Made by a program: the position numbers and the translations under genes. A stretch of 64,000 nt of DNA from Rubripirellula amarantea. Lineage in GTDB: Bacteria > Planctomycetota > Planctomycetia > Pirellulales > Pirellulaceae. Location: the NCBI RefSeq assembly GCF_007859865.1, contig NZ_SJPI01000002.1:1136721-1200720 (forward strand), given 5' to 3'. Position 1 is the stretch's first letter. Every line of letters begins with the position of its first letter. This document shows positions 1 through 64,000 of this stretch, in pieces. The notes under the pieces are model-generated. The model saw nothing but the letters and a program-made list of their open reading frames with translations. It searched no databases and had not been told where the DNA came from.

Positions 1-25
1 CGCCATCACCAACGATGCCCGCCAC

Positions 26-61
26 GAAAAACGGCCGCATTGGATTGTCCAATGCAGCCGT
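26..61 (-). terminator. Rho-independent terminator ending the tail/modification operon
   Basis: On the minus strand a hairpin pairs GGCTGCATTGG with CCAATGCGGCC around a short ACAAT loop (stem about 32-60) and runs directly into TTTTT (27-31). It lies about 27 bases after the stop of the Pro-rich gene, so it probably ends the long minus-strand operon that starts with the tail genes. Confidence 0.75.
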
Positions 62-87
62 GGCGTGAATTCAGTTGTTGTTGACGA

Positions 88-558
88 TTAATCTTCGTCG
101 TCTTCGTGCGTCGGTGGCCAGTCGTCGAGGATGCCGGGGTAGCTGGGCCAGTCTTCGCCCCAGTCGCCGGGATGCACGACCGGGTAGTCTGGCATGCCGG
201 GGTACGCGCTGCCGGGGTGACCGGGCGGCAGGTTGTCGGGGTAAGAGTGACCCGGCGGCAAATGATAAGGATGGTCCGGCGGGAGTCGCGGCCAGATATG
301 TGGTGGCAACGGGGATTCGATCACGACTGGTTCCTCCGGTCGCGGCGGCCAGTCGTAGTCGTCCGGCCACCAGGGTGGACGCGGGCCAGGATCGGGTGTG
401 CCCGGTGGATAGTCGTCGGGCCAAATCGGCGGTGGTGGTTCGGGCGGTGGCGTCAGGATAATCGGGCCATCGGGCTCGTACGGTGGATCGTCGCCCGGCG
501 GATCAAACGGAGGGACGAACGGGTACGGCGGCATGTCGGGTTCGTAGGGTCCGGGCAT
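88..558 (-). CDS. Proline-rich acidic protein of unknown function
   Basis: This 156-residue protein is built almost wholly from Pro, Asp, Tyr, Trp, Gly and His, with recurring PPGHP and PPDHP units. No enzyme motif, signal peptide or membrane segment is visible, so it looks like an extended polyproline-type chain. The ATG at 558 overlaps the radical SAM stop codon (TAATG), which fixes the start and implies translational coupling. A longer in-frame start at 627 would run deep inside the upstream gene and is less likely. It is the last gene of the operon, just before a terminator. It could be a substrate of the upstream radical SAM enzyme or an extended virion decoration, but neither is shown. 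A repetitive composition on the opposite strand is possible, though the tight coupling argues for a real gene. Confidence 0.6.
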   Translation of the reverse strand: MPGPYEPDMPPYPFVPPFDPPGDDPPYEPDGPIILTPPPEPPPPIWPDDYPPGTPDPGPRPPWWPDDYDWPPRPEEPVVIESPLPPHIWPRLPPDHPYHLPPGHSYPDNLPPGHPGSAYPGMPDYPVVHPGDWGEDWPSYPGILDDWPPTHEDDED

Positions 559-1370
559 TATTCGGCAGTCCTTTGCAGCGGGTTGGGGTGGACGAAGGCG
601 GTGCGGTTGCTCGGGCAGAGTCCGCACTGCGGGATGGCTTTGGTTTTGATGAACGTGCGAAGTTCATCGTCGGTGTCGGTCGCGGCAATCGCTTTGTAGT
701 CGCGGAAGAGTTGCCACTGTGGGAGATCGTGCAGGTCAAGCTTGGCTTTGAGTTGAGCGAAGTACGCCAGTGCGGGGCACTTCCACAACATGCCGCGATA
801 AAGTTGCGTGCAAGTCTTCTGCATGCAGACCTTGAACGCGGCATCCGGATTGGAATCGAACGGCATCGGTTTGCCGTCTTCGACGTTGTATTGCCGCATC
901 CAACCGCGATGTGATTGGCGGATCTTGATCTGAATGCCGGGATGCTCTTCTCGCCATTTCCAGACGAGTCGCTTCACCTCGCGGAATCGTTTGACGTAGT
1001 CGTCGTGCGTTCCGTGTTGGCTGACTTCGAGCCGGCAGTTGGTGTCGACTAGAACCGCTGGCAACTTTGGGAAGCGATGAAGAAAGAATCCGTTGGTGAC
1101 CAGCATTAGGTTGCTGTCGGACCAGTGCTTCCGCGCCAGCTTGATGTGCTCGATGATTTGCGGGTTCAGCAGCGGTTCGCCGCCGAGCAACGCGAACCGT
1201 CGTGGCTTCAGGCGATGTGACCACTTCGCGTAATCGGCCTCGGCGTCTTCCACGGTCGGCAACTTGCCGGCGACGTGGAAGTTCGAATAGTGGCTGCATT
1301 GTTGGCACGACAGGTTGCAACCGTGGGCGATGTGATACTCAAGAGCCGGCAGCGGCAAGCGTCGATCCAT
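558..1370 (-). CDS. Radical SAM enzyme with C-terminal cysteines
   Basis: This 270-residue protein carries the radical SAM [4Fe-4S] triad CNLSCQQC (Cys18, Cys22, Cys25) and the LLGGEPLL segment typical of the SAM-binding barrel (about 60-67). Further cysteines in the C-terminal third (VCMQKTC, KCP, CGLC) could bind an auxiliary cluster, as in SPASM or twitch-type peptide-modifying enzymes. The ATG at 1370 has AAAGGA eight bases upstream. An earlier in-frame ATG at 1454 would reach almost to the start of the opposite-strand gene and has no better ribosome site. It sits at the end of a glycosyltransferase operon and is coupled to the Pro-rich gene. The substrate is unknown; a sugar, or a residue of a neighbouring protein, is plausible. 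Confidence 0.85.
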   Translation of the reverse strand: MDRRLPLPALEYHIAHGCNLSCQQCSHYSNFHVAGKLPTVEDAEADYAKWSHRLKPRRFALLGGEPLLNPQIIEHIKLARKHWSDSNLMLVTNGFFLHRFPKLPAVLVDTNCRLEVSQHGTHDDYVKRFREVKRLVWKWREEHPGIQIKIRQSHRGWMRQYNVEDGKPMPFDSNPDAAFKVCMQKTCTQLYRGMLWKCPALAYFAQLKAKLDLHDLPQWQLFRDYKAIAATDTDDELRTFIKTKAIPQCGLCPSNRTAFVHPNPLQRTAE

Positions 1371-1462
1371 CGACAACGTCCTTTGATTGTGTTCTATGGT
1401 TTTGTCTGCGGTACAGGTACACTCTGGTTTTCGATCAATTGCATGTTTATCCAAAAAACCTG

Positions 1463-2071
1463 ATGCCCACGCCTGACCCGAAGAAAACCAAGAGCTTCAC
1501 AAGTCCAGAGAAACTCGGGCGATGGTTGGAAAAGAACCATGAAGCCGAAGACGAACTTTGGGTGCAGGTGTTCAAGAAGAAAACAGGTGAACCAAGTGTG
1601 ACATGGGCGGAGATCGTTTTTGAAACTTTGTGCTGGGGTTGGATCGACGGAATGAAAAAGTCCGTCGATGACAAGACTTACTTGCAGCGGATCACTCCGC
1701 GAAAGAAGCGAAGCAGTTGGTCAAAGCGGAATTGTGAACATGCTGAGCAATTGATCCGTGAAGGACGGATGCGGGAAGCGGGACTTGAGCAAGTTAAGCT
1801 GGCAAAGGCGGACGGCCGTTGGGAGAACGCTTACGCTCCGGCAAGCGAGTCTGAAGTGCCCTCGGATTTTGTTTCTGCCGTCAACCGAAAGCCGAAAGCA
1901 AAACGATTCTTCGAATCGCTCAATAAGTCAAGTCGATATGCAATCACCTACGGACTGACGACCGCCAAAAAGCCAGAAACGAGGCAGCGGCGGTTTGAAA
2001 AGTTCATGGAGATGCTTCTGCGAGAGGAAGAACCCGGCTTCGGATTCAAGAAGAAGACTAAAAAGGACTAA
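1463..2071 (+). CDS. YdeI/OmpD-associated family protein
   Basis: The 202-residue product matches the YdeI/OmpD-associated family: an N-terminal block (SFTSPEKLGRWLEKNHE), the ETLCWGWIDG core with surrounding aromatics, RITPRKKRSSWS, and a Lys/Arg-rich C-terminus. These are small cytoplasmic proteins of uncertain biochemical role, common in environmental bacteria. It is transcribed against the surrounding minus-strand operon. Its stop ends one base before the stop of the convergent glycosyltransferase gene, leaving no room for a terminator. That position and its host-like nature suggest single-gene cargo rather than a phage structural gene. Confidence 0.8.
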   Translation: MPTPDPKKTKSFTSPEKLGRWLEKNHEAEDELWVQVFKKKTGEPSVTWAEIVFETLCWGWIDGMKKSVDDKTYLQRITPRKKRSSWSKRNCEHAEQLIREGRMREAGLEQVKLAKADGRWENAYAPASESEVPSDFVSAVNRKPKAKRFFESLNKSSRYAITYGLTTAKKPETRQRRFEKFMEMLLREEEPGFGFKKKTKKD

Positions 2072-2072
2072 G

Positions 2073-3095
2073 TCAGACGCCAGCAGCTTCAGTTTGTCGA
2101 CCGACTCGCAGCTTGAATCGTCTTGCGTTCACGCCAAGGCGAAGCAGGAACCGCGTGAGAACGAGATGCGAAGACGCGGTCTCGGCGTGACTGATCATCC
2201 GTTGTTCGATGCGATGCGGTTCGTGCGACCAATCGCCGGTCACGACCAGGTCTGAATAGACCGCCAGTAAGTTCGCCGCGTGTCGCGGAGTGAACACCGG
2301 GCCGATGTCGTACTGGGCCGGTGGTTGCTTGACCCACTCGCGGATCAGAGTTTTGGCTTTGGCATCGCCGGGGAACGGTAACTCGGGCGGATCGAATCGT
2401 CGCCATCGGCACGTCTTCATGTACGGCTTGCTCTTGCCGATGAAGTGGTAGATGTACGACTGCATCACCGGATTGGCGGCCCAGTCTGGATTCTGCTGGA
2501 CGCTGACGTTGAAGTCGCCCGGCAGGAAGTTGATATAGCCGGCGTGATCGTTGAATAACTGGTTGATGATTAATGATTCGTCGGTCGCTTGATCGCTGGC
2601 TCCCCACGTTGGAATCAAGTGCCGGATGATGCGGTCAAACATTGGTTCGTACATCGCGGTTTCGTACAGGTACAAACCGCCGTTGGGATGCAGCCAAGTG
2701 AACGCGGGCTGCAGACCACAACGTGTCGCCCAGATCTCGTGGGCGCGACGTTGCCAACCACCATCGTCGATGCGGTTGAGAGCACATTGTCGCTCGGCAA
2801 CCAAGCCAAATTGCTTGGGTCCGACCAAGTCGAACGGTGACGGGCAATCCGACCGGATCAGCATGTCGTTATCGAGTTGCAAAACATGGGCATCGCCAAA
2901 CATACGCCTCACATGTTTGCAGACAAACATCTTCTGCCAGAACGGGTGGACCGGATGCAGGTTATGCTCGATCCACACCAGTTCCGCTCCCCAGCGTTCC
3001 GCCGCGGACTCGTAGCTCGCCCGGACGTTGTTCGTCGCTTTGCGTGGAGCTAGGTCCAACATTGCGATGACTTTGGTTGGCGTATTCATTTCCAT
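2073..3095 (-). CDS. Glycosyltransferase-like protein with DxD motif
   Basis: The 340-residue protein has a nucleotide-sugar binding pattern: an N-terminal strand region, then HVLQLDNDMLI with Asp75-x-Asp77 as a candidate metal-binding DxD, followed by a Trp/His-rich acceptor region (FTWLHPNGGLYLYE). This resembles GT8-like or capsule-type sugar transferases, but the family is not certain. It overlaps the upstream GT2 gene. ATG codons at 3095 and 3089 are both possible, and the second forms an ATGA overlap with the GT2 stop. It is the last transferase before the radical SAM gene. It probably adds a sugar to a glycan or glycoprotein made by this cassette. Confidence 0.65.
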   Translation of the reverse strand: MEMNTPTKVIAMLDLAPRKATNNVRASYESAAERWGAELVWIEHNLHPVHPFWQKMFVCKHVRRMFGDAHVLQLDNDMLIRSDCPSPFDLVGPKQFGLVAERQCALNRIDDGGWQRRAHEIWATRCGLQPAFTWLHPNGGLYLYETAMYEPMFDRIIRHLIPTWGASDQATDESLIINQLFNDHAGYINFLPGDFNVSVQQNPDWAANPVMQSYIYHFIGKSKPYMKTCRWRRFDPPELPFPGDAKAKTLIREWVKQPPAQYDIGPVFTPRHAANLLAVYSDLVVTGDWSHEPHRIEQRMISHAETASSHLVLTRFLLRLGVNARRFKLRVGRQTEAAGV

Positions 3096-3799
3096 ACGAC
3101 TCTTTCCAATCCGTGTTTGCGAAGGCTGGCTTTGAGGAACTCGGGACGCCGGCGAACGTAGCCCGGTGGGTCGACGTGTTCATGCTTGAATGAATGTTCG
3201 ATGTCACACGTGACATTGACCCCGGCGAGTTTGCAACGCCAAAAGAAGTCCCAGTGCTCTTCGACCTTTAGCGATTCGTCCCAGCGGATCGCTTGCAGGA
3301 TGTCGCGGTAGGCAACGAAGCAATTTCCGACGTAGTGGCACCAACGAATCGAACCGCGACGCTTGTAGTTGCCGTGCGGGATGCGAAGCGTCTTGTTCGC
3401 GACGCTCATCATCTTGGGACGTTCTTGTTGGTTGCTCAGAGCCGCCAGCAAGTCGATGTCATGATGGCGATTCAGCTTGCTGACCAATGCCGGCAGTCGT
3501 GTCTCCGCCGTCACCAAATGATCGTCATCGGTAAACACTACGATCGGCGTGTCGCCGGCGTCTAGCAATTGGTTTCGGCCAGCCGACAGGCCAATGTCGT
3601 AGTCGGTCTCGATCAGCCGATCGACCAACGCCGCTTCATCGGGGCAATTCGTCGAGAATCGCAACTCGGGCCGGCCGTCATCAATCACATGGATTCGCGG
3701 TCGGTCATCGCCATAGTGTTGGTGGATGCTGCGAATGAGTGCCGCACAACATTGCGGGCGATGGATCGTCTTGATGCAAAAGGTGACATCATTTCGCAT
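3086..3799 (-). CDS. Family 2-like glycosyltransferase, paralog B
   Basis: The 237-residue protein shows a GT-A fold. It opens with DVTFCIKTIHRP, has the nucleotide-binding VIDDGRPE, and carries a DDD metal site in VVFTDDDHLV (Asp91-93). It shares this opening, the RNQLLD/RNIAVD segment and the WDESLKVEEHWDFF region with the next gene upstream, so the two are diverged duplicates. No membrane segment is seen, so it is probably cytoplasmic. The ATG at 3799 is preceded by an AGGA-type site. Phage-borne GT2 enzymes usually modify surface glycans, phage DNA or virion proteins. The neighbouring Ser-rich tail protein makes virion modification attractive here, as inference. Confidence 0.85.
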   Translation of the reverse strand: MRNDVTFCIKTIHRPQCCAALIRSIHQHYGDDRPRIHVIDDGRPELRFSTNCPDEAALVDRLIETDYDIGLSAGRNQLLDAGDTPIVVFTDDDHLVTAETRLPALVSKLNRHHDIDLLAALSNQQERPKMMSVANKTLRIPHGNYKRRGSIRWCHYVGNCFVAYRDILQAIRWDESLKVEEHWDFFWRCKLAGVNVTCDIEHSFKHEHVDPPGYVRRRPEFLKASLRKHGLERVVWK

Positions 3800-3901
3800 A
3801 TCGCCATTCCTGTTTCTTTTGATAATATCTGGCTGTGAGGCGTGGTTTGAGCATGCACTGTCCTGCCCCGACGGTTCGCTCGCCGCGCCTCACCTTCTGT
3901 T

Positions 3902-4645
3902 TCACGCACGAACAACACCTCCGCCGGGGAATCGCATCGAATGGAAACCGTGTTTGCGAAGCCCCATCGAACGGTACTTCGCTCGCTTGCGAAGCCGCCG
4001 GTAGTCTTCGGATTCGACGTGAGCGTGTTTGACGAAGCAATCGCCGGCGACCGCGACTTTCAATTCCGCGAGCTTGGCTCGATAGAAGAACTCCCAGTGC
4101 TCAAAAGTCTTGATCGCTTCGTCCCATCGCAGCGCACGGATGGTCTTGGTGCGAGCGAGGAAAGCGTTCGATGACATATCGCACCAAGCGACGTAACCGT
4201 TGCGGCGAGTCTCGCCACGGTGGATCCAAATCCGTTGGCCGTTCATCAGCTTGGAGAGCATCGTCGGCCGGCCGCCGGAGCCTTGGCGAACGCCGAGGAT
4301 GTCGATGTCGTTCTTGTCAAACCGATCGCAAAGTCGATCGAGGTTGAGGTTCTCGGTAATGACATGATCATCATCGAGAAGGAACATGTAGTCAGTCTTA
4401 ACCGCATCGACGGCGATGTTCCGCCCAATCCCGACGCCGACATCGGTTTGCTCGGGATGAATCACGGTACATTGCGACGCCGTTTCGGGATACTTCGATA
4501 GGAACCGACGTACTGGCCGCCCGTCGTCGACCACGATGATCTTTGGATAGCTGATGTGTTTGCTAAGCGATTCAACTAGCCGATGACAGGACCAGGGACG
4601 ATGGATCGTCTTGATGCAAAACGTGATGTCGGGGATTTTGATCAT
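3902..4645 (-). CDS. Family 2-like glycosyltransferase, paralog A
   Basis: The 247-residue GT-A protein opens with DITFCIKTIHRP, has VVDDGRPV at about 38-45 and a DDD metal site in MFLLDDDHVI (Asp91-93). A WDEAIKTFEHWEFFYRAKL segment near 190-210 is shared with the downstream paralog and is probably the acceptor or catalytic-base region. A gap of about 100 bases separates the paralogs and holds an AT-rich stretch that may contain a secondary promoter. The pair could add successive similar sugars. It lies four bases after the nucleotidyltransferase gene in the same operon. Confidence 0.85.
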   Translation of the reverse strand: MIKIPDITFCIKTIHRPWSCHRLVESLSKHISYPKIIVVDDGRPVRRFLSKYPETASQCTVIHPEQTDVGVGIGRNIAVDAVKTDYMFLLDDDHVITENLNLDRLCDRFDKNDIDILGVRQGSGGRPTMLSKLMNGQRIWIHRGETRRNGYVAWCDMSSNAFLARTKTIRALRWDEAIKTFEHWEFFYRAKLAELKVAVAGDCFVKHAHVESEDYRRLRKRAKYRSMGLRKHGFHSMRFPGGGVVRA

Positions 4646-4649
4646 AGCT

Positions 4650-5096
4650 TCACCAGATGTTTAGGATTTGCCGACCGATTCTCATTACGTGTCGATAATC
4701 CTTTGGTCGGCCAGCATGCAGTTTGCTTCGCAGCAACACTTTCACCGGCGGCAATCGTCCGTAGCGAGACTGCGTTGACAACCAATACAGAGGATCGAAG
4801 TCTGCGTCGGTGTGGCCGCTCGGTCGGCTGATGATGTCCATGTGCGGCGTGCAAAAAATCCGAGCGGACTGGCACGGTGGATCGGCTTCTGGATGATCGC
4901 GAAACAAGATCTCGTGCGGCCCGGCAATCTCGCGCACCGCGTCTTTCCAACCTTCGATACCCAAGGACGGATCGAGCCAAAGATCGGTGTCTGGATTGCC
5001 AAAGCTGAACCCGTGAACCTGCAACGCGAACGTGCCGAACAACAGGTAGCGTGCTCGAATGCGACCAAGCACACCGCGAACGTCAGAACTGATCAT
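4650..5096 (-). CDS. Nucleotidyltransferase-fold protein in the glycosylation operon
   Basis: This 148-residue protein looks like a minimal nucleotidyltransferase. It has a helix-turn LLFGTFALQVHG, where the usual Gly-Ser/Gly-Gly pair is represented by G-T, then DTDLWLD with acidic residues Asp36, Asp38 and Asp42 as candidate metal ligands, and a KVLLRSKLHAGRPKD helix resembling the end of DUF6036/MNT-type domains. Such proteins transfer nucleotides to small molecules or proteins, or act in toxin-antitoxin pairs, but here the partners are glycosyltransferases. It overlaps the GT upstream by four bases (ATGA). It could prepare an activated sugar or modify one of the operon's proteins. Confidence 0.55.
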   Translation of the reverse strand: MISSDVRGVLGRIRARYLLFGTFALQVHGFSFGNPDTDLWLDPSLGIEGWKDAVREIAGPHEILFRDHPEADPPCQSARIFCTPHMDIISRPSGHTDADFDPLYWLSTQSRYGRLPPVKVLLRSKLHAGRPKDYRHVMRIGRQILNIW

Positions 5097-5809
5097 CGAA
5101 CAACGTCTCCATGGTTTTCAGCGACGCCGGTTTCCCACCAACGCTTAAGTAATTCTTCCGGCACCGATCCATCGGACTGAACCAACCGCAGAACGTGCCG
5201 ATGGTGCGTGATGCGAATGGTTGAGTAATTGCGGACTTGCGAGCGATCGCGGCAGTTCCATTCCGCCGGCAAGACGAATGAGGGGACGGCGTGCAAAAGC
5301 AACGACCGCGTTAGCAAAATTTCATCGTTGCCTCCGTGGTAGCGTCGTCGCCAAAATGCCAATGCATCGAGGACGCGTTGGCACTTGCGAAGCATGACGA
5401 CGCCCGAGTTCATCGAAGGCACGCCGCAGATGCGAGTCTTGTCGCACCGCCGCGAAATACCATGAACGTAGGCGGCCTCGTAGCCGAAACGGTCTGTCAA
5501 CAAGCCAGCGGGGTCGATCGCCGATGGATGTAAAACGACCGTGTCAGCATCGAGGTAGACCGTGCGATCAAACGGCAACCAAGGAATGAACCGTGGCTTG
5601 ACGTGGTAGCCGCCCGTTGCCGACACGTCGAAGCGGTACTCGACCCTTGGGCACGCATCGGCCGGCTGGTTGGTGAACAACGCAATCGGCACGTCCGGGC
5701 AATGATGCCGCAACGATGCGATGGACCGGCGAAGTTGCCACAGAGACTTGCCGCCGATTGCGATGTACATCACGCCTAGACTCTCGGTTGGCTTCGGGTG
5801 GTTGCTCAT
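5093..5809 (-). CDS. GT8-like glycosyltransferase
   Basis: The 238-residue protein has GVMYIAIGGKSLWQL at the N-terminus and a clear DxD within RTVYLDADTVV (Asp87 and Asp89), followed by an MNSGVVMLRK segment typical of GT8-like enzymes where bound sugar and acceptor meet. No transmembrane helix is present. It overlaps both neighbours by four bases, indicating strict operon coupling with the GT25-sulfotransferase upstream and the nucleotidyltransferase downstream. Confidence 0.8.
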   Translation of the reverse strand: MSNHPKPTESLGVMYIAIGGKSLWQLRRSIASLRHHCPDVPIALFTNQPADACPRVEYRFDVSATGGYHVKPRFIPWLPFDRTVYLDADTVVLHPSAIDPAGLLTDRFGYEAAYVHGISRRCDKTRICGVPSMNSGVVMLRKCQRVLDALAFWRRRYHGGNDEILLTRSLLLHAVPSFVLPAEWNCRDRSQVRNYSTIRITHHRHVLRLVQSDGSVPEELLKRWWETGVAENHGDVVR

Positions 5810-7176
5810 CCGTGCTTGCGTAGGTCCGGATTGACGTGGTCGATGGCAGACGCGATCTCTTCTTCGGTGGGTTCAATGCCGAGGAAGTCGATCAGGTTCT
5901 TGATGACTTCTTCGGGATACGTCACCAGTTCGGCGAAGTCGATCCGGAAGACTGGCACGTCCGGATGCGCGGCGATGAAAGCGTTCCGGTGATCGAGCAG
6001 GCTGCGTTGGAGTTGTTCACATTGCTCGTCGGTCGCGGCGAACCATTGGCCTCGGTGTTTTTCGCTGCGCGATTGCAATGATCGAATCGAAGCTTCGATG
6101 TCTCGATCGACACTGACGATTCGGAGGGAACTGCTGAGACCCTGGTGCAGGTGTTCAACAAAGCGGCAGAGATGCGGGTACTTGGCTCCGGCGACGGTTT
6201 TGTCGCGGTTCGCTTCGGCTTTGCGGGTGACGATCCAGGATTTCAGTTTCTGCGTCAGCTGTTCGTCCGACATGACGGGATCGACGGCCGGGAAACGCAT
6301 CGCCTTTTCGCAAAGTTGGGCTAGGCCGACCGCTTCCCCGCCACCGGTGGATTCGTAGCCGGAAAGTTGGTTGCCCATGTGAACACCGAGGTGATGCATG
6401 ACCATCGCGACACAGGACGTGCCCGATCGGTGAGGGCCGAGGACTGCGAAGAATGGGGCGTCACTGTGATCGGCGTTGCGGGCGTCGTTGAAGAAGCGGG
6501 TTTGTTCCCACTTGCGTCCGCAGATGTTGGACTTCGTTGGCAATTGTCCGACAAGCCAACGATCCGGCGTGTAGACAGCGATGGATTCCTTGTCGACGTT
6601 TTTGCCTTGGACCAAAGCCTGATAGCGACGTTGCGTCAGGCGTCCGAGGTGGTGGTCGATGTGGTGCTTGGTGTGCCAATCGTTCCAGTGCAGGTGCCGA
6701 TACAGCGCCTTCATGTTCTCGCGTCCGCGGACCATGAAAGCATGGGTGCGGTTCACGTTGTAAGGTCGGTAAACGCGGTCGCTGATTCGTTGCGGCGGAT
6801 GCTTGCCGGCATAGAGATGCTGCCCGCCGAGATAGGCCAGTCCCCAATCGGCCGGTAGTTCGTCGACGTAGGCTTGGACGGCTTCGGGGAAGTCTTCGAC
6901 GAAGCCCGCGTCGTCTTCAAAGACGACATAGCTGTCGATGCCTTCGAGCAAACACTTTTCCAAGATCAAGCAATGCGAACGGTAGCAGCCCCACGCTCCG
7001 TTGCCGGCTTTCCATTGCGGTGGCGTCGCGCATCGTCGGCCGTCGATCGCGGCGAACCGTTCGGGTTGCGGGAACGGCCATGGCTCGGGGAGTTGGCCGA
7101 GCCAATCTTTCAAGCGATCGTCGCGGCGGTCGAGATTGATCAGGAAGCAGCGTTCCACGATTTTGTTTTCACGCAC
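5806..7176 (-). CDS. GT25-like glycosyltransferase fused to a sulfotransferase domain
   Basis: The 456-residue protein combines two domains. Residues about 7-220 look like GT25 (LPS/collagen-type glycosyltransferase), with CFLINLDRRDDR (10-21), an early GCYRSHC block and the acidic FEDD (86-89). Residues about 240-456 look like a sulfotransferase, with the PAPS 5'-phosphosulfate loop GPHRSGTS (247-254) and a later SVDRDIEASIRSLQSR segment for the 3'-phosphate. The GTG start at 7176 overlaps the upstream stop and has AGAGGA about ten bases before it. The protein implies sugar transfer coupled to sulfation, which would give a sulfated glycan. An upstream ATG at 7338 would overlap the preceding gene deeply and is rejected. 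Confidence 0.85.
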   Translation of the reverse strand: MRENKIVERCFLINLDRRDDRLKDWLGQLPEPWPFPQPERFAAIDGRRCATPPQWKAGNGAWGCYRSHCLILEKCLLEGIDSYVVFEDDAGFVEDFPEAVQAYVDELPADWGLAYLGGQHLYAGKHPPQRISDRVYRPYNVNRTHAFMVRGRENMKALYRHLHWNDWHTKHHIDHHLGRLTQRRYQALVQGKNVDKESIAVYTPDRWLVGQLPTKSNICGRKWEQTRFFNDARNADHSDAPFFAVLGPHRSGTSCVAMVMHHLGVHMGNQLSGYESTGGGEAVGLAQLCEKAMRFPAVDPVMSDEQLTQKLKSWIVTRKAEANRDKTVAGAKYPHLCRFVEHLHQGLSSSLRIVSVDRDIEASIRSLQSRSEKHRGQWFAATDEQCEQLQRSLLDHRNAFIAAHPDVPVFRIDFAELVTYPEEVIKNLIDFLGIEPTEEEIASAIDHVNPDLRKHG

Positions 7177-7729
7177 GATCGTCGTCGTCCTCTGGCTCGG
7201 GTGCCCCGTCGGGGAATTTGCGTTGGAACTTTCGGATGGCGGTTTGGACGAGTGACTTGGCGACAACGCGGGTAAACCTTCCATGGGGCATGCCTCGGGC
7301 TTCGGCTTCTTCGAGAAGCCAATCGGTGATGGTGTCAATGTTTCGGTGGCATCCTTCGACGCCCCAGTCGTTCATCGTTTCGACGCGGGACTCGCAGTTG
7401 CACGAGTCGGATGGCTTTGCGAACCACGCGAGCATCTTCTTGAGTTCATTGCCGGGGCCAGGACGGAAGTCAGCGATTTTCAAAGTCGCCGGCATCTCGT
7501 CGCGATCCGGCAGGTAGTTCGCCAGCATCGCTTCGAGTTCGACGACGTTCTGTTTGCGACGCCGTCGATTGACCAACGCCATCCCGATCGTGACGACGTT
7601 AATCGCTCGCGGATTGGTTTCGTTCTGGCACGCGTTGCAGGCCGCCGGCGATGTTCGCACGGTGCAACCGGCCATGCCGGCGGCAACCTCGCATTGGTTG
7701 TCGCCGCCGAGGTGTGGGCAATGGATCAT
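7169..7729 (-). CDS. Cys-rich protein at the head of the glycosylation operon
   Basis: The 186-residue protein has an N-terminal cysteine cluster (CPH, CEV, CTV, CNAC within about 35 residues) that could bind zinc or an iron-sulfur cluster. A second motif, PGPGNELKKMLAWF, is followed by CNCESR, MNDWG and GCHRNIDTITDWLLEEAE. I recall the second module from uncharacterised planctomycete proteins, where it sits near glycosyltransferases, but no function is known to me. It ends with an acidic Glu/Asp tail and its stop overlaps the GTG start of the GT25 fusion, so the two are likely co-translated. Confidence 0.7.
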   Translation of the reverse strand: MIHCPHLGGDNQCEVAAGMAGCTVRTSPAACNACQNETNPRAINVVTIGMALVNRRRRKQNVVELEAMLANYLPDRDEMPATLKIADFRPGPGNELKKMLAWFAKPSDSCNCESRVETMNDWGVEGCHRNIDTITDWLLEEAEARGMPHGRFTRVVAKSLVQTAIRKFQRKFPDGAPEPEDDDDRA

Positions 7730-7813
7730 GCACGATCGCCAGCTGGCTTGTTACATTGTGGTGTCAAACTCGAAGCACAATCCCCGACTGCAACCCTTCC
7801 TAAATTCCATCGC

Positions 7814-8350
7814 ATGACAACTTGGATCGCTCTCTTTCGTGGCATCAATGTCGGCGGCAAGAACAAGATGCCGATGACGAAGTTGAAAGCGACGCTGGAA
7901 TCCGCCGGACTGAAAGATGTTCGCACCTACATCCAAAGCGGCAATGTTGTTTTTGAGTCTTCGCTGAAGTCGAAGAAATCGCTCGCGACGAGAATCCTTG
8001 ATCCTGTTGAATCCGAGTTTGGTTTTCGCCCGCCGTTGATGCTTCTAACGAACGCCGAGCTGAAAGAAGCGATGCGAGTCAGCCCTTTCCAAGTTGCCGA
8101 GACCGAGGGGAAGACGCTGCACTTTTTCTTCATGGATGAAGATCCGAAGTCACCCGACTTGGCTTCGATTGCTGAGCTGGCGGTCGAATCGGAGTCACAC
8201 GCTCTGGTGGGTTCTGTCTTCTACCTTTGCGCTCCCGCGGGTATTGGTCGATCGAAACTTGCCGCAGCTGCCGAGAGGAAGTTGGGTGTGCCGGCGACCG
8301 CGAGGAATTTCAACACCGTCAGCGAACTGAACAAGATGGCCGACAGCTAA
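7814..8350 (+). CDS. DUF1697 family protein
   Basis: The 178-residue protein begins with the family signature (WIALFRGINVGGKNKMPM), has the VRTYIQSGNVVFES block and ends in the conserved ATARNFNTVSELNKMA. DUF1697 proteins are widespread cytoplasmic proteins of unknown function. It is the only plus-strand gene between the tail-fibre-like gene and the Cys-rich gene. It converges on the Ser-rich gene with 14 bases between stops. Like the YdeI-type gene it looks like host-derived single-gene cargo dropped into a phage operon. Confidence 0.9.
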   Translation: MTTWIALFRGINVGGKNKMPMTKLKATLESAGLKDVRTYIQSGNVVFESSLKSKKSLATRILDPVESEFGFRPPLMLLTNAELKEAMRVSPFQVAETEGKTLHFFFMDEDPKSPDLASIAELAVESESHALVGSVFYLCAPAGIGRSKLAAAAERKLGVPATARNFNTVSELNKMADS

Positions 8351-8364
8351 TGTCGACTACTTTT

Positions 8365-11085
8365 CTATGCCGACACGGTAACTATCTCGCCGTCATAGGA
8401 ACCGCTGCTCGATGGCGGGTCGCCCGCGTCATCGCAGTCGCTGCCTTGCAGTTCCCAACCGCAGGACCAAATCCAGGTCGACTCGCATGCGTCGGATGAG
8501 CCTTCGCTGGATTCCCCATCGGACGGCTCCTCTTCGGAGCCGTCGGTGGATGGTGGTTCTTCGGAACCTCCGCCGCTGTCGCCGCCCGATGTGTCATTGC
8601 TTCCGTCGCCGGAGTCTTCACCGCTTTCGGGTTCAGAACCTTCACCGCTGCCGGAGCCACTTCCGCCACCGCCAGAATCTTCGCCGTCGGATCCGCCACC
8701 GGAGTCGCCCGAGTCTTCGCTGCGGTCTGAGTCTGAATCGACGGAATCGTCACTGGCATCTGATCCCGAGTCGTCGCTCGTGTTGGATGATCCGTCGATG
8801 CCGGAATCGTCATCGGAGTCCGATTCGTCATCTGATTGCGACTCGTCTTCGGATCCCGAATCATCTGATGTTGATGCATCTGAGACGGAATCGTCTGACG
8901 TTGAATCGTCCGAATCGGATCCGTCCGAAGTCGAATCGTGCGATGATGGTGATCCGTCCCACACCGAGTAGCTCGGATCGTCGACCGAGCCGCTTCCATC
9001 ATCCGACGTGCTTTGGTCGGATGTGTCACTATCCGATCCGCTCTCCGATTGCGTTGAGTCAGAGCCGGAATCGGATGGCGTCGATTCGCTGGATGGCGAA
9101 CCATCTGAGACGGAACTGTCACTGGCATCGGATGAATGGTGACTCGATGAGGACCATGAATCGTCGACGGTTGAATACGACGGGCTGCCCGATCCGCTGG
9201 GTGGTTCGGACGATTCAGAATCAGATGGTGTTGATTCGGAGCCGGAATCAGATTGAGAGTCACTTGATGGCGATCCATCCGATACCGAACTACCGCTGCT
9301 GTCAGATGGACTGCCAGACGACGGTGATCCGCTGGAGCTTGAATCGGTGACTGTCGAATAGGAATCGTCGGAAGTTGATGCAGACGATGTCGAGGGATCG
9401 CTGGCCGATGAATCGGAAACGCTCGATGATTGGGCGGACGAGTCGCTCGATGATGAATCCTCGACTGATGATGAACTTGGGCTTCCGGACGAGGATGGGT
9501 TGCTGGATGAACTGCTGCTCGATGAATCCGTGACCGTTGAGTAGGAACTGGAACTCGGCGTTGCGGACGAGGATGATTCGGACGGCGTGCTGCTGGATGA
9601 ATCCGAGACGCTTGATGACTTACTAGATGACGAGTCCGATACGCTTGATGACTTGCTCGACGATGAGTCGCTGACCGAGGATGAACTCGGTGACGATGAC
9701 TGGCTGCTAGAAGACGACGAGGGCGAAGTAGACGAACTGCTCGACGAAGGGATGGACGACGAGCTTGGGGACGAACTGCTCGAAGGTGAAGAAGAACTGG
9801 GCGATGATGAGCTTGGTGATGTCGATGAACTTGATGGTGAGCTGCTGGAACTGGACGATGAGAGGCTCGAACTGGAATTGCTGATCGACGAGATACTTGA
9901 CGAACTGCTGCTTGGTGATGAACTGCTGCTACTTGATGACGGGCTGCTCGATGACGACGAAGAGGGACTGCTCGACGATGAATACGACGAGCTTGACGAG
10001 GACGAGACGCTGGATGACGAACTTCCCGACGATGAAGATGAGCTCGATGAACTGCTTCCGTCGCAGCACCGGCATCCGATCGTCACATAGCTGCCGGTGT
10101 CCTCGTGGAAGTGGCAGATGATCTGTTGCGACGCGAGCAAGGCGTAGTCGCAGACGTTGTAGACCGAGACTCGGACGCCGAGCGGTCGCCAGCGTGCTCC
10201 GTCGAAACGCAGTTCGCGGGCGGTGCCCCAGGACTTGGCCTTGAGTCGCTTGGTTGGTTTGCAAAGCAGCGTTTGCTTCGGCGGGTCGATGACCCAGGAA
10301 CGGTGGCCATCAAAGTTGACGACGAGATATTGATCTTCGCCGCTGCCTTCGATCGGGCCACGGATGCGCTGAGCCGAATGGTTGCGAGCGGTGATGCGAA
10401 CCACGCCGCCCGCAGGATCATCGACCGGTTTGATCTCACCGTCTTTGTCCAACTCGAACAGGTCGCAATCGGCGCTGCCGGTTCGCATCCCACGCCGGGC
10501 TGCGATTCCGCCGGATGGGACTTTGACGAGGTAGACCAGATCGGCGGGCCGGCCGACTCGGACGACCGCCCATTGTCGGCCAGTCTTTGATGGATCTTTG
10601 CGCCAAAGGATTTGTGCCGAACCGTCGGGCTTCGACTGCAACGAGTCGCCGCCAGACTCGGCCACGTCGGCGAAGCGGTGCCAGGTTTTGGTGATGTCGA
10701 CTTGGGCCGCGACGACACCGTCAAAGACAACTCGACCGACTTCGCCATCGCGGATTGGTTCAATCGCGACGCCGACTCGGCCCGTGTGTTCGTCTTCGGT
10801 TGGGCGAACTGTTTTGATCGTCGCATCGCGAACGAAGCGGGCCAGTTCAACCGGGCCGGCTTCGGGATCCGTGATCGGCGAATCGAATCCGGCGATGCCG
10901 CCGATCGGGACGACGACACCGGAGGTGTTGTGAACGCGAACGGTCGATGCGTTTCGCAAGTGCGTTCGCGGACCGCCGCCGCCGGGCAGACGGTTGCGAT
11001 GCGACGCCTCGGCCGCCGCCAACAGTCGGTTGTATTCGACCGCGGTGATATTGAGACTGTCGCCGGGTCGAACACGTCTTGCCAC
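8365..11085 (-). CDS. Tail-associated protein with giant Ser/Asp-rich region
   Basis: The 906-residue protein has three zones. Residues 1-343 form a folded, Cys-containing head with mixed strands and no low complexity, probably the part that attaches to the tail tip. Residues about 344-560 are almost pure Ser with scattered Pro, Gly, Val and Asp. Residues about 560-860 change to Ser-Asp/Gly repeats (SDSGSDS, SDDGSGS) and become acidic. A short C-terminal domain (about 862-906) holds four spaced cysteines and Trp (WIWSCGW). The start abuts the upstream tail gene. Ser-rich stalks of this kind are natural O-glycosylation targets, and the next genes in the operon are glycosyl- and sulfotransferases. 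The role as a glycosylated virion fibre is inference; structural placement after the tape measure is from gene order. Confidence 0.8.
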   Translation of the reverse strand: MARRVRPGDSLNITAVEYNRLLAAAEASHRNRLPGGGGPRTHLRNASTVRVHNTSGVVVPIGGIAGFDSPITDPEAGPVELARFVRDATIKTVRPTEDEHTGRVGVAIEPIRDGEVGRVVFDGVVAAQVDITKTWHRFADVAESGGDSLQSKPDGSAQILWRKDPSKTGRQWAVVRVGRPADLVYLVKVPSGGIAARRGMRTGSADCDLFELDKDGEIKPVDDPAGGVVRITARNHSAQRIRGPIEGSGEDQYLVVNFDGHRSWVIDPPKQTLLCKPTKRLKAKSWGTARELRFDGARWRPLGVRVSVYNVCDYALLASQQIICHFHEDTGSYVTIGCRCCDGSSSSSSSSSSGSSSSSVSSSSSSSYSSSSSPSSSSSSSPSSSSSSSSPSSSSSSISSISNSSSSLSSSSSSSSPSSSSTSPSSSSPSSSSPSSSSSPSSSSIPSSSSSSTSPSSSSSSQSSSPSSSSVSDSSSSKSSSVSDSSSSKSSSVSDSSSSTPSESSSSATPSSSSYSTVTDSSSSSSSSNPSSSGSPSSSSVEDSSSSDSSAQSSSVSDSSASDPSTSSASTSDDSYSTVTDSSSSGSPSSGSPSDSSGSSVSDGSPSSDSQSDSGSESTPSDSESSEPPSGSGSPSYSTVDDSWSSSSHHSSDASDSSVSDGSPSSESTPSDSGSDSTQSESGSDSDTSDQSTSDDGSGSVDDPSYSVWDGSPSSHDSTSDGSDSDDSTSDDSVSDASTSDDSGSEDESQSDDESDSDDDSGIDGSSNTSDDSGSDASDDSVDSDSDRSEDSGDSGGGSDGEDSGGGGSGSGSGEGSEPESGEDSGDGSNDTSGGDSGGGSEEPPSTDGSEEEPSDGESSEGSSDACESTWIWSCGWELQGSDCDDAGDPPSSSGSYDGEIVTVSA

Positions 11086-11877
11086 CTACGAAAGTCCTAA
11101 CGCTGCGAAATTGCCATCGGGATAGACTTGTTCGACGTAGGCCGCCGCCGGGGTTTGCAGCACGCGATCGCCGACAACCTCTTCGTCATGTTTCACCCAC
11201 AGGTAATCCCAACCGCGTTTGCTGACGCTGCCGATGTTGCCAAGCTGCAATGACGGTTGGTTAGGACGAGCGGCGAAGTGGTAGGTGATGTCGACCCAGT
11301 TGTTGTCGTCCTCGCCTCCTTCGCCGCCGAGGAACAACGCTTCGCCGGGACCGAAGATCGACCATGCCGACGAATTCGTTCGCCCGGTCATCGAAACGAC
11401 CGCCAACAGATAAGACGTCGAAACGAACTCAAACTTTTTGCGGACCGAGAACTCGAACGCCGGCACCGTGACATCGACGCCGGAGACCCCGGAGTCACTG
11501 ACGCCGATCGCGCCGCGGTAGTCGGGTGCGATCTTGCCGGGCGCGGCGTAGATGCCGCGCGTCAGCAAACTCTGGTTGATGTGAGTTGTGGCTCCGGTGG
11601 TGTTGAACGAGACCGGATCGAGCTTGGTTTCGTTCAGCGTGACGCTGACCAACGCGTGCTTGGCGTTGATGAATTCCGAATCGACTTGCAGGAACGGAAT
11701 CAGGTCGGGGAAGTTGTCTTCGTAGTACGAGCGGGCGGCACTCGCGGCGGCCGGCGGACTGACATTGCCACCGTTGGTCGCGACGTAGGCGGTGAAGTCG
11801 GAATTGGTTTTGCCGCGTGACGCTTTTTCGGACAAAGCCGCGACATCGAAGTTGTAGCCTCCGTATGAAAAACTCAT
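11086..11877 (-). CDS. Tail protein downstream of the tape measure
   Basis: The 263-residue protein has no enzyme motif. It is rich in beta-strand-like segments (VTVPAFEFSVRKKFEF, TSYLLAVVSMTGRTN) and turns, as in distal tail or baseplate proteins. Its ATG overlaps the tape-measure stop (TAATG) and its stop abuts the Ser-rich gene, so the three are co-expressed. Position directly after the tape measure is where siphoviruses encode the distal tail protein. I do not recognise the family beyond a planctomycete phage-like protein. Confidence 0.65.
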   Translation of the reverse strand: MSFSYGGYNFDVAALSEKASRGKTNSDFTAYVATNGGNVSPPAAASAARSYYEDNFPDLIPFLQVDSEFINAKHALVSVTLNETKLDPVSFNTTGATTHINQSLLTRGIYAAPGKIAPDYRGAIGVSDSGVSGVDVTVPAFEFSVRKKFEFVSTSYLLAVVSMTGRTNSSAWSIFGPGEALFLGGEGGEDDNNWVDITYHFAARPNQPSLQLGNIGSVSKRGWDYLWVKHDEEVVGDRVLQTPAAAYVEQVYPDGNFAALGLS

Positions 11878-14800
11878 TAGCTGAACACCAACCCGCCGCC
11901 GGTAGATCGTTCGGCGAGCTTGCGAGTGTTGTTTGCGGTTTCGACGATGGCCCGTTGGACGTCTTCGCTCAGACCGAGGCCGGAACGTTCACCGGATTCG
12001 CTAAGGTTTCCACTTCCGCCGGCGAGTAGTTCGTTGGACTTCATCAAGTGTTGACCGATGGCGATGAGGCGATCGTTGATTTGTTGCAAGCCAGAGTCGG
12101 CGATGGCGTCAGCATCAGGTTCTTGTTGAACAGTCGCATCATCGGGTTGTTCGTCGATGGCCAGCTTGGGTGCGACGATGACTTCAGGTTCTTCGTCGAG
12201 CGGTTCAGGTTTCAGCTTCTCAGCGGGAACATCGAAACCGATCGGTTCCAGCTTGCGGGCACCGCTGCCGATGTTCAGGCCGCGTGAGTCGAACTTGCCG
12301 GTGACCGACTCGTTCGATTGATCGTCGACGTCGGTGCCTGCAAAATTGTCGATCGAGGCTTGAGCGTCACGGTCGAGTTCCAAGGCCACTGAATCGTTAT
12401 CGAGTTCTGCGGGCGGCAGTTTCAGTTTGCCTTCGTTGCCGGCACGATCGGTGATTGCGGCAGCCTTGGCTTCCATCGCCGCGATGCCAGCCTTGAGTTT
12501 GTCGAGACGCTCATCGCCGGCGGCATCTTCACCGGTGATGCCCGCGTCGGCTTGGGCGGCTTCGAGTGACGCTTTGGCTTCGGCGATCGCTGCGGCCAGA
12601 TCATCGGAGATTTTTGGCGACTCCATATCGCTATCAGTCGCTTGCTCGTCGCCTTCTGGTTTCAGAGCGTTTGCTTTGTCGACGGCGGCTTGGAAATCCG
12701 CTTCGGCCTCGGCAACTTTGGTTTGACGGTCGGCTTCGGCGAGGGATCGTTCGGCTCGTTTGGCTGCGGCGTCGGCTTTCGCTTGGCGGCGCATTTCGTC
12801 GAGCGTGTCACGGACGCCTGTGGTGAATTCCTCGGTGTCTGCAGTGCGTTGTTCGTTGGCTTTCGCGTTAGCGTCGAATTGGCGATCACGTTCGGCGTCG
12901 ACAGCGGCGTTTTGCTGGTCGGTTTCGGCGTCGATCGCAGCGAAGTCAGCGTCTAGGTCTTGGCCCTCGCGGGACTTCTTCCGCTGGTCGAGTTGGCGTT
13001 GCAGATCCTCCTGCATCGCCTTGCGGTTCGCTTCAATCTCCGACTTGCGTTTGCTGCGACGTTCGGCGCGGCCGGCGATCGCGGTTTGGCGTTTGCGTTG
13101 TTCTTCCGCGTTGTTGGCGTTGGTTTCGTTGTCGATCTTTCGCACTTCGGCTTCGACGTTGATGTCGTCGTCGAAGAGCGATTTCAACTTCACCCAAGCC
13201 TTGCGGAGGAAGCCGACGGTACTGTTCCACATCTTGCGGACTTCGCCGACGAACACCGCCCATGAATCGGCAAGGTAGTCGATCGTTTCGACCCACGCTC
13301 CTTCGACACCGGCCAGTGCGTTGACCAGGACGCCGCCGATCTGGATCGCAACGTCACCGGCGATGTCGACCAGTTCGTGAAGTTTCAGGAAACCCTTCTT
13401 CAGAAACCCGACTGTGTTGTTCCAACCTTTCTGGACGGCCGATGTTAGGATCGTCCAGCCGTCGGCGAGGTATGCGACGGTGCTATTCCAGATCGCTCGC
13501 AAGCCGCCGAAACCCTGCATGAGTTGATCGGCCAATTTGTAGACCGCGTCGCCCCAAGCATCGGAAAGGTATGCGGTGAACCGTGACCACATGCCTGAGA
13601 GCCAGGTCGTGCCCTTGGTCCATTGCAGTTTGATATAGGACCACAGCACATCGACGGCCGCGTTGATGTCACCGGCTCGCAGAGCGTTGGCAATCGCACC
13701 AAACGCTACCATGGTGTCGGCCTTCAGATTTTGGAACGCACCTTTGAGGAAGTCGATCGAACTGCCGATGGCTCCCGATGTGTAGAGGAAGTAGGCACCA
13801 AGAGCGACAACGCCCGCAACGACCAGGCCAAGCGGCGAGAACAACAACGCCATGGCACCGGCCGCGGCACTGATCGCTCCGGTTAGCAAGCCGAACGCGC
13901 CGGACAGTCCGGCGGTGACCGCAGCGTAGACGCCAGCAAGTGCGATGTTGATCTTTTTGAGCGCGGCCAAACCGATAAAAACCGCTTTGATGCCTGTGCC
14001 AACGGCTTTCAACACCGCCCAAGTCGCCGCAAGTGTTTTCGAGGCGACGGACAAACCAATCGTGATACCTTTAAGAGCGATCATCGCGGCACCAACGCCG
14101 GCGGCAGCGACCTTCATCGCGGCGAAACCAGCGACGGCGGTCAGGATCGCAGTTCGGTTTTCGCTTGCCCATGCCAATGTGCTGCGAAGCAAGCTGCCGA
14201 CCGCCGATAACAAACCGCCAGCGAACCCATCGAGGCTTGATGACAGTTGATCCCACGCGTCGGCCAAAGCCGCGACGCCTTGTTTCCATAGGCCACGCAG
14301 GTAGGCCCACATGACTTTCGCGGCACCAGTGATGTCACCCGATGCAAGCGAAGCAGCGATGGCTTTGAATGCAGCTTGCGAATCAACCGCGATTTGAGCA
14401 AACGCGGTCTTGAAGAACGCGGACACTCGAGAGAGCAGTCCCGATGCCTTGGCGAGGTACAGACCAAGCCCTGCAACGCCGGCAACCACCAAACCGATGG
14501 GCGAAAGCAATGCTGCAACGGCAGCACCCGCCAATCCAACGACGCTTCCAATCGCGGAGAAGATGCCAAGTAAGCCGCCAACCGCCATCGACGCTGCCGC
14601 GGCGGCCGAACCGATCGTGAGCAACGCGGCACCAGCGGCGATCACTCCGGCCGCGACCATTGCGGCGACTTGGACGACTCGTTTGTTCTCGCCGATCCAG
14701 TCGGTGATGGATGACGCAGCGAGTGATACGTTTTCGGTCAGTCGCTGGATCGGCTTTTCGAGAGCCTCACCGATCGCGATGCGGACGGCTTCAAAGGAAC

Positions 14801-15803
14801 TGGCGAGAACACGGAACGCTCCGCCGAGACCGGATTCCATCTTGTCGGCGGTCTTCTTGGCGATGCCGCCGGCACCTTCCAATTCACCGAGTAACTCGCG
14901 AGTGTCCGTGACCGTTTTGCCGATCGCGGACGCGGCCGTGATGCCGAGCATCCCGAAGACTTCATTGAACTTGGCGGCTCGGTCGGATGATCCGAGGTCT
15001 TTCGTGGCTTCGGCAACTTCACCCAAAACATCGACGAGCGGTCGAGCGTTTCCGGCAGCGTCTTTGGTCGCGACACCGAATACCTTTTGGAACTTCTCGG
15101 ACTCGGCGGCCGACAATGTCAGCAACCGTTTCAGTGCGTTACCGGCGGATGATCCTTGGATGCCGACGTTGCCGAGCGTTCCCAGGATCGCGAGCGTTTC
15201 TTCGAGGCTCATGTTGGCGTCGGCCGCGACGGGGCCGGCGTATTTCAATGCCTCGCCGAGAGACTCGACGCTGTTGAAACTCTTGTTGGCGGCGGCGGTC
15301 AGTCCGTCGGCAACTCGCGAGGCGTCACCGGCTTCCATGTTGAATTGGCGAATCGCGGCGGCGAAGATTCCTGACGCGAGCGTGGCATCGGTGCCGGTCG
15401 CTCGGGCGAGGTTCATGACGCTGCCGGTCATGTCCTCGATCTGCCGCGAGTCAAAACCGGCTCGCCCGAGTTCGGTCATCAGGTTCGCCACCTCAACGGC
15501 GGAGAAGCTGGTGGTCGCTCCGAGTTGTTTCGCTTTCGCGTTCAGTCGATCGAACGCGGCACCGGTCGCTCCCGTGATCGCACCCACTTGGCGGATTGCG
15601 TCGTCGTATTCCGCAAACTTCTGAATGCCTGCTCCGAGGGGCGCGGCCATTGCTAGTCCGAGTCCCGTCATCTTTGCACCCATCATCGACGTCGACGATG
15701 CAAACGAAGACAATTGTTTCTGTGCCGAACGCAGACCCTTCACCAACGCTGAGTTCTTCAGCGTCAGCTCGACGAAAGCGGCTCCGGCACGGACTTGGGA
15801 CAT
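11877..15803 (-). CDS. Tail tape measure protein, TP901-like
   Basis: The 1308-residue protein starts with coiled-coil sequence and a TP901-type core: FAEYDDAIRQVGAITGATG, LGATTSFSAVEVANLMTELG and SLEETLAILGTLGNVGIQG (about 65-215). The middle holds several long hydrophobic Ala/Gly/Val stretches (about 375-460, 545-690) typical of tape measures. Later come repeated Trp-rich units (WNSTVAYLADGW, WNNTVGFLKKGF, WNSTVGFLRKAW) and a highly charged coiled coil near 880-1060. Its length sets tail length, and this one implies a long siphovirus tail. Upstream it is cut off from the tail chaperones by a plus-strand two-gene cassette. No peptidase or lysozyme motif was recognised in it. Confidence 0.9.
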   Translation of the reverse strand: MSQVRAGAAFVELTLKNSALVKGLRSAQKQLSSFASSTSMMGAKMTGLGLAMAAPLGAGIQKFAEYDDAIRQVGAITGATGAAFDRLNAKAKQLGATTSFSAVEVANLMTELGRAGFDSRQIEDMTGSVMNLARATGTDATLASGIFAAAIRQFNMEAGDASRVADGLTAAANKSFNSVESLGEALKYAGPVAADANMSLEETLAILGTLGNVGIQGSSAGNALKRLLTLSAAESEKFQKVFGVATKDAAGNARPLVDVLGEVAEATKDLGSSDRAAKFNEVFGMLGITAASAIGKTVTDTRELLGELEGAGGIAKKTADKMESGLGGAFRVLASSFEAVRIAIGEALEKPIQRLTENVSLAASSITDWIGENKRVVQVAAMVAAGVIAAGAALLTIGSAAAAASMAVGGLLGIFSAIGSVVGLAGAAVAALLSPIGLVVAGVAGLGLYLAKASGLLSRVSAFFKTAFAQIAVDSQAAFKAIAASLASGDITGAAKVMWAYLRGLWKQGVAALADAWDQLSSSLDGFAGGLLSAVGSLLRSTLAWASENRTAILTAVAGFAAMKVAAAGVGAAMIALKGITIGLSVASKTLAATWAVLKAVGTGIKAVFIGLAALKKINIALAGVYAAVTAGLSGAFGLLTGAISAAAGAMALLFSPLGLVVAGVVALGAYFLYTSGAIGSSIDFLKGAFQNLKADTMVAFGAIANALRAGDINAAVDVLWSYIKLQWTKGTTWLSGMWSRFTAYLSDAWGDAVYKLADQLMQGFGGLRAIWNSTVAYLADGWTILTSAVQKGWNNTVGFLKKGFLKLHELVDIAGDVAIQIGGVLVNALAGVEGAWVETIDYLADSWAVFVGEVRKMWNSTVGFLRKAWVKLKSLFDDDINVEAEVRKIDNETNANNAEEQRKRQTAIAGRAERRSKRKSEIEANRKAMQEDLQRQLDQRKKSREGQDLDADFAAIDAETDQQNAAVDAERDRQFDANAKANEQRTADTEEFTTGVRDTLDEMRRQAKADAAAKRAERSLAEADRQTKVAEAEADFQAAVDKANALKPEGDEQATDSDMESPKISDDLAAAIAEAKASLEAAQADAGITGEDAAGDERLDKLKAGIAAMEAKAAAITDRAGNEGKLKLPPAELDNDSVALELDRDAQASIDNFAGTDVDDQSNESVTGKFDSRGLNIGSGARKLEPIGFDVPAEKLKPEPLDEEPEVIVAPKLAIDEQPDDATVQQEPDADAIADSGLQQINDRLIAIGQHLMKSNELLAGGSGNLSESGERSGLGLSEDVQRAIVETANNTRKLAERSTGGGLVFS

Positions 15804-16021
15804 TCAGGCTTTGCCGTTGAGATGAAGGAAGCACCAAGAAGCGATGCGACTTATTCGATGCTGGCCGTCGCCATTGCTACAGCGGAACCAGGTAAGTTCG
15901 CTTTAAGTGAAGTTGCCGTCAGAAAAGGTTACTGGCGGGTTCAAATCGTGACCTAAGCTTCATCGACCTGCGGTCGTCGCCGCGGTAGATATGCGCCGAC
16001 CGTCACGGTATCGAATCCAGC
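15804..16021. other. Divergent spacer between tape measure and plus-strand cassette
   Basis: This 218-base gap separates the minus-strand tape measure start from the plus-strand membrane-protein gene, so it should hold promoters or ribosome sites for both. No strong consensus promoter or hairpin was recognised. Confidence 0.4.
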
Positions 16022-17764
16022 ATGCGTAAACTCCGCAACATTGTTCTAATCCTCACAGGCGTCACCGCTGCAGTGGCGCTCTGTTGCCCGATGCTGGTCG
16101 TGTTTGGCTTCTTGGCACTCATCGTTCCAGGATTGGTGCTTGTCTCGGCTCCCACCGTGTTTGTCTATCTTGCGACGACGCTCGGTATTCAGCGAATGCT
16201 ACCAACCAAGATCGGTTGGGCCGCGTTTCCGATCGCGATCTTTCTTGCATTCGGACTGGGCTGGTTGGTCATGCGACCGATTCGCTGGTCAGCGATATCG
16301 GAGTTCCGCGCGGAAGTCTTGCCCGACGTTCTTCGTGGTGAACCAGTCATCTTGAGCGGAAACGTGTACGTCGAGAACGGCGATCTCTACCGGTCTCCCG
16401 AATGCGACTACCTATGCACCATGCTTTTAGATTTAGCGGGCGTGGAAACTGTCACAGTCGAAAGCACCGGCCTGACTGGCCGCAAACGCGATCCATCCGT
16501 CGCGGCGTTCGCTTTGGTCCGCACTCGTGCTGATGCGGAACCAGGAGTGTTCCCGTCGAACCCTGGTCACTTGATTCGCAAACATCCAGGGCTCATGCGA
16601 CAAGTGAAAGGGAATGAGTTGCTGAAGGTTGAGAAATCGCTCGAAGCCGATTGGGCGTTACGTCTTGCCGGGGTGGAGCGAATTGTTGAGGTGAAGCCAA
16701 CACCCGCCGACAAAGCAGATTGGATCGTGCGTTTGGTTTCAACCCACACGAAAGAAAGTCCACGAATCGAGCGAGTCGAGATTGCCCGCACCGGCAATGA
16801 CGTTCAATTTCGCAGGAGTGAAGTTCGACACTTTGTTCCAAGTAACCTCTTCTACTTCGGCTTTGATGTTCAGTCAGGGATCGGAACGATCTCTAGCGCA
16901 TCGTTTGGCATCGGCGGAAGTGATTGGAAGTCGTCGGACCAGTCAATCAATTTGGAACCGACATTGTTGGAAGCCCTCGAGGTGCCGCTTCTCGCTGAGC
17001 TCGATGACACACGCGAACGATTGCGCCGGGAAGTCCAACGCGCAATCGACGATCCCGACGCGAGTCCAGCGAGGCTGGAATTAGCGAGACGCTGGCTCTC
17101 GCTCTTTTTCTTCGACGCGACCGAGAACGACCACAAATTGATCGCCCGCGTTGTCGGTGACCAGCGAGTGAAAGACATCGCCGGCCCGATCGAGAGCGTC
17201 TTTTCCAAGGGCAAAACACCGATCGAACTCAGCACCGCCTACGCACGACGGATTGCGTCCGATGATGCGACCGCAAAAGAACGATCGCAGCTAGCGAAAG
17301 CCTTGTCTTTGATGCCACCGGGCACGTTCGCCAAACCCGATCCAGCTCACCTCGCCATTTGGACGAGGCCCGAAATTTACGAACAGGCTGGGCTGTTTCT
17401 TTCAAGGCTTGGTGACCTCGATGCTGGGCGTGCAATGCCCATTCTGGGCGACGCGCTCGATCACGTTTCGGCCAAGAAAACCTGGAGCGAACGACGCGCG
17501 ATGGTGGAAGGGATTCGAGATGCTTACGCGTCACTCGGACCAGCCGCAAAACAGGATGCCGCGAAGATCAGCACTCTGATTTTGCAGCGTCCGTCACCGA
17601 TCACTTCGGGTTTCAATGATGTGCAAGCGTGGCGATTGACTTTGGCAAGGATGGGAGTTTCCCTCGATGACTTACCGTTCTTTCCCCACTCGAGCCAGCA
17701 GCAGATCACCCGAACCAAGACTCAAATCCGCGATCGGCTGCAACGCATTCAAGCCGAGATCTAA
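16022..17764 (+). CDS. Membrane protein of unknown function in tail module
   Basis: The 580-residue protein starts with three hydrophobic helices (about 6-28, 30-55 and 65-85), followed by a large soluble domain of roughly 490 residues with no motif I recognise. The C-terminal half is helical and charged and may contain TPR-like helices (LSRLGDLDAGRAMPILGDALDHV). The start at 16022 follows a non-coding gap and is the first ATG. It is transcribed against the tail operon, in tandem with another membrane protein. This is the usual arrangement of a lysogenic-conversion or superinfection-exclusion cassette, but that role is only inferred. Confidence 0.8.
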   Translation: MRKLRNIVLILTGVTAAVALCCPMLVVFGFLALIVPGLVLVSAPTVFVYLATTLGIQRMLPTKIGWAAFPIAIFLAFGLGWLVMRPIRWSAISEFRAEVLPDVLRGEPVILSGNVYVENGDLYRSPECDYLCTMLLDLAGVETVTVESTGLTGRKRDPSVAAFALVRTRADAEPGVFPSNPGHLIRKHPGLMRQVKGNELLKVEKSLEADWALRLAGVERIVEVKPTPADKADWIVRLVSTHTKESPRIERVEIARTGNDVQFRRSEVRHFVPSNLFYFGFDVQSGIGTISSASFGIGGSDWKSSDQSINLEPTLLEALEVPLLAELDDTRERLRREVQRAIDDPDASPARLELARRWLSLFFFDATENDHKLIARVVGDQRVKDIAGPIESVFSKGKTPIELSTAYARRIASDDATAKERSQLAKALSLMPPGTFAKPDPAHLAIWTRPEIYEQAGLFLSRLGDLDAGRAMPILGDALDHVSAKKTWSERRAMVEGIRDAYASLGPAAKQDAAKISTLILQRPSPITSGFNDVQAWRLTLARMGVSLDDLPFFPHSSQQQITRTKTQIRDRLQRIQAEI

Positions 17765-17792
17765 CCGCCATCGCTCTGACAAACCACTCGCC

Positions 17793-18380
17793 ATGTTCTT
17801 CGAACCATTGATTCTTCCCACTACCGATCCTTTCGATCGCCATGCCAAAGAACATCCATTCGTCGCCTCCGTCGTATCGAGCGGATGGGTGTTGTTTCGC
17901 ACGCACGCGCCCCTGTTGCTGCTATTCGGAATTCCGTTAATCGCCATTCAAACCGATGCTGTGTGGGACAACTTTCCACTCGGAAAGGGAGCCACAACGC
18001 CAGGACCATGGGAACGAAGTGTAATGAGCTACATTTTGCTCGCGTTGATCGGCATGTCTCTGGTAGAGGCGTTGCTCAATACAATCAGGCTAGCTCTCGA
18101 TCCCACGGCAATTGTGATTACTGATGAAGGCGTTCAAGGCTATCACGCATGGCTTCGACGGTCGTTCAAATGGTGTGATGTTTCGCACGTACGCCGGTCA
18201 GGAAATCGTCTTTTGATCCACAAGCGAGCGACTTCCAGTCTGCTCCAAGAATGGAATCGCCACTCGCGACCAGGCGGACGCTACCACTGGTCGAAGCTGC
18301 TTGTCGTCGAACTGAACTGCGTCGATCAAAGTGCCGATTCCATCTTTTCTGAAATCAGTCGTCATTGGAAACCTTCTTGA
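17793..18380 (+). CDS. Small membrane protein with PH-like domain
   Basis: The 195-residue protein has two hydrophobic helices (about 33-55 and 75-97) followed by a soluble domain of about 95 residues (IVITDEGVQGYHAWLRRSFKWCDVSHVRRSG), whose strand pattern resembles bacterial PH-like domains found after membrane helices. It follows the larger membrane protein by 28 bases on the same strand, so the two probably form one transcript. The predicted location is the cytoplasmic membrane with the PH-like part in the cytoplasm. Function unknown; a membrane-level exclusion or stress role would fit the position. Confidence 0.75.
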   Translation: MFFEPLILPTTDPFDRHAKEHPFVASVVSSGWVLFRTHAPLLLLFGIPLIAIQTDAVWDNFPLGKGATTPGPWERSVMSYILLALIGMSLVEALLNTIRLALDPTAIVITDEGVQGYHAWLRRSFKWCDVSHVRRSGNRLLIHKRATSSLLQEWNRHSRPGGRYHWSKLLVVELNCVDQSADSIFSEISRHWKPS

Positions 18381-18477
18381 GGCTGAACCGCGTTAGGCAT
18401 CGGCGTCGCAAGAAGGACCGCATTGGTGTTTACACGCGTCGACAAAAGGTACGATTGCAGAACTGGGAAGGCGACAA

Positions 18478-18792
18478 CTAGGTTGCCGCCTTCGTGAATT
18501 TTGCACCGAGCAGGTTCGCCACTTGTTCGACGGACGCTTTCGCGGCGGCGGGCCGCGTGGTGACACAAGGATTGAAATCGTCGGGCTTGAATGCTTTGCG
18601 GCGTCGTTTTCGGTCGCGGTTGACTTCGGCGGTGATCCACACCAGCGTGCTGGCGAGCTGCCAATCGTGTTTACGCTTGGCGTCGATCATCCAGACCATT
18701 TGCCGCAGGGTTAGCGGTCCGGGGTCGACGCCGAGGATGCCGGCGAGGTGGCAGATTTCGCGTTCAAGCCGGGCACCTCCAGGTTCGCTTCC
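18478..18792 (-). CDS. Tail assembly chaperone, C-terminal frame (GT extension)
   Basis: In the frame -1 to the upstream chaperone, an open stretch encodes HLAGILGVDPGPLTLRQM, VWMIDAKRKHDWQLASTLVW and KAFKPDDFNPC. The layout resembles phage tail chaperone T domains, where a short 'dpgpltlre...w...a' pattern is common. It has no convincing start of its own: the nearest in-frame ATG is far upstream, inside the first chaperone. It most likely forms the end of a G-T fusion made by -1 frameshifting in the 82-base overlap. No canonical slippery heptamer was found, so slippage, an independent weak start or a sequence error all remain possible. Confidence 0.6.
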   Translation of the reverse strand, partial: GSEPGGARLEREICHLAGILGVDPGPLTLRQMVWMIDAKRKHDWQLASTLVWITAEVNRDRKRRRKAFKPDDFNPCVTTRPAAAKASVEQVANLLGAKFTKAAT

Positions 18793-19211
18793 AGTTCCGC
18801 GACCATCTTGTCCGCCAGGGTCGGATCGTCCAGCTTCCGATGCAGCATCTCCATCCCGCGTGCCGTCACCTCGCGTTGATGCGTCACCGCTTTGCTCAGC
18901 AGACGGCGTTGGTCCTCCGGGAGGAAGTCCAACAACGCTTCGACGAGTGCGTTGCGTGCTTCGGTCAAACAATCGCCGGACAAGCCGGACTCGAAGACCT
19001 CCTGGTCGACACTGTCCTTGTCCGCTTGCGGTTTGCAGACCGCGAATAGGACTTCACCAAGCAACAGGAAATCCTGCGTCATTTGCGGGATCAAATCACC
19101 GTCGACCGCATCGAGCAAGCGAACGCCGGTGAGCGTTTTCACGCGGCGAAGCGTGGTGTTGTCGATGTCAACGATCCAAACGCGACCGTGTCGGTCAACG
19201 AACTTTTGCAT
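18711..19211 (-). CDS. Tail assembly chaperone, N-terminal frame (G)
   Basis: The 166-residue protein lies between the tail tube and the tape measure, where siphoviruses encode the tail assembly chaperone. It opens with MQKFVDRHGRVWIVDID and is mostly helical, with a charged middle (LLDFLPEDQRRLLSKAVTHQ). The C-terminal SATSPASSASTPDR stretch looks like translation of the alternative frame rather than a folded part. It would keep the tape measure soluble during tail assembly. Confidence 0.7.
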   Translation of the reverse strand: MQKFVDRHGRVWIVDIDNTTLRRVKTLTGVRLLDAVDGDLIPQMTQDFLLLGEVLFAVCKPQADKDSVDQEVFESGLSGDCLTEARNALVEALLDFLPEDQRRLLSKAVTHQREVTARGMEMLHRKLDDPTLADKMVAELEANLEVPGLNAKSATSPASSASTPDR

Positions 19212-19343
19212 GGGACTTCGGGGTTGAGGTGGTTTGGGCTAGAATGGTGGCAAGCGAGTTGCTAGAGCCGAACTTAGGTCAAACTCGCGTCGAAGCGGTC
19301 GAGTGTGATCGCGACGATGTTCAAGTAATCATCGGAGAACATC

Positions 19344-19541
19344 ATGACACTTGAAGAAATTGAACAGACGATCGTTGATCTTCCGCCTGATCAGATGGCG
19401 AAGTTTCGCGAGTGGTTTCTCGAATTCGATGCCAAGCGTTTTGACGAACGCATTGAGCAAGATGCAAAGAGTGGTCGCTTGGACCAACTTGCCGCTGAAG
19501 CGTTGAAAGAGCACGCTGCCGGCCGAACCTCGTCGCTGTGA
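19344..19541 (+). CDS. Type II antitoxin-like protein
   Basis: The 65-residue protein begins MTLEEIEQTIVDLPPDQM and has the KFREWFLEFDAKRFDERIEQD segment of addiction-module antitoxin-like proteins that accompany RelE/ParE-type toxins. A GGAG site sits about seven bases upstream of the ATG. Its stop overlaps the toxin start by four bases, a typical antitoxin-first arrangement. It is transcribed against the flanking tail genes. Confidence 0.75.
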   Translation: MTLEEIEQTIVDLPPDQMAKFREWFLEFDAKRFDERIEQDAKSGRLDQLAAEALKEHAAGRTSSL

Positions 19542-19795
19542 ATCATCGAACGACATCGGGTTTTTGGCAGCTCTACGGTGAGTTGCCTGAAGCCATCCGA
19601 AATCTCGCTGACAAGAATTTCGATCTGTTGAAGCAGGACTTAGCACACCCATCTTTGCACTTCAAAAAGGTTGGACGCTTTCGATCCGCAAGAGTCGGAC
19701 TCAACTATCGCGTTTTGGCGGTTGAGATCGACGAGGGGTTGCTTTGGTTTTGGATCGGCGACCATGCGAGCTACGAACGCATGATCGGATCGTAA
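19538..19795 (+). CDS. RelE/ParE-like toxin
   Basis: The 85-residue basic protein shows the RelE/ParE fold pattern: an N-terminal helix (SGFWQLYGELPEAIRNLADKNF), then HPSLHFKKVGRFRSARVGLNYRVLAVEI and a final LLWFWIGDHASYERMI with the conserved Gly-Asp-His-x-x-Tyr ending. The arginines in RFRSARVG and NYRVL are the usual candidates for mRNA or gyrase contacts. Partner of the antitoxin just upstream. It would maintain the prophage or abort infections. Confidence 0.8.
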   Translation: MNHRTTSGFWQLYGELPEAIRNLADKNFDLLKQDLAHPSLHFKKVGRFRSARVGLNYRVLAVEIDEGLLWFWIGDHASYERMIGS

Positions 19796-19820
19796 CGCCG
19801 TATTTTCGTTCGCGCATTCA

Positions 19821-20234
19821 CTATGGCGAACCGCCGCCAACATTCATGCCGCTGCCGGATGCGGACTGAGTCGGCTTGAGTGTCACGTCTGCCGAGACGA
19901 CTTCTTCGAGGTTTTGGTTGACGTTGAAGTTCATGACTTCGCAGGTCAATGTCAGTGCTCCGCCGGCGTCGGTGATGCCGACATCGGTGGGTGAGCCGCT
20001 CGACCAGAGTCCTTGCAGCATTCCGAAAGCTGTGTCGCCGGATTTGTTGAGTACGGTGAATTCAATCGACGCATCTTTGAGCGTGCCGACGGTGGCTCGC
20101 CAACCGTTGTTGTCGCGGGTTGAGGCATCGGCCTCCGCCTTTTCGAGTGTGACGGTCAAGTCTTTTACGTTCTTGATTTCGGCACCGTCGATCGTCAGGA
20201 CGGCGTCGAGACCGAGTTTTACTTCAGCGGACAT
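19821..20234 (-). CDS. Major tail tube protein
   Basis: The 137-residue protein (VKLGLDAVLTIDGAEIKNVKDLTVTLEKAEADASTRDNNGWRA, read here in pieces) matches the tail-tube family: the N-terminal strand pair, the acidic Thr/Arg loop with DNNGWRAT, and TLKDASIEFTVL. Such proteins stack as hexamers round the tape measure. It sits between the tail-completion protein and the chaperones, as expected. No sheath protein was seen, which supports a siphovirus. Confidence 0.85.
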   Translation of the reverse strand: MSAEVKLGLDAVLTIDGAEIKNVKDLTVTLEKAEADASTRDNNGWRATVGTLKDASIEFTVLNKSGDTAFGMLQGLWSSGSPTDVGITDAGGALTLTCEVMNFNVNQNLEEVVSADVTLKPTQSASGSGMNVGGGSP

Positions 20235-20264
20235 TGAGGTTTGGTTCCATCCTGTGTCGGGAAA

Positions 20265-20822
20265 TTACTTGACGGAGTCCCGCCAGAATTTGGGGAGTTG
20301 GCTGCGGTGGGTGTCGAGAGCCGGTTTCATGAACGGTCGCTTGGGATAGCGGCCAGGTTTGGTTGCTCCGCGACGTTGGTTTTCTTCGTCGATCAGCCGG
20401 CGGGCGCGGTTGGCTTGGGCGGAGGTTCGTAGTTCGATGCGGGCGAACTTGCCGGGCCGGATCGCTCGGATGGGGCCGTGCTGACCGACTCGGAAGCGAT
20501 GGCGTTTGAGGCGTCGACGTTTCTTTGCCTTGCCGCCGAACTCGTGGAGGTGCCACAGTTGGCCGGAGATTTCGTTGACCGGGCCGATGACGACACCCGG
20601 TGCGCGGCGGTCGACTTCGTAGCGGAACGAACGACGTAGCCGGCCAGTCGGCGAACTGGGGGCGGTGCCGGGCCGCGACGGGTTCTTGCGTTTGCGAATC
20701 GAGCGATACGCGGTCTTGCGGATCGCTCCGCCGGCGTGACCAAGCGAATTGAACGACGCTTTGTCGACTTTCGTCTTGACGCGGTTCGCATTGAAGCGAA
20801 CTCGCGTCCGGATGTGCATCAC
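20265..20822 (-). CDS. HK97 gp10-like tail completion protein
   Basis: The 185-residue, strongly basic protein resembles the HK97 gp10 family by size and position: an Arg/Lys-rich start, RPGTAPSSPTGRLRRSF, VIGPVNEISGQLWHLHEFGG, and a C-terminal PKRPFMKPALD segment that is a hallmark of this group. It links the head-tail connector to the tail tube. The start overlaps the upstream stop by four bases. Confidence 0.75.
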   Translation of the reverse strand: MMHIRTRVRFNANRVKTKVDKASFNSLGHAGGAIRKTAYRSIRKRKNPSRPGTAPSSPTGRLRRSFRYEVDRRAPGVVIGPVNEISGQLWHLHEFGGKAKKRRRLKRHRFRVGQHGPIRAIRPGKFARIELRTSAQANRARRLIDEENQRRGATKPGRYPKRPFMKPALDTHRSQLPKFWRDSVK

Positions 20823-21271
20823 TTGGCGAGTTCAAACGTGAGCGTCAGAAGGCTGGTGAACTGATTGAACTGAGTCCAGTGCTCGGTAGAGTACAGGACC
20901 GAATTCTCGACCTTGATGCAGCGGGCGGCGACGTAGGAGTTGAGTCGTTTGAGACGGAAGTAGTCGGCGATCTCTTCGACAAAGTACACCAGCGGGTCAA
21001 TTTCTTTGGCGTCGCCCTTGCTGAACTTCTTTTGAACCGCGACGTCGATGGTGGCGTGGTACTTGTTGGTGGCTCGGTCGAGCGGTAGGTATTCGACTTC
21101 GCGGGGTACGACGGAGACTCGAAGTTCCTTCATGTCTTCGAGGTCGAAGTCGGGAACGTACAAGCGAGCCGCGGTGATGTTTTTCTTGGACAGGTCGGCG
21201 GCGTTGATTTCGGCCACGACGCTGTCGGCGATTTGGATGACGGTGGCGGGCGTGGCGGCGGTTGCAGTCAT
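20819..21271 (-). CDS. Head-tail joining or minor tail protein
   Basis: The 150-residue protein (start MTATAATPATVIQIADSVV) has an acidic front, a central VPREVEYLPLDRATNKYHATIDVAV strand region and a Cys/Tyr-containing end. The ATG at 21271 overlaps the upstream stop in ATGA, which decides the start; the open frame extends far upstream without meaning. By position it is a tail terminator-like or connector protein. The family is not certain. Confidence 0.7.
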   Translation of the reverse strand: MTATAATPATVIQIADSVVAEINAADLSKKNITAARLYVPDFDLEDMKELRVSVVPREVEYLPLDRATNKYHATIDVAVQKKFSKGDAKEIDPLVYFVEEIADYFRLKRLNSYVAARCIKVENSVLYSTEHWTQFNQFTSLLTLTFELAK

Positions 21272-21648
21272 GTGATGGTGTCGACCAGTTTGGTGTGGAT
21301 GCGAAGTTTGACTCGGAAGGGATCGCTGTATCGCCACGGCGGTTCGCTGCCGATCGACATCAGCTCGTAGACGAACGTGGTGTCGCCGTCGGTTTCGAGG
21401 ATGCGATCGCCGCGGCGGGGCCAGGTGCCGATGGGCGAGGCCAGCAGATCTTTGGTGTTGATCAGGAAGTCGCGAACTTGGGCGCGGGTGATGACGCCTT
21501 CGCCGTCGTCTTGCTCGTATTCGGACTTGCCGATGGTCGCCGGCAAGTCGACGGAGACTTCGTCGCGTTGGTACGTGACCATCCGCGAGGCGAACCGGGT
21601 CAGCTTGGCGGCGAGCCAAGACTGACCTTTGTGAAGCATGTCGCTCAT
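21268..21648 (-). CDS. Head-tail connector protein
   Basis: The 126-residue protein (GQSWLAAKLTRFASRMVTYQRDE; WPRRGDRILETDGDTTFVYELM) has a helix followed by an all-strand domain, consistent with a head-tail stopper. It is coupled by ATGA overlaps to both neighbours in the connector region. I recognise no precise family. Confidence 0.65.
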   Translation of the reverse strand: MSDMLHKGQSWLAAKLTRFASRMVTYQRDEVSVDLPATIGKSEYEQDDGEGVITRAQVRDFLINTKDLLASPIGTWPRRGDRILETDGDTTFVYELMSIGSEPPWRYSDPFRVKLRIHTKLVDTIT

Positions 21649-23219
21649 TTGGCGGCGGTGCGTTTGCGGGTTCGCGTCGCCGCCGGCTTTGCTCGTGGCT
21701 TTGGTGCCGGCGGTTCCGGTTCGACTTCGTCATCGACGTTCGCCAAGTTGACGGCCAGGTCGTTGACGATTCGTTTGACCTTGGCCTTGGCGAACTTGCC
21801 GATGAAGTAGAGGACGAAGAACGCGATGAGCGACCACGTGACGATGTCTCGCATCGACGGGAACGGCCAAAGTTCTCGCAAGCGTTCGCCGGGACGACGG
21901 AGCAAATGGTTTTCGAGTTCACCTTGTTCGCGGTTGCGTGGCAGGCTCGGGAACAGTCCACCGCCGCCACGGTCTTGTCCGTATTGCTGGGGTTGTTGCT
22001 GACGGCGATCGGGAAGCGGGCATTGGCCGTTGGGGCAATTGCCGGACGTGGTCAGGTAGCAGCCGCAGTTTTGGCAACAGCTTCCTTGGTATGCGAGTGC
22101 CGGCGGACTGGATTGCGGTCCTTCGGTGACGGAGTCTTGATAGAGCAACATGATGTCGCGATCGGAACCGGTGGCGGGGATGCCACTTGGTAGTCGTTGA
22201 GCTCGAATGGATTCGACATCGCGTTCGATTGCGAATGGGTCTGAGTATTTCAAGATGACTTCGTCGGATTCGCCTTGGTTCTCTTCACCGTCAGCGACTT
22301 CGGGTTTGGTCGTTTTGTCCTCGTCGACTTTGGTGCTGAGTGGCACGGCGTTTGGTGGCGGGACGAGTAGCACGGACGAGGTCGTTTGCTTGCCGCTGAG
22401 CCCTGCCCAGACTTCTTGATGCGTCATCGCGATGCCGTAACCGTGCGTTTCACCTCGGCCATCGAGTCCGTGACCGCCCGAGTCGGTGCTTCGCCACGCG
22501 ATCAAGCCGATGATTTGAGCCTCGCCTCCATTGACGTCGAAGATCGCGGAGCCGGATCGGCCGCCGGCCGGCATGGGCACAAAGTGGATCGTGTCGCCTC
22601 CGTTGGCTTGTCGGCGGAGTGCGAAACCTTCAAAGGCGGTCGGCCATCGCCCGCTGGGGCAACCCACCGAAAAGATGTTCTGGTAGTTAAACGAGTCTTG
22701 CGAATCGGCGAGCGGGATCACCGGCGGGCGGTAGTTGCCAAGTGCCCGACGATCGACGCGAACGACAGCGATGTCGCGGTAAGCTCGCGGGATGTAGGCG
22801 ACCGCGACCGTTTCCGCTTCGATCGGCCGGGACTGGTGTCCTTCTTTCCAAAACTCGACTTGGACGCGGTTGCCTAGGCCGGTTCCGGCGACGTGGGCGT
22901 TGGTGAGAACGTAGAGATGTTCTTCGCTTTCGCGGAACAACGTGCCGCTGCCCATCGAGTTGCCGTTGCGGATACGCACGGTGGCTTCGCGGCAGGTGTC
23001 GTGCAAGTCGCCAGCGGTCGCGACGGTGCCGAACATGCTCAGCGCGATCGCGAGCAAGACCGCTTTGGTGGATCGGATCGAATCGCCGATGATCCAGGCG
23101 GCGATGAGGATGGTTGCCAAGAGCTTGACCTCGAACGGCAGCAAGAGAACAAGAACAACACCGCCGGCTGCCGCCCAGAAGCGTCGCGATTCAAAGAGGG
23201 TTTTGAGTTTGTCTTCCAT
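21645..23219 (-). CDS. Membrane-anchored trypsin-like serine protease
   Basis: The 524-residue protein has two N-terminal hydrophobic segments (about 14-47 and 52-70), ending in a possible cleavage site after SMFGTVATAG. A chymotrypsin-like domain (about 71-280) follows with the triad His109 (VLTNAHV), Asp149 (YRDIAVVRVD) and Ser222 (GGRSGSAIF). After a linker come a Cys-rich stretch (CCQNCGCYL, CPNGQCPL), a Gln-rich segment, another hydrophobic helix near 450-470 and a basic C-terminus. It sits in the head-connector operon between the DUF2190 genes and the connectors. Trypsin-type, membrane-anchored proteases are not standard phage head genes. A role in processing virion proteins, breaching the envelope or acting on a host protein is possible. 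Confidence 0.85.
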   Translation of the reverse strand: MEDKLKTLFESRRFWAAAGGVVLVLLLPFEVKLLATILIAAWIIGDSIRSTKAVLLAIALSMFGTVATAGDLHDTCREATVRIRNGNSMGSGTLFRESEEHLYVLTNAHVAGTGLGNRVQVEFWKEGHQSRPIEAETVAVAYIPRAYRDIAVVRVDRRALGNYRPPVIPLADSQDSFNYQNIFSVGCPSGRWPTAFEGFALRRQANGGDTIHFVPMPAGGRSGSAIFDVNGGEAQIIGLIAWRSTDSGGHGLDGRGETHGYGIAMTHQEVWAGLSGKQTTSSVLLVPPPNAVPLSTKVDEDKTTKPEVADGEENQGESDEVILKYSDPFAIERDVESIRAQRLPSGIPATGSDRDIMLLYQDSVTEGPQSSPPALAYQGSCCQNCGCYLTTSGNCPNGQCPLPDRRQQQPQQYGQDRGGGGLFPSLPRNREQGELENHLLRRPGERLRELWPFPSMRDIVTWSLIAFFVLYFIGKFAKAKVKRIVNDLAVNLANVDDEVEPEPPAPKPRAKPAATRTRKRTAAK

Positions 23220-23234
23220 GACGGCGACACTTCC

Positions 23235-23585
23235 TTATTGTTTGAGACGAACGAGAACTCGCAGCGTGCTCGGCGGTGCGTCTTCGACGGCGATGCCGAT
23301 CATCGAATGCTCGTAAGCGTTCTTGATGACGTGGTGACTGATCTTGGACCAGTAAAGAATCGTGCCGGCCGGGATGTTGGTCGTCGGGTCTTTGACGAGG
23401 TTGAACACGCCGGCGACCGTGATGCTGCCGCGTGACTTGGGGCAGATGCCGTACTTGGCAACGCCGACCAGTTTGCCCAGCACGACGACGTTGCCGGCCG
23501 GGATTTCAGCTTCGGTAACAATCGGGATCGCCACGCCCTCGTGGACGAACGTCGCCCCGATGGGTGCGATGATGGGATTGTTCAC
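23235..23585 (-). CDS. DUF2190-like decoration protein B
   Basis: The 116-residue protein (IPAGNVVVLGKLVGVAKYG; ITVAGVFNLVKD; PAGTILYW) has the DUF2190 pattern of a small beta-rich protein usually next to the capsid gene. It resembles the next gene upstream, so the two are diverged duplicates. Probable capsid decoration protein. Confidence 0.75.
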   Translation of the reverse strand: MNNPIIAPIGATFVHEGVAIPIVTEAEIPAGNVVVLGKLVGVAKYGICPKSRGSITVAGVFNLVKDPTTNIPAGTILYWSKISHHVIKNAYEHSMIGIAVEDAPPSTLRVLVRLKQ

Positions 23586-23594
23586 GGCGGTTCA

Positions 23595-23924
23595 TCACTG
23601 GCTCAGGCGAACGCGGACGACGTTATCGGTTGGCTCGGCATCGTCGACGACCTTGCCGAGGAACACCGAGCCGTCGGGAACATCGGTGACGATGCCGTCA
23701 TTGGTCGCGTAAACCTTCTGTCCGGCGGTGTAGGTTTCGGCGTCGGCGGGGTCTTTGGGAAAGTCAAAGACGCCTTCGACCGCGATGGAACCGAGCGTGT
23801 CGGCTTTGAGATCGCGTTTGGTGACGCCGACCAGGTCGCCTTGGATGACGAGCGAACCAACGGGCACGTCAACGTCGGGCGTGAAGTCGACTTGCTTGCC
23901 GTCGTGAATGTATTGAGCTTGCAT
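23595..23924 (-). CDS. DUF2190-like decoration protein A
   Basis: The 109-residue protein (VPVGSLVIQGDLVGVTKRD; IAVEGVFDFPKD; YTAGQKVYATNDG) is a DUF2190 family member in the usual position after the capsid gene. Its order of elements matches its downstream paralog, with the same GVF and AG(Q/T) segments. Probable capsid decoration protein. Confidence 0.8.
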   Translation of the reverse strand: MQAQYIHDGKQVDFTPDVDVPVGSLVIQGDLVGVTKRDLKADTLGSIAVEGVFDFPKDPADAETYTAGQKVYATNDGIVTDVPDGSVFLGKVVDDAEPTDNVVRVRLSQ

Positions 23925-23973
23925 GGGTCTCGGTGTTTACGGTTGAGGAAGAAGGTCAAAGGTCAGCGGGCGA

Positions 23974-26010
23974 TCACTCGCCGGCGACTTTCACGGCGGC
24001 GCGGTGGTCTTGCGAGTTCACACCGAAGTCGATGTACGACCGGAAGCCCATGCCGAGCGTGTTCGGTGGCATTTCAACGCGTTCGATTATCGGCGTGCGG
24101 CGACCATTGAGGAACACGATCTCGAACGCCGGCAGCACGTTCGGATTGGCAAACAAGTACCACGCGGCGGCGCTGGCACCTGGGTAGTAGCTGTCCGATA
24201 GGTGCGGCGTCGAAATGATGCGGTACTTGTTGCGGTGCGGGTTGTCGACGGGGATCTTTGTCGGTGACCCCTGAGCGTCGATCATCAACTGCGACGAACC
24301 CATCAACAGTTCGGCTTCCGTTTCCAGTTCCACCGGCACGACCAAGTACTCGGGTCGGATATTGATCGGCTTTTGGTCCTTGGGTTTGCCGCCGGGGCCA
24401 GCCTTCTGCTTGCGGAAGGTGGTCTTGGCGACGGTCAATGCGTCGGGACCAAACTTGGTGTCGGCACCTTGCAGCAAGTTTGCATTTGACGACGAGAAGA
24501 AGCCAGCGTTCTTCAAGAGCAGAGTAAAGAACAGGTCGTCGATGGACTCCGCTCCGGATCGTCCCATTTGACGTGGGATGTCCATGAACGCGGACAAATC
24601 GTCGTTGATGATGTCGTGACGAGTCAGCGTCAGGATTTGACCGTACGTGTCGGCCTTGTTGCTGTATTTCTGTTCCGACAGTTTTCCGTGTTTCAGTTCG
24701 CCGTCGGGTGCGACTTGTTCAAAGCCACCGGTTCCGAGCAATCGATAGCGGGCGACTTCTTTGAAGTCGGTGACGGTGCCGACGCTGCACAGATCGAATG
24801 CGGCGATTGGCGTGTTTTGGTAAGCCGCCAGCAACGTCTTGTTCATGACGTTTTCCATGATGCTGGGCAGGCTCATGGAACTGAAACCGGCTCGGATGGT
24901 CGCCGTTCCGTCGCCGAAGACTCGCGGGACGTCGATGCCTTCACTGCGGGCACACTCGGCGACGAGTTCTCGCAGACCGATGTGGCGGAACGGGTCGGCG
25001 GCGTTGAGTGTCTTCTCGCCGTAGCTGGCAAGAAGAACCTTTTCTTCGATGCCGACCGACAAGCACGCGGCGGCTTCGAGGACTTCACGCGAATGACGAG
25101 GTTGGTTTTGAGTTTGCTCGGGAGCCTTGGGGCGTTCGCTTCGCAGCACGGCGAGTTCCGTTTTAGTGATGGACCAGCCTTGCTCGATCGCATCGGCTTC
25201 GATGTCGGGATGGTTCTCGGCACACAGCTTGCGAATGCCGGCGATGCGTCGGGACTCGGCAGCGGCTTGGGCACGCATTTCCTCGACCGGCGACTTCTCG
25301 GCGGGTTTCGTTTCGGTCTTTGGCTTCGTGCTCATGCTCAGACTTGCGTTGACAGGTTCGAGGTCGTCGGTGGTTTCGGGTGTGGTGTCTTCGGGCTCAT
25401 CGCCGGGGTCTTCCACGTCGGCGTAGTTGCCGGCGGCGACACGGGCCTCGGTGTTGTCGTCGGCACCGAGAGCAACGAACGAGACTTCGCCGAGCGTTGA
25501 TTTCCGGGCGATGTAGACCGGGCCTTTTTGTTCGCGGCCGTTGGCTTGAGCGGTCTTGCCTTCGGGGATGAAGACGACCTTGTCGGCGCTGGCACCGAGC
25601 GATGCCTGCCAAGGGAATCCGTTCTCGCTGGTCGCGATGACTTCTTGAGCGGTTGTGCCAACGCCACTGATGACGCCGGCGACAACGAGTGATTTGTCGT
25701 TGATCGTGATGTCGTCGGTGTGTCCGACGATGCTGCCGCGATCGTGGTCTTTTAGGATTGGTCGCGACTTGCGAGTGACTCGCATGCCCGCGAGGTCAAC
25801 GACGATAGGGTAAGGCCAACCGCCCAATCGCATCGCGCCGCCGGTGTAGGCGGTCATGCTGAACTTGCGAAGCGCCGGTTTGTCTTCACCGGCTTCTTCG
25901 GCCGCGGCGAGTTGAATCGTCGCGGCGTCATCGCAAACGATACGCAACGAACTGGGGACCGATTCGGCTTCGGCTTCAATTGGGTTGTTGGCTTTGAGAC
26001 TCTTTGGCAT
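23974..26010 (-). CDS. Prohead protease-major capsid fusion protein
   Basis: The 678-residue protein joins two classical head proteins. Residues about 40-205 look like a prohead protease, with His89 in ILKDHDRG and Ser137 in PWQASLGAS as candidate active-site residues, and a GEVSFVALGADDNTEARVA ending. A Pro/Thr/Glu linker and helical region (about 205-330) looks like a scaffold. Residues about 335-678 are a HK97-like capsid domain (EGIDVPRVF, MENVMNKTLLAAYQNTP, FEIVFLNGRRTPIIERVEMPPNTLGMGF). Fusions of protease and capsid are known in phages but uncommon. Its 5' end overlaps the portal gene by 35 bases. Self-cleavage would be needed to free the mature capsid protein. Confidence 0.9.
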   Translation of the reverse strand: MPKSLKANNPIEAEAESVPSSLRIVCDDAATIQLAAAEEAGEDKPALRKFSMTAYTGGAMRLGGWPYPIVVDLAGMRVTRKSRPILKDHDRGSIVGHTDDITINDKSLVVAGVISGVGTTAQEVIATSENGFPWQASLGASADKVVFIPEGKTAQANGREQKGPVYIARKSTLGEVSFVALGADDNTEARVAAGNYADVEDPGDEPEDTTPETTDDLEPVNASLSMSTKPKTETKPAEKSPVEEMRAQAAAESRRIAGIRKLCAENHPDIEADAIEQGWSITKTELAVLRSERPKAPEQTQNQPRHSREVLEAAACLSVGIEEKVLLASYGEKTLNAADPFRHIGLRELVAECARSEGIDVPRVFGDGTATIRAGFSSMSLPSIMENVMNKTLLAAYQNTPIAAFDLCSVGTVTDFKEVARYRLLGTGGFEQVAPDGELKHGKLSEQKYSNKADTYGQILTLTRHDIINDDLSAFMDIPRQMGRSGAESIDDLFFTLLLKNAGFFSSSNANLLQGADTKFGPDALTVAKTTFRKQKAGPGGKPKDQKPINIRPEYLVVPVELETEAELLMGSSQLMIDAQGSPTKIPVDNPHRNKYRIISTPHLSDSYYPGASAAAWYLFANPNVLPAFEIVFLNGRRTPIIERVEMPPNTLGMGFRSYIDFGVNSQDHRAAVKVAGE

Positions 26011-27475
26011 TGTCTTCCGTGACCTCGGTTTCGGGGGATGAATCAGATTCGTCGGACTCGATCGTCAGACCGAGGTCACGCATCAGTGCGAGTTCTTTCG
26101 CACGTTGTTTAAGTTCCGTCTCCCAGTCACGCCCCTGCCGCGCGAATTCGATGGCCAGAGTTGTCGTATGACTGGCGAGACGGATCTTTTGGGCGTTGGC
26201 TTCTTTGGCCGGGTCGACATGTTCATGCCCGTCCCAAAACCATTGATGCTCGAAGGTTGAATCGAGCGTGCGAAGCGAGTTGGGCAGATAGCCCTCGATG
26301 AGAATGGCTTCGCGGAGCCAAGCAGTCAGGATTCGATCCAGGACAACGCGAGCAAGTTGGGTCTGCTCGACGCGGATCGACTTGAAATAGGTTTGGTGAT
26401 CGAGCCGGCCTGACGCGTAGTTGTATCCGCTCGAATTCCCTGCGGCGACATTGAACGGCATGTTCAAACAACGAGCGATCTCGTTCAGGATTTCTTTCTT
26501 GAACTCGGCGTAGGTGGTCGCCGGTTGCTCGCTCTTCATCTGAGCCATCTTCCAGCCGCCTGGCATGGTGAGAAGCATTCGCTTCTCAAGTTCGATCGGC
26601 TCGAACGGTTCGGCAGAGTCGGCTTCGCCGTTGGCGGGCGCGTCGGTGTACAGGATGCCGGCGAACTCGGCGGCGGTTTCAGCGGCGGCAAGGACTGCCA
26701 ACGTGAACCGACGAAGTTGTGCGAACAGCGGCAACGCCGGCGTGATGTCCGGGATACCTCGGATCTGCCCGGGGCGATCGCAGCGGAAGTAGTGCAAGAC
26801 GGCGGCGGCCGGCACCGTGTTGTATTCTTCTTCGTACGCGAAGAAGTCATCGCCGGGATGACGACGAAGGACGTCATAGCTGGTTGGGTTGCCGTCGGCG
26901 TCGAAGCGGATTCCGTCGATGTAGCGTGCTGAATCGTTCGCTAGCGTCGGTGATGCAACCTGGTCGGCTTCAATCAAACGTAGATCGAGATTGACCGGTG
27001 TATCAAGTCGCTCGTTGCTAGTCAGCAAACCGAACGACTCACCATCGGCGACTCGGGCCAACCGCATCGTTCGCAGCTTTTCCGCCAAACCGATCGCTTC
27101 GCACCAAGCGAAGAACTCAGCTTCAACAAACCGGTTCGCTGCGTCATCCGCGGTCAGCATTTGCAACCGCGGGCCGGTTCCGACCACATCGTTCGCCAGC
27201 GTGAGCGTTATGCCGCGAGCGTAACTGTTGTTGGCGACTTCGTACCGCGAACGGTTGCGGAGCGTGCGTCGAACCTCGGGACTGTTCGCGGACGATGCCG
27301 ACAAACCGTCGGCCCGCGACCAGTGCTTCATGTTGTCGAGCGTCGTGTTCGCCGCGTCGTACTTCGCTCGCAATCGTGAGAAAAAGGGCTGCCGGGGCGA
27401 GCGTCCAGAGGCGTTCGGAGGAAGGTGACTCCGCCCGCGCAATTGCTCGATTATCCCTGACAAACGTTTCAGCAT
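25976..27475 (-). CDS. Portal protein, lambda family
   Basis: The 499-residue protein matches lambda-type portals: an early RSRYEVANNSYARGITLTLANDVVGTGP, then LRLIEADQV, VLHYFRCDRPGQIRGIPDITPALPL (given in pieces) and the NMPFNVAAGNSSGYNYASGRLD region. It forms the ring through which DNA enters the head. The start at 27475 follows the small upstream gene by 62 bases, and its end overlaps the protease-capsid gene. Confidence 0.92.
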   Translation of the reverse strand: MLKRLSGIIEQLRGRSHLPPNASGRSPRQPFFSRLRAKYDAANTTLDNMKHWSRADGLSASSANSPEVRRTLRNRSRYEVANNSYARGITLTLANDVVGTGPRLQMLTADDAANRFVEAEFFAWCEAIGLAEKLRTMRLARVADGESFGLLTSNERLDTPVNLDLRLIEADQVASPTLANDSARYIDGIRFDADGNPTSYDVLRRHPGDDFFAYEEEYNTVPAAAVLHYFRCDRPGQIRGIPDITPALPLFAQLRRFTLAVLAAAETAAEFAGILYTDAPANGEADSAEPFEPIELEKRMLLTMPGGWKMAQMKSEQPATTYAEFKKEILNEIARCLNMPFNVAAGNSSGYNYASGRLDHQTYFKSIRVEQTQLARVVLDRILTAWLREAILIEGYLPNSLRTLDSTFEHQWFWDGHEHVDPAKEANAQKIRLASHTTTLAIEFARQGRDWETELKQRAKELALMRDLGLTIESDESDSSPETEVTEDNAKESQSQQPN

Positions 27476-27537
27476 CCGTGCTGTTCCTGTTGCCGTCCCC
27501 GGCAGCCCTGTGGTCGTGTTGTGAATTGAAAGAAAGA

Positions 27538-27735
27538 TCAGCCAGCCGGCGGCGGCACGATCTTGTTGAAGCGAAGTCCGCGATGCGGCTTGGCAACGGC
27601 CTTCTTGCCGGCGAGATGTTTGTCGGCCGCGATCTGATCGGTCAGCTTGTGTTGTTCAACGCTGCCGGCATCGCCTGACGCTTTCGCCGGCCCAGTCGCG
27701 TTCTCGCGAATCTCGTCTTCGAGGTTGTCTGGCAT
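27538..27735 (-). CDS. Small conserved protein upstream of portal
   Basis: The 65-residue protein has a charged start and the ending DQIAADKHLAGKKA, then PHRGLRFNKIVPPPAG. I recall similar short proteins with an 'ADrylA..GLRF.ki.PPG' ending directly upstream of lambda-type portals. The function is unknown, and a gpW-like joining role is only a guess. A GGAG site precedes the ATG, and one of the three module-start elements lies about 30 bases upstream. Confidence 0.7.
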   Translation of the reverse strand: MPDNLEDEIRENATGPAKASGDAGSVEQHKLTDQIAADKHLAGKKAVAKPHRGLRFNKIVPPPAG

Positions 27736-27765
27736 TGAAATTCACTCCGTAGAAACGATCACCCT

Positions 27766-27822
27766 CCCTTTCTTAGCTATGCGATCTATCACGACGGTGT
27801 CCCAAGAAAAATTCTTGGGAGA
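27766..27822 (-). promoter_or_regulatory. Module-start element, copy M1 (portal module)
   Basis: In the minus sense this holds CACCGTCGTGATAGATC, then GCATAGCTAAGAAAGGG, matching copies at 54.3 and 60.8 kb over more than 30 positions. A perfect inverted repeat (TCCCAAGAA-AAA-TTCTTGGGA, 27800-27820) lies at its upstream side, just after the terminase pseudogene stop. It precedes the portal-capsid operon and looks like a phage promoter or operator. Confidence 0.65.
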
Positions 27823-28380
27823 TCATCCACGGCGACGTTGTTGCATCTCTTTGAAGCTGATTCGCTTCGTCTTTGGAGCTCGCTCAGCATCCGTTCCGAA
27901 CAGCAATGCTCCCTGCATCGAAGCACCAACAGCACATCCAACGAGACAATCCAACCAGTGGTTGTCGGGTTGTTCGGGGCGGGCTTTCCATTCGTCGACC
28001 GTTCGGCCGCGGCCTTCGGTTTTGACGAAGTATTCGGCGGTGATTTGTTCGGCGAACATACGGTGCTGGTCGGGGCGATCGCCGAAGATGGAAAGACATC
28101 CGTGGTCGCCCATCGCGACGGCGAGCCTTGCGTGTGTGAACGACTTCCACCAGTTCGTGTCGTAGATGATGTGGCGGATGGCGCGTTTGCCGTTGATGGA
28201 CGGGATTCACCAATTCAAACCGACGCGATCACCTGAACGGCGTTTGTGTTCGCTGAACGGATTTGAAGACGCTCCGACGAAGCGGCCGTGCGAGGGTAGC
28301 AAGATCGAGGCGTGAGGGCTTTGCCCTCAGAATTAGTAAACGACGTCGGTGGAGTGGCCCCAGTTGGCATCGGGCGAGGG
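27823..28380 (-). pseudogene. Decayed duplicate of the terminase 3' end
   Basis: The minus-strand translation repeats the last about 185 residues of the intact terminase at 35217-37484. The final 96 residues are open (MGDHGCLSIFGDRP; AEYFVKTEGRGRTVDEWKAR; HWLDCLVGCAVGASM). Upstream of that the match continues in the same frame (DANWGHS, ILLPSHGRFVGASS) but holds stop codons at three places (TAA and TGA around the YQFCRQ site, and TGA after LNW). Similarity ends near 28380, where unrelated sequence and then the giant secreted gene begin. It keeps the original junction to the portal module, so it is probably the remnant of the ancestral terminase. Confidence 0.9.
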
Positions 28381-28407
28381 GTTTCAACGCGTTGGCGGCC
28401 TTGCGCA

Positions 28408-31400
28408 TCAGGTGCGATTGGGGGCCAGAAGGCCGACAACTCTGTCGGTTCGTAAATCCAATTCAAGTTCGTTGATGGCCGCGTCCGTGCACTTTTCGTG
28501 CGGTGAATCGACCGCAGTGCTTGGCCGACCCGGCGATATTCGAGTGAACAGAACATCGGCGGTGACTGCCTTCGTTGAATCAAACGCCGCGGTTCCTGCC
28601 GGCGTATCGCACGGAAACATCGCGTCTTTGAAAAGATCGCGTCGATTCTCGGGTAATGACACGGGGTTATCCATCAAATCGACGGCAAAGAATTCGCCAC
28701 TGGCGTTGTTTGTTTCGTTCGTTGATACTCGGTTGAGCTGGTTGATCACCCGTAGAGCGTCCAGTGCCGTTACGCTTCCGTCTCCGCTGACGTCGAAGTC
28801 GTTCCAATCGAAATTCTGCTGAGTCCGTTCAGGAAGCTCGCTTGTACCGCCTAATCGGTTGAGTCGATTGATAATGAGCAGGGCATCAAGCGCAGACGGG
28901 GTTCCGTCACGATTCACGTCGGTAGGTGTCAGCAGGTTGGTCCAATTGCGGTCGTTCCTCAGCAGGACAGTGCTGCCCAGACCATTGACTCTGTGCATAA
29001 CAACACCGTCGAGAATGACCAAATTGCTTCCCTCCCATTGTCCCGAAAACGTGATGCTGTCGGATGAATCAACAATTAGCTCGACGGGTTCAAAATGACC
29101 GATGGCATCCGAAATACCTTCAGGTGTAATCGTGATAGTATCGGTAAACGCCTGTCGGAAATTGATTCGATCGACACCCGCAAGGACAGCCAAAGGCAAG
29201 TCAGAGAAATCAACCTGCGTCTGACCAGTCAACTCGATTTCATCATTGCCTTCATCCAGATCAACTTCAATCGAGCGGTCAACCATCGACTGGAGAGACA
29301 ACATGGTCAGGCGATCGTTACCGTGACTACCGACGATGCGAACCGGTGCCTCTAAAGCGGTGGGGAACGTTGCAAGCACTCGCTCGCCGTCTCGGATCAC
29401 TTGCTCTTGGGCTTCCGCTTGGATGCTGATGTTCATTGCGGGCGGTTCGGCAATCGACAAATTAGGCCAGGCAAACGAAAAAGATTCTGCGGTGGATTCA
29501 CTTTCAATACGCCAGCGATAGTCTTCGACCTCACCGTCTTCTGCGAGTCCGAGCGGTGTCAGACCGCCCGCGGAACTGAGCCGAAAACGGGCGAAGGTCC
29601 AACCGGGCTCTGCACCGGCGGGAATGACGAAGTCAATCACGTTCATGCCGCTGCTGACCAAAATACTCTGGCCGCTACGATTTTGTCCAAGGTGTTCTTC
29701 TGGATGGTCGAAACGACCGTTGCCGTTGAAGTCGATCCAAGCATCAAGCATCGCATCGGCTGAAGAGTCGACAACGACCGTGGCAATCTGGCTGCGTGAA
29801 CTAGAAACTAAGTTCGATACTAACACGACGCCGTCTTCGTCATCGCCTTGAGCGTCAATGTCGTCGCCCAGTGCTTGATATTGATTTTGCCCATCCGCTT
29901 CGGCATCAATTCGCCGACCAAGACTGAGTGTTGTCACCCGGTGGCGAGGCCCATCTTCCCACCGCGTGGTGCCAAATCGGTAAGGTGCATCGCCGTAATC
30001 GAAGAAGTCAAGCGTGTTGTCGCGGACGGTGATCGTCAGGTCTTCGTGAAAGACACGGGAGGCATCCGTTCGATCCGTCAACGTAATCCGCACGGTGACC
30101 GTCGGCGACTCTTCACGCAATAGAAAACGATCGGACTTCAACCGTAAGAAACTACGTTCAAGCTCGAATCGCGGATCATTAACACTCAGCCGATACTTCC
30201 CGTCGGCGTCGTAGCCGTCGGCCAGAACCTTGGCTACCGTAGCTCCTTCAAACCCCGACAGCACCGGGTACATTTGGAAACTCACGACCGGTGGCGGAGT
30301 TTGAATGACACCGCGATCGACAATGCGAAGCATATAGTCTTCGACTTCGCCGACCACATCAGGCCCACGTGGCGCGTCGTCGTAGGGACGCAGGCCACCG
30401 TTGGGGCTGATTCGGAACCTCGCAAACGTGTTGCGATCGACCACCGCCGTGCTGGGGACGGCAAAATCAATCAGCCGCTTGGCCTGGTCCACCGCAACGC
30501 TTTGACCACCGAACAAATGCTCTTCGGGATCGAAAACCCGGTTGCCGTTGAAGTCGATCCAACCATCCAGCATTCCTGCACCAGATGCATGAACACGAAT
30601 GGTGCCCGCACCTTGGTTGCCATGCCAACGCACAACTTCACCGACGAACACCACACCATCATCGTCGTCGCCATCCATGTCCATGTCGTCACCACGACTG
30701 AAATGATCGTTCTGAGGACTAAGCTCCGAGTCAATCCGGTCGCCAAGGTAGAGATCGCCCACTAGGTTTCTGGCAACCAAATCCAATGGTCCGCCAAGAT
30801 CGTAGAACGACGTGTCGCCGTAGTCGTAACGGTCCTTACGATTTCCAATTGAATCAAGTGGAGAAGTCACCGAGAACGTGAAAGGATACGTGAAGACGCG
30901 GCGTGGGTCCTCGCGATCCGTCAAAGTGATGTTGACGGTGAAGGCTGGAGCTTCAACGTTGTCGATCTCGAAACCTCGTTTAAGCGTTAAGTAACTGAGG
31001 AAAAAGTCAAAACGATCATTGTCAACCGACAGATCATATTTACCTGCCGCATCAAAACCATCCGCGATCACCTTCGTGATCGTCGCTCCCGGATCGCCCC
31101 AAGTCACCTCGCGACGCTGGTAAGTCAAAACAGGGCGAGTCGGGTCATGCGGAGGATCACCGACGCTGGGGCCGTCGTCGTCTCCATTCCAGTTGTTATT
31201 GGGGGAATAGAAGCGAACGGCTCCCAGGCCACGGACCTCATGCGGTCCACGATCTGCTCCGTAGAAAACTCGCACACCAACGAATCGCTTTTGATGAATT
31301 TCGACCGGGATAACGAATGATTCAGCTTCTCTTCCATCAATCCACTTTTGGCCCACGATGTCCCAATGCTCGTTGTTGAAAACGTCACCGATGCCAGTAT

Positions 31401-34251
31401 CGCTTGCGAATACGCGGATGAAAGTCTCGCGGTGGCGTAGATCGCCATCAGTGGCAAGCCAAACTCGAATCCGATCAAGATTCGCGGCTATGGGCAATTC
31501 TGCCTTCACCCAATGCTGGTCTGCGGATGTTACTTCAGGTAACCATTGTTGGCTTTCGATTACCGTATTTGCATCGACTAACGAATCGCCTAGCACGACG
31601 AGTCGTGCTGTCTCGTCATTAATGCTGCCCCACGCATTGATCGGCTGAACTTGCTGAATTTCGTCGACCATGGCCGATGATCGGCCGTCGCCGTAACCGC
31701 GAATGAGATTAGACGCTTGTTGAACCGCGCCCGTGGTCGTATCGCGGCCGCGCCAACTGCCGTCCACCAGAACCTGATCCTCCGGGAAACTCAGTTCCGG
31801 ATAGCGATTCCAAGCGGCGATGATGAAACGATCGGGAAGCCTTGGGGTTTGACCGCCTTGAGGTGAAAGCCAATCCAGATAGGGTTTGATGCCGTTGAAA
31901 ATTACATCATGTCGCCATTGGTCCGCCGAGGTGGAACCGCCGCTGCCATTGACAATCATGCCGAACTCGCTGCCAAGCTCGGACTGCACGAAGTTCTGCA
32001 TTTCAATTACATCGGGCCAGTCGATCGCAAGGTCTGGACCGATGAGGTCAACGAATCGGTAGTAGTGAACGTGATCTAGTTCGTGACCGACCGCTTGCAG
32101 TGCCGCGTTGAGTTGCCCGTAGGCAGCCCGGTAGTCTGCACCCAGGTCAATGAGATTGTCTTGAATCCCGACATCAATGTTCGGGTATCGCGCGCGTAGG
32201 AAGTCCACATACTGAACAATGTCGTCGATCCGATCGTGGAGCGGATACTCATTTCTGCCACCTAGGTCGGCCGGAACACGTGTTAACGGACCGTTGATTG
32301 ATAGAGTGCGAACGCGAAGTCCCGAGTCAACCAAGCGATCCATCCAAGCGAAGTGCTCGCTCAGCAACTCCTCCATCGATTGTCCCGTCGCACGAATGCG
32401 ATGATTCAAAAAATTGGCAGCCATCGAATTGATCGAAACGTTCACCTGATTGCGATTCAGGACAGGGGCGATCGTATCTCGCAAGACCTCGTCGGTGATT
32501 CCGTTCGCGTTGGTGATCGCGTGCTCATTCAAAGACAGCGTGTCGATCGCCCGCAGTGCATGTTCCCAGCCATCCGGTTCGTCAAAGCGTTGCAAGAAAT
32601 CAGCCGGCAGGCCACCTTCGCGACCGAGTGAATTGTCCTGCATCCATAGCAACGGGGCTGGCGTGGTTTGACTCGAGTCAGGAGCGGCAAGAAACGGCCA
32701 GTCCATTGACGTTGCGTAGACGCGAACAGCTTGCATCGTTCCATCAACGGGGGTGCCGCCTGCTTCTTCATGAATTTGGTTGTTGCTGACAGCGACGTGG
32801 TTTGCCCATGTCGGAGAAAACTCGAGGTCGATCATCTGATTGCGATGCCGCGGGCGTGTGTCCTCAGCGACTTTCTCCCAACCATCAGGGTTCGTTGCAG
32901 GATTTCCCTCGCCGGTGCGACTTACGTAAACCGACGTAGTCATCTGATTCTGAGAAACGAAACCATCTCCATCGACCCACACCCGAGCTCGATCAAGCTC
33001 AACTGCATTTGGCATTGCAAGCATCAAGAAACGATCGGAATCTTCCCAAGCAGGATTCCAGCCGCTCGCATCACGCTGGATCGAAGAAGCATCAACGACC
33101 TTGCTCGCAAAACCAACCGCTTGGGCATCCTCGGCATCTGACGTTGCAGTGATGCTGTCGGGAAAGACTTGCCGAAGTTCCTCGATGACTTGATTCGGAA
33201 CGGTGGGCTGGCCGATCAAAATGCTGGTGGCATCAAACACCGCAGCGGTCAACGATTCAACACGCTCGCGAACGATCGTTCCGCCCACGTTCGTTTCAAC
33301 GTATTGGTTTTCGGGAACACTGCTCGCCGGGTTTGGAAACCAAGCCGCGACAATGATTCGATCGGGCTGCGAAACGGTTGCAGATTGCTGCAATGCCGTC
33401 ACATAGTCGGCAAGCCCTGCGATTGATGCTTCTCGCCATTGCCGAGCTGACGAATTGCCGCCGCCAGAGCTTGTCAACATGAATCCGAATTCTGTCGACA
33501 GATCCTCTTTTACGAACCGCTGGATTTCGATCACATCCGACCATTGATAACTCTTGGGAGCCGGTCCGACGAAATCAACGGGCATATCCAAGTGAACGTG
33601 ATCGAGCTGAATACCGATCGCGTCGAGCCGATTATCAAGTTCGCGATAATGAGTCCGCCAATCGCGACCGTGGGTCGGCAGTGCATCAATGATCCCGACA
33701 TCCAGATGAGGAAAACGCTGGCGAAGTAATTCGCTGTAAGTCACCACATCGTCGAGTCGTGCTTCCATCGAGTAATCTTGCCATTGAGCATCACCGGGTG
33801 CTGTCTTAGAAAGCACGCTTTGAAGCGTGACCGTCTTCACTCGCAAGCCATCGTCTATGAGCGTTTGCAGCCAATCAAAGTGCGGCTGGAGAGTTTGAGA
33901 TGCTGTCAGGGAATTGTTTTGCATGCGACGATGCAGCCATGTCGCCGCTCCGGTATCCACGGCGACGTCCACTTGGCTAGCATCGAGCACCGGCGAAATC
34001 TTGTTTTGAACTTCAGCTCGCGTGACACCGTCTACGTTCCGCCATGAGTTTTCGCGGATCATGAGTGTGTCGATGGCTCGCAGGGATCTCGCCCAACTTT
34101 CGGTGTTTTCAAATCGCTGGATGAAATCTGCAGGCATACCTCCGGCAAGACCCAAATTATTGTCTTCCATCCACAACATCGGACCGGCCGCGAGCATTCG
34201 GCGGTCTTCCAATCGTTCTAGACCTAATTGAAGTTTGGTACGATTCATCAT
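28408..34251 (-). CDS. Giant secreted protein with LEPR-XLL-like signal, GEVED and dockerin domains
   Basis: The 1947-residue protein starts MMNRTKLQLGLERLEDRRML, the planctomycete N-terminal LExLExRxLLA-type signal. Two homologous units of about 500 residues follow, each opening (M/L)LWM(E/Q)DN-LG--GG-PADF-QRF. They look like TIM-barrel, glycoside-hydrolase-like domains, each with a trailing beta-sandwich segment. Next come two cadherin-like plus GEVED units (DYGDTSFYDLGGP; DYGDAPYRFG; ending GEVEDY), a beta region, and two dockerin type I repeats (DVNRDGTPSALDALLIINRL; DVSGDGSVTALDALRVINQL). ATG at 34251 is preceded by GGGGA. Known planctomycete relatives are extracellular. It interrupts the phage head module and is cargo, not a virion gene. 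Confidence 0.9.
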   Translation of the reverse strand: MMNRTKLQLGLERLEDRRMLAAGPMLWMEDNNLGLAGGMPADFIQRFENTESWARSLRAIDTLMIRENSWRNVDGVTRAEVQNKISPVLDASQVDVAVDTGAATWLHRRMQNNSLTASQTLQPHFDWLQTLIDDGLRVKTVTLQSVLSKTAPGDAQWQDYSMEARLDDVVTYSELLRQRFPHLDVGIIDALPTHGRDWRTHYRELDNRLDAIGIQLDHVHLDMPVDFVGPAPKSYQWSDVIEIQRFVKEDLSTEFGFMLTSSGGGNSSARQWREASIAGLADYVTALQQSATVSQPDRIIVAAWFPNPASSVPENQYVETNVGGTIVRERVESLTAAVFDATSILIGQPTVPNQVIEELRQVFPDSITATSDAEDAQAVGFASKVVDASSIQRDASGWNPAWEDSDRFLMLAMPNAVELDRARVWVDGDGFVSQNQMTTSVYVSRTGEGNPATNPDGWEKVAEDTRPRHRNQMIDLEFSPTWANHVAVSNNQIHEEAGGTPVDGTMQAVRVYATSMDWPFLAAPDSSQTTPAPLLWMQDNSLGREGGLPADFLQRFDEPDGWEHALRAIDTLSLNEHAITNANGITDEVLRDTIAPVLNRNQVNVSINSMAANFLNHRIRATGQSMEELLSEHFAWMDRLVDSGLRVRTLSINGPLTRVPADLGGRNEYPLHDRIDDIVQYVDFLRARYPNIDVGIQDNLIDLGADYRAAYGQLNAALQAVGHELDHVHYYRFVDLIGPDLAIDWPDVIEMQNFVQSELGSEFGMIVNGSGGSTSADQWRHDVIFNGIKPYLDWLSPQGGQTPRLPDRFIIAAWNRYPELSFPEDQVLVDGSWRGRDTTTGAVQQASNLIRGYGDGRSSAMVDEIQQVQPINAWGSINDETARLVVLGDSLVDANTVIESQQWLPEVTSADQHWVKAELPIAANLDRIRVWLATDGDLRHRETFIRVFASDTGIGDVFNNEHWDIVGQKWIDGREAESFVIPVEIHQKRFVGVRVFYGADRGPHEVRGLGAVRFYSPNNNWNGDDDGPSVGDPPHDPTRPVLTYQRREVTWGDPGATITKVIADGFDAAGKYDLSVDNDRFDFFLSYLTLKRGFEIDNVEAPAFTVNITLTDREDPRRVFTYPFTFSVTSPLDSIGNRKDRYDYGDTSFYDLGGPLDLVARNLVGDLYLGDRIDSELSPQNDHFSRGDDMDMDGDDDDGVVFVGEVVRWHGNQGAGTIRVHASGAGMLDGWIDFNGNRVFDPEEHLFGGQSVAVDQAKRLIDFAVPSTAVVDRNTFARFRISPNGGLRPYDDAPRGPDVVGEVEDYMLRIVDRGVIQTPPPVVSFQMYPVLSGFEGATVAKVLADGYDADGKYRLSVNDPRFELERSFLRLKSDRFLLREESPTVTVRITLTDRTDASRVFHEDLTITVRDNTLDFFDYGDAPYRFGTTRWEDGPRHRVTTLSLGRRIDAEADGQNQYQALGDDIDAQGDDEDGVVLVSNLVSSSRSQIATVVVDSSADAMLDAWIDFNGNGRFDHPEEHLGQNRSGQSILVSSGMNVIDFVIPAGAEPGWTFARFRLSSAGGLTPLGLAEDGEVEDYRWRIESESTAESFSFAWPNLSIAEPPAMNISIQAEAQEQVIRDGERVLATFPTALEAPVRIVGSHGNDRLTMLSLQSMVDRSIEVDLDEGNDEIELTGQTQVDFSDLPLAVLAGVDRINFRQAFTDTITITPEGISDAIGHFEPVELIVDSSDSITFSGQWEGSNLVILDGVVMHRVNGLGSTVLLRNDRNWTNLLTPTDVNRDGTPSALDALLIINRLNRLGGTSELPERTQQNFDWNDFDVSGDGSVTALDALRVINQLNRVSTNETNNASGEFFAVDLMDNPVSLPENRRDLFKDAMFPCDTPAGTAAFDSTKAVTADVLFTRISPGRPSTAVDSPHEKCTDAAINELELDLRTDRVVGLLAPNRT

Positions 34252-34420
34252 GTTGTTGTCCCCGCCACACACCTGCAATGCTCCGCACATTGCGAAGAAT
34301 CCTGGAATTCAGATGGAAATAGCTTACTTGTGACACCACTGGATCACTAGCCGATGACAAGTTTGTGACAATTTTGCGGGCCATCGTCGCGAAACCAGGA
34401 TTCCGCCAAAATCTGCCCCA
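34252..34420. promoter_or_regulatory. Divergent promoter region for the giant protein and HTH regulator
   Basis: The 169-base gap lies between divergent start codons, so both promoters must fall here. Several AT-rich, TTGTGACA-like stretches are visible (34330-34370), which may be regulator sites. No exact consensus was assigned. Confidence 0.5.
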
Positions 34421-34999
34421 ATGACTCGTTATCAATTCAGAACCGATCTGCCATACCCGAGCCGTTTGCTCAACGTCACGCGGCGTCCGATTGAAAACGG
34501 CAGCGATTCGTCTCTGCAACTGCTTCGGTTCGAGTTTGAGATTTTTGTGATCGAAGAGTCGGGTGACCGCTTTCGATCAACTGGGAAAATCGCCAGCCGA
34601 GACCTTATCGTTGGGTCAAAACTTGACTCGGGCGTCCAGCGATATGCCAACGCGTTGGATCTCCAAAAACCTGCAAACCTTTCGTCCTGGGTGAACGAGC
34701 GTTTGATCGGACGCTGGGTTCAAATCAGCTTCGCGGAAACCGACCCCACGGATTTTCGCAATCCGTTTGCGTCCATCGAGTCACTCGAAACGATCGCATC
34801 CGAAATTGTCGAGTACGAATATGAGCTGCTCGTTGATTGGTATAGCGTCTCGGAAGTTGCCGACGATCTGGGCCTGAGTTCGGCAACCGTGCGGCGAAAG
34901 CTCGCCGCCCTCGAACCAAAATGGGGCAAGCAACTGGTTCGTCGCACCAATGGCGGTCATCGCCGCATTTGTCTTCCGCTGCTGCGGAACCTTCTCTAG
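34421..34999 (+). CDS. MerR-like/HTH transcription regulator
   Basis: The 192-residue protein has an unrecognised N-terminal domain. Its C-terminal DNA-binding region reads DWYSVSEVADDLGLSSATVRRKLAALEPK, then RTNGGHRRICLPLLR, the helix-turn-helix and wing typical of MerR/excisionase-like proteins. It is divergent from the giant secreted gene with only 169 bases between starts, so it probably controls that gene. The pair looks like a transferred unit. Confidence 0.75.
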   Translation: MTRYQFRTDLPYPSRLLNVTRRPIENGSDSSLQLLRFEFEIFVIEESGDRFRSTGKIASRDLIVGSKLDSGVQRYANALDLQKPANLSSWVNERLIGRWVQISFAETDPTDFRNPFASIESLETIASEIVEYEYELLVDWYSVSEVADDLGLSSATVRRKLAALEPKWGKQLVRRTNGGHRRICLPLLRNLL

Positions 35000-35216
35000 C
35001 TGATTCGGCGAGCCTTTGCGACTTAAAAGCCATGAAGAAAGCCAATGCGTGAAAAGGAGGCCGGTGAAATGTTTACTGGAGACGTTCGAGAGTCGAAATG
35101 GGACGGGGTTGATATTTCGATTCAATGTGGTTGTCGGCCAACAAACACGACACGCTCGGGTGGCGAACACCGGAATGTTCGATAATTTGATTTACAGCAA
35201 TTTTCTGGTGGTAGAC
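35000..35216. other. Spacer between HTH regulator and terminase 3' end
   Basis: The 217-base convergent gap between the plus-strand regulator stop and the minus-strand terminase stop shows no gene or strong hairpin. This is the right boundary of the inserted cargo. Confidence 0.4.
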
Positions 35217-37484
35217 TTAACTTCGCTTTTTGCGTTGAAGATCCCTGAAACTGACTCGATCGCGTTTCGCAAGAGCGGCAACATCTGTCCCGAACAACAA
35301 CGCCCCCTGCATCGAAGCACCGACGGCACAACCAACCAAACAATCGAGCCAGTGGTTGTCGGGTTGTTCGGGGCGGGCTTTCCATTCGTCGACCGTTCGG
35401 CCGCGGCCTTCGGTTTTGACGAAGTATTCGGCGATGATTTGTTCAGCGAACATGCGGTGTTGTTCGGGGCGATCGCCGAAGATGGAAAGACATCCGTGGT
35501 CGCCCATCGCGACCGCGAGGCGTGCGTGCGTGAAGGACTTCCACCAGTTCGTGTCGTAGATGATGTGGCGGATCGCTCGCTTGCCGTTGATGGATGGAAT
35601 CCGCCAGTTCAGTCCCACGCGATCGCCGGGTCGGCGTTTGTATTCGCTGAATGGGTTTGACGAGGCACCGACGAAGCGACCGTGCGACGGTAGCAAGATC
35701 GACGCGTGCGGGCTTTGCCGGCAGAATTGGTAGACGACGTTGGTGGAGTGGCCCCAGTTCGCGTCGATCAAGCACCGGCCGATCTTCATGGCCGCGCCGT
35801 CGTCGCGTTGCCATTCGCGCCCGAGCAAGTCGGTGGTGAGCGAATCGAGGCCGGCGTAGATGCTGCCTTCGAGTCCCGTTCCATCGGTTGCGTTTGCCAA
35901 CGTGTGTCGTGCGTCGCGAAGCGTGAAGTGCGGGCGTTGTTGGTCGGGGTAGGTTCCGTAATCGACAACGTAGCCGGTGAAATCGTCTTCCCACGCGGCA
36001 ACGACGTAGAATAAAAGTTTGCCTTGCACGTCGATGAAGGCGGTGAGATGGTTGCCGGCGATGGGGACGGTTAGCCGCGGCATGTTGTTGATCTTGCCGG
36101 CGACCTGTTCCGGTGTGAGCTGGTCGGCGTCGACGGTCTCGGCAGGCAGCGGTTCGTTTTGGTACTCGGCGTAGAACGCAGCTTCGTCTTGGAGTTTGAG
36201 ATTCATCGCATGTTGGATCGCCGACAATTCGTCGTGGTTGCAGCGTTCTTTCCACGAGACCTCCGCGCCGGCGTCCATCGCTTCACGGTTTTGACGATAG
36301 AACTCGGTGCCGGCCGCTCCACCATCGCCGGCTCTTAATCCTTCGCTGCGAATCTCGGCGTATCGTTCCCACAGCGTTTTGTTGGTGGGGAACGAGTTGA
36401 CCATTCGCGTTCGCTCGCCGTTCCACTCGGGGTGTTTGTCGCGGTCAAGGATGTTGTCGGCCATGTCACCGGGGCGAATGACCGTGCAAGGCATGATGCC
36501 CGAGATCTTTTTGCCGGGGCCGGCGAGACCGAGCACCGCGCCGGCGAGGATGGCTTCGCGGTTCGCGCATTGCGAAAGCGAACGAGCAGACTCGTCGGTT
36601 TGCGGGTCGTCCAAAACCACCAAGGACGGCCGCACCGTCTTGCCATCCGGCCGTTTGAACTTCATGCCGCGGATGCGACCGGTGAGGCCGGCCACCTTGA
36701 TGATCGCTCCGCTCGCTTTGCTGCCGGCGATCGTTGGCAACACGACCTCTTTGGCCGTCCAACCGATTTGTGTTCGCTTGCCCTGGTAGAGCTGGCCGTT
36801 GGCGCGGTTCGCAATTCCATCCAACGCTTGGATTGGAAAGCAGACCTCGGGGTAGTCGGCCAATAGTAGATCATTGGCGTCGAGTTCCGTTTTGATCGAG
36901 TCGAGCATATCGCAAGCGTGACCTTCGTCGCTGCCAATCAGACAAACGAAGTCGCGGTAGCCGTTGAGCACCGCCCAAATGCACGCGACCTCGGCCAACG
37001 AACTTTTGCCGGATCCACGTGCCATGGCGAGTGAAAACAAACCGCCGCGAACGACCGCCTCTTCGATCTTGCGAATGACTTTGATGTGGTCCGGCGACCA
37101 CGAAAGATGAAACGTCAGCTTGAAATACGCCTCGCAGAAGAACTGAAAGCTGCTGGCGGCCTTCGTTTTTCTTTCGGCGTCCTCGACCACGGGCAGGTCG
37201 CCGATGTCACGGCCAGCCTGCGCGATCGCAGCGTTGCGTGATCGTGCCCGCTCTTTTGCGTCGGCATACGGGTCTTCGCTCGCCGGCGGTTTCGGTTTGT
37301 TTCGTTCTTCGAGTAGCCATTGGCTGAACCGGAGAAGATCGACGTGCTGACCGTCTCCGATGCGATTGCCGGCTCGCGTTCGATAGCGGTAGAGCTGCCG
37401 TTCGTTGATGACCTCACCGAGCGACGTGCTATTGAGCATCCGGCAGCACTCGCTCGGCTTCAAACGTCGGATGTCATTGGCCAC
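35217..37484 (-). CDS. Terminase large subunit with N-terminal HTH-like domain
   Basis: The 755-residue protein packages DNA into the prohead. Residues about 4-62 form a small HTH-like domain (RRLKPSECCRMLNSTSLGEV; QLYRYRTRAGNRIGDG), which may serve as the DNA-recognition part usually found in the small subunit. Then come a Walker A-like ARGSGKSS (about 155-162), Walker B (SLVVLDDPQTDE) and a nuclease domain with candidate acidic residues in TAFIDVQGKL, LIDANWGHS and NHWLDCLVG. The GTG at 37484 has AGGAG eight bases upstream and overlaps the upstream gene. It is the only intact copy: the duplicate 3' end lies 7 kb away. Confidence 0.9.
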   Translation of the reverse strand: MANDIRRLKPSECCRMLNSTSLGEVINERQLYRYRTRAGNRIGDGQHVDLLRFSQWLLEERNKPKPPASEDPYADAKERARSRNAAIAQAGRDIGDLPVVEDAERKTKAASSFQFFCEAYFKLTFHLSWSPDHIKVIRKIEEAVVRGGLFSLAMARGSGKSSLAEVACIWAVLNGYRDFVCLIGSDEGHACDMLDSIKTELDANDLLLADYPEVCFPIQALDGIANRANGQLYQGKRTQIGWTAKEVVLPTIAGSKASGAIIKVAGLTGRIRGMKFKRPDGKTVRPSLVVLDDPQTDESARSLSQCANREAILAGAVLGLAGPGKKISGIMPCTVIRPGDMADNILDRDKHPEWNGERTRMVNSFPTNKTLWERYAEIRSEGLRAGDGGAAGTEFYRQNREAMDAGAEVSWKERCNHDELSAIQHAMNLKLQDEAAFYAEYQNEPLPAETVDADQLTPEQVAGKINNMPRLTVPIAGNHLTAFIDVQGKLLFYVVAAWEDDFTGYVVDYGTYPDQQRPHFTLRDARHTLANATDGTGLEGSIYAGLDSLTTDLLGREWQRDDGAAMKIGRCLIDANWGHSTNVVYQFCRQSPHASILLPSHGRFVGASSNPFSEYKRRPGDRVGLNWRIPSINGKRAIRHIIYDTNWWKSFTHARLAVAMGDHGCLSIFGDRPEQHRMFAEQIIAEYFVKTEGRGRTVDEWKARPEQPDNHWLDCLVGCAVGASMQGALLFGTDVAALAKRDRVSFRDLQRKKRS

Positions 37485-37680
37485 GGTGCATCTCCTGCAA
37501 TTGCCATGCGGTGTAGTCGAGGACGCTGAGGGTTCCGTCGGCGTTGGTCGGTGCGCCGGCTTCGATATCGGCCTGGATGTGCTCGATCGAAACACGCCGT
37601 TGGGCCGCGCCGGAAAGAACCTGGGCGAGTTGTTCGACCGTCAATGCGTTGGGGCTGACGGACGGTTTCTTGTCTTCCAT
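37474..37680 (-). CDS. Small terminase-associated protein
   Basis: The 68-residue protein contains LTVEQLAQVLSGAAQRRVS and IQADIEAGAPTNADGTLSV, with a YTAWQLQEM ending. I recall the AGAPTNADG segment from planctomycete and other phages next to terminase. It overlaps the terminase GTG start, so the two are likely translated together. It is a candidate terminase small subunit or partner. Confidence 0.65.
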   Translation of the reverse strand: MEDKKPSVSPNALTVEQLAQVLSGAAQRRVSIEHIQADIEAGAPTNADGTLSVLDYTAWQLQEMHRGQ

Positions 37681-37929
37681 GACGGGCTCCATCGAAAGGA
37701 ATTGCGACACGGGCAACACGCCGGCGACTGTCGCAAGAATTGGCGTCGCCGGCATGGTTCGCCGCATGTTTCGCACGGCAAAACAGGGCCAAACGTGGCC
37801 GCGTGTGGGCGTGAAAAGAAAGCTGCGAATTACTGAAACATTGCTGCTTAGCTTCGCTTGAGGTGTCTCGAAACGCATGGCTCATGTGTGTCAACGAAAC
37901 GAATTCTTCACCCCTTCGGAGACACAAAC
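37681..37929. other. Divergent control region between terminase and small-gene block
   Basis: The gap holds the start of the minus-strand terminase operon and the leader of the first plus-strand gene. A perfect inverted repeat GCCGGCGAC/GTCGCCGGC (37720-37728 and 37745-37753) lies near its left end and is a candidate operator or terminator. Confidence 0.5.
37851..37929 (+). promoter_or_regulatory. Conserved leader, copy 1
   Basis: First of nine copies. It has CTTCGCTTGA, then CATGGCTCATGTGTGTCA starting 54 bases before the amidoligase ATG, then CGAAACG and a GGAG ribosome site. It matches the consensus closely. Confidence 0.8.
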
Positions 37930-38790
37930 ATGCACGCCAACGACATCGCCTTCGGCATCGAACTCGAAACCACCATGCCCGAAAACGACCCCACACCGAT
38001 CGGCGGCTACCACAACGGGTTGCCGGTTTCTTGGCTGCCGGCGGGTTGGAAAGCCGAACGCGATTCGAGCATCATGACGCTCGGGCGCGGCCGGAAGGGT
38101 TGCGAATTTGTATCTCCGGTCCTTCGGGGGTACGAAGGGTTGCAAAGCGTCATGACGGCGGTCGACGCCATCGCGGCCCGCGGCGGCCGGGTCAACTATT
38201 CGACCGGCATTCACGTAACGGTCAGCTTTGGCAACGACGCCGCGGCCCTTTCGCGACTCATTTCGCTGATCGGCAACCACGAACGGGCCATCTACGCTTC
38301 GACCGGCACACGACGCCGCGAACAAAACCGCTGGGCCAAACGGATCAAAGACTACGGCAACAAAGACGCCGCGAAACGCCAATGCGAATCGGACCGCTAC
38401 CACTTGCTCAACTTGACCCACCTTGCCCGCGGAAAACAACGCATTGAGATTCGGGCCTTCGCGGGCAGCCTCAACAAAGACAAAATCGCCGGCTACCTGC
38501 AACTCGTACTCGGCTTGGTAGAACTCGCTTTGAATAGCAAACGGTGCAGCGGCTGGGACTACGCCAAAAAGCCCGGCACCAAATCTTGCTGGGACCGACC
38601 GGGTGCCGGCGAAGGCGAAACGGAATTGAACCGGCTGTTCTACCGGCTCGGTTGGACGAAGGGTTGGTACAAGGGCGACCTTCGTAACAAACGGTTCGGC
38701 GAACTGACCGCCGGCGACCAAACCTGCGATTGGAAACCGGTCAAAAAGAAGCTTCTCGAAATGGCTCGCAAGTACGACCGGGCGGTTTAA
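37930..38790 (+). CDS. Amidoligase-like enzyme
   Basis: The 286-residue protein matches the amidoligase family (COOH-NH2 ligases with an ATP-grasp/glutamine-synthetase-like fold): IAFGIELETTM at the start, YSTGIHVTVSFG in the middle, the TRRREQNRWAKR active-site helix and IEIRAFAGSLN near residue 200. Such enzymes form amide bonds using ATP and occur in phages and predicted tagging or cell-wall-modifying systems. No glutamine amidotransferase partner is adjacent. The ATG lies after the conserved leader with its GGAG site. Earlier in-frame starts would lie inside that leader. Confidence 0.85.
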   Translation: MHANDIAFGIELETTMPENDPTPIGGYHNGLPVSWLPAGWKAERDSSIMTLGRGRKGCEFVSPVLRGYEGLQSVMTAVDAIAARGGRVNYSTGIHVTVSFGNDAAALSRLISLIGNHERAIYASTGTRRREQNRWAKRIKDYGNKDAAKRQCESDRYHLLNLTHLARGKQRIEIRAFAGSLNKDKIAGYLQLVLGLVELALNSKRCSGWDYAKKPGTKSCWDRPGAGEGETELNRLFYRLGWTKGWYKGDLRNKRFGELTAGDQTCDWKPVKKKLLEMARKYDRAV

Positions 38791-38814
38791 CCGCCGGCGG
38801 CTTGCCGCATCACC

Positions 38815-38850
38815 AACGCCGCGGTTTGCCACGCGGCGTTTCTTCGTTTT
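38815..38850 (+). terminator. Rho-independent terminator after amidoligase gene
   Basis: AACGCCGCG pairs with CGCGGCGTT across an eight-base loop and is followed by a T-rich tail (TCTTCGTTTT), 24 bases after the amidoligase stop. This isolates the gene as its own transcription unit. Confidence 0.75.
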
Positions 38851-38996
38851 GTCGGCCGACGGCGGGCAACGTGTCGGCCAAACGGCATAGGTAATAGGTA
38901 GGGGCCGACTGTTTCGGCCGGCCCGACACGCGGCGTTTGTCGGCCACGTGGGCGACATCAAAAAACATGGAAAAACCCTGCAAATTACTGCCGGGA

Positions 38997-39078
38997 TCGG
39001 CTTGCTGCGTCTCGAAACGCATGGCTCATGTGTGTCATCGCAAGACGGTTTTTCATTCACCCAAACGGAGAGACAAAC
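38997..39078 (+). promoter_or_regulatory. Conserved leader, copy 2
   Basis: Second copy: CGGCTTGCTGCGTCTCG, then the unchanged CATGGCTCATGTGTGTCA block starting 59 bases before the ATG, then a GGAG site. The CTTGA step is altered to CTTGC. Confidence 0.8.
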
Positions 39079-39339
39079 ATGACGGTTTCGCAATTGATTG
39101 AACTTCTCGAAGACTACCGCGAACAACACGGCGACGACTGCGAAGTGCGGTTGATGACGCAGCAAAACTGGCCCTTTGAAAACCGCATCGCCGGTTTGAC
39201 CAGCGGCGCGGAGATGAACGAAGGCGACGAAGACTTCGACGACCAAGACGTTGCCGATGACGCGATGGTCTACATCGTCGAAGGCGGACAGATCTGCTAC
39301 GGCAGCAAACGGGCTTGGGAAACTTGCCGCGATTGCTAG
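39079..39339 (+). CDS. Small conserved phage protein (block gene B)
   Basis: The 86-residue protein starts MTVSQLIELLEDYREQHGDD, then CEVRLMTQQNWPFENRIAGL. The 'L..LL....D..V....Q..WPfe' pattern resembles small phage proteins of unknown function. Its C-terminus is acidic and Cys-containing. It has its own leader copy. Confidence 0.7.
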   Translation: MTVSQLIELLEDYREQHGDDCEVRLMTQQNWPFENRIAGLTSGAEMNEGDEDFDDQDVADDAMVYIVEGGQICYGSKRAWETCRDC

Positions 39340-39356
39340 CCGCGGCCCGCGAAAAG

Positions 39357-39391
39357 AAGTTCGGAAAACATCTCGAATGTTTTCCGAACTT
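39357..39391 (+). repeat. Perfect 15-bp inverted repeat upstream of leader copy 3
   Basis: AAGTTCGGAAAACAT is followed, after CTCGA, by its exact reverse complement. It lies just after gene B and directly abuts leader copy 3. It could end the gene B transcript or be part of the leader control. Confidence 0.8.
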
Positions 39392-39472
39392 CGCTTGCTG
39401 TCACCGGCGACGCATGGCTCCTGTGTGTCACCGAAACGCATTTCATTTCCCTTCCGTAACGGAGACCCGAAC
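39388..39472 (+). promoter_or_regulatory. Conserved leader, copy 3
   Basis: Third copy: ACTTCGCTTGCTG, then CATGGCTCCTGTGTGTCA starting 60 bases before the ATG, then a GGAG site. One base differs in the core (CTC-C-TGTG). Confidence 0.8.
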
Positions 39473-39694
39473 ATGGCCAACGCAACCAACCGCCAACGCA
39501 TCAAAGCCGAATACACCGCCGCCCACGTCCGAGCGCTAACGCTTCTCGAAGACTTGCACCAACGCATCGAGGACACGCCGGCACCGACCGACGACGGGCC
39601 GGCGATCGGATGGGACGACGTTGGATCGCTGAAGCATCTTTGCGAACAACTTCAAGAATTGAAAAATCATTTCTCGCCGGCGGACGCCAACTAA
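39473..39694 (+). CDS. Small protein of unknown function (block gene C)
   Basis: The 73-residue protein (ALTLLEDLHQRIEDTPAPTD; GSLKHLCEQLQELKNHF) is mostly two helices around a Pro/Asp-rich turn. It resembles block gene F in length and helical layout, suggesting diverged duplicates. Own leader and a following terminator. Confidence 0.6.
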   Translation: MANATNRQRIKAEYTAAHVRALTLLEDLHQRIEDTPAPTDDGPAIGWDDVGSLKHLCEQLQELKNHFSPADAN

Positions 39695-39697
39695 CCA

Positions 39698-39753
39698 AGA
39701 CCACCGCGCCGGCGGCTGTCGCGAACGGAATCGCGGCGGGCGTCGGTCTTTTT
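39698..39753 (+). terminator. Terminator after block gene C
   Basis: A long imperfect hairpin (GACCACCGCGCCGGC with the downstream GCGGCGGGCGTCGGTC) ends in TTTTT right after the gene C stop, shortly before leader copy 4. Confidence 0.6.
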
Positions 39754-39777
39754 GAAAACATGTGAAATCATTCTCGA

Positions 39778-39863
39778 ACTTCGCTTGATGTGTTCCGCAC
39801 GACATGGCTCCATGTGCGTCGTCGAAACAACTTTTCAAAACCACCTCGAACGGAGACGCCACC
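39778..39863 (+). promoter_or_regulatory. Conserved leader, copy 4
   Basis: Fourth copy: ACTTCGCTTGATG, then CATGGCTCCATGTGCGTC starting 61 bases before the ATG, then a GGAG site. It carries the extended palindrome CATGG-CT-CCATG. Confidence 0.75.
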
Positions 39864-40163
39864 ATGGCAACCACCAACGAAACCCAAACGCCCGAAACCA
39901 CCATCCGCGCCGAGTTGGCGAAACTCGAATGGATGATTCCCGACGCCAAACGCGACCTCGCCAAAGCCGCCGAACGATTGGCCGCCCGCGGGATCGCGGC
40001 GGTCAAGGAATGCCACGCGATGATTGCCGAAGAACCATGCTCGATGGGTTGGACCGAGTTCGCCGAACAAGACGCCCGCCACGCCAACGAAGCGAAAGCA
40101 AAACTCACCGCGCTGTTTGAACGCCGCCAATTGCTGCAGTACTTGATCGACGAAAACGACTGA
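39864..40163 (+). CDS. Small helical protein (block gene D)
   Basis: The 99-residue protein (TTIRAELAKLEWMIPDAKRD; LAKAAERLAARGIAAVKECH; KLTALFERRQLLQYLIDEND) looks like a long helical hairpin with a Trp/Cys turn. No family recognised. It has its own leader and terminator. Confidence 0.65.
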   Translation: MATTNETQTPETTIRAELAKLEWMIPDAKRDLAKAAERLAARGIAAVKECHAMIAEEPCSMGWTEFAEQDARHANEAKAKLTALFERRQLLQYLIDEND

Positions 40164-40189
40164 CCGCCGGCGAGTTCGCCGCACCGCCA

Positions 40190-40230
40190 CACGCCGCGAC
40201 GTTCGCCCAACGCCGCGGCGTTTTCTTGTT
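40190..40230 (+). terminator. Terminator after block gene D
   Basis: ACGCCGCGACGTT pairs with AACGCCGCGGCGT over a five-base loop, then TTTTC. It lies about 27 bases after the gene D stop. Confidence 0.7.
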
Positions 40231-40333
40231 CGGGCATGGTTCGCCGGCGAGTTGAAACGACGCCACACGCCGCGTTTGTCGGCCACGTTGGCGACATCAA
40301 GAAACATTCAAAAACCCTGCGAATTGCTGCCGA

Positions 40334-40417
40334 ACTTCGCTTGAGCTGTTTGGAAACCCATGGCTCATGTGTGTCACCGAAACGGTTTTTCATTTCTTTC
40401 CACACGGAGACACACCC
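40334..40417 (+). promoter_or_regulatory. Conserved leader, copy 5
   Basis: Fifth copy: ACTTCGCTTGAGCTG, then CATGGCTCATGTGTGTCA starting 59 bases before the ATG, CCGAAACGG and a GGAG site. It is among the best matches to the consensus. Confidence 0.8.
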
Positions 40418-40696
40418 ATGCGAACCGCAACCCAAATCAACGGCCGCCGCCCTCGCCCCAACCGCCTCGAAGTTTTGCAAAAGCGCTACGCGGCGCGGCA
40501 ACAGCAAACAGCCAACTGCTGCTTGAAAGCCGCAACGCTTGACATGCTTTCGGAGCTGACCAAGTACGTCAACGACTTTGAACCCGAAGGCATCTACGCC
40601 CCCGAGGATGTCCAACGTGTCTATCCGGCTCTGCAACGTTTCTACAACGGGCTGATGGAATTGAACGCGGCATTTCGCGACGACATTGAGCGATAG
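40418..40696 (+). CDS. Small protein of unknown function (block gene E)
   Basis: The 92-residue protein (ATLDMLSELTKYVNDFEPEG; VYPALQRFYNGLMELNAAFR) is basic at the N-terminus and helical thereafter. No family recognised. It is bounded by its own leader and a large hairpin. Confidence 0.65.
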   Translation: MRTATQINGRRPRPNRLEVLQKRYAARQQQTANCCLKAATLDMLSELTKYVNDFEPEGIYAPEDVQRVYPALQRFYNGLMELNAAFRDDIER

Positions 40697-40710
40697 CCGG
40701 CAGCGGCGAA

Positions 40711-40765
40711 CGCCGGCGGTCGCGGTCATTTGAAAAACTTTTTGAATGATTGCCGACCGCCGGCA
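40711..40765 (+). terminator. Large hairpin after block gene E
   Basis: GCCGGCGGTCG pairs exactly with CGACCGCCGGC, with an inner TCATT/AATGA stem round AAAAACTTTTTG. It sits between the gene E stop and leader copy 6 and may be a terminator or control hairpin. Confidence 0.6.
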
Positions 40766-40766
40766 G

Positions 40767-40851
40767 ATTCCGCTTGATGCGTTCGCAAACGCATGGCTCA
40801 TGTGTGTCACCGCAACGGTTCTTTCCAACCCTTCCAAACGGAGACACACCC
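40767..40851 (+). promoter_or_regulatory. Conserved leader, copy 6
   Basis: Sixth copy: ATTCCGCTTGATG, then CATGGCTCATGTGTGTCA starting 60 bases before the ATG, CCGCAACGG and GGAG. Confidence 0.8.
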
Positions 40852-41073
40852 ATGGCAACCGCCACCCAAAGCCGCCCTTCGACCGCCGACGTTCTTTACG
40901 CCCAAACCTCGGCATTGCTTTTGATCGAACAATTACGCGACGCGGTCGCCAACATGCCGCTGGCCGACGCGGTTTCGCGACGCGGGCTGGCCGAAACATT
41001 CGGTGAACTGGACGACCTGCACGACGAAGTCGACGGGTTGCTGGCGAAGTTCCAAAAGAATTTCAAAGACTGA
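40852..41073 (+). CDS. Small protein of unknown function (block gene F)
   Basis: The 73-residue helical protein (ALLLIEQLRDAVANMPLADA; AETFGELDDLHDEVDGLLAK) is similar in length and layout to block gene C. No family recognised. Own leader. Confidence 0.65.
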   Translation: MATATQSRPSTADVLYAQTSALLLIEQLRDAVANMPLADAVSRRGLAETFGELDDLHDEVDGLLAKFQKNFKD

Positions 41074-41142
41074 ACTCGCCCGTGTGTCGCGAGTTATCGC
41101 AGCATTTCAGAAACATTGAAAAAGGCTGCGAAAAGCTGCCCG

Positions 41143-41235
41143 AACTCGCTTGAGATGTTTTCAAAACCATGGCTCATGTGTGTTAACGCCGAACGGCAAA
41201 ACCCTTTTTCAAACCCCTTTCTGAGAGACCAAACC
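41143..41235 (+). promoter_or_regulatory. Conserved leader, copy 7
   Basis: Seventh copy: ACTCGCTTGAGATG, then CATGGCTCATGTGTGTTA starting 68 bases before the ATG, the longest spacing of the set. The ribosome site is GAGAG. Confidence 0.75.
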
Positions 41236-41490
41236 ATGGCTTTGAACGAAACCCAAAAGACCGCGATCGCCAACCTTCGCACCGAGATGCAAAAGCTGGA
41301 CCCGGACGCATACCAACGTATCCGCGAAGACTTCTACCGAATCGCGGACAACCTCAAACCGCTCGCCGACGCCCTTGAAATGGCCGACGCCGACCTGGGG
41401 GCGAAGGCCGGCCCGCTTTTGGACGAACACTACATCTTCGCCCAAATGTACGACCTGCTTCGCCAAAGCAACCTCGGCGGGGTGGTTTAA
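41236..41490 (+). CDS. Small protein of unknown function (block gene G)
   Basis: The 84-residue helical protein (AIANLRTEMQKLDPDAYQRI; LKPLADALEMADADLGAKAG) shows no family motif. It has its own leader copy. Confidence 0.65.
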   Translation: MALNETQKTAIANLRTEMQKLDPDAYQRIREDFYRIADNLKPLADALEMADADLGAKAGPLLDEHYIFAQMYDLLRQSNLGGVV

Positions 41491-41650
41491 ACCGCCAGCC
41501 GCACGGACGCGGCACCGGCGGTCACGGCCCGCCGGTGTCGCCCGCTTGCCGGCATGTTCGGCAAATCATGCCGGCGAACAACTGCCGGCCACACGCGGCA
41601 ACGTCGCCGGCGAAACAAAACATCGAAAAACATTCCAAGAAGCTGCCGGT

Positions 41651-41740
41651 CTTCGCTTGAGCTGTTTGAAAAACCATGGCTCATGTGTGTCACCGCAACG
41701 CCGCGGGAAATAACCCACCCACGCACCGGAGAACGAAACC
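41651..41740 (+). promoter_or_regulatory. Conserved leader, copy 8
   Basis: Eighth copy: CTTCGCTTGAGCTG, then CATGGCTCATGTGTGTCA starting 66 bases before the ATG. The ribosome site is CGGAGAACG. Confidence 0.8.
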
Positions 41741-42007
41741 ATGGACTTTTCTTTTGAAGTTGAAAGCTACGCCGGCACCGTCTGGGTCAACGGACGCGAC
41801 GAGGGCTACTTCGTCACCTTCCACGGCCGCGAATGGGAACTGATCACCGAAGAGAAATACGCCGAACACGGTGACCCGAACCGGCACGTCACGTACGACT
41901 CCATCGGTATCAAACGGTCGGATTGCAGCGAAGCGTTTGACCGCTGGTACGACATGTTTCGCCGGCCGGTCCGCCGACGGGTGCCCCCGATCATGCGTTG
42001 GGTTTGA
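41741..42007 (+). CDS. Small protein of unknown function (block gene H)
   Basis: The 88-residue protein (FSFEVESYAGTVWVNGRDEG; YFVTFHGREWELITEEKYAE) is a mixed strand/helix protein, aromatic-rich with a basic end. No family recognised. Block genes I and J follow without a full leader copy. Confidence 0.65.
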   Translation: MDFSFEVESYAGTVWVNGRDEGYFVTFHGREWELITEEKYAEHGDPNRHVTYDSIGIKRSDCSEAFDRWYDMFRRPVRRRVPPIMRWV

Positions 42008-42123
42008 AAAGCCGAAACGCCGGCCCCTTTCTTCAGAAACCTCGGGCCGGCGTCGCGGCGGGTTGGTGCCCGCCGCCTGACGATGGCAGCCAACCACGAA
42101 TTATTCCAAACGGAGAGACGAAG

Positions 42124-42606
42124 ATGAAAAAGGCAGACGTAAAAATCGGCGGCGAGTACTTCGCGAAGGTTACCAACAAAAAAGTCACGGTACGGATCGA
42201 CGCGGAGAATTCCTCCGGCGGCTGGGACGCGACCAATTTGGCGACCAACAAAAAGGTCCGCATCAAAACCGCCGCCCGGCTTCAAGGGCCGGCCCGCGCG
42301 GTGACGACGCCGGCGGTCGGTGAAACGAAACGGGTGTTGAAGAAGAAAGCAAAAACCGAAACGCCCACCGGCGGCGAGAAAAAGCTTTCGTGCGTTAGAG
42401 CGGCTTTGCAGGTTTTGGAGACCGCCGGCGAACCGATGAACTCGCAAGAAATGATCACCGCCATGGTTGAACAAAACCTTTGGGAAAGCCCCGGCGGAAA
42501 GACGCCCCACGCGACGCTGTACTCGGCCATTTTGCGAGACCTCAAACGCGGCGACGAAAGCCGGTTTGTCAAAACCGAACGCGGCCGGTTCACGGTGCGA
42601 GCGTAG
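42124..42606 (+). CDS. HARE-HTH domain protein (block gene I)
   Basis: The 160-residue protein has an N-terminal strand-rich part (VKIGGEYFAKVTNKKVTVRI), a basic linker and a C-terminal winged-helix HARE-HTH domain (CVRAALQVLETAGEPMNSQE; LYSAILRDLKRGDESRFVKT; RGRFTVRA). HARE-HTH domains occur in RNA polymerase delta, restriction and modification proteins, and predicted modified-DNA sensors. A direct GGAG site precedes the ATG, but the CATGGCTCATG core is lost here. It may read DNA state or regulate the block. Confidence 0.8.
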   Translation: MKKADVKIGGEYFAKVTNKKVTVRIDAENSSGGWDATNLATNKKVRIKTAARLQGPARAVTTPAVGETKRVLKKKAKTETPTGGEKKLSCVRAALQVLETAGEPMNSQEMITAMVEQNLWESPGGKTPHATLYSAILRDLKRGDESRFVKTERGRFTVRA

Positions 42607-42618
42607 GAGGCCAGCAAA

Positions 42619-42849
42619 ATGTTCATTTGCGACGTCCGACAAATTGACGACCTCGACGAAGGGGAAACGGCCACGCCGGAACCCGACATGGGATACGAAC
42701 TGCGAACCATCGACGGTTCGCGATTTGAAACCGGCACGGTTGCCTCGATCGTTCGCCGCGGCGACGCCATCTTCGCGCGAACGACCGCCGGCGAAGAGTT
42801 CGCGGTAACCGGATCGGCCAGCCACGTGCTGGTTCCACTTTCTTTCTAG
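42619..42849 (+). CDS. Small protein of unknown function (block gene J)
   Basis: The 76-residue protein (MGYELRTIDGSRFETGTVAS; DAIFARTTAGEEFAVTGSAS) is beta-rich and acidic. It starts 12 bases after gene I, so I and J form one transcript. A terminator follows. Confidence 0.6.
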   Translation: MFICDVRQIDDLDEGETATPEPDMGYELRTIDGSRFETGTVASIVRRGDAIFARTTAGEEFAVTGSASHVLVPLSF

Positions 42850-42871
42850 CCGGCGAACGCTTCGCCACACT

Positions 42872-42903
42872 CGCCCGACTTTGACCACGGTCGGGCGTTT
42901 TCT
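42872..42903 (+). terminator. Terminator after block gene J
   Basis: CGCCCGAC and GTCGGGCG pair over a ten-base loop and end in TTTTCTC. It ends the H-I-J segment before leader copy 9. Confidence 0.75.
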
Positions 42904-43012
42904 CGTTGGTGCGGTAACCAACCGCCGCACCGGAGCGATGCGACACGGGGCGTTTGTCGCGGCCGTTTGCCGCCGGCGAAAAACATTCGAGAACTTTTGG
43001 AATGTTTGCCGG

Positions 43013-43098
43013 ACTTCGCTTGCTGCCGGCGAAACGTCATGGCTCCATGTGTCACACGCAAACCGCGAAACGATTCCTTTCCCAAACGGAGAAACGAC
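43013..43098 (+). promoter_or_regulatory. Conserved leader, copy 9
   Basis: Ninth copy: ACTTCGCTTGCTG, then CATGGCTCCATGTGTCAC starting 61 bases before the ATG, then a GGAG site. Upstream, AAACATTC and GAATGTTT form a hairpin (about 42980-43008). Confidence 0.75.
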
Positions 43099-43338
43099 AT
43101 GAAGAACGACAACATTCAAACCCTCGCCCCGCGGCCGATCGAGCCGGCCGCGGCCTATGACAACGCTCACCAAATTTCACGCGACCTTTTGCAACACATC
43201 GAATTGCAACTCGATCGCATGTTGAAACCCGACAACAAAGCGCTGCGATGGACGCACGTCCGTGCTTTGAACTTGATCAACGCCCAGCTTTCCGAAGTCG
43301 CCGCCCTGGTCGACGAAACCAACAACGCTCGCAACTAA
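43099..43338 (+). CDS. Small protein of unknown function (block gene K)
   Basis: The 79-residue protein (AHQISRDLLQHIELQLDRML; WTHVRALNLINAQLSEVAAL) is helical. No family recognised. It shares one transcript with the next two genes (10- and 3-base gaps). Confidence 0.6.
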   Translation: MKNDNIQTLAPRPIEPAAAYDNAHQISRDLLQHIELQLDRMLKPDNKALRWTHVRALNLINAQLSEVAALVDETNNARN

Positions 43339-43348
43339 GGCGACTGCT

Positions 43349-43579
43349 ATGCCAACCATCCCCAAGGCGGGCGACCGCGTCCGCCTGGTTTCGATGACCG
43401 ACGACCCCGACCCGGTTCCCGCCGGCACCACCGGCACGGTCGTCGGCGTGTATCCACAACGAGGTTGGATGCAAGTCGATGTCGATTGGGACAGCGGCCG
43501 GTCATTGATGCTTTCCATTCCACCGGATGTTGTCGCCATGATCGACGACACGCCGACAACTCAACGCCACGGAGATTGA
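43349..43579 (+). CDS. DUF4314-like protein (block gene L)
   Basis: The 76-residue protein (GDRVRLVSMTDDPDPVPAG; TTGTVVGVYPQRGWMQVDVD; WDSGRSLMLSIPPDVVAM) matches the DUF4314 pattern, a small SH3-like protein common in phages and plasmids. Function unknown. Confidence 0.85.
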   Translation: MPTIPKAGDRVRLVSMTDDPDPVPAGTTGTVVGVYPQRGWMQVDVDWDSGRSLMLSIPPDVVAMIDDTPTTQRHGD

Positions 43580-43582
43580 TCC

Positions 43583-43903
43583 ATGTCCACAAGAGCCATC
43601 CTCGCCATCCGGTTGCCGGACGAAACCATCGTCGCAACTTACCTGCACTTCGACGGCTACCCTGACCACGTGATGCCGATTCTGACAACCGGCTACGTCG
43701 ATCCCGACGAAGCCATCGAATTGATCCAGGCCGGCGAGATTCGATCGCTTTTGCCTCGGCCGGCGTTGCCGGAGTATTTTGAGACCAGCCGGCAAACCAA
43801 CGAACTGAAATCCGCAGCGGAACTGCCGGCGTTGGCTCGATATTTGAACGCCGAGCATGTTTACCTGATGAACGAAAATGGTTGGACGCATCAGAAAGCT
43901 TGA
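43583..43903 (+). CDS. Small conserved phage protein (block gene M)
   Basis: The 106-residue protein (MSTRAILAIRLPDETIVATY; LHFDGYPDHVMPIL) begins with a pattern I recall from small phage proteins ('STR..I......G....iYvH.DGYp'). Function unknown. It converges on the methyltransferase gene with ten bases between the stops. Confidence 0.75.
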   Translation: MSTRAILAIRLPDETIVATYLHFDGYPDHVMPILTTGYVDPDEAIELIQAGEIRSLLPRPALPEYFETSRQTNELKSAAELPALARYLNAEHVYLMNENGWTHQKA

Positions 43904-43912
43904 CACCGTCGC

Positions 43913-45223
43913 TCATCGCATATTCTCCTCGCGAGCGCCGACCGGGATCGGCGACTCGCCGGTGCGTTCGAGTACGGCTTTCTTGCCGGTGAAGCGTTGG
44001 AAGCGATCGACGATCACGTCGCAGTACGGCGGATCGAGTTCCATCAAGAACGCCTTGCGCCCGATCTGTTCGGCTCCGATCAAGGTCGAGCCGCTACCGC
44101 CGAACAAATCGAGCACGTTGTCGCCCTTGCGTGACGAATACAGCATCGCCTTGACCGCCAGTTCGGCGGGCTTGCCGGTGAGATGTTCCAACTGTTGCGG
44201 CGGAATCTTTTTCACATGCCACAGATCGGTTGCGTTGTTCGGCCCGAAGTACTTGTGTCCGGCCCCTTCACGCCAACCGTAGAACGCCCACTCGTGAGCC
44301 CCCATGAAGTCCTTTCGCGTCATCACGGGATGCATCTTGTCCCAAATGATCGCTTGCGAAAAATACAGCCCGTTCGATGAAAGCACCGGCGGGTAGTTCG
44401 CAATGTTCGAGAACCCACCCCAGATGTAAAAGCACCGGCCGGGTTCCAGGACGCGAGCGATGTTGCCGAACCAGGCTTTCAACAGCCGGTCAAACTCATC
44501 GTCGGACACAAAGTCGTTTTCAAGTGGCCGATCCTTCGCCCGCATCTTCTTTGGGCCCTCTTTCGTCTTGCCCTTGCCGGCCTCGAACGAACTATTGCCG
44601 GCCGCGATCGCGTTTTTGCTTCGCGGTTCGACTTTCACGTTGTACGGCGGGTCGGTATTGCATAATTGAATCTTTGCGCCGGCCAAAAGTTTGTCGAGGT
44701 CTTCGACGCTGGTCGAATCGCCGCACATCAATCGGTGGTCACCGAGGATCCAAATGTCGCCGCGCTGCGTGATCGCTTCGTCGGGCGGTTCGGGAACGTC
44801 GTCGGGATCGGTCAATCCCTGACCGACGCCGGGGTCGAGCAACTTCGCCAGTTCGTCGGAATCAAACCCGAGCAACTCACAGTCGAAACCGCTGTCTTGC
44901 AACGCACCGATCTCAAGCGGCAGCAATTCAAAATCCCACTCCGCGTTTTCGCCGGTGCGGTTGTCGGCAATCCGGTACGCACGAACCGCCTCGGGTTCCA
45001 TGTCAATCGCGACGTGAACCGGGACTTCGGTTAGGTTCAAAACCTTGGCAGCTTTGAATCGCGTGTGGCCGACGATGATGACGCCGGCCGTGTCGACAAC
45101 GATCGGTTGGCGAAAACCGAACTCGTTGATGCTTTGCACGACGTCGGCGACCGCGTCGTCGTTGATGCGAGGATTGTTTTCGTAAGGCTTGATCCGATCA
45201 AGCGTCCACATTTCGACCTGCAT
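43913..45223 (-). CDS. ParB-N domain DNA methyltransferase
   Basis: The 436-residue protein starts with a ParB/Srx-like domain (about 1-95: KPYENNPRINDDAVADVVQS; VGHTRFKAAKVLNL) and continues with an amino-methyltransferase of the N4/N6 type. DPPY (about 191-194) precedes DLFGGSGST (near 385), the beta-class motif order. Such ParB-fused enzymes occur in many phages and may act without a restriction partner, to protect phage DNA. ATG at 45223 has AAGGA eight bases upstream and is preferred over the ATG at 45241. Confidence 0.9.
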   Translation of the reverse strand: MQVEMWTLDRIKPYENNPRINDDAVADVVQSINEFGFRQPIVVDTAGVIIVGHTRFKAAKVLNLTEVPVHVAIDMEPEAVRAYRIADNRTGENAEWDFELLPLEIGALQDSGFDCELLGFDSDELAKLLDPGVGQGLTDPDDVPEPPDEAITQRGDIWILGDHRLMCGDSTSVEDLDKLLAGAKIQLCNTDPPYNVKVEPRSKNAIAAGNSSFEAGKGKTKEGPKKMRAKDRPLENDFVSDDEFDRLLKAWFGNIARVLEPGRCFYIWGGFSNIANYPPVLSSNGLYFSQAIIWDKMHPVMTRKDFMGAHEWAFYGWREGAGHKYFGPNNATDLWHVKKIPPQQLEHLTGKPAELAVKAMLYSSRKGDNVLDLFGGSGSTLIGAEQIGRKAFLMELDPPYCDVIVDRFQRFTGKKAVLERTGESPIPVGAREENMR

Positions 45224-45337
45224 GGCAGAGTCCTTTTCCAAAGGGGAAGAAACGGAAAAGGGTCGGTCGCTGGGTGGTTGGTTAGATGTTTGGGTGGTTG
45301 GCTTCGTTGAATCGGTCGTGATTTTGACGGGATGTAA
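45224..45337. other. Spacer upstream of the methyltransferase gene
   Basis: This short gap contains GGTTGGTTAG- and GGGTGGTTGG-like repeats (45270-45305). It probably holds the methyltransferase promoter, or the 3' end of the cargo sigma gene transcript. Confidence 0.3.
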
Positions 45338-46585
45338 TTACGGACGAATGCGGTCGAACCTCCGCTGAATTAACTTGCCGATTGCGGCCGTTGGAGCGGT
45401 TGCGATCGCGGTTTCATAAAACCCGATCGCAATCTGCGGCTGTCCGCATCTGAAATGCAAGTCAGCGGATACCGCGGACCACATGTATGATCCGGCTAGC
45501 CAACTCGGTGGTCGAAACCGGTTTAGAAACTCGAGTCCCAACGCGGGGCCGTCGTTCTCCGCGATCGCGAGTGCGTGATTCAAACGATGAACGGGAACAT
45601 CAACGAAGCTCGCAAGTACCGAATAGTTTTTGACGATATGATCCCAACGAGTCTCCGCAAACGAAGGTGACAAACAGTGGGCGGCAGCAATCCCGGCTTC
45701 ACAGTGATAACGACTGAAATGTTCGCCGGCGGATGACTTCTCGAGCCAAAGCATTCCCTGCGAAATCAACTTTCGGTCCCACTTGGTTCGATCTTGTTCC
45801 TCAAGCAAAAGCAAACCGCCGGTGTGATCCTGACGGCCATTCAGACGAGCGGCATTGAACAGCATCAGAGCAATCAAAGCCGACGTCTCAGGGTGGTCGC
45901 CGTCGCGGTGGCTCGCGAGAACCAATGCGAGCCGAATTGCCTCGTTGCATAGTTCGATCCGAATCGAACTTTCGGCATCGACCGATAGGTATCCTTCGGT
46001 GAATAGCAGATAGATTACTCGCTGGACCGAGGGCATTCGGATCGTGAATTCGTCGGTCGTCAAGTCAACGTCTGCGAGTCTTGTTTGACGCAGACTCGTT
46101 TTCGCTCGCGAGATTCTCTTGTAGATGCTTTCTTCATTGGCAAATAATCGGACCGCAATCTCCTTCACGCTGAAACCACAAAGGGTCTTGAGCGTGAAGG
46201 CCAGACGAGACTCCTCAGGCACGACGTCGTCGCAACATAAAAACAGCATGCGAAGCAGACACCTATTGTGTTCGTCATCGTCGGTGCTGCCACCCGAATG
46301 ATTGGCGTCGATTGTCTTCGCGTAATCTTCTGCCAGTAGTTGTCGTCGTCGATTCGTCTTCCGCAGATCGCCGAGCAACTGATTTCGGGCGACTCGATAA
46401 AGCCAGGCCGATGGGTTGTCGGGAGAGCCGTGGAGCGGCCATTGTTCCACTGCTGTAAGCATCGCAGCTTGAACCGCGTCCTCGACATCCACGAGATGCC
46501 GGATGCCAAGGTCGCAGGTGAGAATCGCAACGAGTCTTGCGTGTTCGTGCCGGAAAGAATCTTCGCCGAGCGGTGTCGATGTCAT
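45338..46585 (-). CDS. ECF-type RNA polymerase sigma factor (DUF6596-like)
   Basis: The 415-residue protein has sigma region 2 (LVDVEDAVQAAMLTAVEQWP; PSAWLYRVARNQLLGDLRKT) and region 4 (FSVKEIAVRLFANEESIYKR). A long helical C-terminal domain follows, with LLFTEGYLSVDAESSIR and ALIALMLFNAARLNGRQD, as in the SigF/DUF6596 group of ECF factors. The start overlaps the YCII gene stop by four bases. This pairing is common in bacterial chromosomes, so it looks like host-type cargo inside the prophage. Confidence 0.85.
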   Translation of the reverse strand: MTSTPLGEDSFRHEHARLVAILTCDLGIRHLVDVEDAVQAAMLTAVEQWPLHGSPDNPSAWLYRVARNQLLGDLRKTNRRRQLLAEDYAKTIDANHSGGSTDDDEHNRCLLRMLFLCCDDVVPEESRLAFTLKTLCGFSVKEIAVRLFANEESIYKRISRAKTSLRQTRLADVDLTTDEFTIRMPSVQRVIYLLFTEGYLSVDAESSIRIELCNEAIRLALVLASHRDGDHPETSALIALMLFNAARLNGRQDHTGGLLLLEEQDRTKWDRKLISQGMLWLEKSSAGEHFSRYHCEAGIAAAHCLSPSFAETRWDHIVKNYSVLASFVDVPVHRLNHALAIAENDGPALGLEFLNRFRPPSWLAGSYMWSAVSADLHFRCGQPQIAIGFYETAIATAPTAAIGKLIQRRFDRIRP

Positions 46586-46926
46586 CCCTGATGGATCTCT
46601 CGAACCTCCACGCTGGAACCGGGCATCATGGTTCCCGGACTTTCCTGAGCAACCTGCATTGCTTCGGCGAGCGACTCTGCTTCAACGATCATGAAGCCAC
46701 CCGCAATTTCTTTGACTTCGACGAACGGGCCATCGGTTTTGCCTTCGGCGGTGACCACGGCTCCCGTCCCAAGCTTGCCTCCCATGTCGATGATGTTTTT
46801 TTCAAACTTTTCTCGCCATTGGTTGAAGGCTGCGTACATCTGCTCCATTTCAGACGGTGATGGGCTCGTTTGGGATTCGCCGGCTGGGGCACTCCGCTGA
46901 ATGCATAGGTAAAGTTTCTTGGTCAT
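46582..46926 (-). CDS. YCII/DGPF-domain protein
   Basis: The 114-residue protein (KLYLCIQRSAPAG; GGKLGTGAVVTAEGKTDGPF; KEIAGGFMIVEAESLAEAMQ) is a YCII-related protein with the TDGPF signature. Such proteins often precede ECF sigma genes of the neighbour's type, as here. Function unknown; an accessory to the sigma factor is commonly suggested. Confidence 0.9.
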   Translation of the reverse strand: MTKKLYLCIQRSAPAGESQTSPSPSEMEQMYAAFNQWREKFEKNIIDMGGKLGTGAVVTAEGKTDGPFVEVKEIAGGFMIVEAESLAEAMQVAQESPGTMMPGSSVEVREIHQG

Positions 46927-47397
46927 TTTTTGTCCTCGTGGAAAAGGGATGGGTGGAAAGAGTTCCCATTTCGGTCATGACGCGCAACTCGCGTCAGTCT
47001 GGACACTCCGATCAACATTTTTGCAGAAAAGTTACGTCGACGCCTCCCGGCACCGTTCGGACAAGCGAAACAAACTGTGTCTAATACCGCCGCTGTTCCC
47101 GCGGCCCTGACCAGCGATGCGTTCCGCCGGGAGTACCTAATCGTTGCCGGCGGCCGAGTGCAGGCGGTTGTGGCTGGACTTCTTTCATCTTTCACCCCCG
47201 TCTCGCCCCGACCCGCTCAGAGACCAAAAATGACGTGAGTGGGGGTAAAGGGGTGAATGAGTGAAAGAAGAAGAATATCTCTCTCTTTTACTACGTTTAG
47301 CCCTCAACCTCTTTCTCCCTTGTTTCCCCTTCGTTCAATCTCTTTCACGCACCGACCATCACAATTCACCCAACCTCTTTCCCCAAGGTGAATCGTT
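46927..47397. other. Non-coding region between YCII and primase-polymerase genes
   Basis: About 470 bases carry no convincing gene. Repeated TTTCACC/GGTGAA segments occur near 47190, 47245, 47343 and 47363, and there is a palindrome GGTGAATCGTTTCACC at 47387-47402. A pyrimidine-rich run (TCTCTCTTTTACTAC and beyond) lies near 47275-47340. The cluster could be an origin with iteron-like sites, an operator array, or a terminator. None is proven. Confidence 0.4.
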
Positions 47398-49671
47398 TCA
47401 CCCCTTCGGTTCGTGGCTCTCGGGGTTGAGCAATTGGTACTCACGGCTTGGCCGACCAGGCGTGACGGAGGTTACCGTCGACACATCGCCACTCTGTTCG
47501 AGCGTGATGATCAACTCACGAAACGTGCGTGCGTCCATCTTCATCCGCTTGAGCAACACGCTGTGGGCGATCCGGTGTTCGGGTGCCTGACGCAGCTTGG
47601 TGATCAAACGCAAACAGTCCGCATGGAATGGGTTCTCGGCCACGTGTGACGATGCCATGAACAACATCCGGCGCGTCAGATGGTTCACGATGTCGATCGC
47701 CCAACGAGCAGCTTCGGCGTTGATGACGGGATCACGGCAATTGGCACTGATCGCATAGAGCAACGCCAGTTTGCGGGTCTGTTCGTTGACTCGCCCCCAC
47801 ACCGTCGTCCCCACTGAATCACTCTTCGATTCGGCTTTATCGTATTCCACCTCGGCGGCGTAGCGAGCATCCACGAGGAGTCGCCTGGCGTCTTCGGTGT
47901 GTGGCACGACCGCCGGCCGCGGATGCCACGGACCGAGGTTGCCGCCGCCGGGTTCGTATTTGGCCCACCATCTCGCCGTCACCATGATGCGATCGGGCAC
48001 GTCGGCGATTTTCGGCTCTTGCCCTCGGCCACGTTGCCCACATTCCAAAATCATCATGCGGGCGAAGAATCCGTTGGTCAGCATCCGCTCCGAGAGAGCC
48101 TCGTAGTAGTGGTTCGGGATCGCCGTGCCAAAGATCACCAGCGAGGGTTGGTCGATGGCACCCGGCGACTCCTTGCCGGCTTTTCGACGCATCGGGTAAA
48201 CGCTGTTCGCCGACGAATACATCGTCAACAGCGTCGACAGGATGTTTTCGTGCCGGCCATCGGATGATTTGTTCATCGACTGCAACATTCCGTCGATCTC
48301 ATCGGTTTGAAACAGCATCGACGGAGTCAGATGCAGCGCGTCCTGGATCCCTTCGCCCGATGCAAACCGTTCGCCAATGCAATCGGACAGACCGACTTGG
48401 TGCAGAATCCGTGTGTTGAGTTTGCGAGGCCAATCTTTGCCGGCGGCCGAATGAGCCAAGCCGAGCAAATAGAGATTGGTTCGGTTATCGCCAGGATCAC
48501 GAACACGCCGGCCCGCCAGCATCGCTTGCAGAGCCAACGCTCCGCAGAACGCGAGCGTGGGGTTCGGGTACGGTGCGGTGTCGAGACAATGCTCCATCAA
48601 CTCGGCGACAAAGCCGGGCACATGCAACATCGAGTCCGGCAACGTGCCTGGGTCGTCGATGTTTGGCGGTTCGGATGGAGGCGGCGTACCGGACGCGGAC
48701 GAAACCTTGAATTGCGAAAGGTCCACGTCCGATGACGCGGGTTTCCCATATCCCTCGTCGGCTAACGCTCGGGTCGCCGACGCGAAGTCGCCGTTGTGTT
48801 CCAGCAATGCATAAACCGCAAACGGTGCGTAGGCTCGATTGGGATCGAAAGGATTGGCGTTGGAACTGAAAATGAAGAATGCGCCGTCTTTCAACGTCGC
48901 ACTGCAGCCTTCGGTCTTGCCCGGCCGGCACCATTGTTGGTTGTCGCCGTCGCGGAGCAAACGCCATCCGTGACGGACGAGGATCGCGGCAACATCACCG
49001 CGGTCGTTGAAGTCATCCCCTGGTTGCGTGCCGTCGCTGAATTTCGTTTGGGACGATGATGCGTCGATGTGGTTGGGTGCTTCGTTCAATGAGCGAGCGG
49101 CTTCGATGAGCAACTCTCGATCGGCAACGCTGATTGTTGGAAGGGTCGCGAGATCGCCACAGATGACGCGGTAACCCGGTGACGGATCGCACATGATCAA
49201 CCCGCCTTCACCACGGGTTTCAATCAGTACGTCTTTGCCTGGTTCATCGGGATTCGTCGTGCGAGCCAACACGGTGCTGCCCGGACCAGGCTTCTCGACC
49301 CGATACGCAACGTGCCGGCCGCCTGATTGGGTTTGCTGAACGACCAAGCGATCCAATAACGCCGCGTCTTGGCTGCTCACCAAGGAACACCAAGCGTCAA
49401 ACGCACGTCCGCGTTGATCGAAGTCGATCACCTCGAGGTTGCCAGACGTCTCGCCCGTCAATACGCAGATGGCGCTCGCGTGGCTGAACCATGTTTGATG
49501 TTGATGGTCGGTGGGTGGCGATGTGCGGTACGGTTTGAACCGCGACAAGGTCGGCCGCTTGCTTGTTGGGCACGCCGGAAGCACTCGCAGGCCGGCGGCG
49601 ACGTATCGCATGCCGGCATCGAGGAAGGATTCGGTGGATTGCATATTGATCGACGAGCCAGGCCGCCTCAT
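47398..49671 (-). CDS. Primase-polymerase/DUF3987-like replication protein
   Basis: The 757-residue protein begins with an AEP primase-polymerase domain: YVAAGLRVLPACPTSKRPTL, then VLTGETSGNLEVIDFDQRGR, with Asp residues in VIDFD as candidate catalytic metal ligands, and TRGEGGLIMCDPSPGYRVIC. The rest (about 380-757) is a DUF3987-like domain (GLAHSAAGKDWPRKLNT; IDGMLQSMNKSS; ARMMILECGQRG), which looks helicase-like but lacks a clean Walker pattern. It ends in a small winged region. ATG at 49671 overlaps the upstream stop (ATGA). It probably primes and drives phage replication. Confidence 0.8.
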   Translation of the reverse strand: MRRPGSSINMQSTESFLDAGMRYVAAGLRVLPACPTSKRPTLSRFKPYRTSPPTDHQHQTWFSHASAICVLTGETSGNLEVIDFDQRGRAFDAWCSLVSSQDAALLDRLVVQQTQSGGRHVAYRVEKPGPGSTVLARTTNPDEPGKDVLIETRGEGGLIMCDPSPGYRVICGDLATLPTISVADRELLIEAARSLNEAPNHIDASSSQTKFSDGTQPGDDFNDRGDVAAILVRHGWRLLRDGDNQQWCRPGKTEGCSATLKDGAFFIFSSNANPFDPNRAYAPFAVYALLEHNGDFASATRALADEGYGKPASSDVDLSQFKVSSASGTPPPSEPPNIDDPGTLPDSMLHVPGFVAELMEHCLDTAPYPNPTLAFCGALALQAMLAGRRVRDPGDNRTNLYLLGLAHSAAGKDWPRKLNTRILHQVGLSDCIGERFASGEGIQDALHLTPSMLFQTDEIDGMLQSMNKSSDGRHENILSTLLTMYSSANSVYPMRRKAGKESPGAIDQPSLVIFGTAIPNHYYEALSERMLTNGFFARMMILECGQRGRGQEPKIADVPDRIMVTARWWAKYEPGGGNLGPWHPRPAVVPHTEDARRLLVDARYAAEVEYDKAESKSDSVGTTVWGRVNEQTRKLALLYAISANCRDPVINAEAARWAIDIVNHLTRRMLFMASSHVAENPFHADCLRLITKLRQAPEHRIAHSVLLKRMKMDARTFRELIITLEQSGDVSTVTSVTPGRPSREYQLLNPESHEPKG

Positions 49672-49994
49672 AGCTCCATCAATTCGTTGAGTAGTTTCAT
49701 CAAGGCAGCCGACCCGCCACGATCCGGATGAGCCTGCAAGCTGGCGCGGCGATACCACCGTTTGATCTTTTCGCGGGAGACACCATCGGTATCTGACGCA
49801 GAGTGACTTTCCTGCTGCCAGGGCGGAGACTTGGGTTGAGGCTCGGGATCACACGCGTCGCCAAATCGGTCTGCCAAAACTCGCCGGCACGCATCTTTCA
49901 ACGATTCGGTTGCGTTGGAATCTTCCACCACAAACGCGAGATAGCCCGACGGCACCTCCGAGAGCAGGCATCCTCGATGTTTCCCCCACGGCAT
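49668..49994 (-). CDS. DUF3820 and J-domain fusion protein
   Basis: The protein (108 residues from this ATG) begins MPWGKHRGCLLSEVPSGYLA, the DUF3820 pattern, and ends with a truncated J-domain (REKIKRWYRRASLQAHPDRG) that has the HPD motif of DnaJ proteins. A TTG at 50003 overlapping the helicase stop has a better-spaced GAGG and is an alternative start that adds three residues. The J-domain suggests recruitment of host Hsp70 to the replication complex, but this is inference. Confidence 0.75.
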   Translation of the reverse strand: MPWGKHRGCLLSEVPSGYLAFVVEDSNATESLKDACRRVLADRFGDACDPEPQPKSPPWQQESHSASDTDGVSREKIKRWYRRASLQAHPDRGGSAALMKLLNELMEL

Positions 49995-49999
49995 GGCGA

Positions 50000-51661
50000 T
50001 CAAAACGGTGCCTCTTCCAATGATGAGTTCGGGATCTCGGCCAATTTCTGTTTGATGATGCGGTCGTACCGTTGGCCCGAAACGCTGCGAACGGTCACGC
50101 TGTTGGTCATTGCGAGCAATCCTGCGACCGCGATATCGAGAGCCTCCTCGACTTCGGTTGGACATGGATCAAGGCAGCGTTCACTCCACCACGCTTCCGC
50201 CTTGCGACGCGCGTAGCCTGAATGTTCGATGCAGATGAACTCGCTTTGCCAATGATCCAGCCCGATCATGTAGTCGACCCGCAAACATCGCGGTGCGTCT
50301 TCATCGGCGTCGCGTTTTCGATGGATTCGATAGATGATGTCTTGGACGTCGTAGTCGGTGTCGGTTACCTCGCCGGACAACACGCCGGCTTCACTTGCCT
50401 GTGCTTCATGGGGTTCGCGTTCTGGTGGTGGGAACGGATGACCGCACTGGGGACAGTCGGCGTACCCACACGCGACCAAGGCGTGGCACTTTTCGCACTC
50501 TTTGGCCGGCGGCCCCTGATCGGGACGTTTGGACTTGTCCTTGGGTTTGATTTGGTCGATCGGTCCATGGCGTTCGATATTGCCGCCGAAGTCCAGGACG
50601 AGACAGTTCTGTTTGTCGGGGTGCAAACGAAAGCCGCGGCCGACGCATTGATAGAGCAATCCCGGCGACATCGTTGGACGCAGCATCACGACGCAGTCGA
50701 CTCGGGGTGCATCGAAACCGGTGGTCAAAACGTTGACGTTGCAAAGAAAACGCAGCGGTTCGGTTTCGAGCAATGATGTTGGTGCGTCGCCACGGAAGCG
50801 AGCCAGTAACTCGTCGCGTTCGTCGGCCGGTGTTTCGCCGGTGACGAAACCACATTCGATGCCGTGTTTGACTCGCAACGTCTCGACAACTTTCCGCCCG
50901 TGTGCCACCGACGACGCGAATATCAACACAGCCCGGCGGTCGGCTGTCAGTTCCACCATCTCGGCACACGCGGCCGACACGAGGGCATCGTCGCCGACCA
51001 ACCGCTCAACTTCGTCGGACACGAACTCGCCGCCGCGAAGGTGAACACCAGAGAAGTCGGCTCGGTTGACACCGGCTTTGGAAACCAGCGGGCTGAGGTA
51101 GCCGTCGCGGATCAGTTCCTTGATACCGATCTCGTAACAGACGCTGTTCAAGAAATGGTCCGGCGAACAGATCATTCCTGAATCGAGACGGAACGGCGTC
51201 GCGGTCAGACCGATCACTCGAACGTTCGGATTGATGACTTTGCAATCGGCCAAGAACTGCCGATACATGCCATCACCCTTTTTCGATATCAGATGGGCTT
51301 CGTCAACGACGATCAGATCGAACGGTTCAATGTCGCACGCACGCTTGTAGATGCTCTGGATGCCGGCGACCAAGACAGGTGTGTTCGTGTCTCGTTTCTT
51401 CAGACCCGCCGAATACAACCCGACCTTGATGTCTGGGCACAACCGGCGAACCTTATCGGCGTTTTGTTCCAATAGTTCTTTCACATGCGCCAAGATCAGC
51501 ACACGACCGCTCCATTGACCAACGGCATCGGATGCAATCTTCGCAAGCACAAGTGACTTGCCAGCACCGGTTGGCAGTACGGCGACCGGATTGTCGTCGC
51601 GATTGCGAAGGTGGTCGTAGACCGCATCCACGGCGGATTGCTGGTAGTTTCGGAGCTTCAC
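50000..51661 (-). CDS. DEAD/DEAH superfamily 2 helicase
   Basis: The 553-residue protein has the type III restriction/SSL2-like helicase pattern: motif I (LPTGAGKS, about 30-37), DEAH in IVVDEAHLI, motif III (LTATPFR), a C-terminal helicase domain with VLTTGFDAPRVD and QCVGRGFR, and a later zinc-ribbon-like CEKCHAL/CPQCGHPF segment. Phages use such enzymes in replication fork opening or recombination. It is not next to a methylase subunit that would make it a restriction enzyme. Confidence 0.9.
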   Translation of the reverse strand: MKLRNYQQSAVDAVYDHLRNRDDNPVAVLPTGAGKSLVLAKIASDAVGQWSGRVLILAHVKELLEQNADKVRRLCPDIKVGLYSAGLKKRDTNTPVLVAGIQSIYKRACDIEPFDLIVVDEAHLISKKGDGMYRQFLADCKVINPNVRVIGLTATPFRLDSGMICSPDHFLNSVCYEIGIKELIRDGYLSPLVSKAGVNRADFSGVHLRGGEFVSDEVERLVGDDALVSAACAEMVELTADRRAVLIFASSVAHGRKVVETLRVKHGIECGFVTGETPADERDELLARFRGDAPTSLLETEPLRFLCNVNVLTTGFDAPRVDCVVMLRPTMSPGLLYQCVGRGFRLHPDKQNCLVLDFGGNIERHGPIDQIKPKDKSKRPDQGPPAKECEKCHALVACGYADCPQCGHPFPPPEREPHEAQASEAGVLSGEVTDTDYDVQDIIYRIHRKRDADEDAPRCLRVDYMIGLDHWQSEFICIEHSGYARRKAEAWWSERCLDPCPTEVEEALDIAVAGLLAMTNSVTVRSVSGQRYDRIIKQKLAEIPNSSLEEAPF

Positions 51662-51707
51662 GTGGATGGTTCGATTGAGTAAGGTGAAAGCAACACAAAA
51701 GCAGAAA

Positions 51708-51929
51708 ATGATGACCCATCAAGAAATCATGACGAGGATCGAGTCGCTTCCCAAAGACGTCCAGTTCGCACTGGCGAACTCCGTGCTTGATCGTCTCGCG
51801 AGCGAAGGACCTCCGCCAATCTCCGAAGAGTTAAAGGCTGTATTCATGCAACGTGAAGAAGCTTTCTTTGCTAATCCAGATCGCGGCGAACCTTGGGAAG
51901 ATGTCAAAGCCGAGTTGTTTGGCAGATGA
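51708..51929 (+). CDS. Antitoxin-like protein of a broken addiction module
   Basis: The 73-residue protein (MTHQEIMTRIESLPKDVQFA; EEAFFANPDRGEPWEDVKAE) fits the addiction-module antitoxin family, where an N-terminal helix and an acidic 'W..vk.el' tail pair with a ParE-like toxin. ATG codons at 51708 and 51711 are both usable. It is plus-strand within minus-strand replication genes. Its partner downstream is degraded, so it may be an orphan antitoxin. Confidence 0.7.
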   Translation: MMTHQEIMTRIESLPKDVQFALANSVLDRLASEGPPPISEELKAVFMQREEAFFANPDRGEPWEDVKAELFGR

Positions 51930-52049
51930 TTGCTGCGCGAGTCGTTGTTGAGCCGGCGGCCAAAGAAGACATTCGTGAAGCACGCGACTACTACGCTGAT
52001 AAAGCATGGCGGTCTTGGTTGGGAAGCATTTGAATTGCGTCAATTTTGA
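51926..52049 (+). pseudogene. Truncated and frameshifted ParE-like toxin
   Basis: The ATG overlaps the antitoxin stop (ATGA). The first residues (RVVVEPAAKEDIREARDYYA) match the N-terminus of ParE/RelE toxins. A stop after 35 codons and a frame change follow: the neighbouring frame reads GLGWEAFELRQF, as in intact relatives, then stops. The remaining toxin is absent, with the RusA gene starting at once on the other strand. Confidence 0.75.
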
Positions 52050-52060
52050 ATGAAGACGTT

Positions 52061-52582
52061 TCATACCAGTGGCTCCCCGTTGCGAAACTTTCGCCCGCGT
52101 TCCATAGGCTTCACTGCGGGCAGGCTGTTGTTGACCAACGTGCAAGTCGGACAAATCCGATTGCCGGGGCCGCCGGAATCAAAAGCCACATCGCAACGTA
52201 GACAAATACGAAACCCGGCCTCGCCGATTGACGCCGGCACATGCTGAACAACCACGTCGGCACGCGGCGCATCCGGGTCAGCCGCCACCTTTTCGACGGT
52301 CAAGCGAACGATCTGACTATCGTCGTGATAGACGCCACCGAACTGCATCGAGTCGAGCAACGCTTTGAGCGAATTGTCGACATCGCGCCGTCGACGATCC
52401 GGAGGCGTCAATCGAATGTCGACAATCAAGTCGCCCTCGAGCGTTTGGATTTGCTTGCGGTGAAGCAAAGAAGAAACATCGGCGCGGTACTGCCGACCCT
52501 TCTTGCTGACCAACACCCGCGGACCGACGTGACGCCAGTAGTGATTGACCGACGGCGGGAAGGGAAGTTTCAGGCGAATCAT
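52061..52582 (-). CDS. RusA-like Holliday junction resolvase with zinc ribbon
   Basis: The 173-residue protein has a RusA core: FPPSVNHYWRHV, then PDRRRRDVDNSLKALLDSM with the catalytic Asp pair, and DDSQIVRL. A second region (about 135-173) adds RICLRCDVAF...ICPTC, two Cys pairs spaced as a zinc ribbon, then a basic tail. The resolvase would cut recombination intermediates in phage DNA. The added zinc ribbon is not part of the standard short RusA. Confidence 0.85.
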   Translation of the reverse strand: MIRLKLPFPPSVNHYWRHVGPRVLVSKKGRQYRADVSSLLHRKQIQTLEGDLIVDIRLTPPDRRRRDVDNSLKALLDSMQFGGVYHDDSQIVRLTVEKVAADPDAPRADVVVQHVPASIGEAGFRICLRCDVAFDSGGPGNRICPTCTLVNNSLPAVKPMERGRKFRNGEPLV

Positions 52583-52695
52583 GGTGTGGGACTTCGGTAA
52601 AAAGAAAACGCCCGGCCGGCAATCCTTGCCAGCCGAGCGCGGAGCCTTGGCGAACCAAGACTCAGTTCCGTGGAAACAGCGTTACAGGACACGCC

Positions 52696-53190
52696 TCAAC
52701 GTTTCCACGGAGGGGTTTCCGCCGCCGGTGCGTCCTGCACCGACGTTGCGACGCCAGGCGGCGTTTCGCTCGCCGCGGTAAGCGCGGCCTTTGCGTCGCG
52801 AGCGGAATACCCTTTGATCTCGTTTTGCAGTTCGCCGGTGTCGTTGCGGCGTTTGACGCGGACGTGGATCAAGCACGGCAAGTTGTGCAGGTCCGCGGAG
52901 TCGGTGGGCACCAAGACGCCGACCGACCGACAGATCGAAGACAACTCCCGCCGAGCGATATCCACCGCGGTCGCATTGGGGTTGTCGAGGTTGAGTCGCA
53001 CCCAGAGAAGACGGTTTGCGAACTCTCCCTCCACGATCTGAAACGTCAACTGCAAGTAATTTCCGGTTCCCGATTTCGTCGGCTTCATTTCGCTGTCCGT
53101 GATGACCGCGACATACTTGCCGACCGGGATGGGCTCGAGGTCGTCGGCTGGTTCGACTTGGTTGGCATCAAAGCCCTGGAGGTTGGCCAT
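52696..53190 (-). CDS. DUF669-like single-strand-binding protein
   Basis: The 164-residue protein (PIPVGKYVAVITDSEMKPTK; LQLTFQIVEGEFANRLLWVR) matches DUF669, a phage family thought to bind single-stranded DNA, often next to a Sak4-like ATPase as here. A flexible Ala/Pro tail ends it. Confidence 0.85.
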   Translation of the reverse strand: MANLQGFDANQVEPADDLEPIPVGKYVAVITDSEMKPTKSGTGNYLQLTFQIVEGEFANRLLWVRLNLDNPNATAVDIARRELSSICRSVGVLVPTDSADLHNLPCLIHVRVKRRNDTGELQNEIKGYSARDAKAALTAASETPPGVATSVQDAPAAETPPWKR

Positions 53191-53241
53191 GGTTGGTTCC
53201 TTGGTTGGTTAAGAAAGAAGGGAAATGGTTCAAACGTTGAT

Positions 53242-54000
53242 TCAGTTGGCCGACATGGCGTTGATGAACGCCGTCCACGAAAGCGGCAGTTCTTCGCGGA
53301 TGCCGTAGCGGTTCTTGGCGACGCAGGTCGGCGATCCATAGGCACGCACGACACGCTCGCCACCGTCTTTGCCAATCGCATGAGCGATGGTGCGCTTGCG
53401 GTTAAAACCGCCGTCTTCGGATTGCGTTCGCATCTTGCGAGTCGCGAACAGAACGGCGTCGCACCATTCCTTGATCAGGGCCGCGGCATGCTTGTGAAGA
53501 CGCGGCGAGTAGCGGTCGTATGGCGAGGATTCAGGATCCTCGAAACGCTCTACTTTGGAATGAGCGATCAGAACGATCACCATTCCACGTGATCGAAGCA
53601 CACCAAGAACGTCCAGCACTTCACGCCACAGAGAGAGGGCGTGCATGTAACCGCGTGCGTACCCGCCGTCGACCTTTTCGATCGACTCGACGGCATACTG
53701 CTGACAGAGTTTGTCCCAGACAAGACGCTCCAGCCAGTCGAGCGAGTCGATCACGACGGTTTCGTAATCGTGTTTCTCATTGGCGAGCGTCTTCAACGCC
53801 GCGACGACATCATCAAACGTCGTCGCCAGCGGAAAGCGGTCACAGTTGATCTCATCAAGCCCATCTTCGGTTTGAATGAAGATCGGCTTGGGGGCTTCGC
53901 TGCCGAAGGTGGACTTGCCGATACCTTCGACGCCGTAAAGCAAGACACGCGGCGGCTTCGATTGCCGGCCAGATTGGATGGTTTCGAGTAAATTGGTCAT
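53242..54000 (-). CDS. Sak4-like recombination ATPase
   Basis: The 252-residue protein has a Walker A motif GVEGIGKST (about 23-31), a Walker B-like TVVIDSLDWL, and AHSKVERFEDPE with the arginine-rich loop region seen in Sak4/RecA-related proteins. With the DUF669 gene it forms the typical phage recombination pair. It is likely to promote annealing or strand exchange during replication. Confidence 0.85.
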   Translation of the reverse strand: MTNLLETIQSGRQSKPPRVLLYGVEGIGKSTFGSEAPKPIFIQTEDGLDEINCDRFPLATTFDDVVAALKTLANEKHDYETVVIDSLDWLERLVWDKLCQQYAVESIEKVDGGYARGYMHALSLWREVLDVLGVLRSRGMVIVLIAHSKVERFEDPESSPYDRYSPRLHKHAAALIKEWCDAVLFATRKMRTQSEDGGFNRKRTIAHAIGKDGGERVVRAYGSPTCVAKNRYGIREELPLSWTAFINAMSAN

Positions 54001-54044
54001 TGGTTGTTTGACTCTGTGGATGGTTGAATTGAGACGTTGAAGAT

Positions 54045-54278
54045 TCAGAGCGAGGTGATCGGCTCGATGTCGAAATTGCCGTCGCGATCGCTGGTCACGA
54101 GGTAATGTTTGAAATCAACTTGGACGACGAACCGTTGTTTGCTTCCGAGTTGTTTGCTGAGCGACTTGCACGCTCCTGTGAAATCCTTCGAGGCGTCGTT
54201 GAAACGATCTGCCGATCGCAGATACCGCCCCACCGCCAGTGAAATTGCCACTCGGCGTTCGATGTCCAAACCCGTCAT
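54045..54278 (-). CDS. Small protein at head of replication module
   Basis: The 77-residue protein (VAISLAVGRYLRSADRFNDA; QRFVVQVDFKHYLVTSDRDG) has no recognised family. It is the first gene downstream of module-start element M2, with a GGAG site before the ATG. Confidence 0.65.
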   Translation of the reverse strand: MTGLDIERRVAISLAVGRYLRSADRFNDASKDFTGACKSLSKQLGSKQRFVVQVDFKHYLVTSDRDGNFDIEPITSL

Positions 54279-54325
54279 GCGCTCTCCGATCGTTGATGAA
54301 ATCGGGTGAGTGAAACAACCACTCG

Positions 54326-54371
54326 CCCCTTTCTTAGCTATGCGATCTAGAGCGACGGTGACCCAAGAAAA
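54326..54371 (-). promoter_or_regulatory. Module-start element, copy M2 (replication module)
   Basis: In the minus sense: TTTTCTTGGGTCACCGTCG, then CTCTAGATCGCATAGC and TAAGAAAGGGG. It matches copy M1 at more than 38 of 45 positions. Its upstream edge meets the sigma-factor stop codon. It precedes the operon running to the primase gene. Confidence 0.7.
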
Positions 54372-54971
54372 TTAGTTTTCGAGCCAGTCCGCTTGACCAA
54401 AGTGGTCGCGAATCACCTCGACAGCAGCCGCCATCCGGCGACGAGAGATGCCGAGTTCGCGCCCTGCTTCAGCCCGCGAACAAGTCATCAACCGGCGAGC
54501 GATCGTGCGGTAGCCCCGCGGCAACGTGCGGATCAAATGCTCGACGCCCTCGGTCATGTCCATCAACTCGAACACGTCATTCGTTTCACCAAGCGTCCGA
54601 CGATCTTTGTCGTCGATCCCCAGCGATCGAAACATTTCTTCATGCGTTCCATCGACGGTCTCCACGACCTCGTCGGTGGACTCCATTCCCATGCCGGCTG
54701 GCGGACGGGATTTCATCCGATTGGTTTCCCGGATCAGTTTGGCGATGCAGTTGCGGATCAGCATGTTCACGAAAACGTCGTGGTCGCCACGTTGCGGATC
54801 GAACTGGTCAACATGTTCCAAAACATGCAGCAAGAACTCCTGCCGCAGATCTTCTTTCTGCACGTTGCCTTTAAACTCGGGCCGAAACATCACCAGCGAG
54901 GCAACTCGCTCGGTCATGTCCATGGCATAGGCGAAAAGTTCCGGATGAATTTCTTCGATGGTCGAAGCCAT
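54372..54971 (-). CDS. Phage-encoded sigma-70-like factor
   Basis: The 199-residue protein has a sigma region 2-like block (VQKEDLRQEFLLHVLEHVDQ; MLIRNCIAKLIRETNR) and a C-terminal region 4-like HTH (LPRGYRTIARRLMTCSRAEA; GRELGISRRRMAAAVEV). It lacks a recognisable region 1.1 or 3. ATG at 54971 follows GGAGGA with a six-base gap; an upstream in-frame ATG at 54998 is less well placed. It may direct RNA polymerase to the phage promoters in this window. It could instead be an HTH regulator of sigma descent. Confidence 0.75.
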   Translation of the reverse strand: MASTIEEIHPELFAYAMDMTERVASLVMFRPEFKGNVQKEDLRQEFLLHVLEHVDQFDPQRGDHDVFVNMLIRNCIAKLIRETNRMKSRPPAGMGMESTDEVVETVDGTHEEMFRSLGIDDKDRRTLGETNDVFELMDMTEGVEHLIRTLPRGYRTIARRLMTCSRAEAGRELGISRRRMAAAVEVIRDHFGQADWLEN

Positions 54972-55176
54972 TGCGTATTCCTCCGGCTGGAAGATCACAC
55001 GAACGCCGCCACAATCACCGCCGCAAAAGAACTGTGTCGTGATTCCGAATCACGTTTGAACACAGGCGACGGCGAGGCGAACCATTCACGTCCTCTCAGC
55101 CGAGAACATGGCCAGACAACTTCTGTCCGCTGAAGACAAAGCGTGTCCGCGAGACAAATTCGTTTTTCTGATCCAG
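54972..55176. other. Spacer upstream of the sigma-like gene
   Basis: The 205-base gap between the sigma-like start and the next minus-strand stop holds the sigma promoter region. No repeat from the other two families was recognised here. Confidence 0.4.
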
Positions 55177-56373
55177 CTACAGGTGCCAGTCAGTTACCTC
55201 AGGTGGCGAATAAAGCAAGTCGATTCCCGTCTGAATGTGCGTCCGCAAGTGCTCCGCTGCCTCCGGACACTTCTTGTCGATTTCTGTGAAGGCTCGCCGT
55301 ATCGCTCGCGACACACTGTCACCTGAACGCTTCGCATCGGCGTTATCTTTGATATTGCCGGCCAACCCGGTTGCCTTGTTGACGTACCCAAGAATGTCTT
55401 CGCGCTCGGTCTGCAATGCGGTGATCGCAGCGACATCGTTGAATTCGATTGCGTCATCGAGTTCATTCGCAATCGCCTTCAAACGCTCGTGGGAATCCCG
55501 CAACGTCTCTTTGTCGGTTTGCTCACCGCGGGTTCCGGTTCGGGTTAATTCGTGAAGTCCAGATTCCAATGCTTCGAGGTGCATCGCGGTGAGCACCTCG
55601 TTCGGACGCATTAGCAAGCAAGCGATGTACGGCATTCCGGTCGAATCCTTGACCGGCCGCGGCTTGGTGTTGAACGCCACCCACCAGAAGTCGTCATCAC
55701 GCCGAAACTGGCAAAGCGGAACTTCGGCGGCAAGCTCGATCTTCAACGCTCCGGCCACCACGATCTTCCAACGATTGGTCGTGATAAGCTTATGAGCAGC
55801 GTCGAACCGAACCAGGTTTTTCAGCGCCACGATCTCGCTGTCAAATTGTCCAAGTAGGCGTCGGGTTTGCGGCGTGATTCGATTGCCCGTGGGATGCAGA
55901 ACCAAGAATGGTTCGCTTTCGTGCAACAGAATCTCTTGCATCGCACGCGCTACATCCTGGTGCGTCTTGCGAATGCACAACCAAACGGGACGGGACTGCA
56001 AATCCGCCGGCAGTTTGCCAACGCGAACGATGTGCTGCGTCGTCCCCAGCACCTCAACGTCCGCTTTGATCGACATCGCCTCTGCAATTTCGCTTGCCAG
56101 ACGCCGTACGTCGAAACGGTGCAACGCCACATCGCGTCGTTCCATGATTCGGTGTTCGGTCGTTTCACGGCACACGGCGACGAACTGGCCCGCATCCTCA
56201 ATCACTCGCCATGGATCCCGCTGGCCGACCACGTCATATCGACCGGTGACCTTGTCGGTAACTCGCAGGAATCGACGAAGCGGCTCGAACTCCGTTCCAA
56301 GCCGCCGACGCCAACCGTCGGCCACATCCATCAGGCCGGCAACTTCTTCAAGCGATTGCCAAAGCGCCGTCAT
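55177..56373 (-). CDS. Unknown protein, second gene of a two-gene operon
   Basis: The 398-residue protein is soluble and helical, with long segments (YDVVGQRDPWRVIEDAGQFV; SIKADVEVLGTTQHIVRVGK; NEVLTAMHLEALESGLHELT) and a strongly charged C-terminal coiled-coil-like region (about 270-350). No catalytic motif recognised. It overlaps the gene upstream by 26 bases, so both are from one transcript. A paired, non-structural operon between the sigma-like gene and the integrase would fit an accessory or defence role, but no evidence shows this. Confidence 0.7.
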   Translation of the reverse strand: MTALWQSLEEVAGLMDVADGWRRRLGTEFEPLRRFLRVTDKVTGRYDVVGQRDPWRVIEDAGQFVAVCRETTEHRIMERRDVALHRFDVRRLASEIAEAMSIKADVEVLGTTQHIVRVGKLPADLQSRPVWLCIRKTHQDVARAMQEILLHESEPFLVLHPTGNRITPQTRRLLGQFDSEIVALKNLVRFDAAHKLITTNRWKIVVAGALKIELAAEVPLCQFRRDDDFWWVAFNTKPRPVKDSTGMPYIACLLMRPNEVLTAMHLEALESGLHELTRTGTRGEQTDKETLRDSHERLKAIANELDDAIEFNDVAAITALQTEREDILGYVNKATGLAGNIKDNADAKRSGDSVSRAIRRAFTEIDKKCPEAAEHLRTHIQTGIDLLYSPPEVTDWHL

Positions 56374-57541
56374 CCTTCGCCGCCCCCAGCACTTGCGATC
56401 GCTCGAGCATGAACCCTTTCAACTTCATCCACTCTTCGATCAAAACAGCATGTTCGTCGCGGGTGTAGCAAGCCGCGTTTCCAGCGTACAACTTGATGGC
56501 TCGCTGCAATCGCACGTCGCGGAATTTGAACAGCAAGCTGATGCTGTCGATGCTGTCATCCAGGGCGATTTCATAGCCGCGTTCTTCCATGTCGACAATC
56601 AAATCATCGGCACCGTAGATCGTGTACGGGTTTTGGCTTCCGCCATTTCGGAAGCGTACTTCGGTGAGCGCGATGTATTCGATCGCATCTAGATCGCCCG
56701 GAGAGATCATTTCAAAGCCGTGTTCGACGAAGGCGTCGAAGTTGTATCGCGGCAATTCAATAAAGTGATCTGGTGACCCGTACATCAGGTCGCCGAAGCA
56801 CCGACGATAGACTTCTCGAGCACTCTTCAACTGCGAGTTGATCTGAAAAATGTTCTCTCGACGACACAACGTCATCGTGTCTTTCGCAGCCGGTCGCAGA
56901 TGCACTGCGCGAATGCCATGGTTGTCAATTGTCTCGACGCGTCGAAACGGATCGCCGCGCCGAACGGTCGCAACAATCGTTTCGCCGGTCTCTCGCAACA
57001 GTAGCTGAGCGGCCGAACTTCGATTGTGGTTGTCCATCCAGTCGCCGATATTGACACGGCAAGCTTCGATCCGGTTGCTGGTCAATTGCAACAACGGCGA
57101 GTCGTTGTCGGTTGCTGGTGAAAAACATTCCATTCGTCGTGGCATCTTGAACGTGTGCCATGTGTGTTGCGCTTCCAACATCGCGGGGTTGGCAAGCCAC
57201 ACTTGAACGGCGACGTCGGCTGGCGACGTTTGGCCGGACAACCGCAAGGCAATGCTCGCTTGCTGGGCCGCGGATAGCAGGGCATCCATTCCCTGCTCCG
57301 TGGCCATGTCGTTGATCATGCCGAGGGCGTTGAGCAGATCTTGCGGCGCGTCGATCAACGGTGTTTCGAGGATGTAGATCAGTTTTTCGTAATCGAGTTT
57401 GGACGCCGACGGCACCGCCGGCAGATTGAACCCTCGCGATGACAGATACGTTTGGTGCGGCGACAACAGTTCCAGCAAGTGGCGTGGGTCGATGGTGCGA
57501 ACGACTTCGGGATCCGTAAGGTGTTTGAGAAAACGGGACAT
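56348..57541 (-). CDS. Unknown protein, first gene of a two-gene operon
   Basis: From the ATG at 57541 the protein has 397 residues (an alternative GTG at 57667 gives 439). It begins MSRFLKHLTDPEVVRTIDPR, then PHQTYLSSRGFNLPAVPSAS, LIDAPQDLLNALGMINDMAT and TSPADVAVQVWLANPAMLEA. I recall similar uncharacterised proteins in planctomycetes and other phyla, of unknown function. No enzymatic motif or membrane segment is seen. A conserved RNQLK-like and PDHFIELPRYNF segment lies in the middle. Confidence 0.7.
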   Translation of the reverse strand: MSRFLKHLTDPEVVRTIDPRHLLELLSPHQTYLSSRGFNLPAVPSASKLDYEKLIYILETPLIDAPQDLLNALGMINDMATEQGMDALLSAAQQASIALRLSGQTSPADVAVQVWLANPAMLEAQHTWHTFKMPRRMECFSPATDNDSPLLQLTSNRIEACRVNIGDWMDNHNRSSAAQLLLRETGETIVATVRRGDPFRRVETIDNHGIRAVHLRPAAKDTMTLCRRENIFQINSQLKSAREVYRRCFGDLMYGSPDHFIELPRYNFDAFVEHGFEMISPGDLDAIEYIALTEVRFRNGGSQNPYTIYGADDLIVDMEERGYEIALDDSIDSISLLFKFRDVRLQRAIKLYAGNAACYTRDEHAVLIEEWMKLKGFMLERSQVLGAAKDDGALAIA

Positions 57542-57804
57542 TTCGGGCTTAACTTTCCGCTCGTTGGGTTTAGCGTCCTTGGGTTCAGGTGACTCGGCCA
57601 GCGCTCCATTCCTTGCTAGCAAATGCGACAGTTGCATCGAGGTATAGATAGAGAGGGAGCTGGACACGTTTGGTCACCACCCTGGCCGGATATTTGGAAT
57701 AATCGCCAAAACCTTCGTAAATTCCGGTGCGAAAAAAATTACCGGCAGAATCTGAAAAGTGGATTGACGGCTGTCCGCCGCGGCCGGATTTCCAAGATCT
57801 CGGC

Positions 57805-58242
57805 TCAGGATGCCTCTGTTGCCGACTCAAACTCCGCCTGCTGTGTCAACATCTCCGCCCACGCCCGACGCTGTTCCGCCCAATCGAGGATCGCCGTGAT
57901 CGGACGGATGCGTTTCTCGTGCAGGAACGGTTTGCCGCGACCTTGGGGCGGCAGATCGAGCAGCTCACGCTGAATGTCGGGAGCCAAAAGATTCAGCCCC
58001 ATGATTTGGCTCATCCGCGGTTGGCTGACCTTGCCCATCCGAGCCAGATCGGTCAGGTCGTGTGCCTCACCGGTTCGCAACATCTCTTGAAAACGAATCG
58101 CGAGCGCCATCAACTTCGTCACCCGATGCAGCTTCGGGCGAACTGGACGATCGTCGCCAAGGTCCACCTCGGTTACAGACGAGATGACTTTGCGACCGCG
58201 GGCTTTGAGGTCCACGTTCAGTTTTGTTTTGACTTTAATCAA
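57805..58242 (-). CDS. HTH protein co-encoded with the serine recombinase
   Basis: The 145-residue protein has VRPKLHRVTKLMALAIRFQE followed by the HTH-like LTDLARMGKVSQPRMSQIMG and LLAPDIQRELLDLP. I recall it as a regular partner downstream of planctomycete serine recombinases, possibly a directionality or DNA-binding factor. Its start overlaps the recombinase stop by four bases. Confidence 0.8.
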   Translation of the reverse strand: MIKVKTKLNVDLKARGRKVISSVTEVDLGDDRPVRPKLHRVTKLMALAIRFQEMLRTGEAHDLTDLARMGKVSQPRMSQIMGLNLLAPDIQRELLDLPPQGRGKPFLHEKRIRPITAILDWAEQRRAWAEMLTQQAEFESATEAS

Positions 58243-59807
58243 ATGACGGTCTCCGATTCAGCGTTCAAGGATTCCAGCGCCGCGATGCCGCTGGCGTGAT
58301 ACGAAATTTCAATCGTGCAATCGCTCTGGTCGAACTCCACCTTCGCGACAAGCAACTGCAACAGTTCCGCTTGCTCGCGGATCGAGAGTGTTGACCAAAG
58401 CCCATCGAAGTCCGCGAACGCGTTGTCGACATCGGCTTCGTTGAGCAACCCGCTGTCAATCTCTTCCAGACGTTTGTTGGCAACGCGAAGTTGTCGTTCG
58501 GATCGCTCGATGCGCTCGTGTAGTTCAGCCAGTCGTAATGTCGTGACGGAATTGATTGTGCTGGCCACCGACAGTCGTCGTACCTCGGCATGGTCGCGTG
58601 AGAGTTGCCGTGTCAGTTGTTGCCGCTGCGTCTCGTACTCCGCCCGCTGCAGCTTGACCGCTTCGTGCGATTGCCGGACCACTTCGCCGCGAAGGTCCGC
58701 GTCGCGTGCGATGCAGGCAACCTGTTCAACCACCGCACGTTCAATCTCACCCGCCGGCAGTGACGGATGCTCGCATGACTTGCGCCCCCGTTTGATAGCT
58801 CCGACGCAGGTGTAGTAGCGGTAACTCTTGGTCTTGCGGCGGTTGATGTTGTGAACCATCGCCAAGTTGCATTGCGGACACCGGATGATGCCTTTGAGCA
58901 ACCCGCCGCTCTTCGTCGGCAGTCGGCTCGATCGGTTGTTGTGATTGGCTCGCAGTTGCGATTGGACTCGTTCAAAGATCAAGTCGTCGACGATCGCGTC
59001 ATGCTGGCCGGCGAACGTTTCTGACTTGTGTTTTATGCGACCGATGTAGATCGGGTTGGTTAACAAAGCATGAACGCTGCCGTTGTCAAACTCGCGTCCG
59101 CCTTTCGCATCACCCTTCTTGGTCGTCCAGACTTTGTTCCGCCAGCCGAGCTTTTCGAGTTCCGTGGCGACGGCCATCAGCGATTTCAATTCCAGATACA
59201 GCGTAAAGATCCGCCGCACCTGAACCGCTTCCTCCGCGTTGACGACCAACTTCGGCGGTCGCTCGGTTCGGTCGACGTCGTAGCCAAGGACGGGATAGCC
59301 GCCGGTCCATTGCCCACGCCGGCAATTGGCCGCCAGCTTGTCGCGGATGCGTTCGCCAATGATTTCTCGTTCAAATTGGGCGAACGAGAGCAGGATATTC
59401 AGCGTCAGTCGCCCCATCGAATGCGTGGTGTTGAATTGCTGCGTCACTGAAACGAAGGACACGCCGTACTTGTCGAACGTTTCCATCACCCGTGAAAAAT
59501 CCATCAACGAACGGCTGAGTCGATCGACTTTGTAGACGACCACACAGTCGATCTTGCCGTCTTCGATGTCCGCCAGCAGTCGTTTGAAGGCGGGCCGTTC
59601 GATGTTGCCGCCGGAGAATCCGCCATCGTCGTATCGTTCCTCATTCGCAACCCATCCTTCTTCGATCTGGCTGCGAATGAAGGATTCAGCGGCGGCACGT
59701 TGGGCGTCGAGTGAATTGAATTCCTGGTCGAGTCCTTCTTCGGTCGATTTGCGAGTGTAGATCGCACAGCGAATCACCGGCGTCGATGTTGTGTTCTTGG
59801 CAATCAT
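58239..59807 (-). CDS. Large serine recombinase/integrase
   Basis: The 522-residue protein has a resolvase-type catalytic domain with Ser21 in AIYTRKSTEEG, then VVVYKVDRLSRSLMDF and the RIRDKLAANCRRGQWTGGYP hinge. A recombinase domain and a zinc-ribbon part (CPQCNLAM...C...C) follow, then a coiled coil (about 380-460). It should integrate and excise the prophage between attachment sites, usually with an accessory excision factor. It lies next to the tRNA end of the element. Confidence 0.92.
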   Translation of the reverse strand: MIAKNTTSTPVIRCAIYTRKSTEEGLDQEFNSLDAQRAAAESFIRSQIEEGWVANEERYDDGGFSGGNIERPAFKRLLADIEDGKIDCVVVYKVDRLSRSLMDFSRVMETFDKYGVSFVSVTQQFNTTHSMGRLTLNILLSFAQFEREIIGERIRDKLAANCRRGQWTGGYPVLGYDVDRTERPPKLVVNAEEAVQVRRIFTLYLELKSLMAVATELEKLGWRNKVWTTKKGDAKGGREFDNGSVHALLTNPIYIGRIKHKSETFAGQHDAIVDDLIFERVQSQLRANHNNRSSRLPTKSGGLLKGIIRCPQCNLAMVHNINRRKTKSYRYYTCVGAIKRGRKSCEHPSLPAGEIERAVVEQVACIARDADLRGEVVRQSHEAVKLQRAEYETQRQQLTRQLSRDHAEVRRLSVASTINSVTTLRLAELHERIERSERQLRVANKRLEEIDSGLLNEADVDNAFADFDGLWSTLSIREQAELLQLLVAKVEFDQSDCTIEISYHASGIAALESLNAESETVI

Positions 59808-60289
59808 GATTCACGCCTCCCGAGTCGAAAAAACAGAAACCCGTTGCAGTGCGATCCTGTGACCGCCTTGGCAACCGCGGTCAACGAACGAAACCGCTGA
59901 CCTTCGTATTCAAAACCTTCTTGCAAAACAGCGACCCGGATCATCTGGCCCTTGTATTGCCGTTCCAACATTTGGCCAGGCGGTGGCAATCGCGGATCCC
60001 AATCAACGAAAGCATTCGGCGGCGTCACCGTGACTTGAACATTGCGGTTGTCCCGCGGCGCGGTGACTCGCGTCTGAGCGTCGGCGGCCAAGCCTTCCGC
60101 TTTTGCGATCATCTCCGACGTCACGCCGCCTTCGTCGTTCGCTTGCAACTTCCAAGCGATCCGCCGGATCAGATATTGCTTGTTGCGGCTGCGACATTCT
60201 TCGCGATAGACCTGTTCGTATCGGCCGACCAAATCATTGACCGTCATGTCGGGAAGCCGAGCGACCTCGGCTGCGATCTTCGGTGTCAT
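59804..60289 (-). CDS. DUF2924 protein
   Basis: The 161-residue protein (AEVARLPDMTVNDLVGRYEQ; RNKQYLIRRIAWKLQANDEG; QEGFEYEGQRFRSLTAVAKA) matches DUF2924, regularly found upstream of planctomycete recombinase genes. Its start overlaps a small upstream gene and its stop overlaps the recombinase start, each by four bases. Likely DNA-binding or accessory to integration. Confidence 0.88.
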   Translation of the reverse strand: MTPKIAAEVARLPDMTVNDLVGRYEQVYREECRSRNKQYLIRRIAWKLQANDEGGVTSEMIAKAEGLAADAQTRVTAPRDNRNVQVTVTPPNAFVDWDPRLPPPGQMLERQYKGQMIRVAVLQEGFEYEGQRFRSLTAVAKAVTGSHCNGFLFFRLGRRES

Positions 60290-60459
60290 CGTTCACCTCC
60301 GATCGCTGCGGTTGCCTCGGCAGTCTCATCTCGGCGTTCATCACCCGACTGCTCGGTCTCGGATTTCGGGTAAACCGCATCGCCCGCTCGCGGCGTCCGT
60401 CGTTGCAGCGAATTGGCAAGTAATGCGGCGATCTTTTGGTATCGAATCTCGTTCTTCAA
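60286..60459 (-). CDS. Small protein in the integration operon
   Basis: From the TTG at 60459 a 57-residue protein starts LKNEIRYQKIAALLANSLQR. GGAGA precedes the TTG by about seven bases. It overlaps the upstream small gene (TTGA) and the DUF2924 start (ATGA). Its KIAALLA...R core resembles the upstream gene (RAIAAILA...R), so the two are diverged duplicates. Confidence 0.65.
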   Translation of the reverse strand: MKNEIRYQKIAALLANSLQRRTPRAGDAVYPKSETEQSGDERRDETAEATAAIGGER

Positions 60460-60722
60460 AATGTCTCTCCGTGTTCAGAGTCGTTCGGAGTCTCGTCTCG
60501 CTCGGCGCGATCGGAGACGTCGTGAGACACAGAGAGCGGTCGTTCGCCGGCGATCTCAAGCCGCTCGGGTAGAGAGTCGGCGAGATTGTCGAAAACAGGT
60601 TCGTCGCTGGGCAACAAATCCGCCGCACGACGCACACGCCCAACACCGCGGGCCAGGATGGCGGCGATCGCCCGAAACCGAACCTTCTCGGCATCGGTCC
60701 GCGTCGCGGCCGGAACATCCAA
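60456..60722 (-). CDS. Small protein, first gene of the integration operon
   Basis: The 88-residue protein (DAEKVRFRAIAAILARGVGR; VRRAADLLPS) carries an R-F-x-x-I-A-A-I-L-A helix and an acidic C-terminus. I recall such proteins upstream of DUF2924-recombinase operons. It lies about 60 bases downstream of element M3. Confidence 0.65.
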   Translation of the reverse strand: MDVPAATRTDAEKVRFRAIAAILARGVGRVRRAADLLPSDEPVFDNLADSLPERLEIAGERPLSVSHDVSDRAERDETPNDSEHGETF

Positions 60723-60781
60723 ATCAGTGATAGCGTCACCCCTCGAATTGCAGCTCGAAACGGGACCGCCACACCGACGGT

Positions 60782-60818
60782 CCCCCTTTCTTAGCTATGC
60801 AATCTGTGACGACGGCAG
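60782..60818 (-). promoter_or_regulatory. Module-start element, copy M3 (integration module)
   Basis: In the minus sense: CCGTCGTCACAGATTGC, then ATAGCTAAGAAAGGGG, the same core as copies M1 and M2 with one change (GATC to GATT). Directly downstream GGACCG and CGGTCC form a small hairpin. It heads the recombinase operon. Confidence 0.7.
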
Positions 60819-61071
60819 CGCATGACCCGAATTTCCAAATTTCTGAAACGCCACCGTCCGACCGAGCCGGAACAGGTGCCCAAAAGGAATCCAGAGAGAG
60901 CCGGACAGCGAATCACCCCAGCCTCAAAACCCCGTCTCGCCCATCACCCAGAGAGCACCGAGAGTTCTCACCCGATCTCGGCCGAGATTCATCGCAAAAC
61001 CCAAGATCCACCCGACCAAAACTCTCTCCCCAGAGAGCCCAAGAGAGCATCAAAACGCCGAGAAACCACGA
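60819..61071. other. Prophage edge between integration operon and tRNA
   Basis: No gene is supported in these 253 bases. CCAGAGAG occurs at 60891, 60948 and 61031, mostly followed by GC, with other AGAGAG-rich segments. Such spaced copies could be recombinase or excision-factor sites, but no attachment site is proven. Confidence 0.4.
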
Positions 61072-61112
61072 AAAAAGCCGGCGTTCTGCGGTTTGCAAAA
61101 CGTCGGCTTTCG
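61072..61112 (-). terminator. Rho-independent terminator of tRNA-fMet
   Basis: In the minus sense a hairpin joins AAAGCCGACGTT with AACGCCGGC around GCAAACCGC, then TTTTTT. It lies about 43 bases beyond the tRNA 3' end. Confidence 0.75.
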
Positions 61113-61154
61113 GAGTTTACCCCTGGCGGTCAGTTTCCTAACCAAACAGAGAAG

Positions 61155-61228
<74 letters not shown>

Positions 61229-61307
61229 GGCGTAGGATAGCAACTCGTGGATTCGTGCGAAAGGTTCGCCGGGTCGGTTCTGTGAAGATTTTGCAATTTC
61301 TTTGCCC

Positions 61308-62780
61308 CTACTTTTCCTGCCACGCTTCGGCGGGCGGTGGTGCGACGTCGCTCGCCCATTGCGCGTGCATCGCGGTGAACTTGGCAACAATTTCGGGACG
61401 CGAGTCCGCATGGTTGACTTGCTCAGGTGCATCGTCGCTCAGGTTGCCCAGAAAGACTGCGGGAAGCGTATTGTCGATCCGGTTCTTTCCACCGCCATTG
61501 AGCCCCGTCGTTCCGTTGACAATCAACTTCCAATCACCTTGTCGCACGGTCCAACTGTTTTGCCAGTGCCAGTGCATCGTTTCGTAATGATTCGACGCTG
61601 CATCTTTCGCGATCACTGGCCGTAGATCTTGACCATCAAACTCGATTTCCGATGTGTCAACGCCAGCGTAACCGGCAACGGTTGGGAACCAATCCATCAG
61701 CGTGATCGTTTGATCTCGAACTTCGCCCGCGGGAATGGTTCCGGGATAGCGAACGAGCATTGGAACACGCAGGCCTCCTTCAAGAAAACTGCCTTTGGAT
61801 CCACGCCACTTCCCCGTGTTGCCTCCGCCCGCATTGGGTCCATAGTTGAAACCTTTAGGATGTCCGCTGGCGTGACCGTCGACTGTGATTTGATAGTCCT
61901 CGGAAGAATAACCATTGTCACCCGCGATAACGACGATCGTGTTGTTGGCAAGCTTCAGCTCATCGAGTGCGTCAAGCATGCGTCCGATGTAGTGATCAGT
62001 CGAAGCAAGAATCCTCGCATAAGATTGTCTGGCGGGATCCAGATCAGCAAAGTCACTCGCGTACGGTTCAATCGACTGTTCGGGGTAATGCGGGAGGTTC
62101 ATCGGATAGTAGAGAAAGAACGGTTCGGCTTGGTGAGACCTCACAAATTCGATAGAGCGATCCGTGACCATGTCCATGAAGTACTCTCCTTCACGCCATA
62201 CTTCGGTCGTCTTTTCGAAGAGGTCGTGGTGTCCCTTGCCGTGCAAACCGTAGTGGTTGTAATTGTCAATGAAACCGCCGCGGATGCCAAAGAACTCATC
62301 AAAGCCTTGCCGAGAAGGACCGTGGGTTTGCGCGCCGCCGAGATGCCACTTTCCAAACAGGGCAGTCGCGTAGCCAGCTCGCTGGAACGCTTCGGCGATC
62401 GTCGTTTCGCTGAGCAATAAGTTTCGACCGGTAGGTTGCGGTGAGTTCCCACCTTGCGTCCACGATCCGACGTCACCACGTTGCGGATGCCGTCCTGTCA
62501 TCAGCATCGCTCGAGCGGGACAGCAAACGGTATGCGCAAAAGCGTTAGTAAATCGAACGCCCTCGCGAGCAACTCGGTCGATATTAGGAGTCTTAAGGTC
62601 GTCCGAGCCGTAGCAGCCAGCATCCAAAGCACCGTGATCGTCCGTCAAAATCAATAACACGTTTGGACGAGTCTGGCCCTGGACCGTTGGCAGTTCAGCT
62701 AACCCCAAGAACGTGACCAAGCCAATCACCCATAGAACTTTTGAGTGTAAACGTCGACAGGAAGGCAGTATTGAATTCAT
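61308..62780 (-). CDS. Secreted sulfatase
   Basis: The 490-residue protein has a signal peptide (about 1-36), RPNVLLILTDDHGA with metal ligands near the start, and CCPARAMLMTGR, where Cys86 fits the C-x-P-x-R formylglycine site. GKWHLGG, the PFFLYYPMNLPHYP segment and IAGDNGYSS follow. Marine planctomycetes of this group carry many such enzymes for sulfated polysaccharides. It is host DNA, transcribed on the minus strand towards the tRNA. Confidence 0.95.
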   Translation of the reverse strand: MNSILPSCRRLHSKVLWVIGLVTFLGLAELPTVQGQTRPNVLLILTDDHGALDAGCYGSDDLKTPNIDRVAREGVRFTNAFAHTVCCPARAMLMTGRHPQRGDVGSWTQGGNSPQPTGRNLLLSETTIAEAFQRAGYATALFGKWHLGGAQTHGPSRQGFDEFFGIRGGFIDNYNHYGLHGKGHHDLFEKTTEVWREGEYFMDMVTDRSIEFVRSHQAEPFFLYYPMNLPHYPEQSIEPYASDFADLDPARQSYARILASTDHYIGRMLDALDELKLANNTIVVIAGDNGYSSEDYQITVDGHASGHPKGFNYGPNAGGGNTGKWRGSKGSFLEGGLRVPMLVRYPGTIPAGEVRDQTITLMDWFPTVAGYAGVDTSEIEFDGQDLRPVIAKDAASNHYETMHWHWQNSWTVRQGDWKLIVNGTTGLNGGGKNRIDNTLPAVFLGNLSDDAPEQVNHADSRPEIVAKFTAMHAQWASDVAPPPAEAWQEK

Positions 62781-62782
62781 AC

Positions 62783-62828
62783 GGGGTCCATGGGTTAGGG
62801 GGTCTACGGGTGAGGGGTCTATGGGTGA
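62783..62828. repeat. Three tandem units of about 16 bp before the sulfatase gene
   Basis: Three near-identical copies of GGGGTCTAYGGGTGAG lie directly upstream of the sulfatase start codon. They may be slippage repeats or binding sites. Confidence 0.7.
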
Positions 62829-63452
62829 GAAGCGATTAGGTGTGGTAGGACTGGCGAATCGATTGAGACGAAAGCCGTGACGTGGCGGGGTTGAATTCTA
62901 CTTGAAGCGGTGAGGCGCTGCGAGATTCGGTGGCTACGTTGAGGGCGGCAGCGTTGATGGTGGCAACATTGATGGTTGCTTGATGAGCGGCGGCCTAATG
63001 GATAGTGATCCCGTTGGCGGTAACAAGGATGGTGGTTGCCTTGCCCCATTGGCGACGCTCGATATTACGAAGCAGGTGGCGAGATACGAATTGAGTGTTA
63101 GGACAGCACGTTCAAGTTGTCAGTCGCCCAACGCCATCCGCGGACGTGAATCGACAGTTGGCATAGAGCATTTCGCAAACGATCAGCGTTTGTAGTCCAC
63201 TTGCACTCGCCGTCACGTGCATGTGGTTTGTGCAGTGACTTCACAAGAGGCTGACCGATAAGCGGGCGTTGATCCAACTTGCCGCACTTTCCAACTAGGG
63301 TGCGAGTGGTGAGCATCAACTGGTTCGTGAATTGCGAATCGCAATGCGGTAATTGCGTCGTCTATGTTTATGTCCCATGTCGATGTCAATGCACGGTCTA
63401 TGCACGAAAGCAGCGTGACAAGGTGCAGTGTTACAAGGTGCGGGGAGATCGC

Positions 63453-63536
63453 TGCAGAGAGATGGGGGCAGCGAGATCGCTGCAGGGAGATGGGTGCAGG
63501 GAGATGGGTGCAGGGAGATGGGTGCAGCAAGATCGG
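63453..63536. repeat. Six tandem units of a 14-bp repeat
   Basis: Six copies of TGCAGGGAGATGGG, with minor changes in units one, two and six, run head to tail. Being contiguous and spacer-less, they form a minisatellite rather than a CRISPR. Confidence 0.85.
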
Positions 63537-64000
63537 TGCGACATCCGCTGTGATGGAACTGCGACGATTGATTGGCCCTGTCGAAGACTCGGCAAGCAAG
63601 AACGCGTTGAGCGGCTGAAGCTAGCCCCTTTAGTCCGAAGCGAACTGGGCATCTCAACGGACTCACAAACAAGCCATCGAAGCTCCTAAACATTCCAATT
63701 CTGTCGAGCTACGGGTTTAATCCGACGTAAGCGATGTCTGGATTGCGTCGCTGAACGAACTGGCAAGGGCTTTGTTCCCACTCGATCCAAAAAAAACTTT
63801 TTAAAACCAAGTTTTTTTTGCGAAACTTTTGGCAACATTATGAAGGCAATAATAGACGTCGCGTTGGCTGCTTGATCGCCACAGCAGTGCGGACAGCGGT
63901 TGTCTGCCTGTCGCCGGTCGGTTTGGAACGCCCTTGATTGCAATTAGCACCGCAAAACTGGTGCCTTTTCGCCGAATCTCGTAGCGAGACAAGGGTGTTT

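What the first reader, a model, noticed from the sequence alone, without database searches (positions are those of the whole stretch)
37851..43098. Nine-copy leader preceding a block of small opposite-strand phage genes
Seen: nine plus-strand copies of a leader built from CTTCGCTTGA, a 16-20 base gap, CATGGCTCATGTGTGTCA, CGAAACG, and a GGAG ribosome site, 54-68 bases before the start codon. Genes A-H and K each have a copy, while genes I, J, L and M follow on in transcripts. Changes inside the core keep its palindromic nature (CATG-GCT-CATG to CATGG-CT-CCATG). Known parallel: start-associated sequences upstream of many genes in cluster K mycobacteriophages. Inference: a phage-specific promoter, operator or translation leader shared by many separate units, more than ordinary operon design would need. 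I know of no description of this element.
Basis: partly seen in the sequence, partly recalled or inferred. Interest (0 to 1): 0.88.

Follow-up and report, generated by a model that had tools for sequence, protein, structure and literature searches.

The report
Repeated promoter-like leader in Pirellulaceae prophages
A prophage in a planctomycete bacterium carries the same promoter-like DNA stretch in front of nine separate gene units, and the same stretch recurs in related viruses of that bacterial family, which suggests a viral gene-control element for which I found no description.

Summary
Nine plus-strand copies lie at 37855-43056, each 54-68 bp before a start codon. One detail is wrong: the gap between the two boxes is fixed (GCTTG-N15-CATGGCT), not 16-20. 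The element is larger than described: phased A-tracts, box 1 CGCTTG, 15 bp, box 2 CATGGCTCATGTGTG. It occurs in 54 of 241 genomes of the host's family (reversed pattern: 3 of 241). 228 non-redundant copies stand before 17 gene families, and 239 of 241 loci with a copy hold phage genes. The leader shows no conserved RNA structure. Best reading: a phage-specific promoter that starts separate transcripts. TTG near -35, 17-bp spacing, extended TG and upstream A-tracts fit a sigma70-type layout, but TATAAT is missing, so a phage factor is probably needed. That factor is not identified. A HARE-HTH protein of the block fits best, a divergent phage sigma factor less well; co-occurrence does not decide, since the terminase co-occurs nearly as often. 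I found no description in ten paper searches. Repeated phage promoters and operators are a known kind; this is a new variant. A type II hammerhead ribozyme lies before the HARE-HTH gene here and in 7 of 8 related loci tested.

The parts
37855..37893 (+). leader copy 1 (box 1 to end of core), before amidoligase gene 37930-38790
38999..39037 (+). leader copy 2, before 39079-39339 (86 aa)
39392..39430 (+). leader copy 3 (CCTG variant), before 39473-39694 (73 aa)
39782..39821 (+). leader copy 4 (1-bp insertion variant), before 39864-40163 (99 aa)
40338..40376 (+). leader copy 5, before 40418-40696 (92 aa)
40771..40809 (+). leader copy 6, before 40852-41073 (73 aa)
41147..41185 (+). leader copy 7, before 41236-41490 (84 aa)
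41654..41692 (+). leader copy 8, before 41741-42007 (88 aa), then the hammerhead, the HARE-HTH gene and 42619-42849
43017..43056 (+). leader copy 9 (1-bp insertion variant), before 43099-43338 (79 aa), 43349-43579 (DUF4314), 43583-43903
37817..37854 (+). upstream A-tract region of copy 1 (the other copies have a comparable stretch about 40 bp long)
   Evidence: AT peaks at -35, -25 and -14 before box 1 over 217 standard-spacing copies
42010..42095 (+). type II hammerhead ribozyme (RF02276) between gene H and the HARE-HTH gene
   Evidence: 45.3 bits, gathering 37; above gathering in 7 of 8 related loci
42124..42606 (+). HARE-HTH (PF05066) protein, 160 aa; leading candidate trans-factor
   Evidence: Pfam 7.8e-15; only hit of profile A2 in the host genome at E 1e-3
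38815..38840 (+). terminator-like hairpin after the amidoligase gene
   Evidence: pattern match; 22 such sites in the stretch, 14.0 +/- 3.9 expected
40209..40222 (+). terminator-like hairpin after gene D (stop at 40163), weak (5 pairs)
   Evidence: pattern match only
42872..42897 (+). terminator-like hairpin after 42619-42849
   Evidence: pattern match only
43913..45241 (-). ParB-N / N6_N4 DNA methyltransferase flanking the block
54372..54998 (-). divergent phage sigma70-family protein, second candidate factor
   Evidence: Sigma70_r2 3.7e-6, above cut-off; PHROG_1740 2.8e-10; AF2 model pLDDT 88, pTM 0.49, nearest PDB chains largely sigma factors but query TM 0.32 or less
35217..37595 (-). terminase large subunit, divergent neighbour of leader 1

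Best explanation
The leader is a phage-specific promoter module, recognised as DNA. Each copy starts its own transcript, so the plus-strand block is a row of separately transcribed accessory units between two minus-strand operons. Reading inferred from sequence: +1 near the A that ends the core (offset 38 from the first base of box 1), a -35 element TTGa/c at the end of box 1, 17 bp, an extended TG, then CTCATGTGTG in place of TATAAT, with upstream A-tracts near -73, -63 and -52 (a weaker one near -41) that could bind the alpha C-terminal domains of RNA polymerase. Because the -10 is not canonical and the element was seen only in phage context, a phage-encoded factor probably allows or controls its use. 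I think the block's own HARE-HTH protein is the most likely one (about 0.35), the phage sigma factor next (about 0.2); the rest is unknown. Shown: the copies, the fixed spacing, conservation, phage context, lack of RNA structure. Inferred: that it is a promoter, the start site, the factor.
For: Nine copies, all pointing to a gene with its own ribosome site. In 54 of 241 family genomes, 23 of 68 genera; reversed pattern in 3 genomes. Weight matrix: 744 hits in 241 loci (overlapping loci counted) against 0 in the reversed control; 239 of the 241 hold at least one of 13 phage marker families, the other two (L255, L267) have the copy within 320 bp of the locus edge. 228 non-redundant copies; 217 have an SD-preceded ORF, 98% at 50-78 bp, in 17 families after profile merging, 13 of them with two or more copies. 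Box spacing: 139 of 145. The A-tracts at -35 and -25 lie outside the matrix used for finding copies, so they are not selected for; peak distances are 10, 11 and 11, and 11 of 5000 column permutations reach the periodic power. No sigma70-consensus promoter in 37500-44000, 1.5 expected. HARE-HTH: profile hits in 49 of 54 motif genomes (in G090 only the second, motif-less group); four genomes scored HARE-positive and motif-negative (G002, G006, G015, G073) have divergent copies; found with the motif in G005, G017, G028 and G030, where no relative of this terminase was found at 1e-60; 19 invariant columns in 30 sequences; 10 of 217 copies lie directly before a HARE gene.
Against: No transcript data; the start site is a guess from sequence. 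The -10 region matches no promoter class I know. Terminator-like sites in the block are 22 against 14.0 +/- 3.9 expected, a weak excess, and only three were placed after units. The best Fourier period of the A-tracts is 11.75, not 10.5. A 1-bp insertion inside box 2 is tolerated, odd for a -10 element. Copies were found by matching the boxes and are related by descent, so box conservation is partly selected and counts are not independent. HARE is missing near the motif in G193:C637, G029:C4 and G004:1.62 Mb, and a second HARE group has no motif. The terminase co-occurs in 47 of 54 (HARE 49, sigma 46), so co-occurrence does not identify the factor.
Confidence: 0.66

Rival explanations
1. The core is an operator: a phage repressor (HARE-HTH or another) binds it and silences the block, for example in the lysogen, while the promoter is ordinary or lies elsewhere in the leader.
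For: Asymmetric repeated sites oriented with transcription are known for mycobacteriophage operators and stoperators (passages). Box 1 and box 2 are weak direct repeats 23 bp apart, correlation 0.47 against 0.24 for the next shift, as for two monomers of one protein. A 1-bp insertion between GGCT and ATGTGT is tolerated.
Against: No other conserved promoter element is seen in the leader and no sigma70-consensus site in the block. The A-tracts keep a fixed distance to the boxes, as promoter parts do. No repressor of a known family turned up among the window proteins that I scanned, but many small ones were not scanned.
Confidence: 0.2
2. The leader is the promoter of the phage's own sigma70-family protein (54372-54998): box 1 is its -35, box 2 its -10.
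For: The protein belongs to the sigma70 family by Pfam and PHROG; the predicted fold agrees weakly. Strong homologues (E <= 1e-30) are in 46 of 54 motif genomes and, in the clusters whose distances I read off, lie 5-13 kb away on the opposite strand: 3 of 3 in G048, 4 of 4 in G159, 3 of 3 in G036. Box spacing suits a two-domain sigma.
Against: Identity to the window copy is 17-38% in 34 of 36 relatives and the recognition helix varies, while the motif hardly does (the motif was the search key). No sigma beside sak4 in G059, which has motif, HARE and methyltransferase, and none in the stretches read at G004:4.66 Mb, G004:6.88 Mb and the second G066:C331 cluster. G161 has the sigma but no motif in the 19.9 kb on the usual side. 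17 of 63 sigma genomes lack the motif, many of them fragmented. In G210:C108 sigma and motif share a strand.
Confidence: 0.2
3. A translational or RNA leader: the conserved stretch acts in the mRNA on translation or stability.
For: Distance to the start codon is fairly tight, 50-78 bp in 98%.
Against: Consensus fold -0.87 kcal/mol with no compensatory pair in 27 leaders; the most conserved parts lie far from the ribosome site; A-tracts and box 1 would have to be transcribed from a promoter not found.
Confidence: 0.05
4. A recombination tag: repeated leaders are homology for swapping gene cassettes, like an integron array, and regulation is secondary.
For: Unit content differs between close relatives (e.g. 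unit 5: 92 aa in the window, an unlike 75 aa in L081), and in L081 similarity of 93.9% through leader 7 ends 10 bp after the core.
Against: No stable fold as in attC sites; fixed box spacing and A-tracts are not needed for homology; copies are kept in loci that show only one or two.
Confidence: 0.05

Closest known systems
Start-associated sequences and extended SAS of cluster K mycobacteriophages (PMC3203893 and PMC12699233, passages read)
   Same: Repeated, mostly one orientation, upstream of many unrelated non-structural genes of a phage family, nearly absent from the host; function unproven.
   Different: SAS is 13 bp, 3-7 bp from the start codon and overlaps the ribosome site; ESAS is a pair of 17-bp inverted repeats with variable spacer. 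Here two different boxes with a fixed 15-bp gap, 50-78 bp from the start codon, with upstream A-tracts.
Cluster A mycobacteriophage operators and stoperators (PMC9283540, passages read)
   Same: Asymmetric repeated DNA sites of a temperate phage, oriented with transcription.
   Different: Single 13-bp sites in promoters and intergenic gaps bound by an immunity repressor; here a two-box element tied to gene starts, no such repressor recognised.
T4 middle promoters with a MotA box, and promoters read by phage sigma factors (recalled, no call)
   Same: A phage-specific box replaces one element of a sigma70 promoter and is repeated before many genes.
   Different: In T4 the -35 is replaced and TATAAT kept; here a -35-like TTG is kept and the -10 is unlike TATAAT. 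Factor unknown.
SPbeta repeated element SPBRE of Bacillus phage SPbeta (recalled, no call)
   Same: A repeated element in promoter regions of a prophage, thought to be regulatory.
   Different: Different host; sequence and layout not compared here.
HARE-HTH domain proteins (PF05066; kinship with the RNA polymerase delta subunit recalled; suggested readers of modified DNA, PMC11037411, one passage read)
   Same: The block encodes one, above Pfam's cut-off.
   Different: The passage says nothing of phage promoter control; the listing for HARE-HTH with phage showed none either.

Membership tests
sigma70-consensus promoter | -35 TTGACA-like | tested here: inconclusive
   TTG nearly invariant, then A in 76% of copies; the last two bases do not fit CA.
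sigma70-consensus promoter | -10 TATAAT-like at 16-18 bp | tested here: not met
   CTCATG at that distance; 0 consensus promoters in 37500-44000.
sigma70-consensus promoter | transcript starts downstream | not testable with these tools
   No RNA data.
sigma54 promoter | GG at -24 and GC at -12, ten bp apart | tested here: not met
   By inspection of the consensus: TGGC present, GC at the required distance absent (defining feature recalled).
SAS | 13-bp GGGATAGGAGCCC within 3-7 bp of the start codon | tested here: not met
   Leader sequences against the description in PMC3203893.
ESAS | pair of imperfect 17-bp inverted repeats | tested here: not met
   By inspection: only CATG-N3-CATG; the rest is asymmetric.
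cis-regulatory RNA | conserved, covarying secondary structure or Rfam family | tested here: not met
   3 predicted pairs, 0 compensatory; no Rfam match on the leaders.
phage single-subunit RNA polymerase promoter | T7-like polymerase gene in the prophage | tested here: inconclusive
   PF00940 finds nothing in the host genome, but its controls did not ring either.
type II hammerhead ribozyme (42010-42095) | score over the Rfam gathering threshold | tested here: met
   45.3 versus 37 bits.
type II hammerhead ribozyme (42010-42095) | self-cleavage | not testable with these tools
   Needs an in vitro assay.

The most novel reading that the evidence does not exclude
The block is an epigenetically read regulon: the neighbouring ParB-N6/N4 methyltransferase modifies the paired CATG sites of the core, the HARE-HTH protein reads the modified core and opens or closes a non-canonical promoter at every unit, and a hammerhead ribozyme sets the amount of the HARE mRNA. 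Motif, reader, writer and ribozyme would form one portable control module of Pirellulaceae phages. Untested: the enzyme's target, dependence on modification, and binding.
Probability: 0.07. Interest if true: 0.88.

Novelty: new variant of a known kind. Interest (0 to 1): 0.62.

Why it matters
It gives a searchable signature of a large group of Pirellulaceae phages that has no close relative among the isolated phages searched, and it outlines a regulon of 17 gene families, most without a known function. A promoter that keeps a -35-like TTG and upstream A-tracts but drops TATAAT would be a concrete test case for how phages redirect RNA polymerase in planctomycetes. The candidate factors are few and named, so one or two experiments could decide.

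Tried and rejected
Considered and set aside: the cargo sigma factor with DUF6596 at 45338-46585 as reader of the motif, because tblastn at 1e-8 found it in none of 40 related loci (not all of these loci cover its neighbourhood). T7-like polymerase: nothing found, control silent. RNA leader: no structure. Defence function of the block: no PADLOC match for nine block proteins; NCBIfam names none of seven. Isolated phages: amidoligase (16 records) and terminase (112 records) relatives in INPHARED are all under 60% identity. Of 54 stretches with the strict pattern in GTDB genomes, 51 are labelled as planctomycetes; Leifsonia L219, a Proteobacteria MAG L241 and a Bacillota MAG L244 score under 20 bits with the matrix and look like chance. 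Papers: ten searches. No listing showed a paper on this element; the only hit for Planctomycetes with prophage and promoter motif (PMC9208149, listing only) concerns insertion sequences; six names for planctomycete phages gave no paper. The library lacks most subscription journals.

Limits of counts: loci overlap, so raw hit counts are redundant; the 228 copies are those under 85% identity over 260 bp. Loci were fetched because they match the motif, so motif conservation is partly selected; one search starts from box 2 alone but in the same loci. The genome pattern search allows 3 mismatches and no insertion, so 54 of 241 is a lower bound (searches show misses). A first clustering gave 19 gene families; profile merging gave 17. 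Of the ten remaining HARE-positive, motif-negative genomes, three have HARE at a contig end, four hold only the second HARE group in the stretch read, and three (G095, G099, G158) were not examined. The sigma cut-off of 1e-30 was chosen after seeing a bimodal list. Genome lists for one search were typed from the tables. Sigma-to-motif distances were read by eye.
Full report
WHERE. The host family is Pirellulaceae: genome G171, listed as same genus as the window's genome, has contigs of the lengths of Rubripirellula obstinata CECT 8602 (93,769 and 112,243 bases), which NCBI places in Pirellulaceae. The plus-strand block at 37.85-43.9 kb lies between two minus-strand phage regions: head and packaging genes with the terminase (35217-37595), portal and head protease on one side; a ParB-methyltransferase (43913-45241), a cargo sigma factor, primase-polymerase, helicase, RusA-like resolvase, Sak4-like annealing protein, a sigma70-family protein (54372-54998) and a serine integrase (58239-59807) near tRNA-Met on the other.

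WHAT IS THERE. Between GCTTG and CATGGCT there are always 15 bp. Two copies (39803, 43038) have one extra base after CATGGCTC.

MORE THAN CHANCE. The core gives 7 hits against 0.07 expected in the window. In the host genome close matches are confined to this block, apart from two 2-mismatch hits. In 241 genomes of the family the two-box pattern with up to 3 mismatches occurs in 54, the reversed pattern in 3; many genomes hold clusters of same-strand copies. A strict form occurs in 90 stretches of IMG/VR and in 54 stretches of 84,980 GTDB species genomes, 51 of them labelled as planctomycetes such as Rhodopirellula, Rubripirellula, Aporhodopirellula, Roseiconus and Stieleria; the other three fail the weight matrix.

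ANATOMY. A matrix built from 152 hits in the window and 40 fetched loci, run over 1.16 Mb on both strands, gave 172 hits over 5 bits and none in the reversed control. With the insertion variant included, 744 hits over 20 bits lie in 241 loci, again none in the control. From 228 copies that differ by at least 15% over 260 bp (217 with standard spacing) the consensus reads: A-tracts around -35, -25 and -14 before box 1, then CTT CGCTTGaTGTGTT, GAAACG, CATGGCTCATGTGTGTCA, CGCAAA. The matrix starts 15 bp before box 1, so the two distal A-tracts were not selected for. Box 2 alone, searched in the window and 40 long loci, has GCTTG at gap 15 in 139 of 145 cases, at gap 16 in one, and in the remaining five a TTG at the same place. 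ATGTGT follows CATGGCT after one base in 329 of 336 cases and after two in 7. Start codons follow 50-78 bp after the core start in 98% of the 217 copies with a Shine-Dalgarno-preceded ORF; the ORFs fall into 17 families, 13 with two or more copies. Within the phage the leaders resemble each other over about 155 bp; in L081 similarity of 93.9% runs through leader 7 and ends 10 bp after the core, where a diverged gene follows.

PHAGE CONTEXT. Of the 241 loci with a copy, 239 hold at least one of 13 phage gene families used as markers; in the other two the copy lies at the locus edge. In the loci read I saw no copy before a host gene. A host regulator with no host targets is unlikely; a phage-encoded one is expected (inference).

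FUNCTION. RNA-level action is not supported: 27 leaders give -0.87 kcal/mol and no compensatory pair. For DNA-level action the fixed spacing, the upstream A-tracts at distances of 10, 11 and 11 bp (11 of 5000 permutations as periodic, best period 11.75), placement before each unit and the absence of a sigma70-consensus promoter in the block fit a promoter. Terminator-like hairpins follow three units, but such sites are only 22 against 14.0 +/- 3.9 expected. If +1 is the A at the end of the core, TTGa lies at -35, TG at -15/-14, and the A-tracts near -73, -63 and -52. This register is my inference; the -10 hexamer would be CTCATG, which a sigma70 would hardly use unaided.

WHICH FACTOR. Sigma: the 208-aa protein is a sigma70 relative by Pfam and PHROG; its AF2 model (pLDDT 88, pTM 0.49) has mainly sigma factors as PDB neighbours, but with one hit under E 0.001 and query TM-scores of 0.32 or less. 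Strong homologues are in 46 of 54 motif genomes, 5-13 kb away on the opposite strand in the clusters I read (G048 3 of 3, G159 4 of 4, G036 3 of 3); in G210:C108 they share a strand. Against it: identity of 17-38% in 34 of 36 relatives and a variable recognition helix, absence beside sak4 in G059, and G161 with the sigma but no motif in 19.9 kb. HARE-HTH: profile hits in 49 of 54 motif genomes, in G090 only of a second, motif-less group; of 14 HARE genomes scored motif-negative, four have divergent copies (G002, G006, G015, G073), seven more are contig ends or the second group, three were not examined. In G005, G017, G028 and G030 no relative of this terminase was found at 1e-60, yet motif and HARE are together. 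The host genome has no other hit of this profile. Against it: HARE is missing at G193:C637, G029:C4 and G004:1.62 Mb. The terminase co-occurs in 47 of 54; Fisher p is 1.8e-32 for HARE, 7.4e-27 for sigma and 4.6e-25 for terminase, so co-occurrence alone does not point to the factor.

COMPARISON. SAS and ESAS of cluster K phages (passages), operators and stoperators (passages) and, from memory, T4 middle promoters and SPBRE of SPbeta are the nearest kinds. None that I compared matches in layout. A 2025 paper still states that the role of SAS and ESAS needs experimental verification (passages). The kind, a phage-specific repeated promoter or operator, is known; the element, its hosts and its architecture are new as far as ten paper searches reach.

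SIDE FINDING IN THE BLOCK. A type II hammerhead ribozyme sits between gene H and the HARE-HTH gene and scores above Rfam's threshold in 7 of 8 related loci (not in L061). Unit 8 therefore presumably carries a promoter, a gene, a ribozyme and the candidate regulator in one transcript.

Noticed in passing
window 42010-42095 (+): Type II hammerhead ribozyme (RF02276, 45.3 bits) just upstream of the HARE-HTH gene; above threshold in 7 of 8 related loci tested (L067, L323, L314, L072, L088, L073, L074; not L061).
   Followed up: partly
window 45338-46926 (-): Sigma factor with DUF6596 and a small adjacent ORF (46582-46926) between the methyltransferase and the primase; tblastn at 1e-8 found the sigma factor in none of 40 related loci, so it looks like cargo.
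   Followed up: partly
window 27829-28371 (-): A second, broken partial copy of the terminase C-terminus (87% identical, 3 in-frame stops) beside the 1960-aa gene, suggesting an insertion or duplication.
   Followed up: no
window 28408-34290 (-): A 1960-aa protein with GEVED and dockerin domains encoded inside the prophage between portal and terminase genes.
   Followed up: no
L347, L349, L350, L351, L355, L358, L359, L361: A second group of HARE-HTH proteins sits beside serine recombinase genes with no copy of the leader in the 8-12 kb read.
   Followed up: partly
window 39.4-41.7 kb compared with L081 and L085: Unit content differs between close relatives: e.g. a 75-aa gene in place of the 92-aa gene in L081, and 53-aa and 217-aa genes in place of the 73-aa and 99-aa genes in L085.
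   Followed up: partly
window 59804-60289 (-): DUF2924 protein next to the serine integrase; relatives of the pair lie next to each other in L060 and L087.
   Followed up: no
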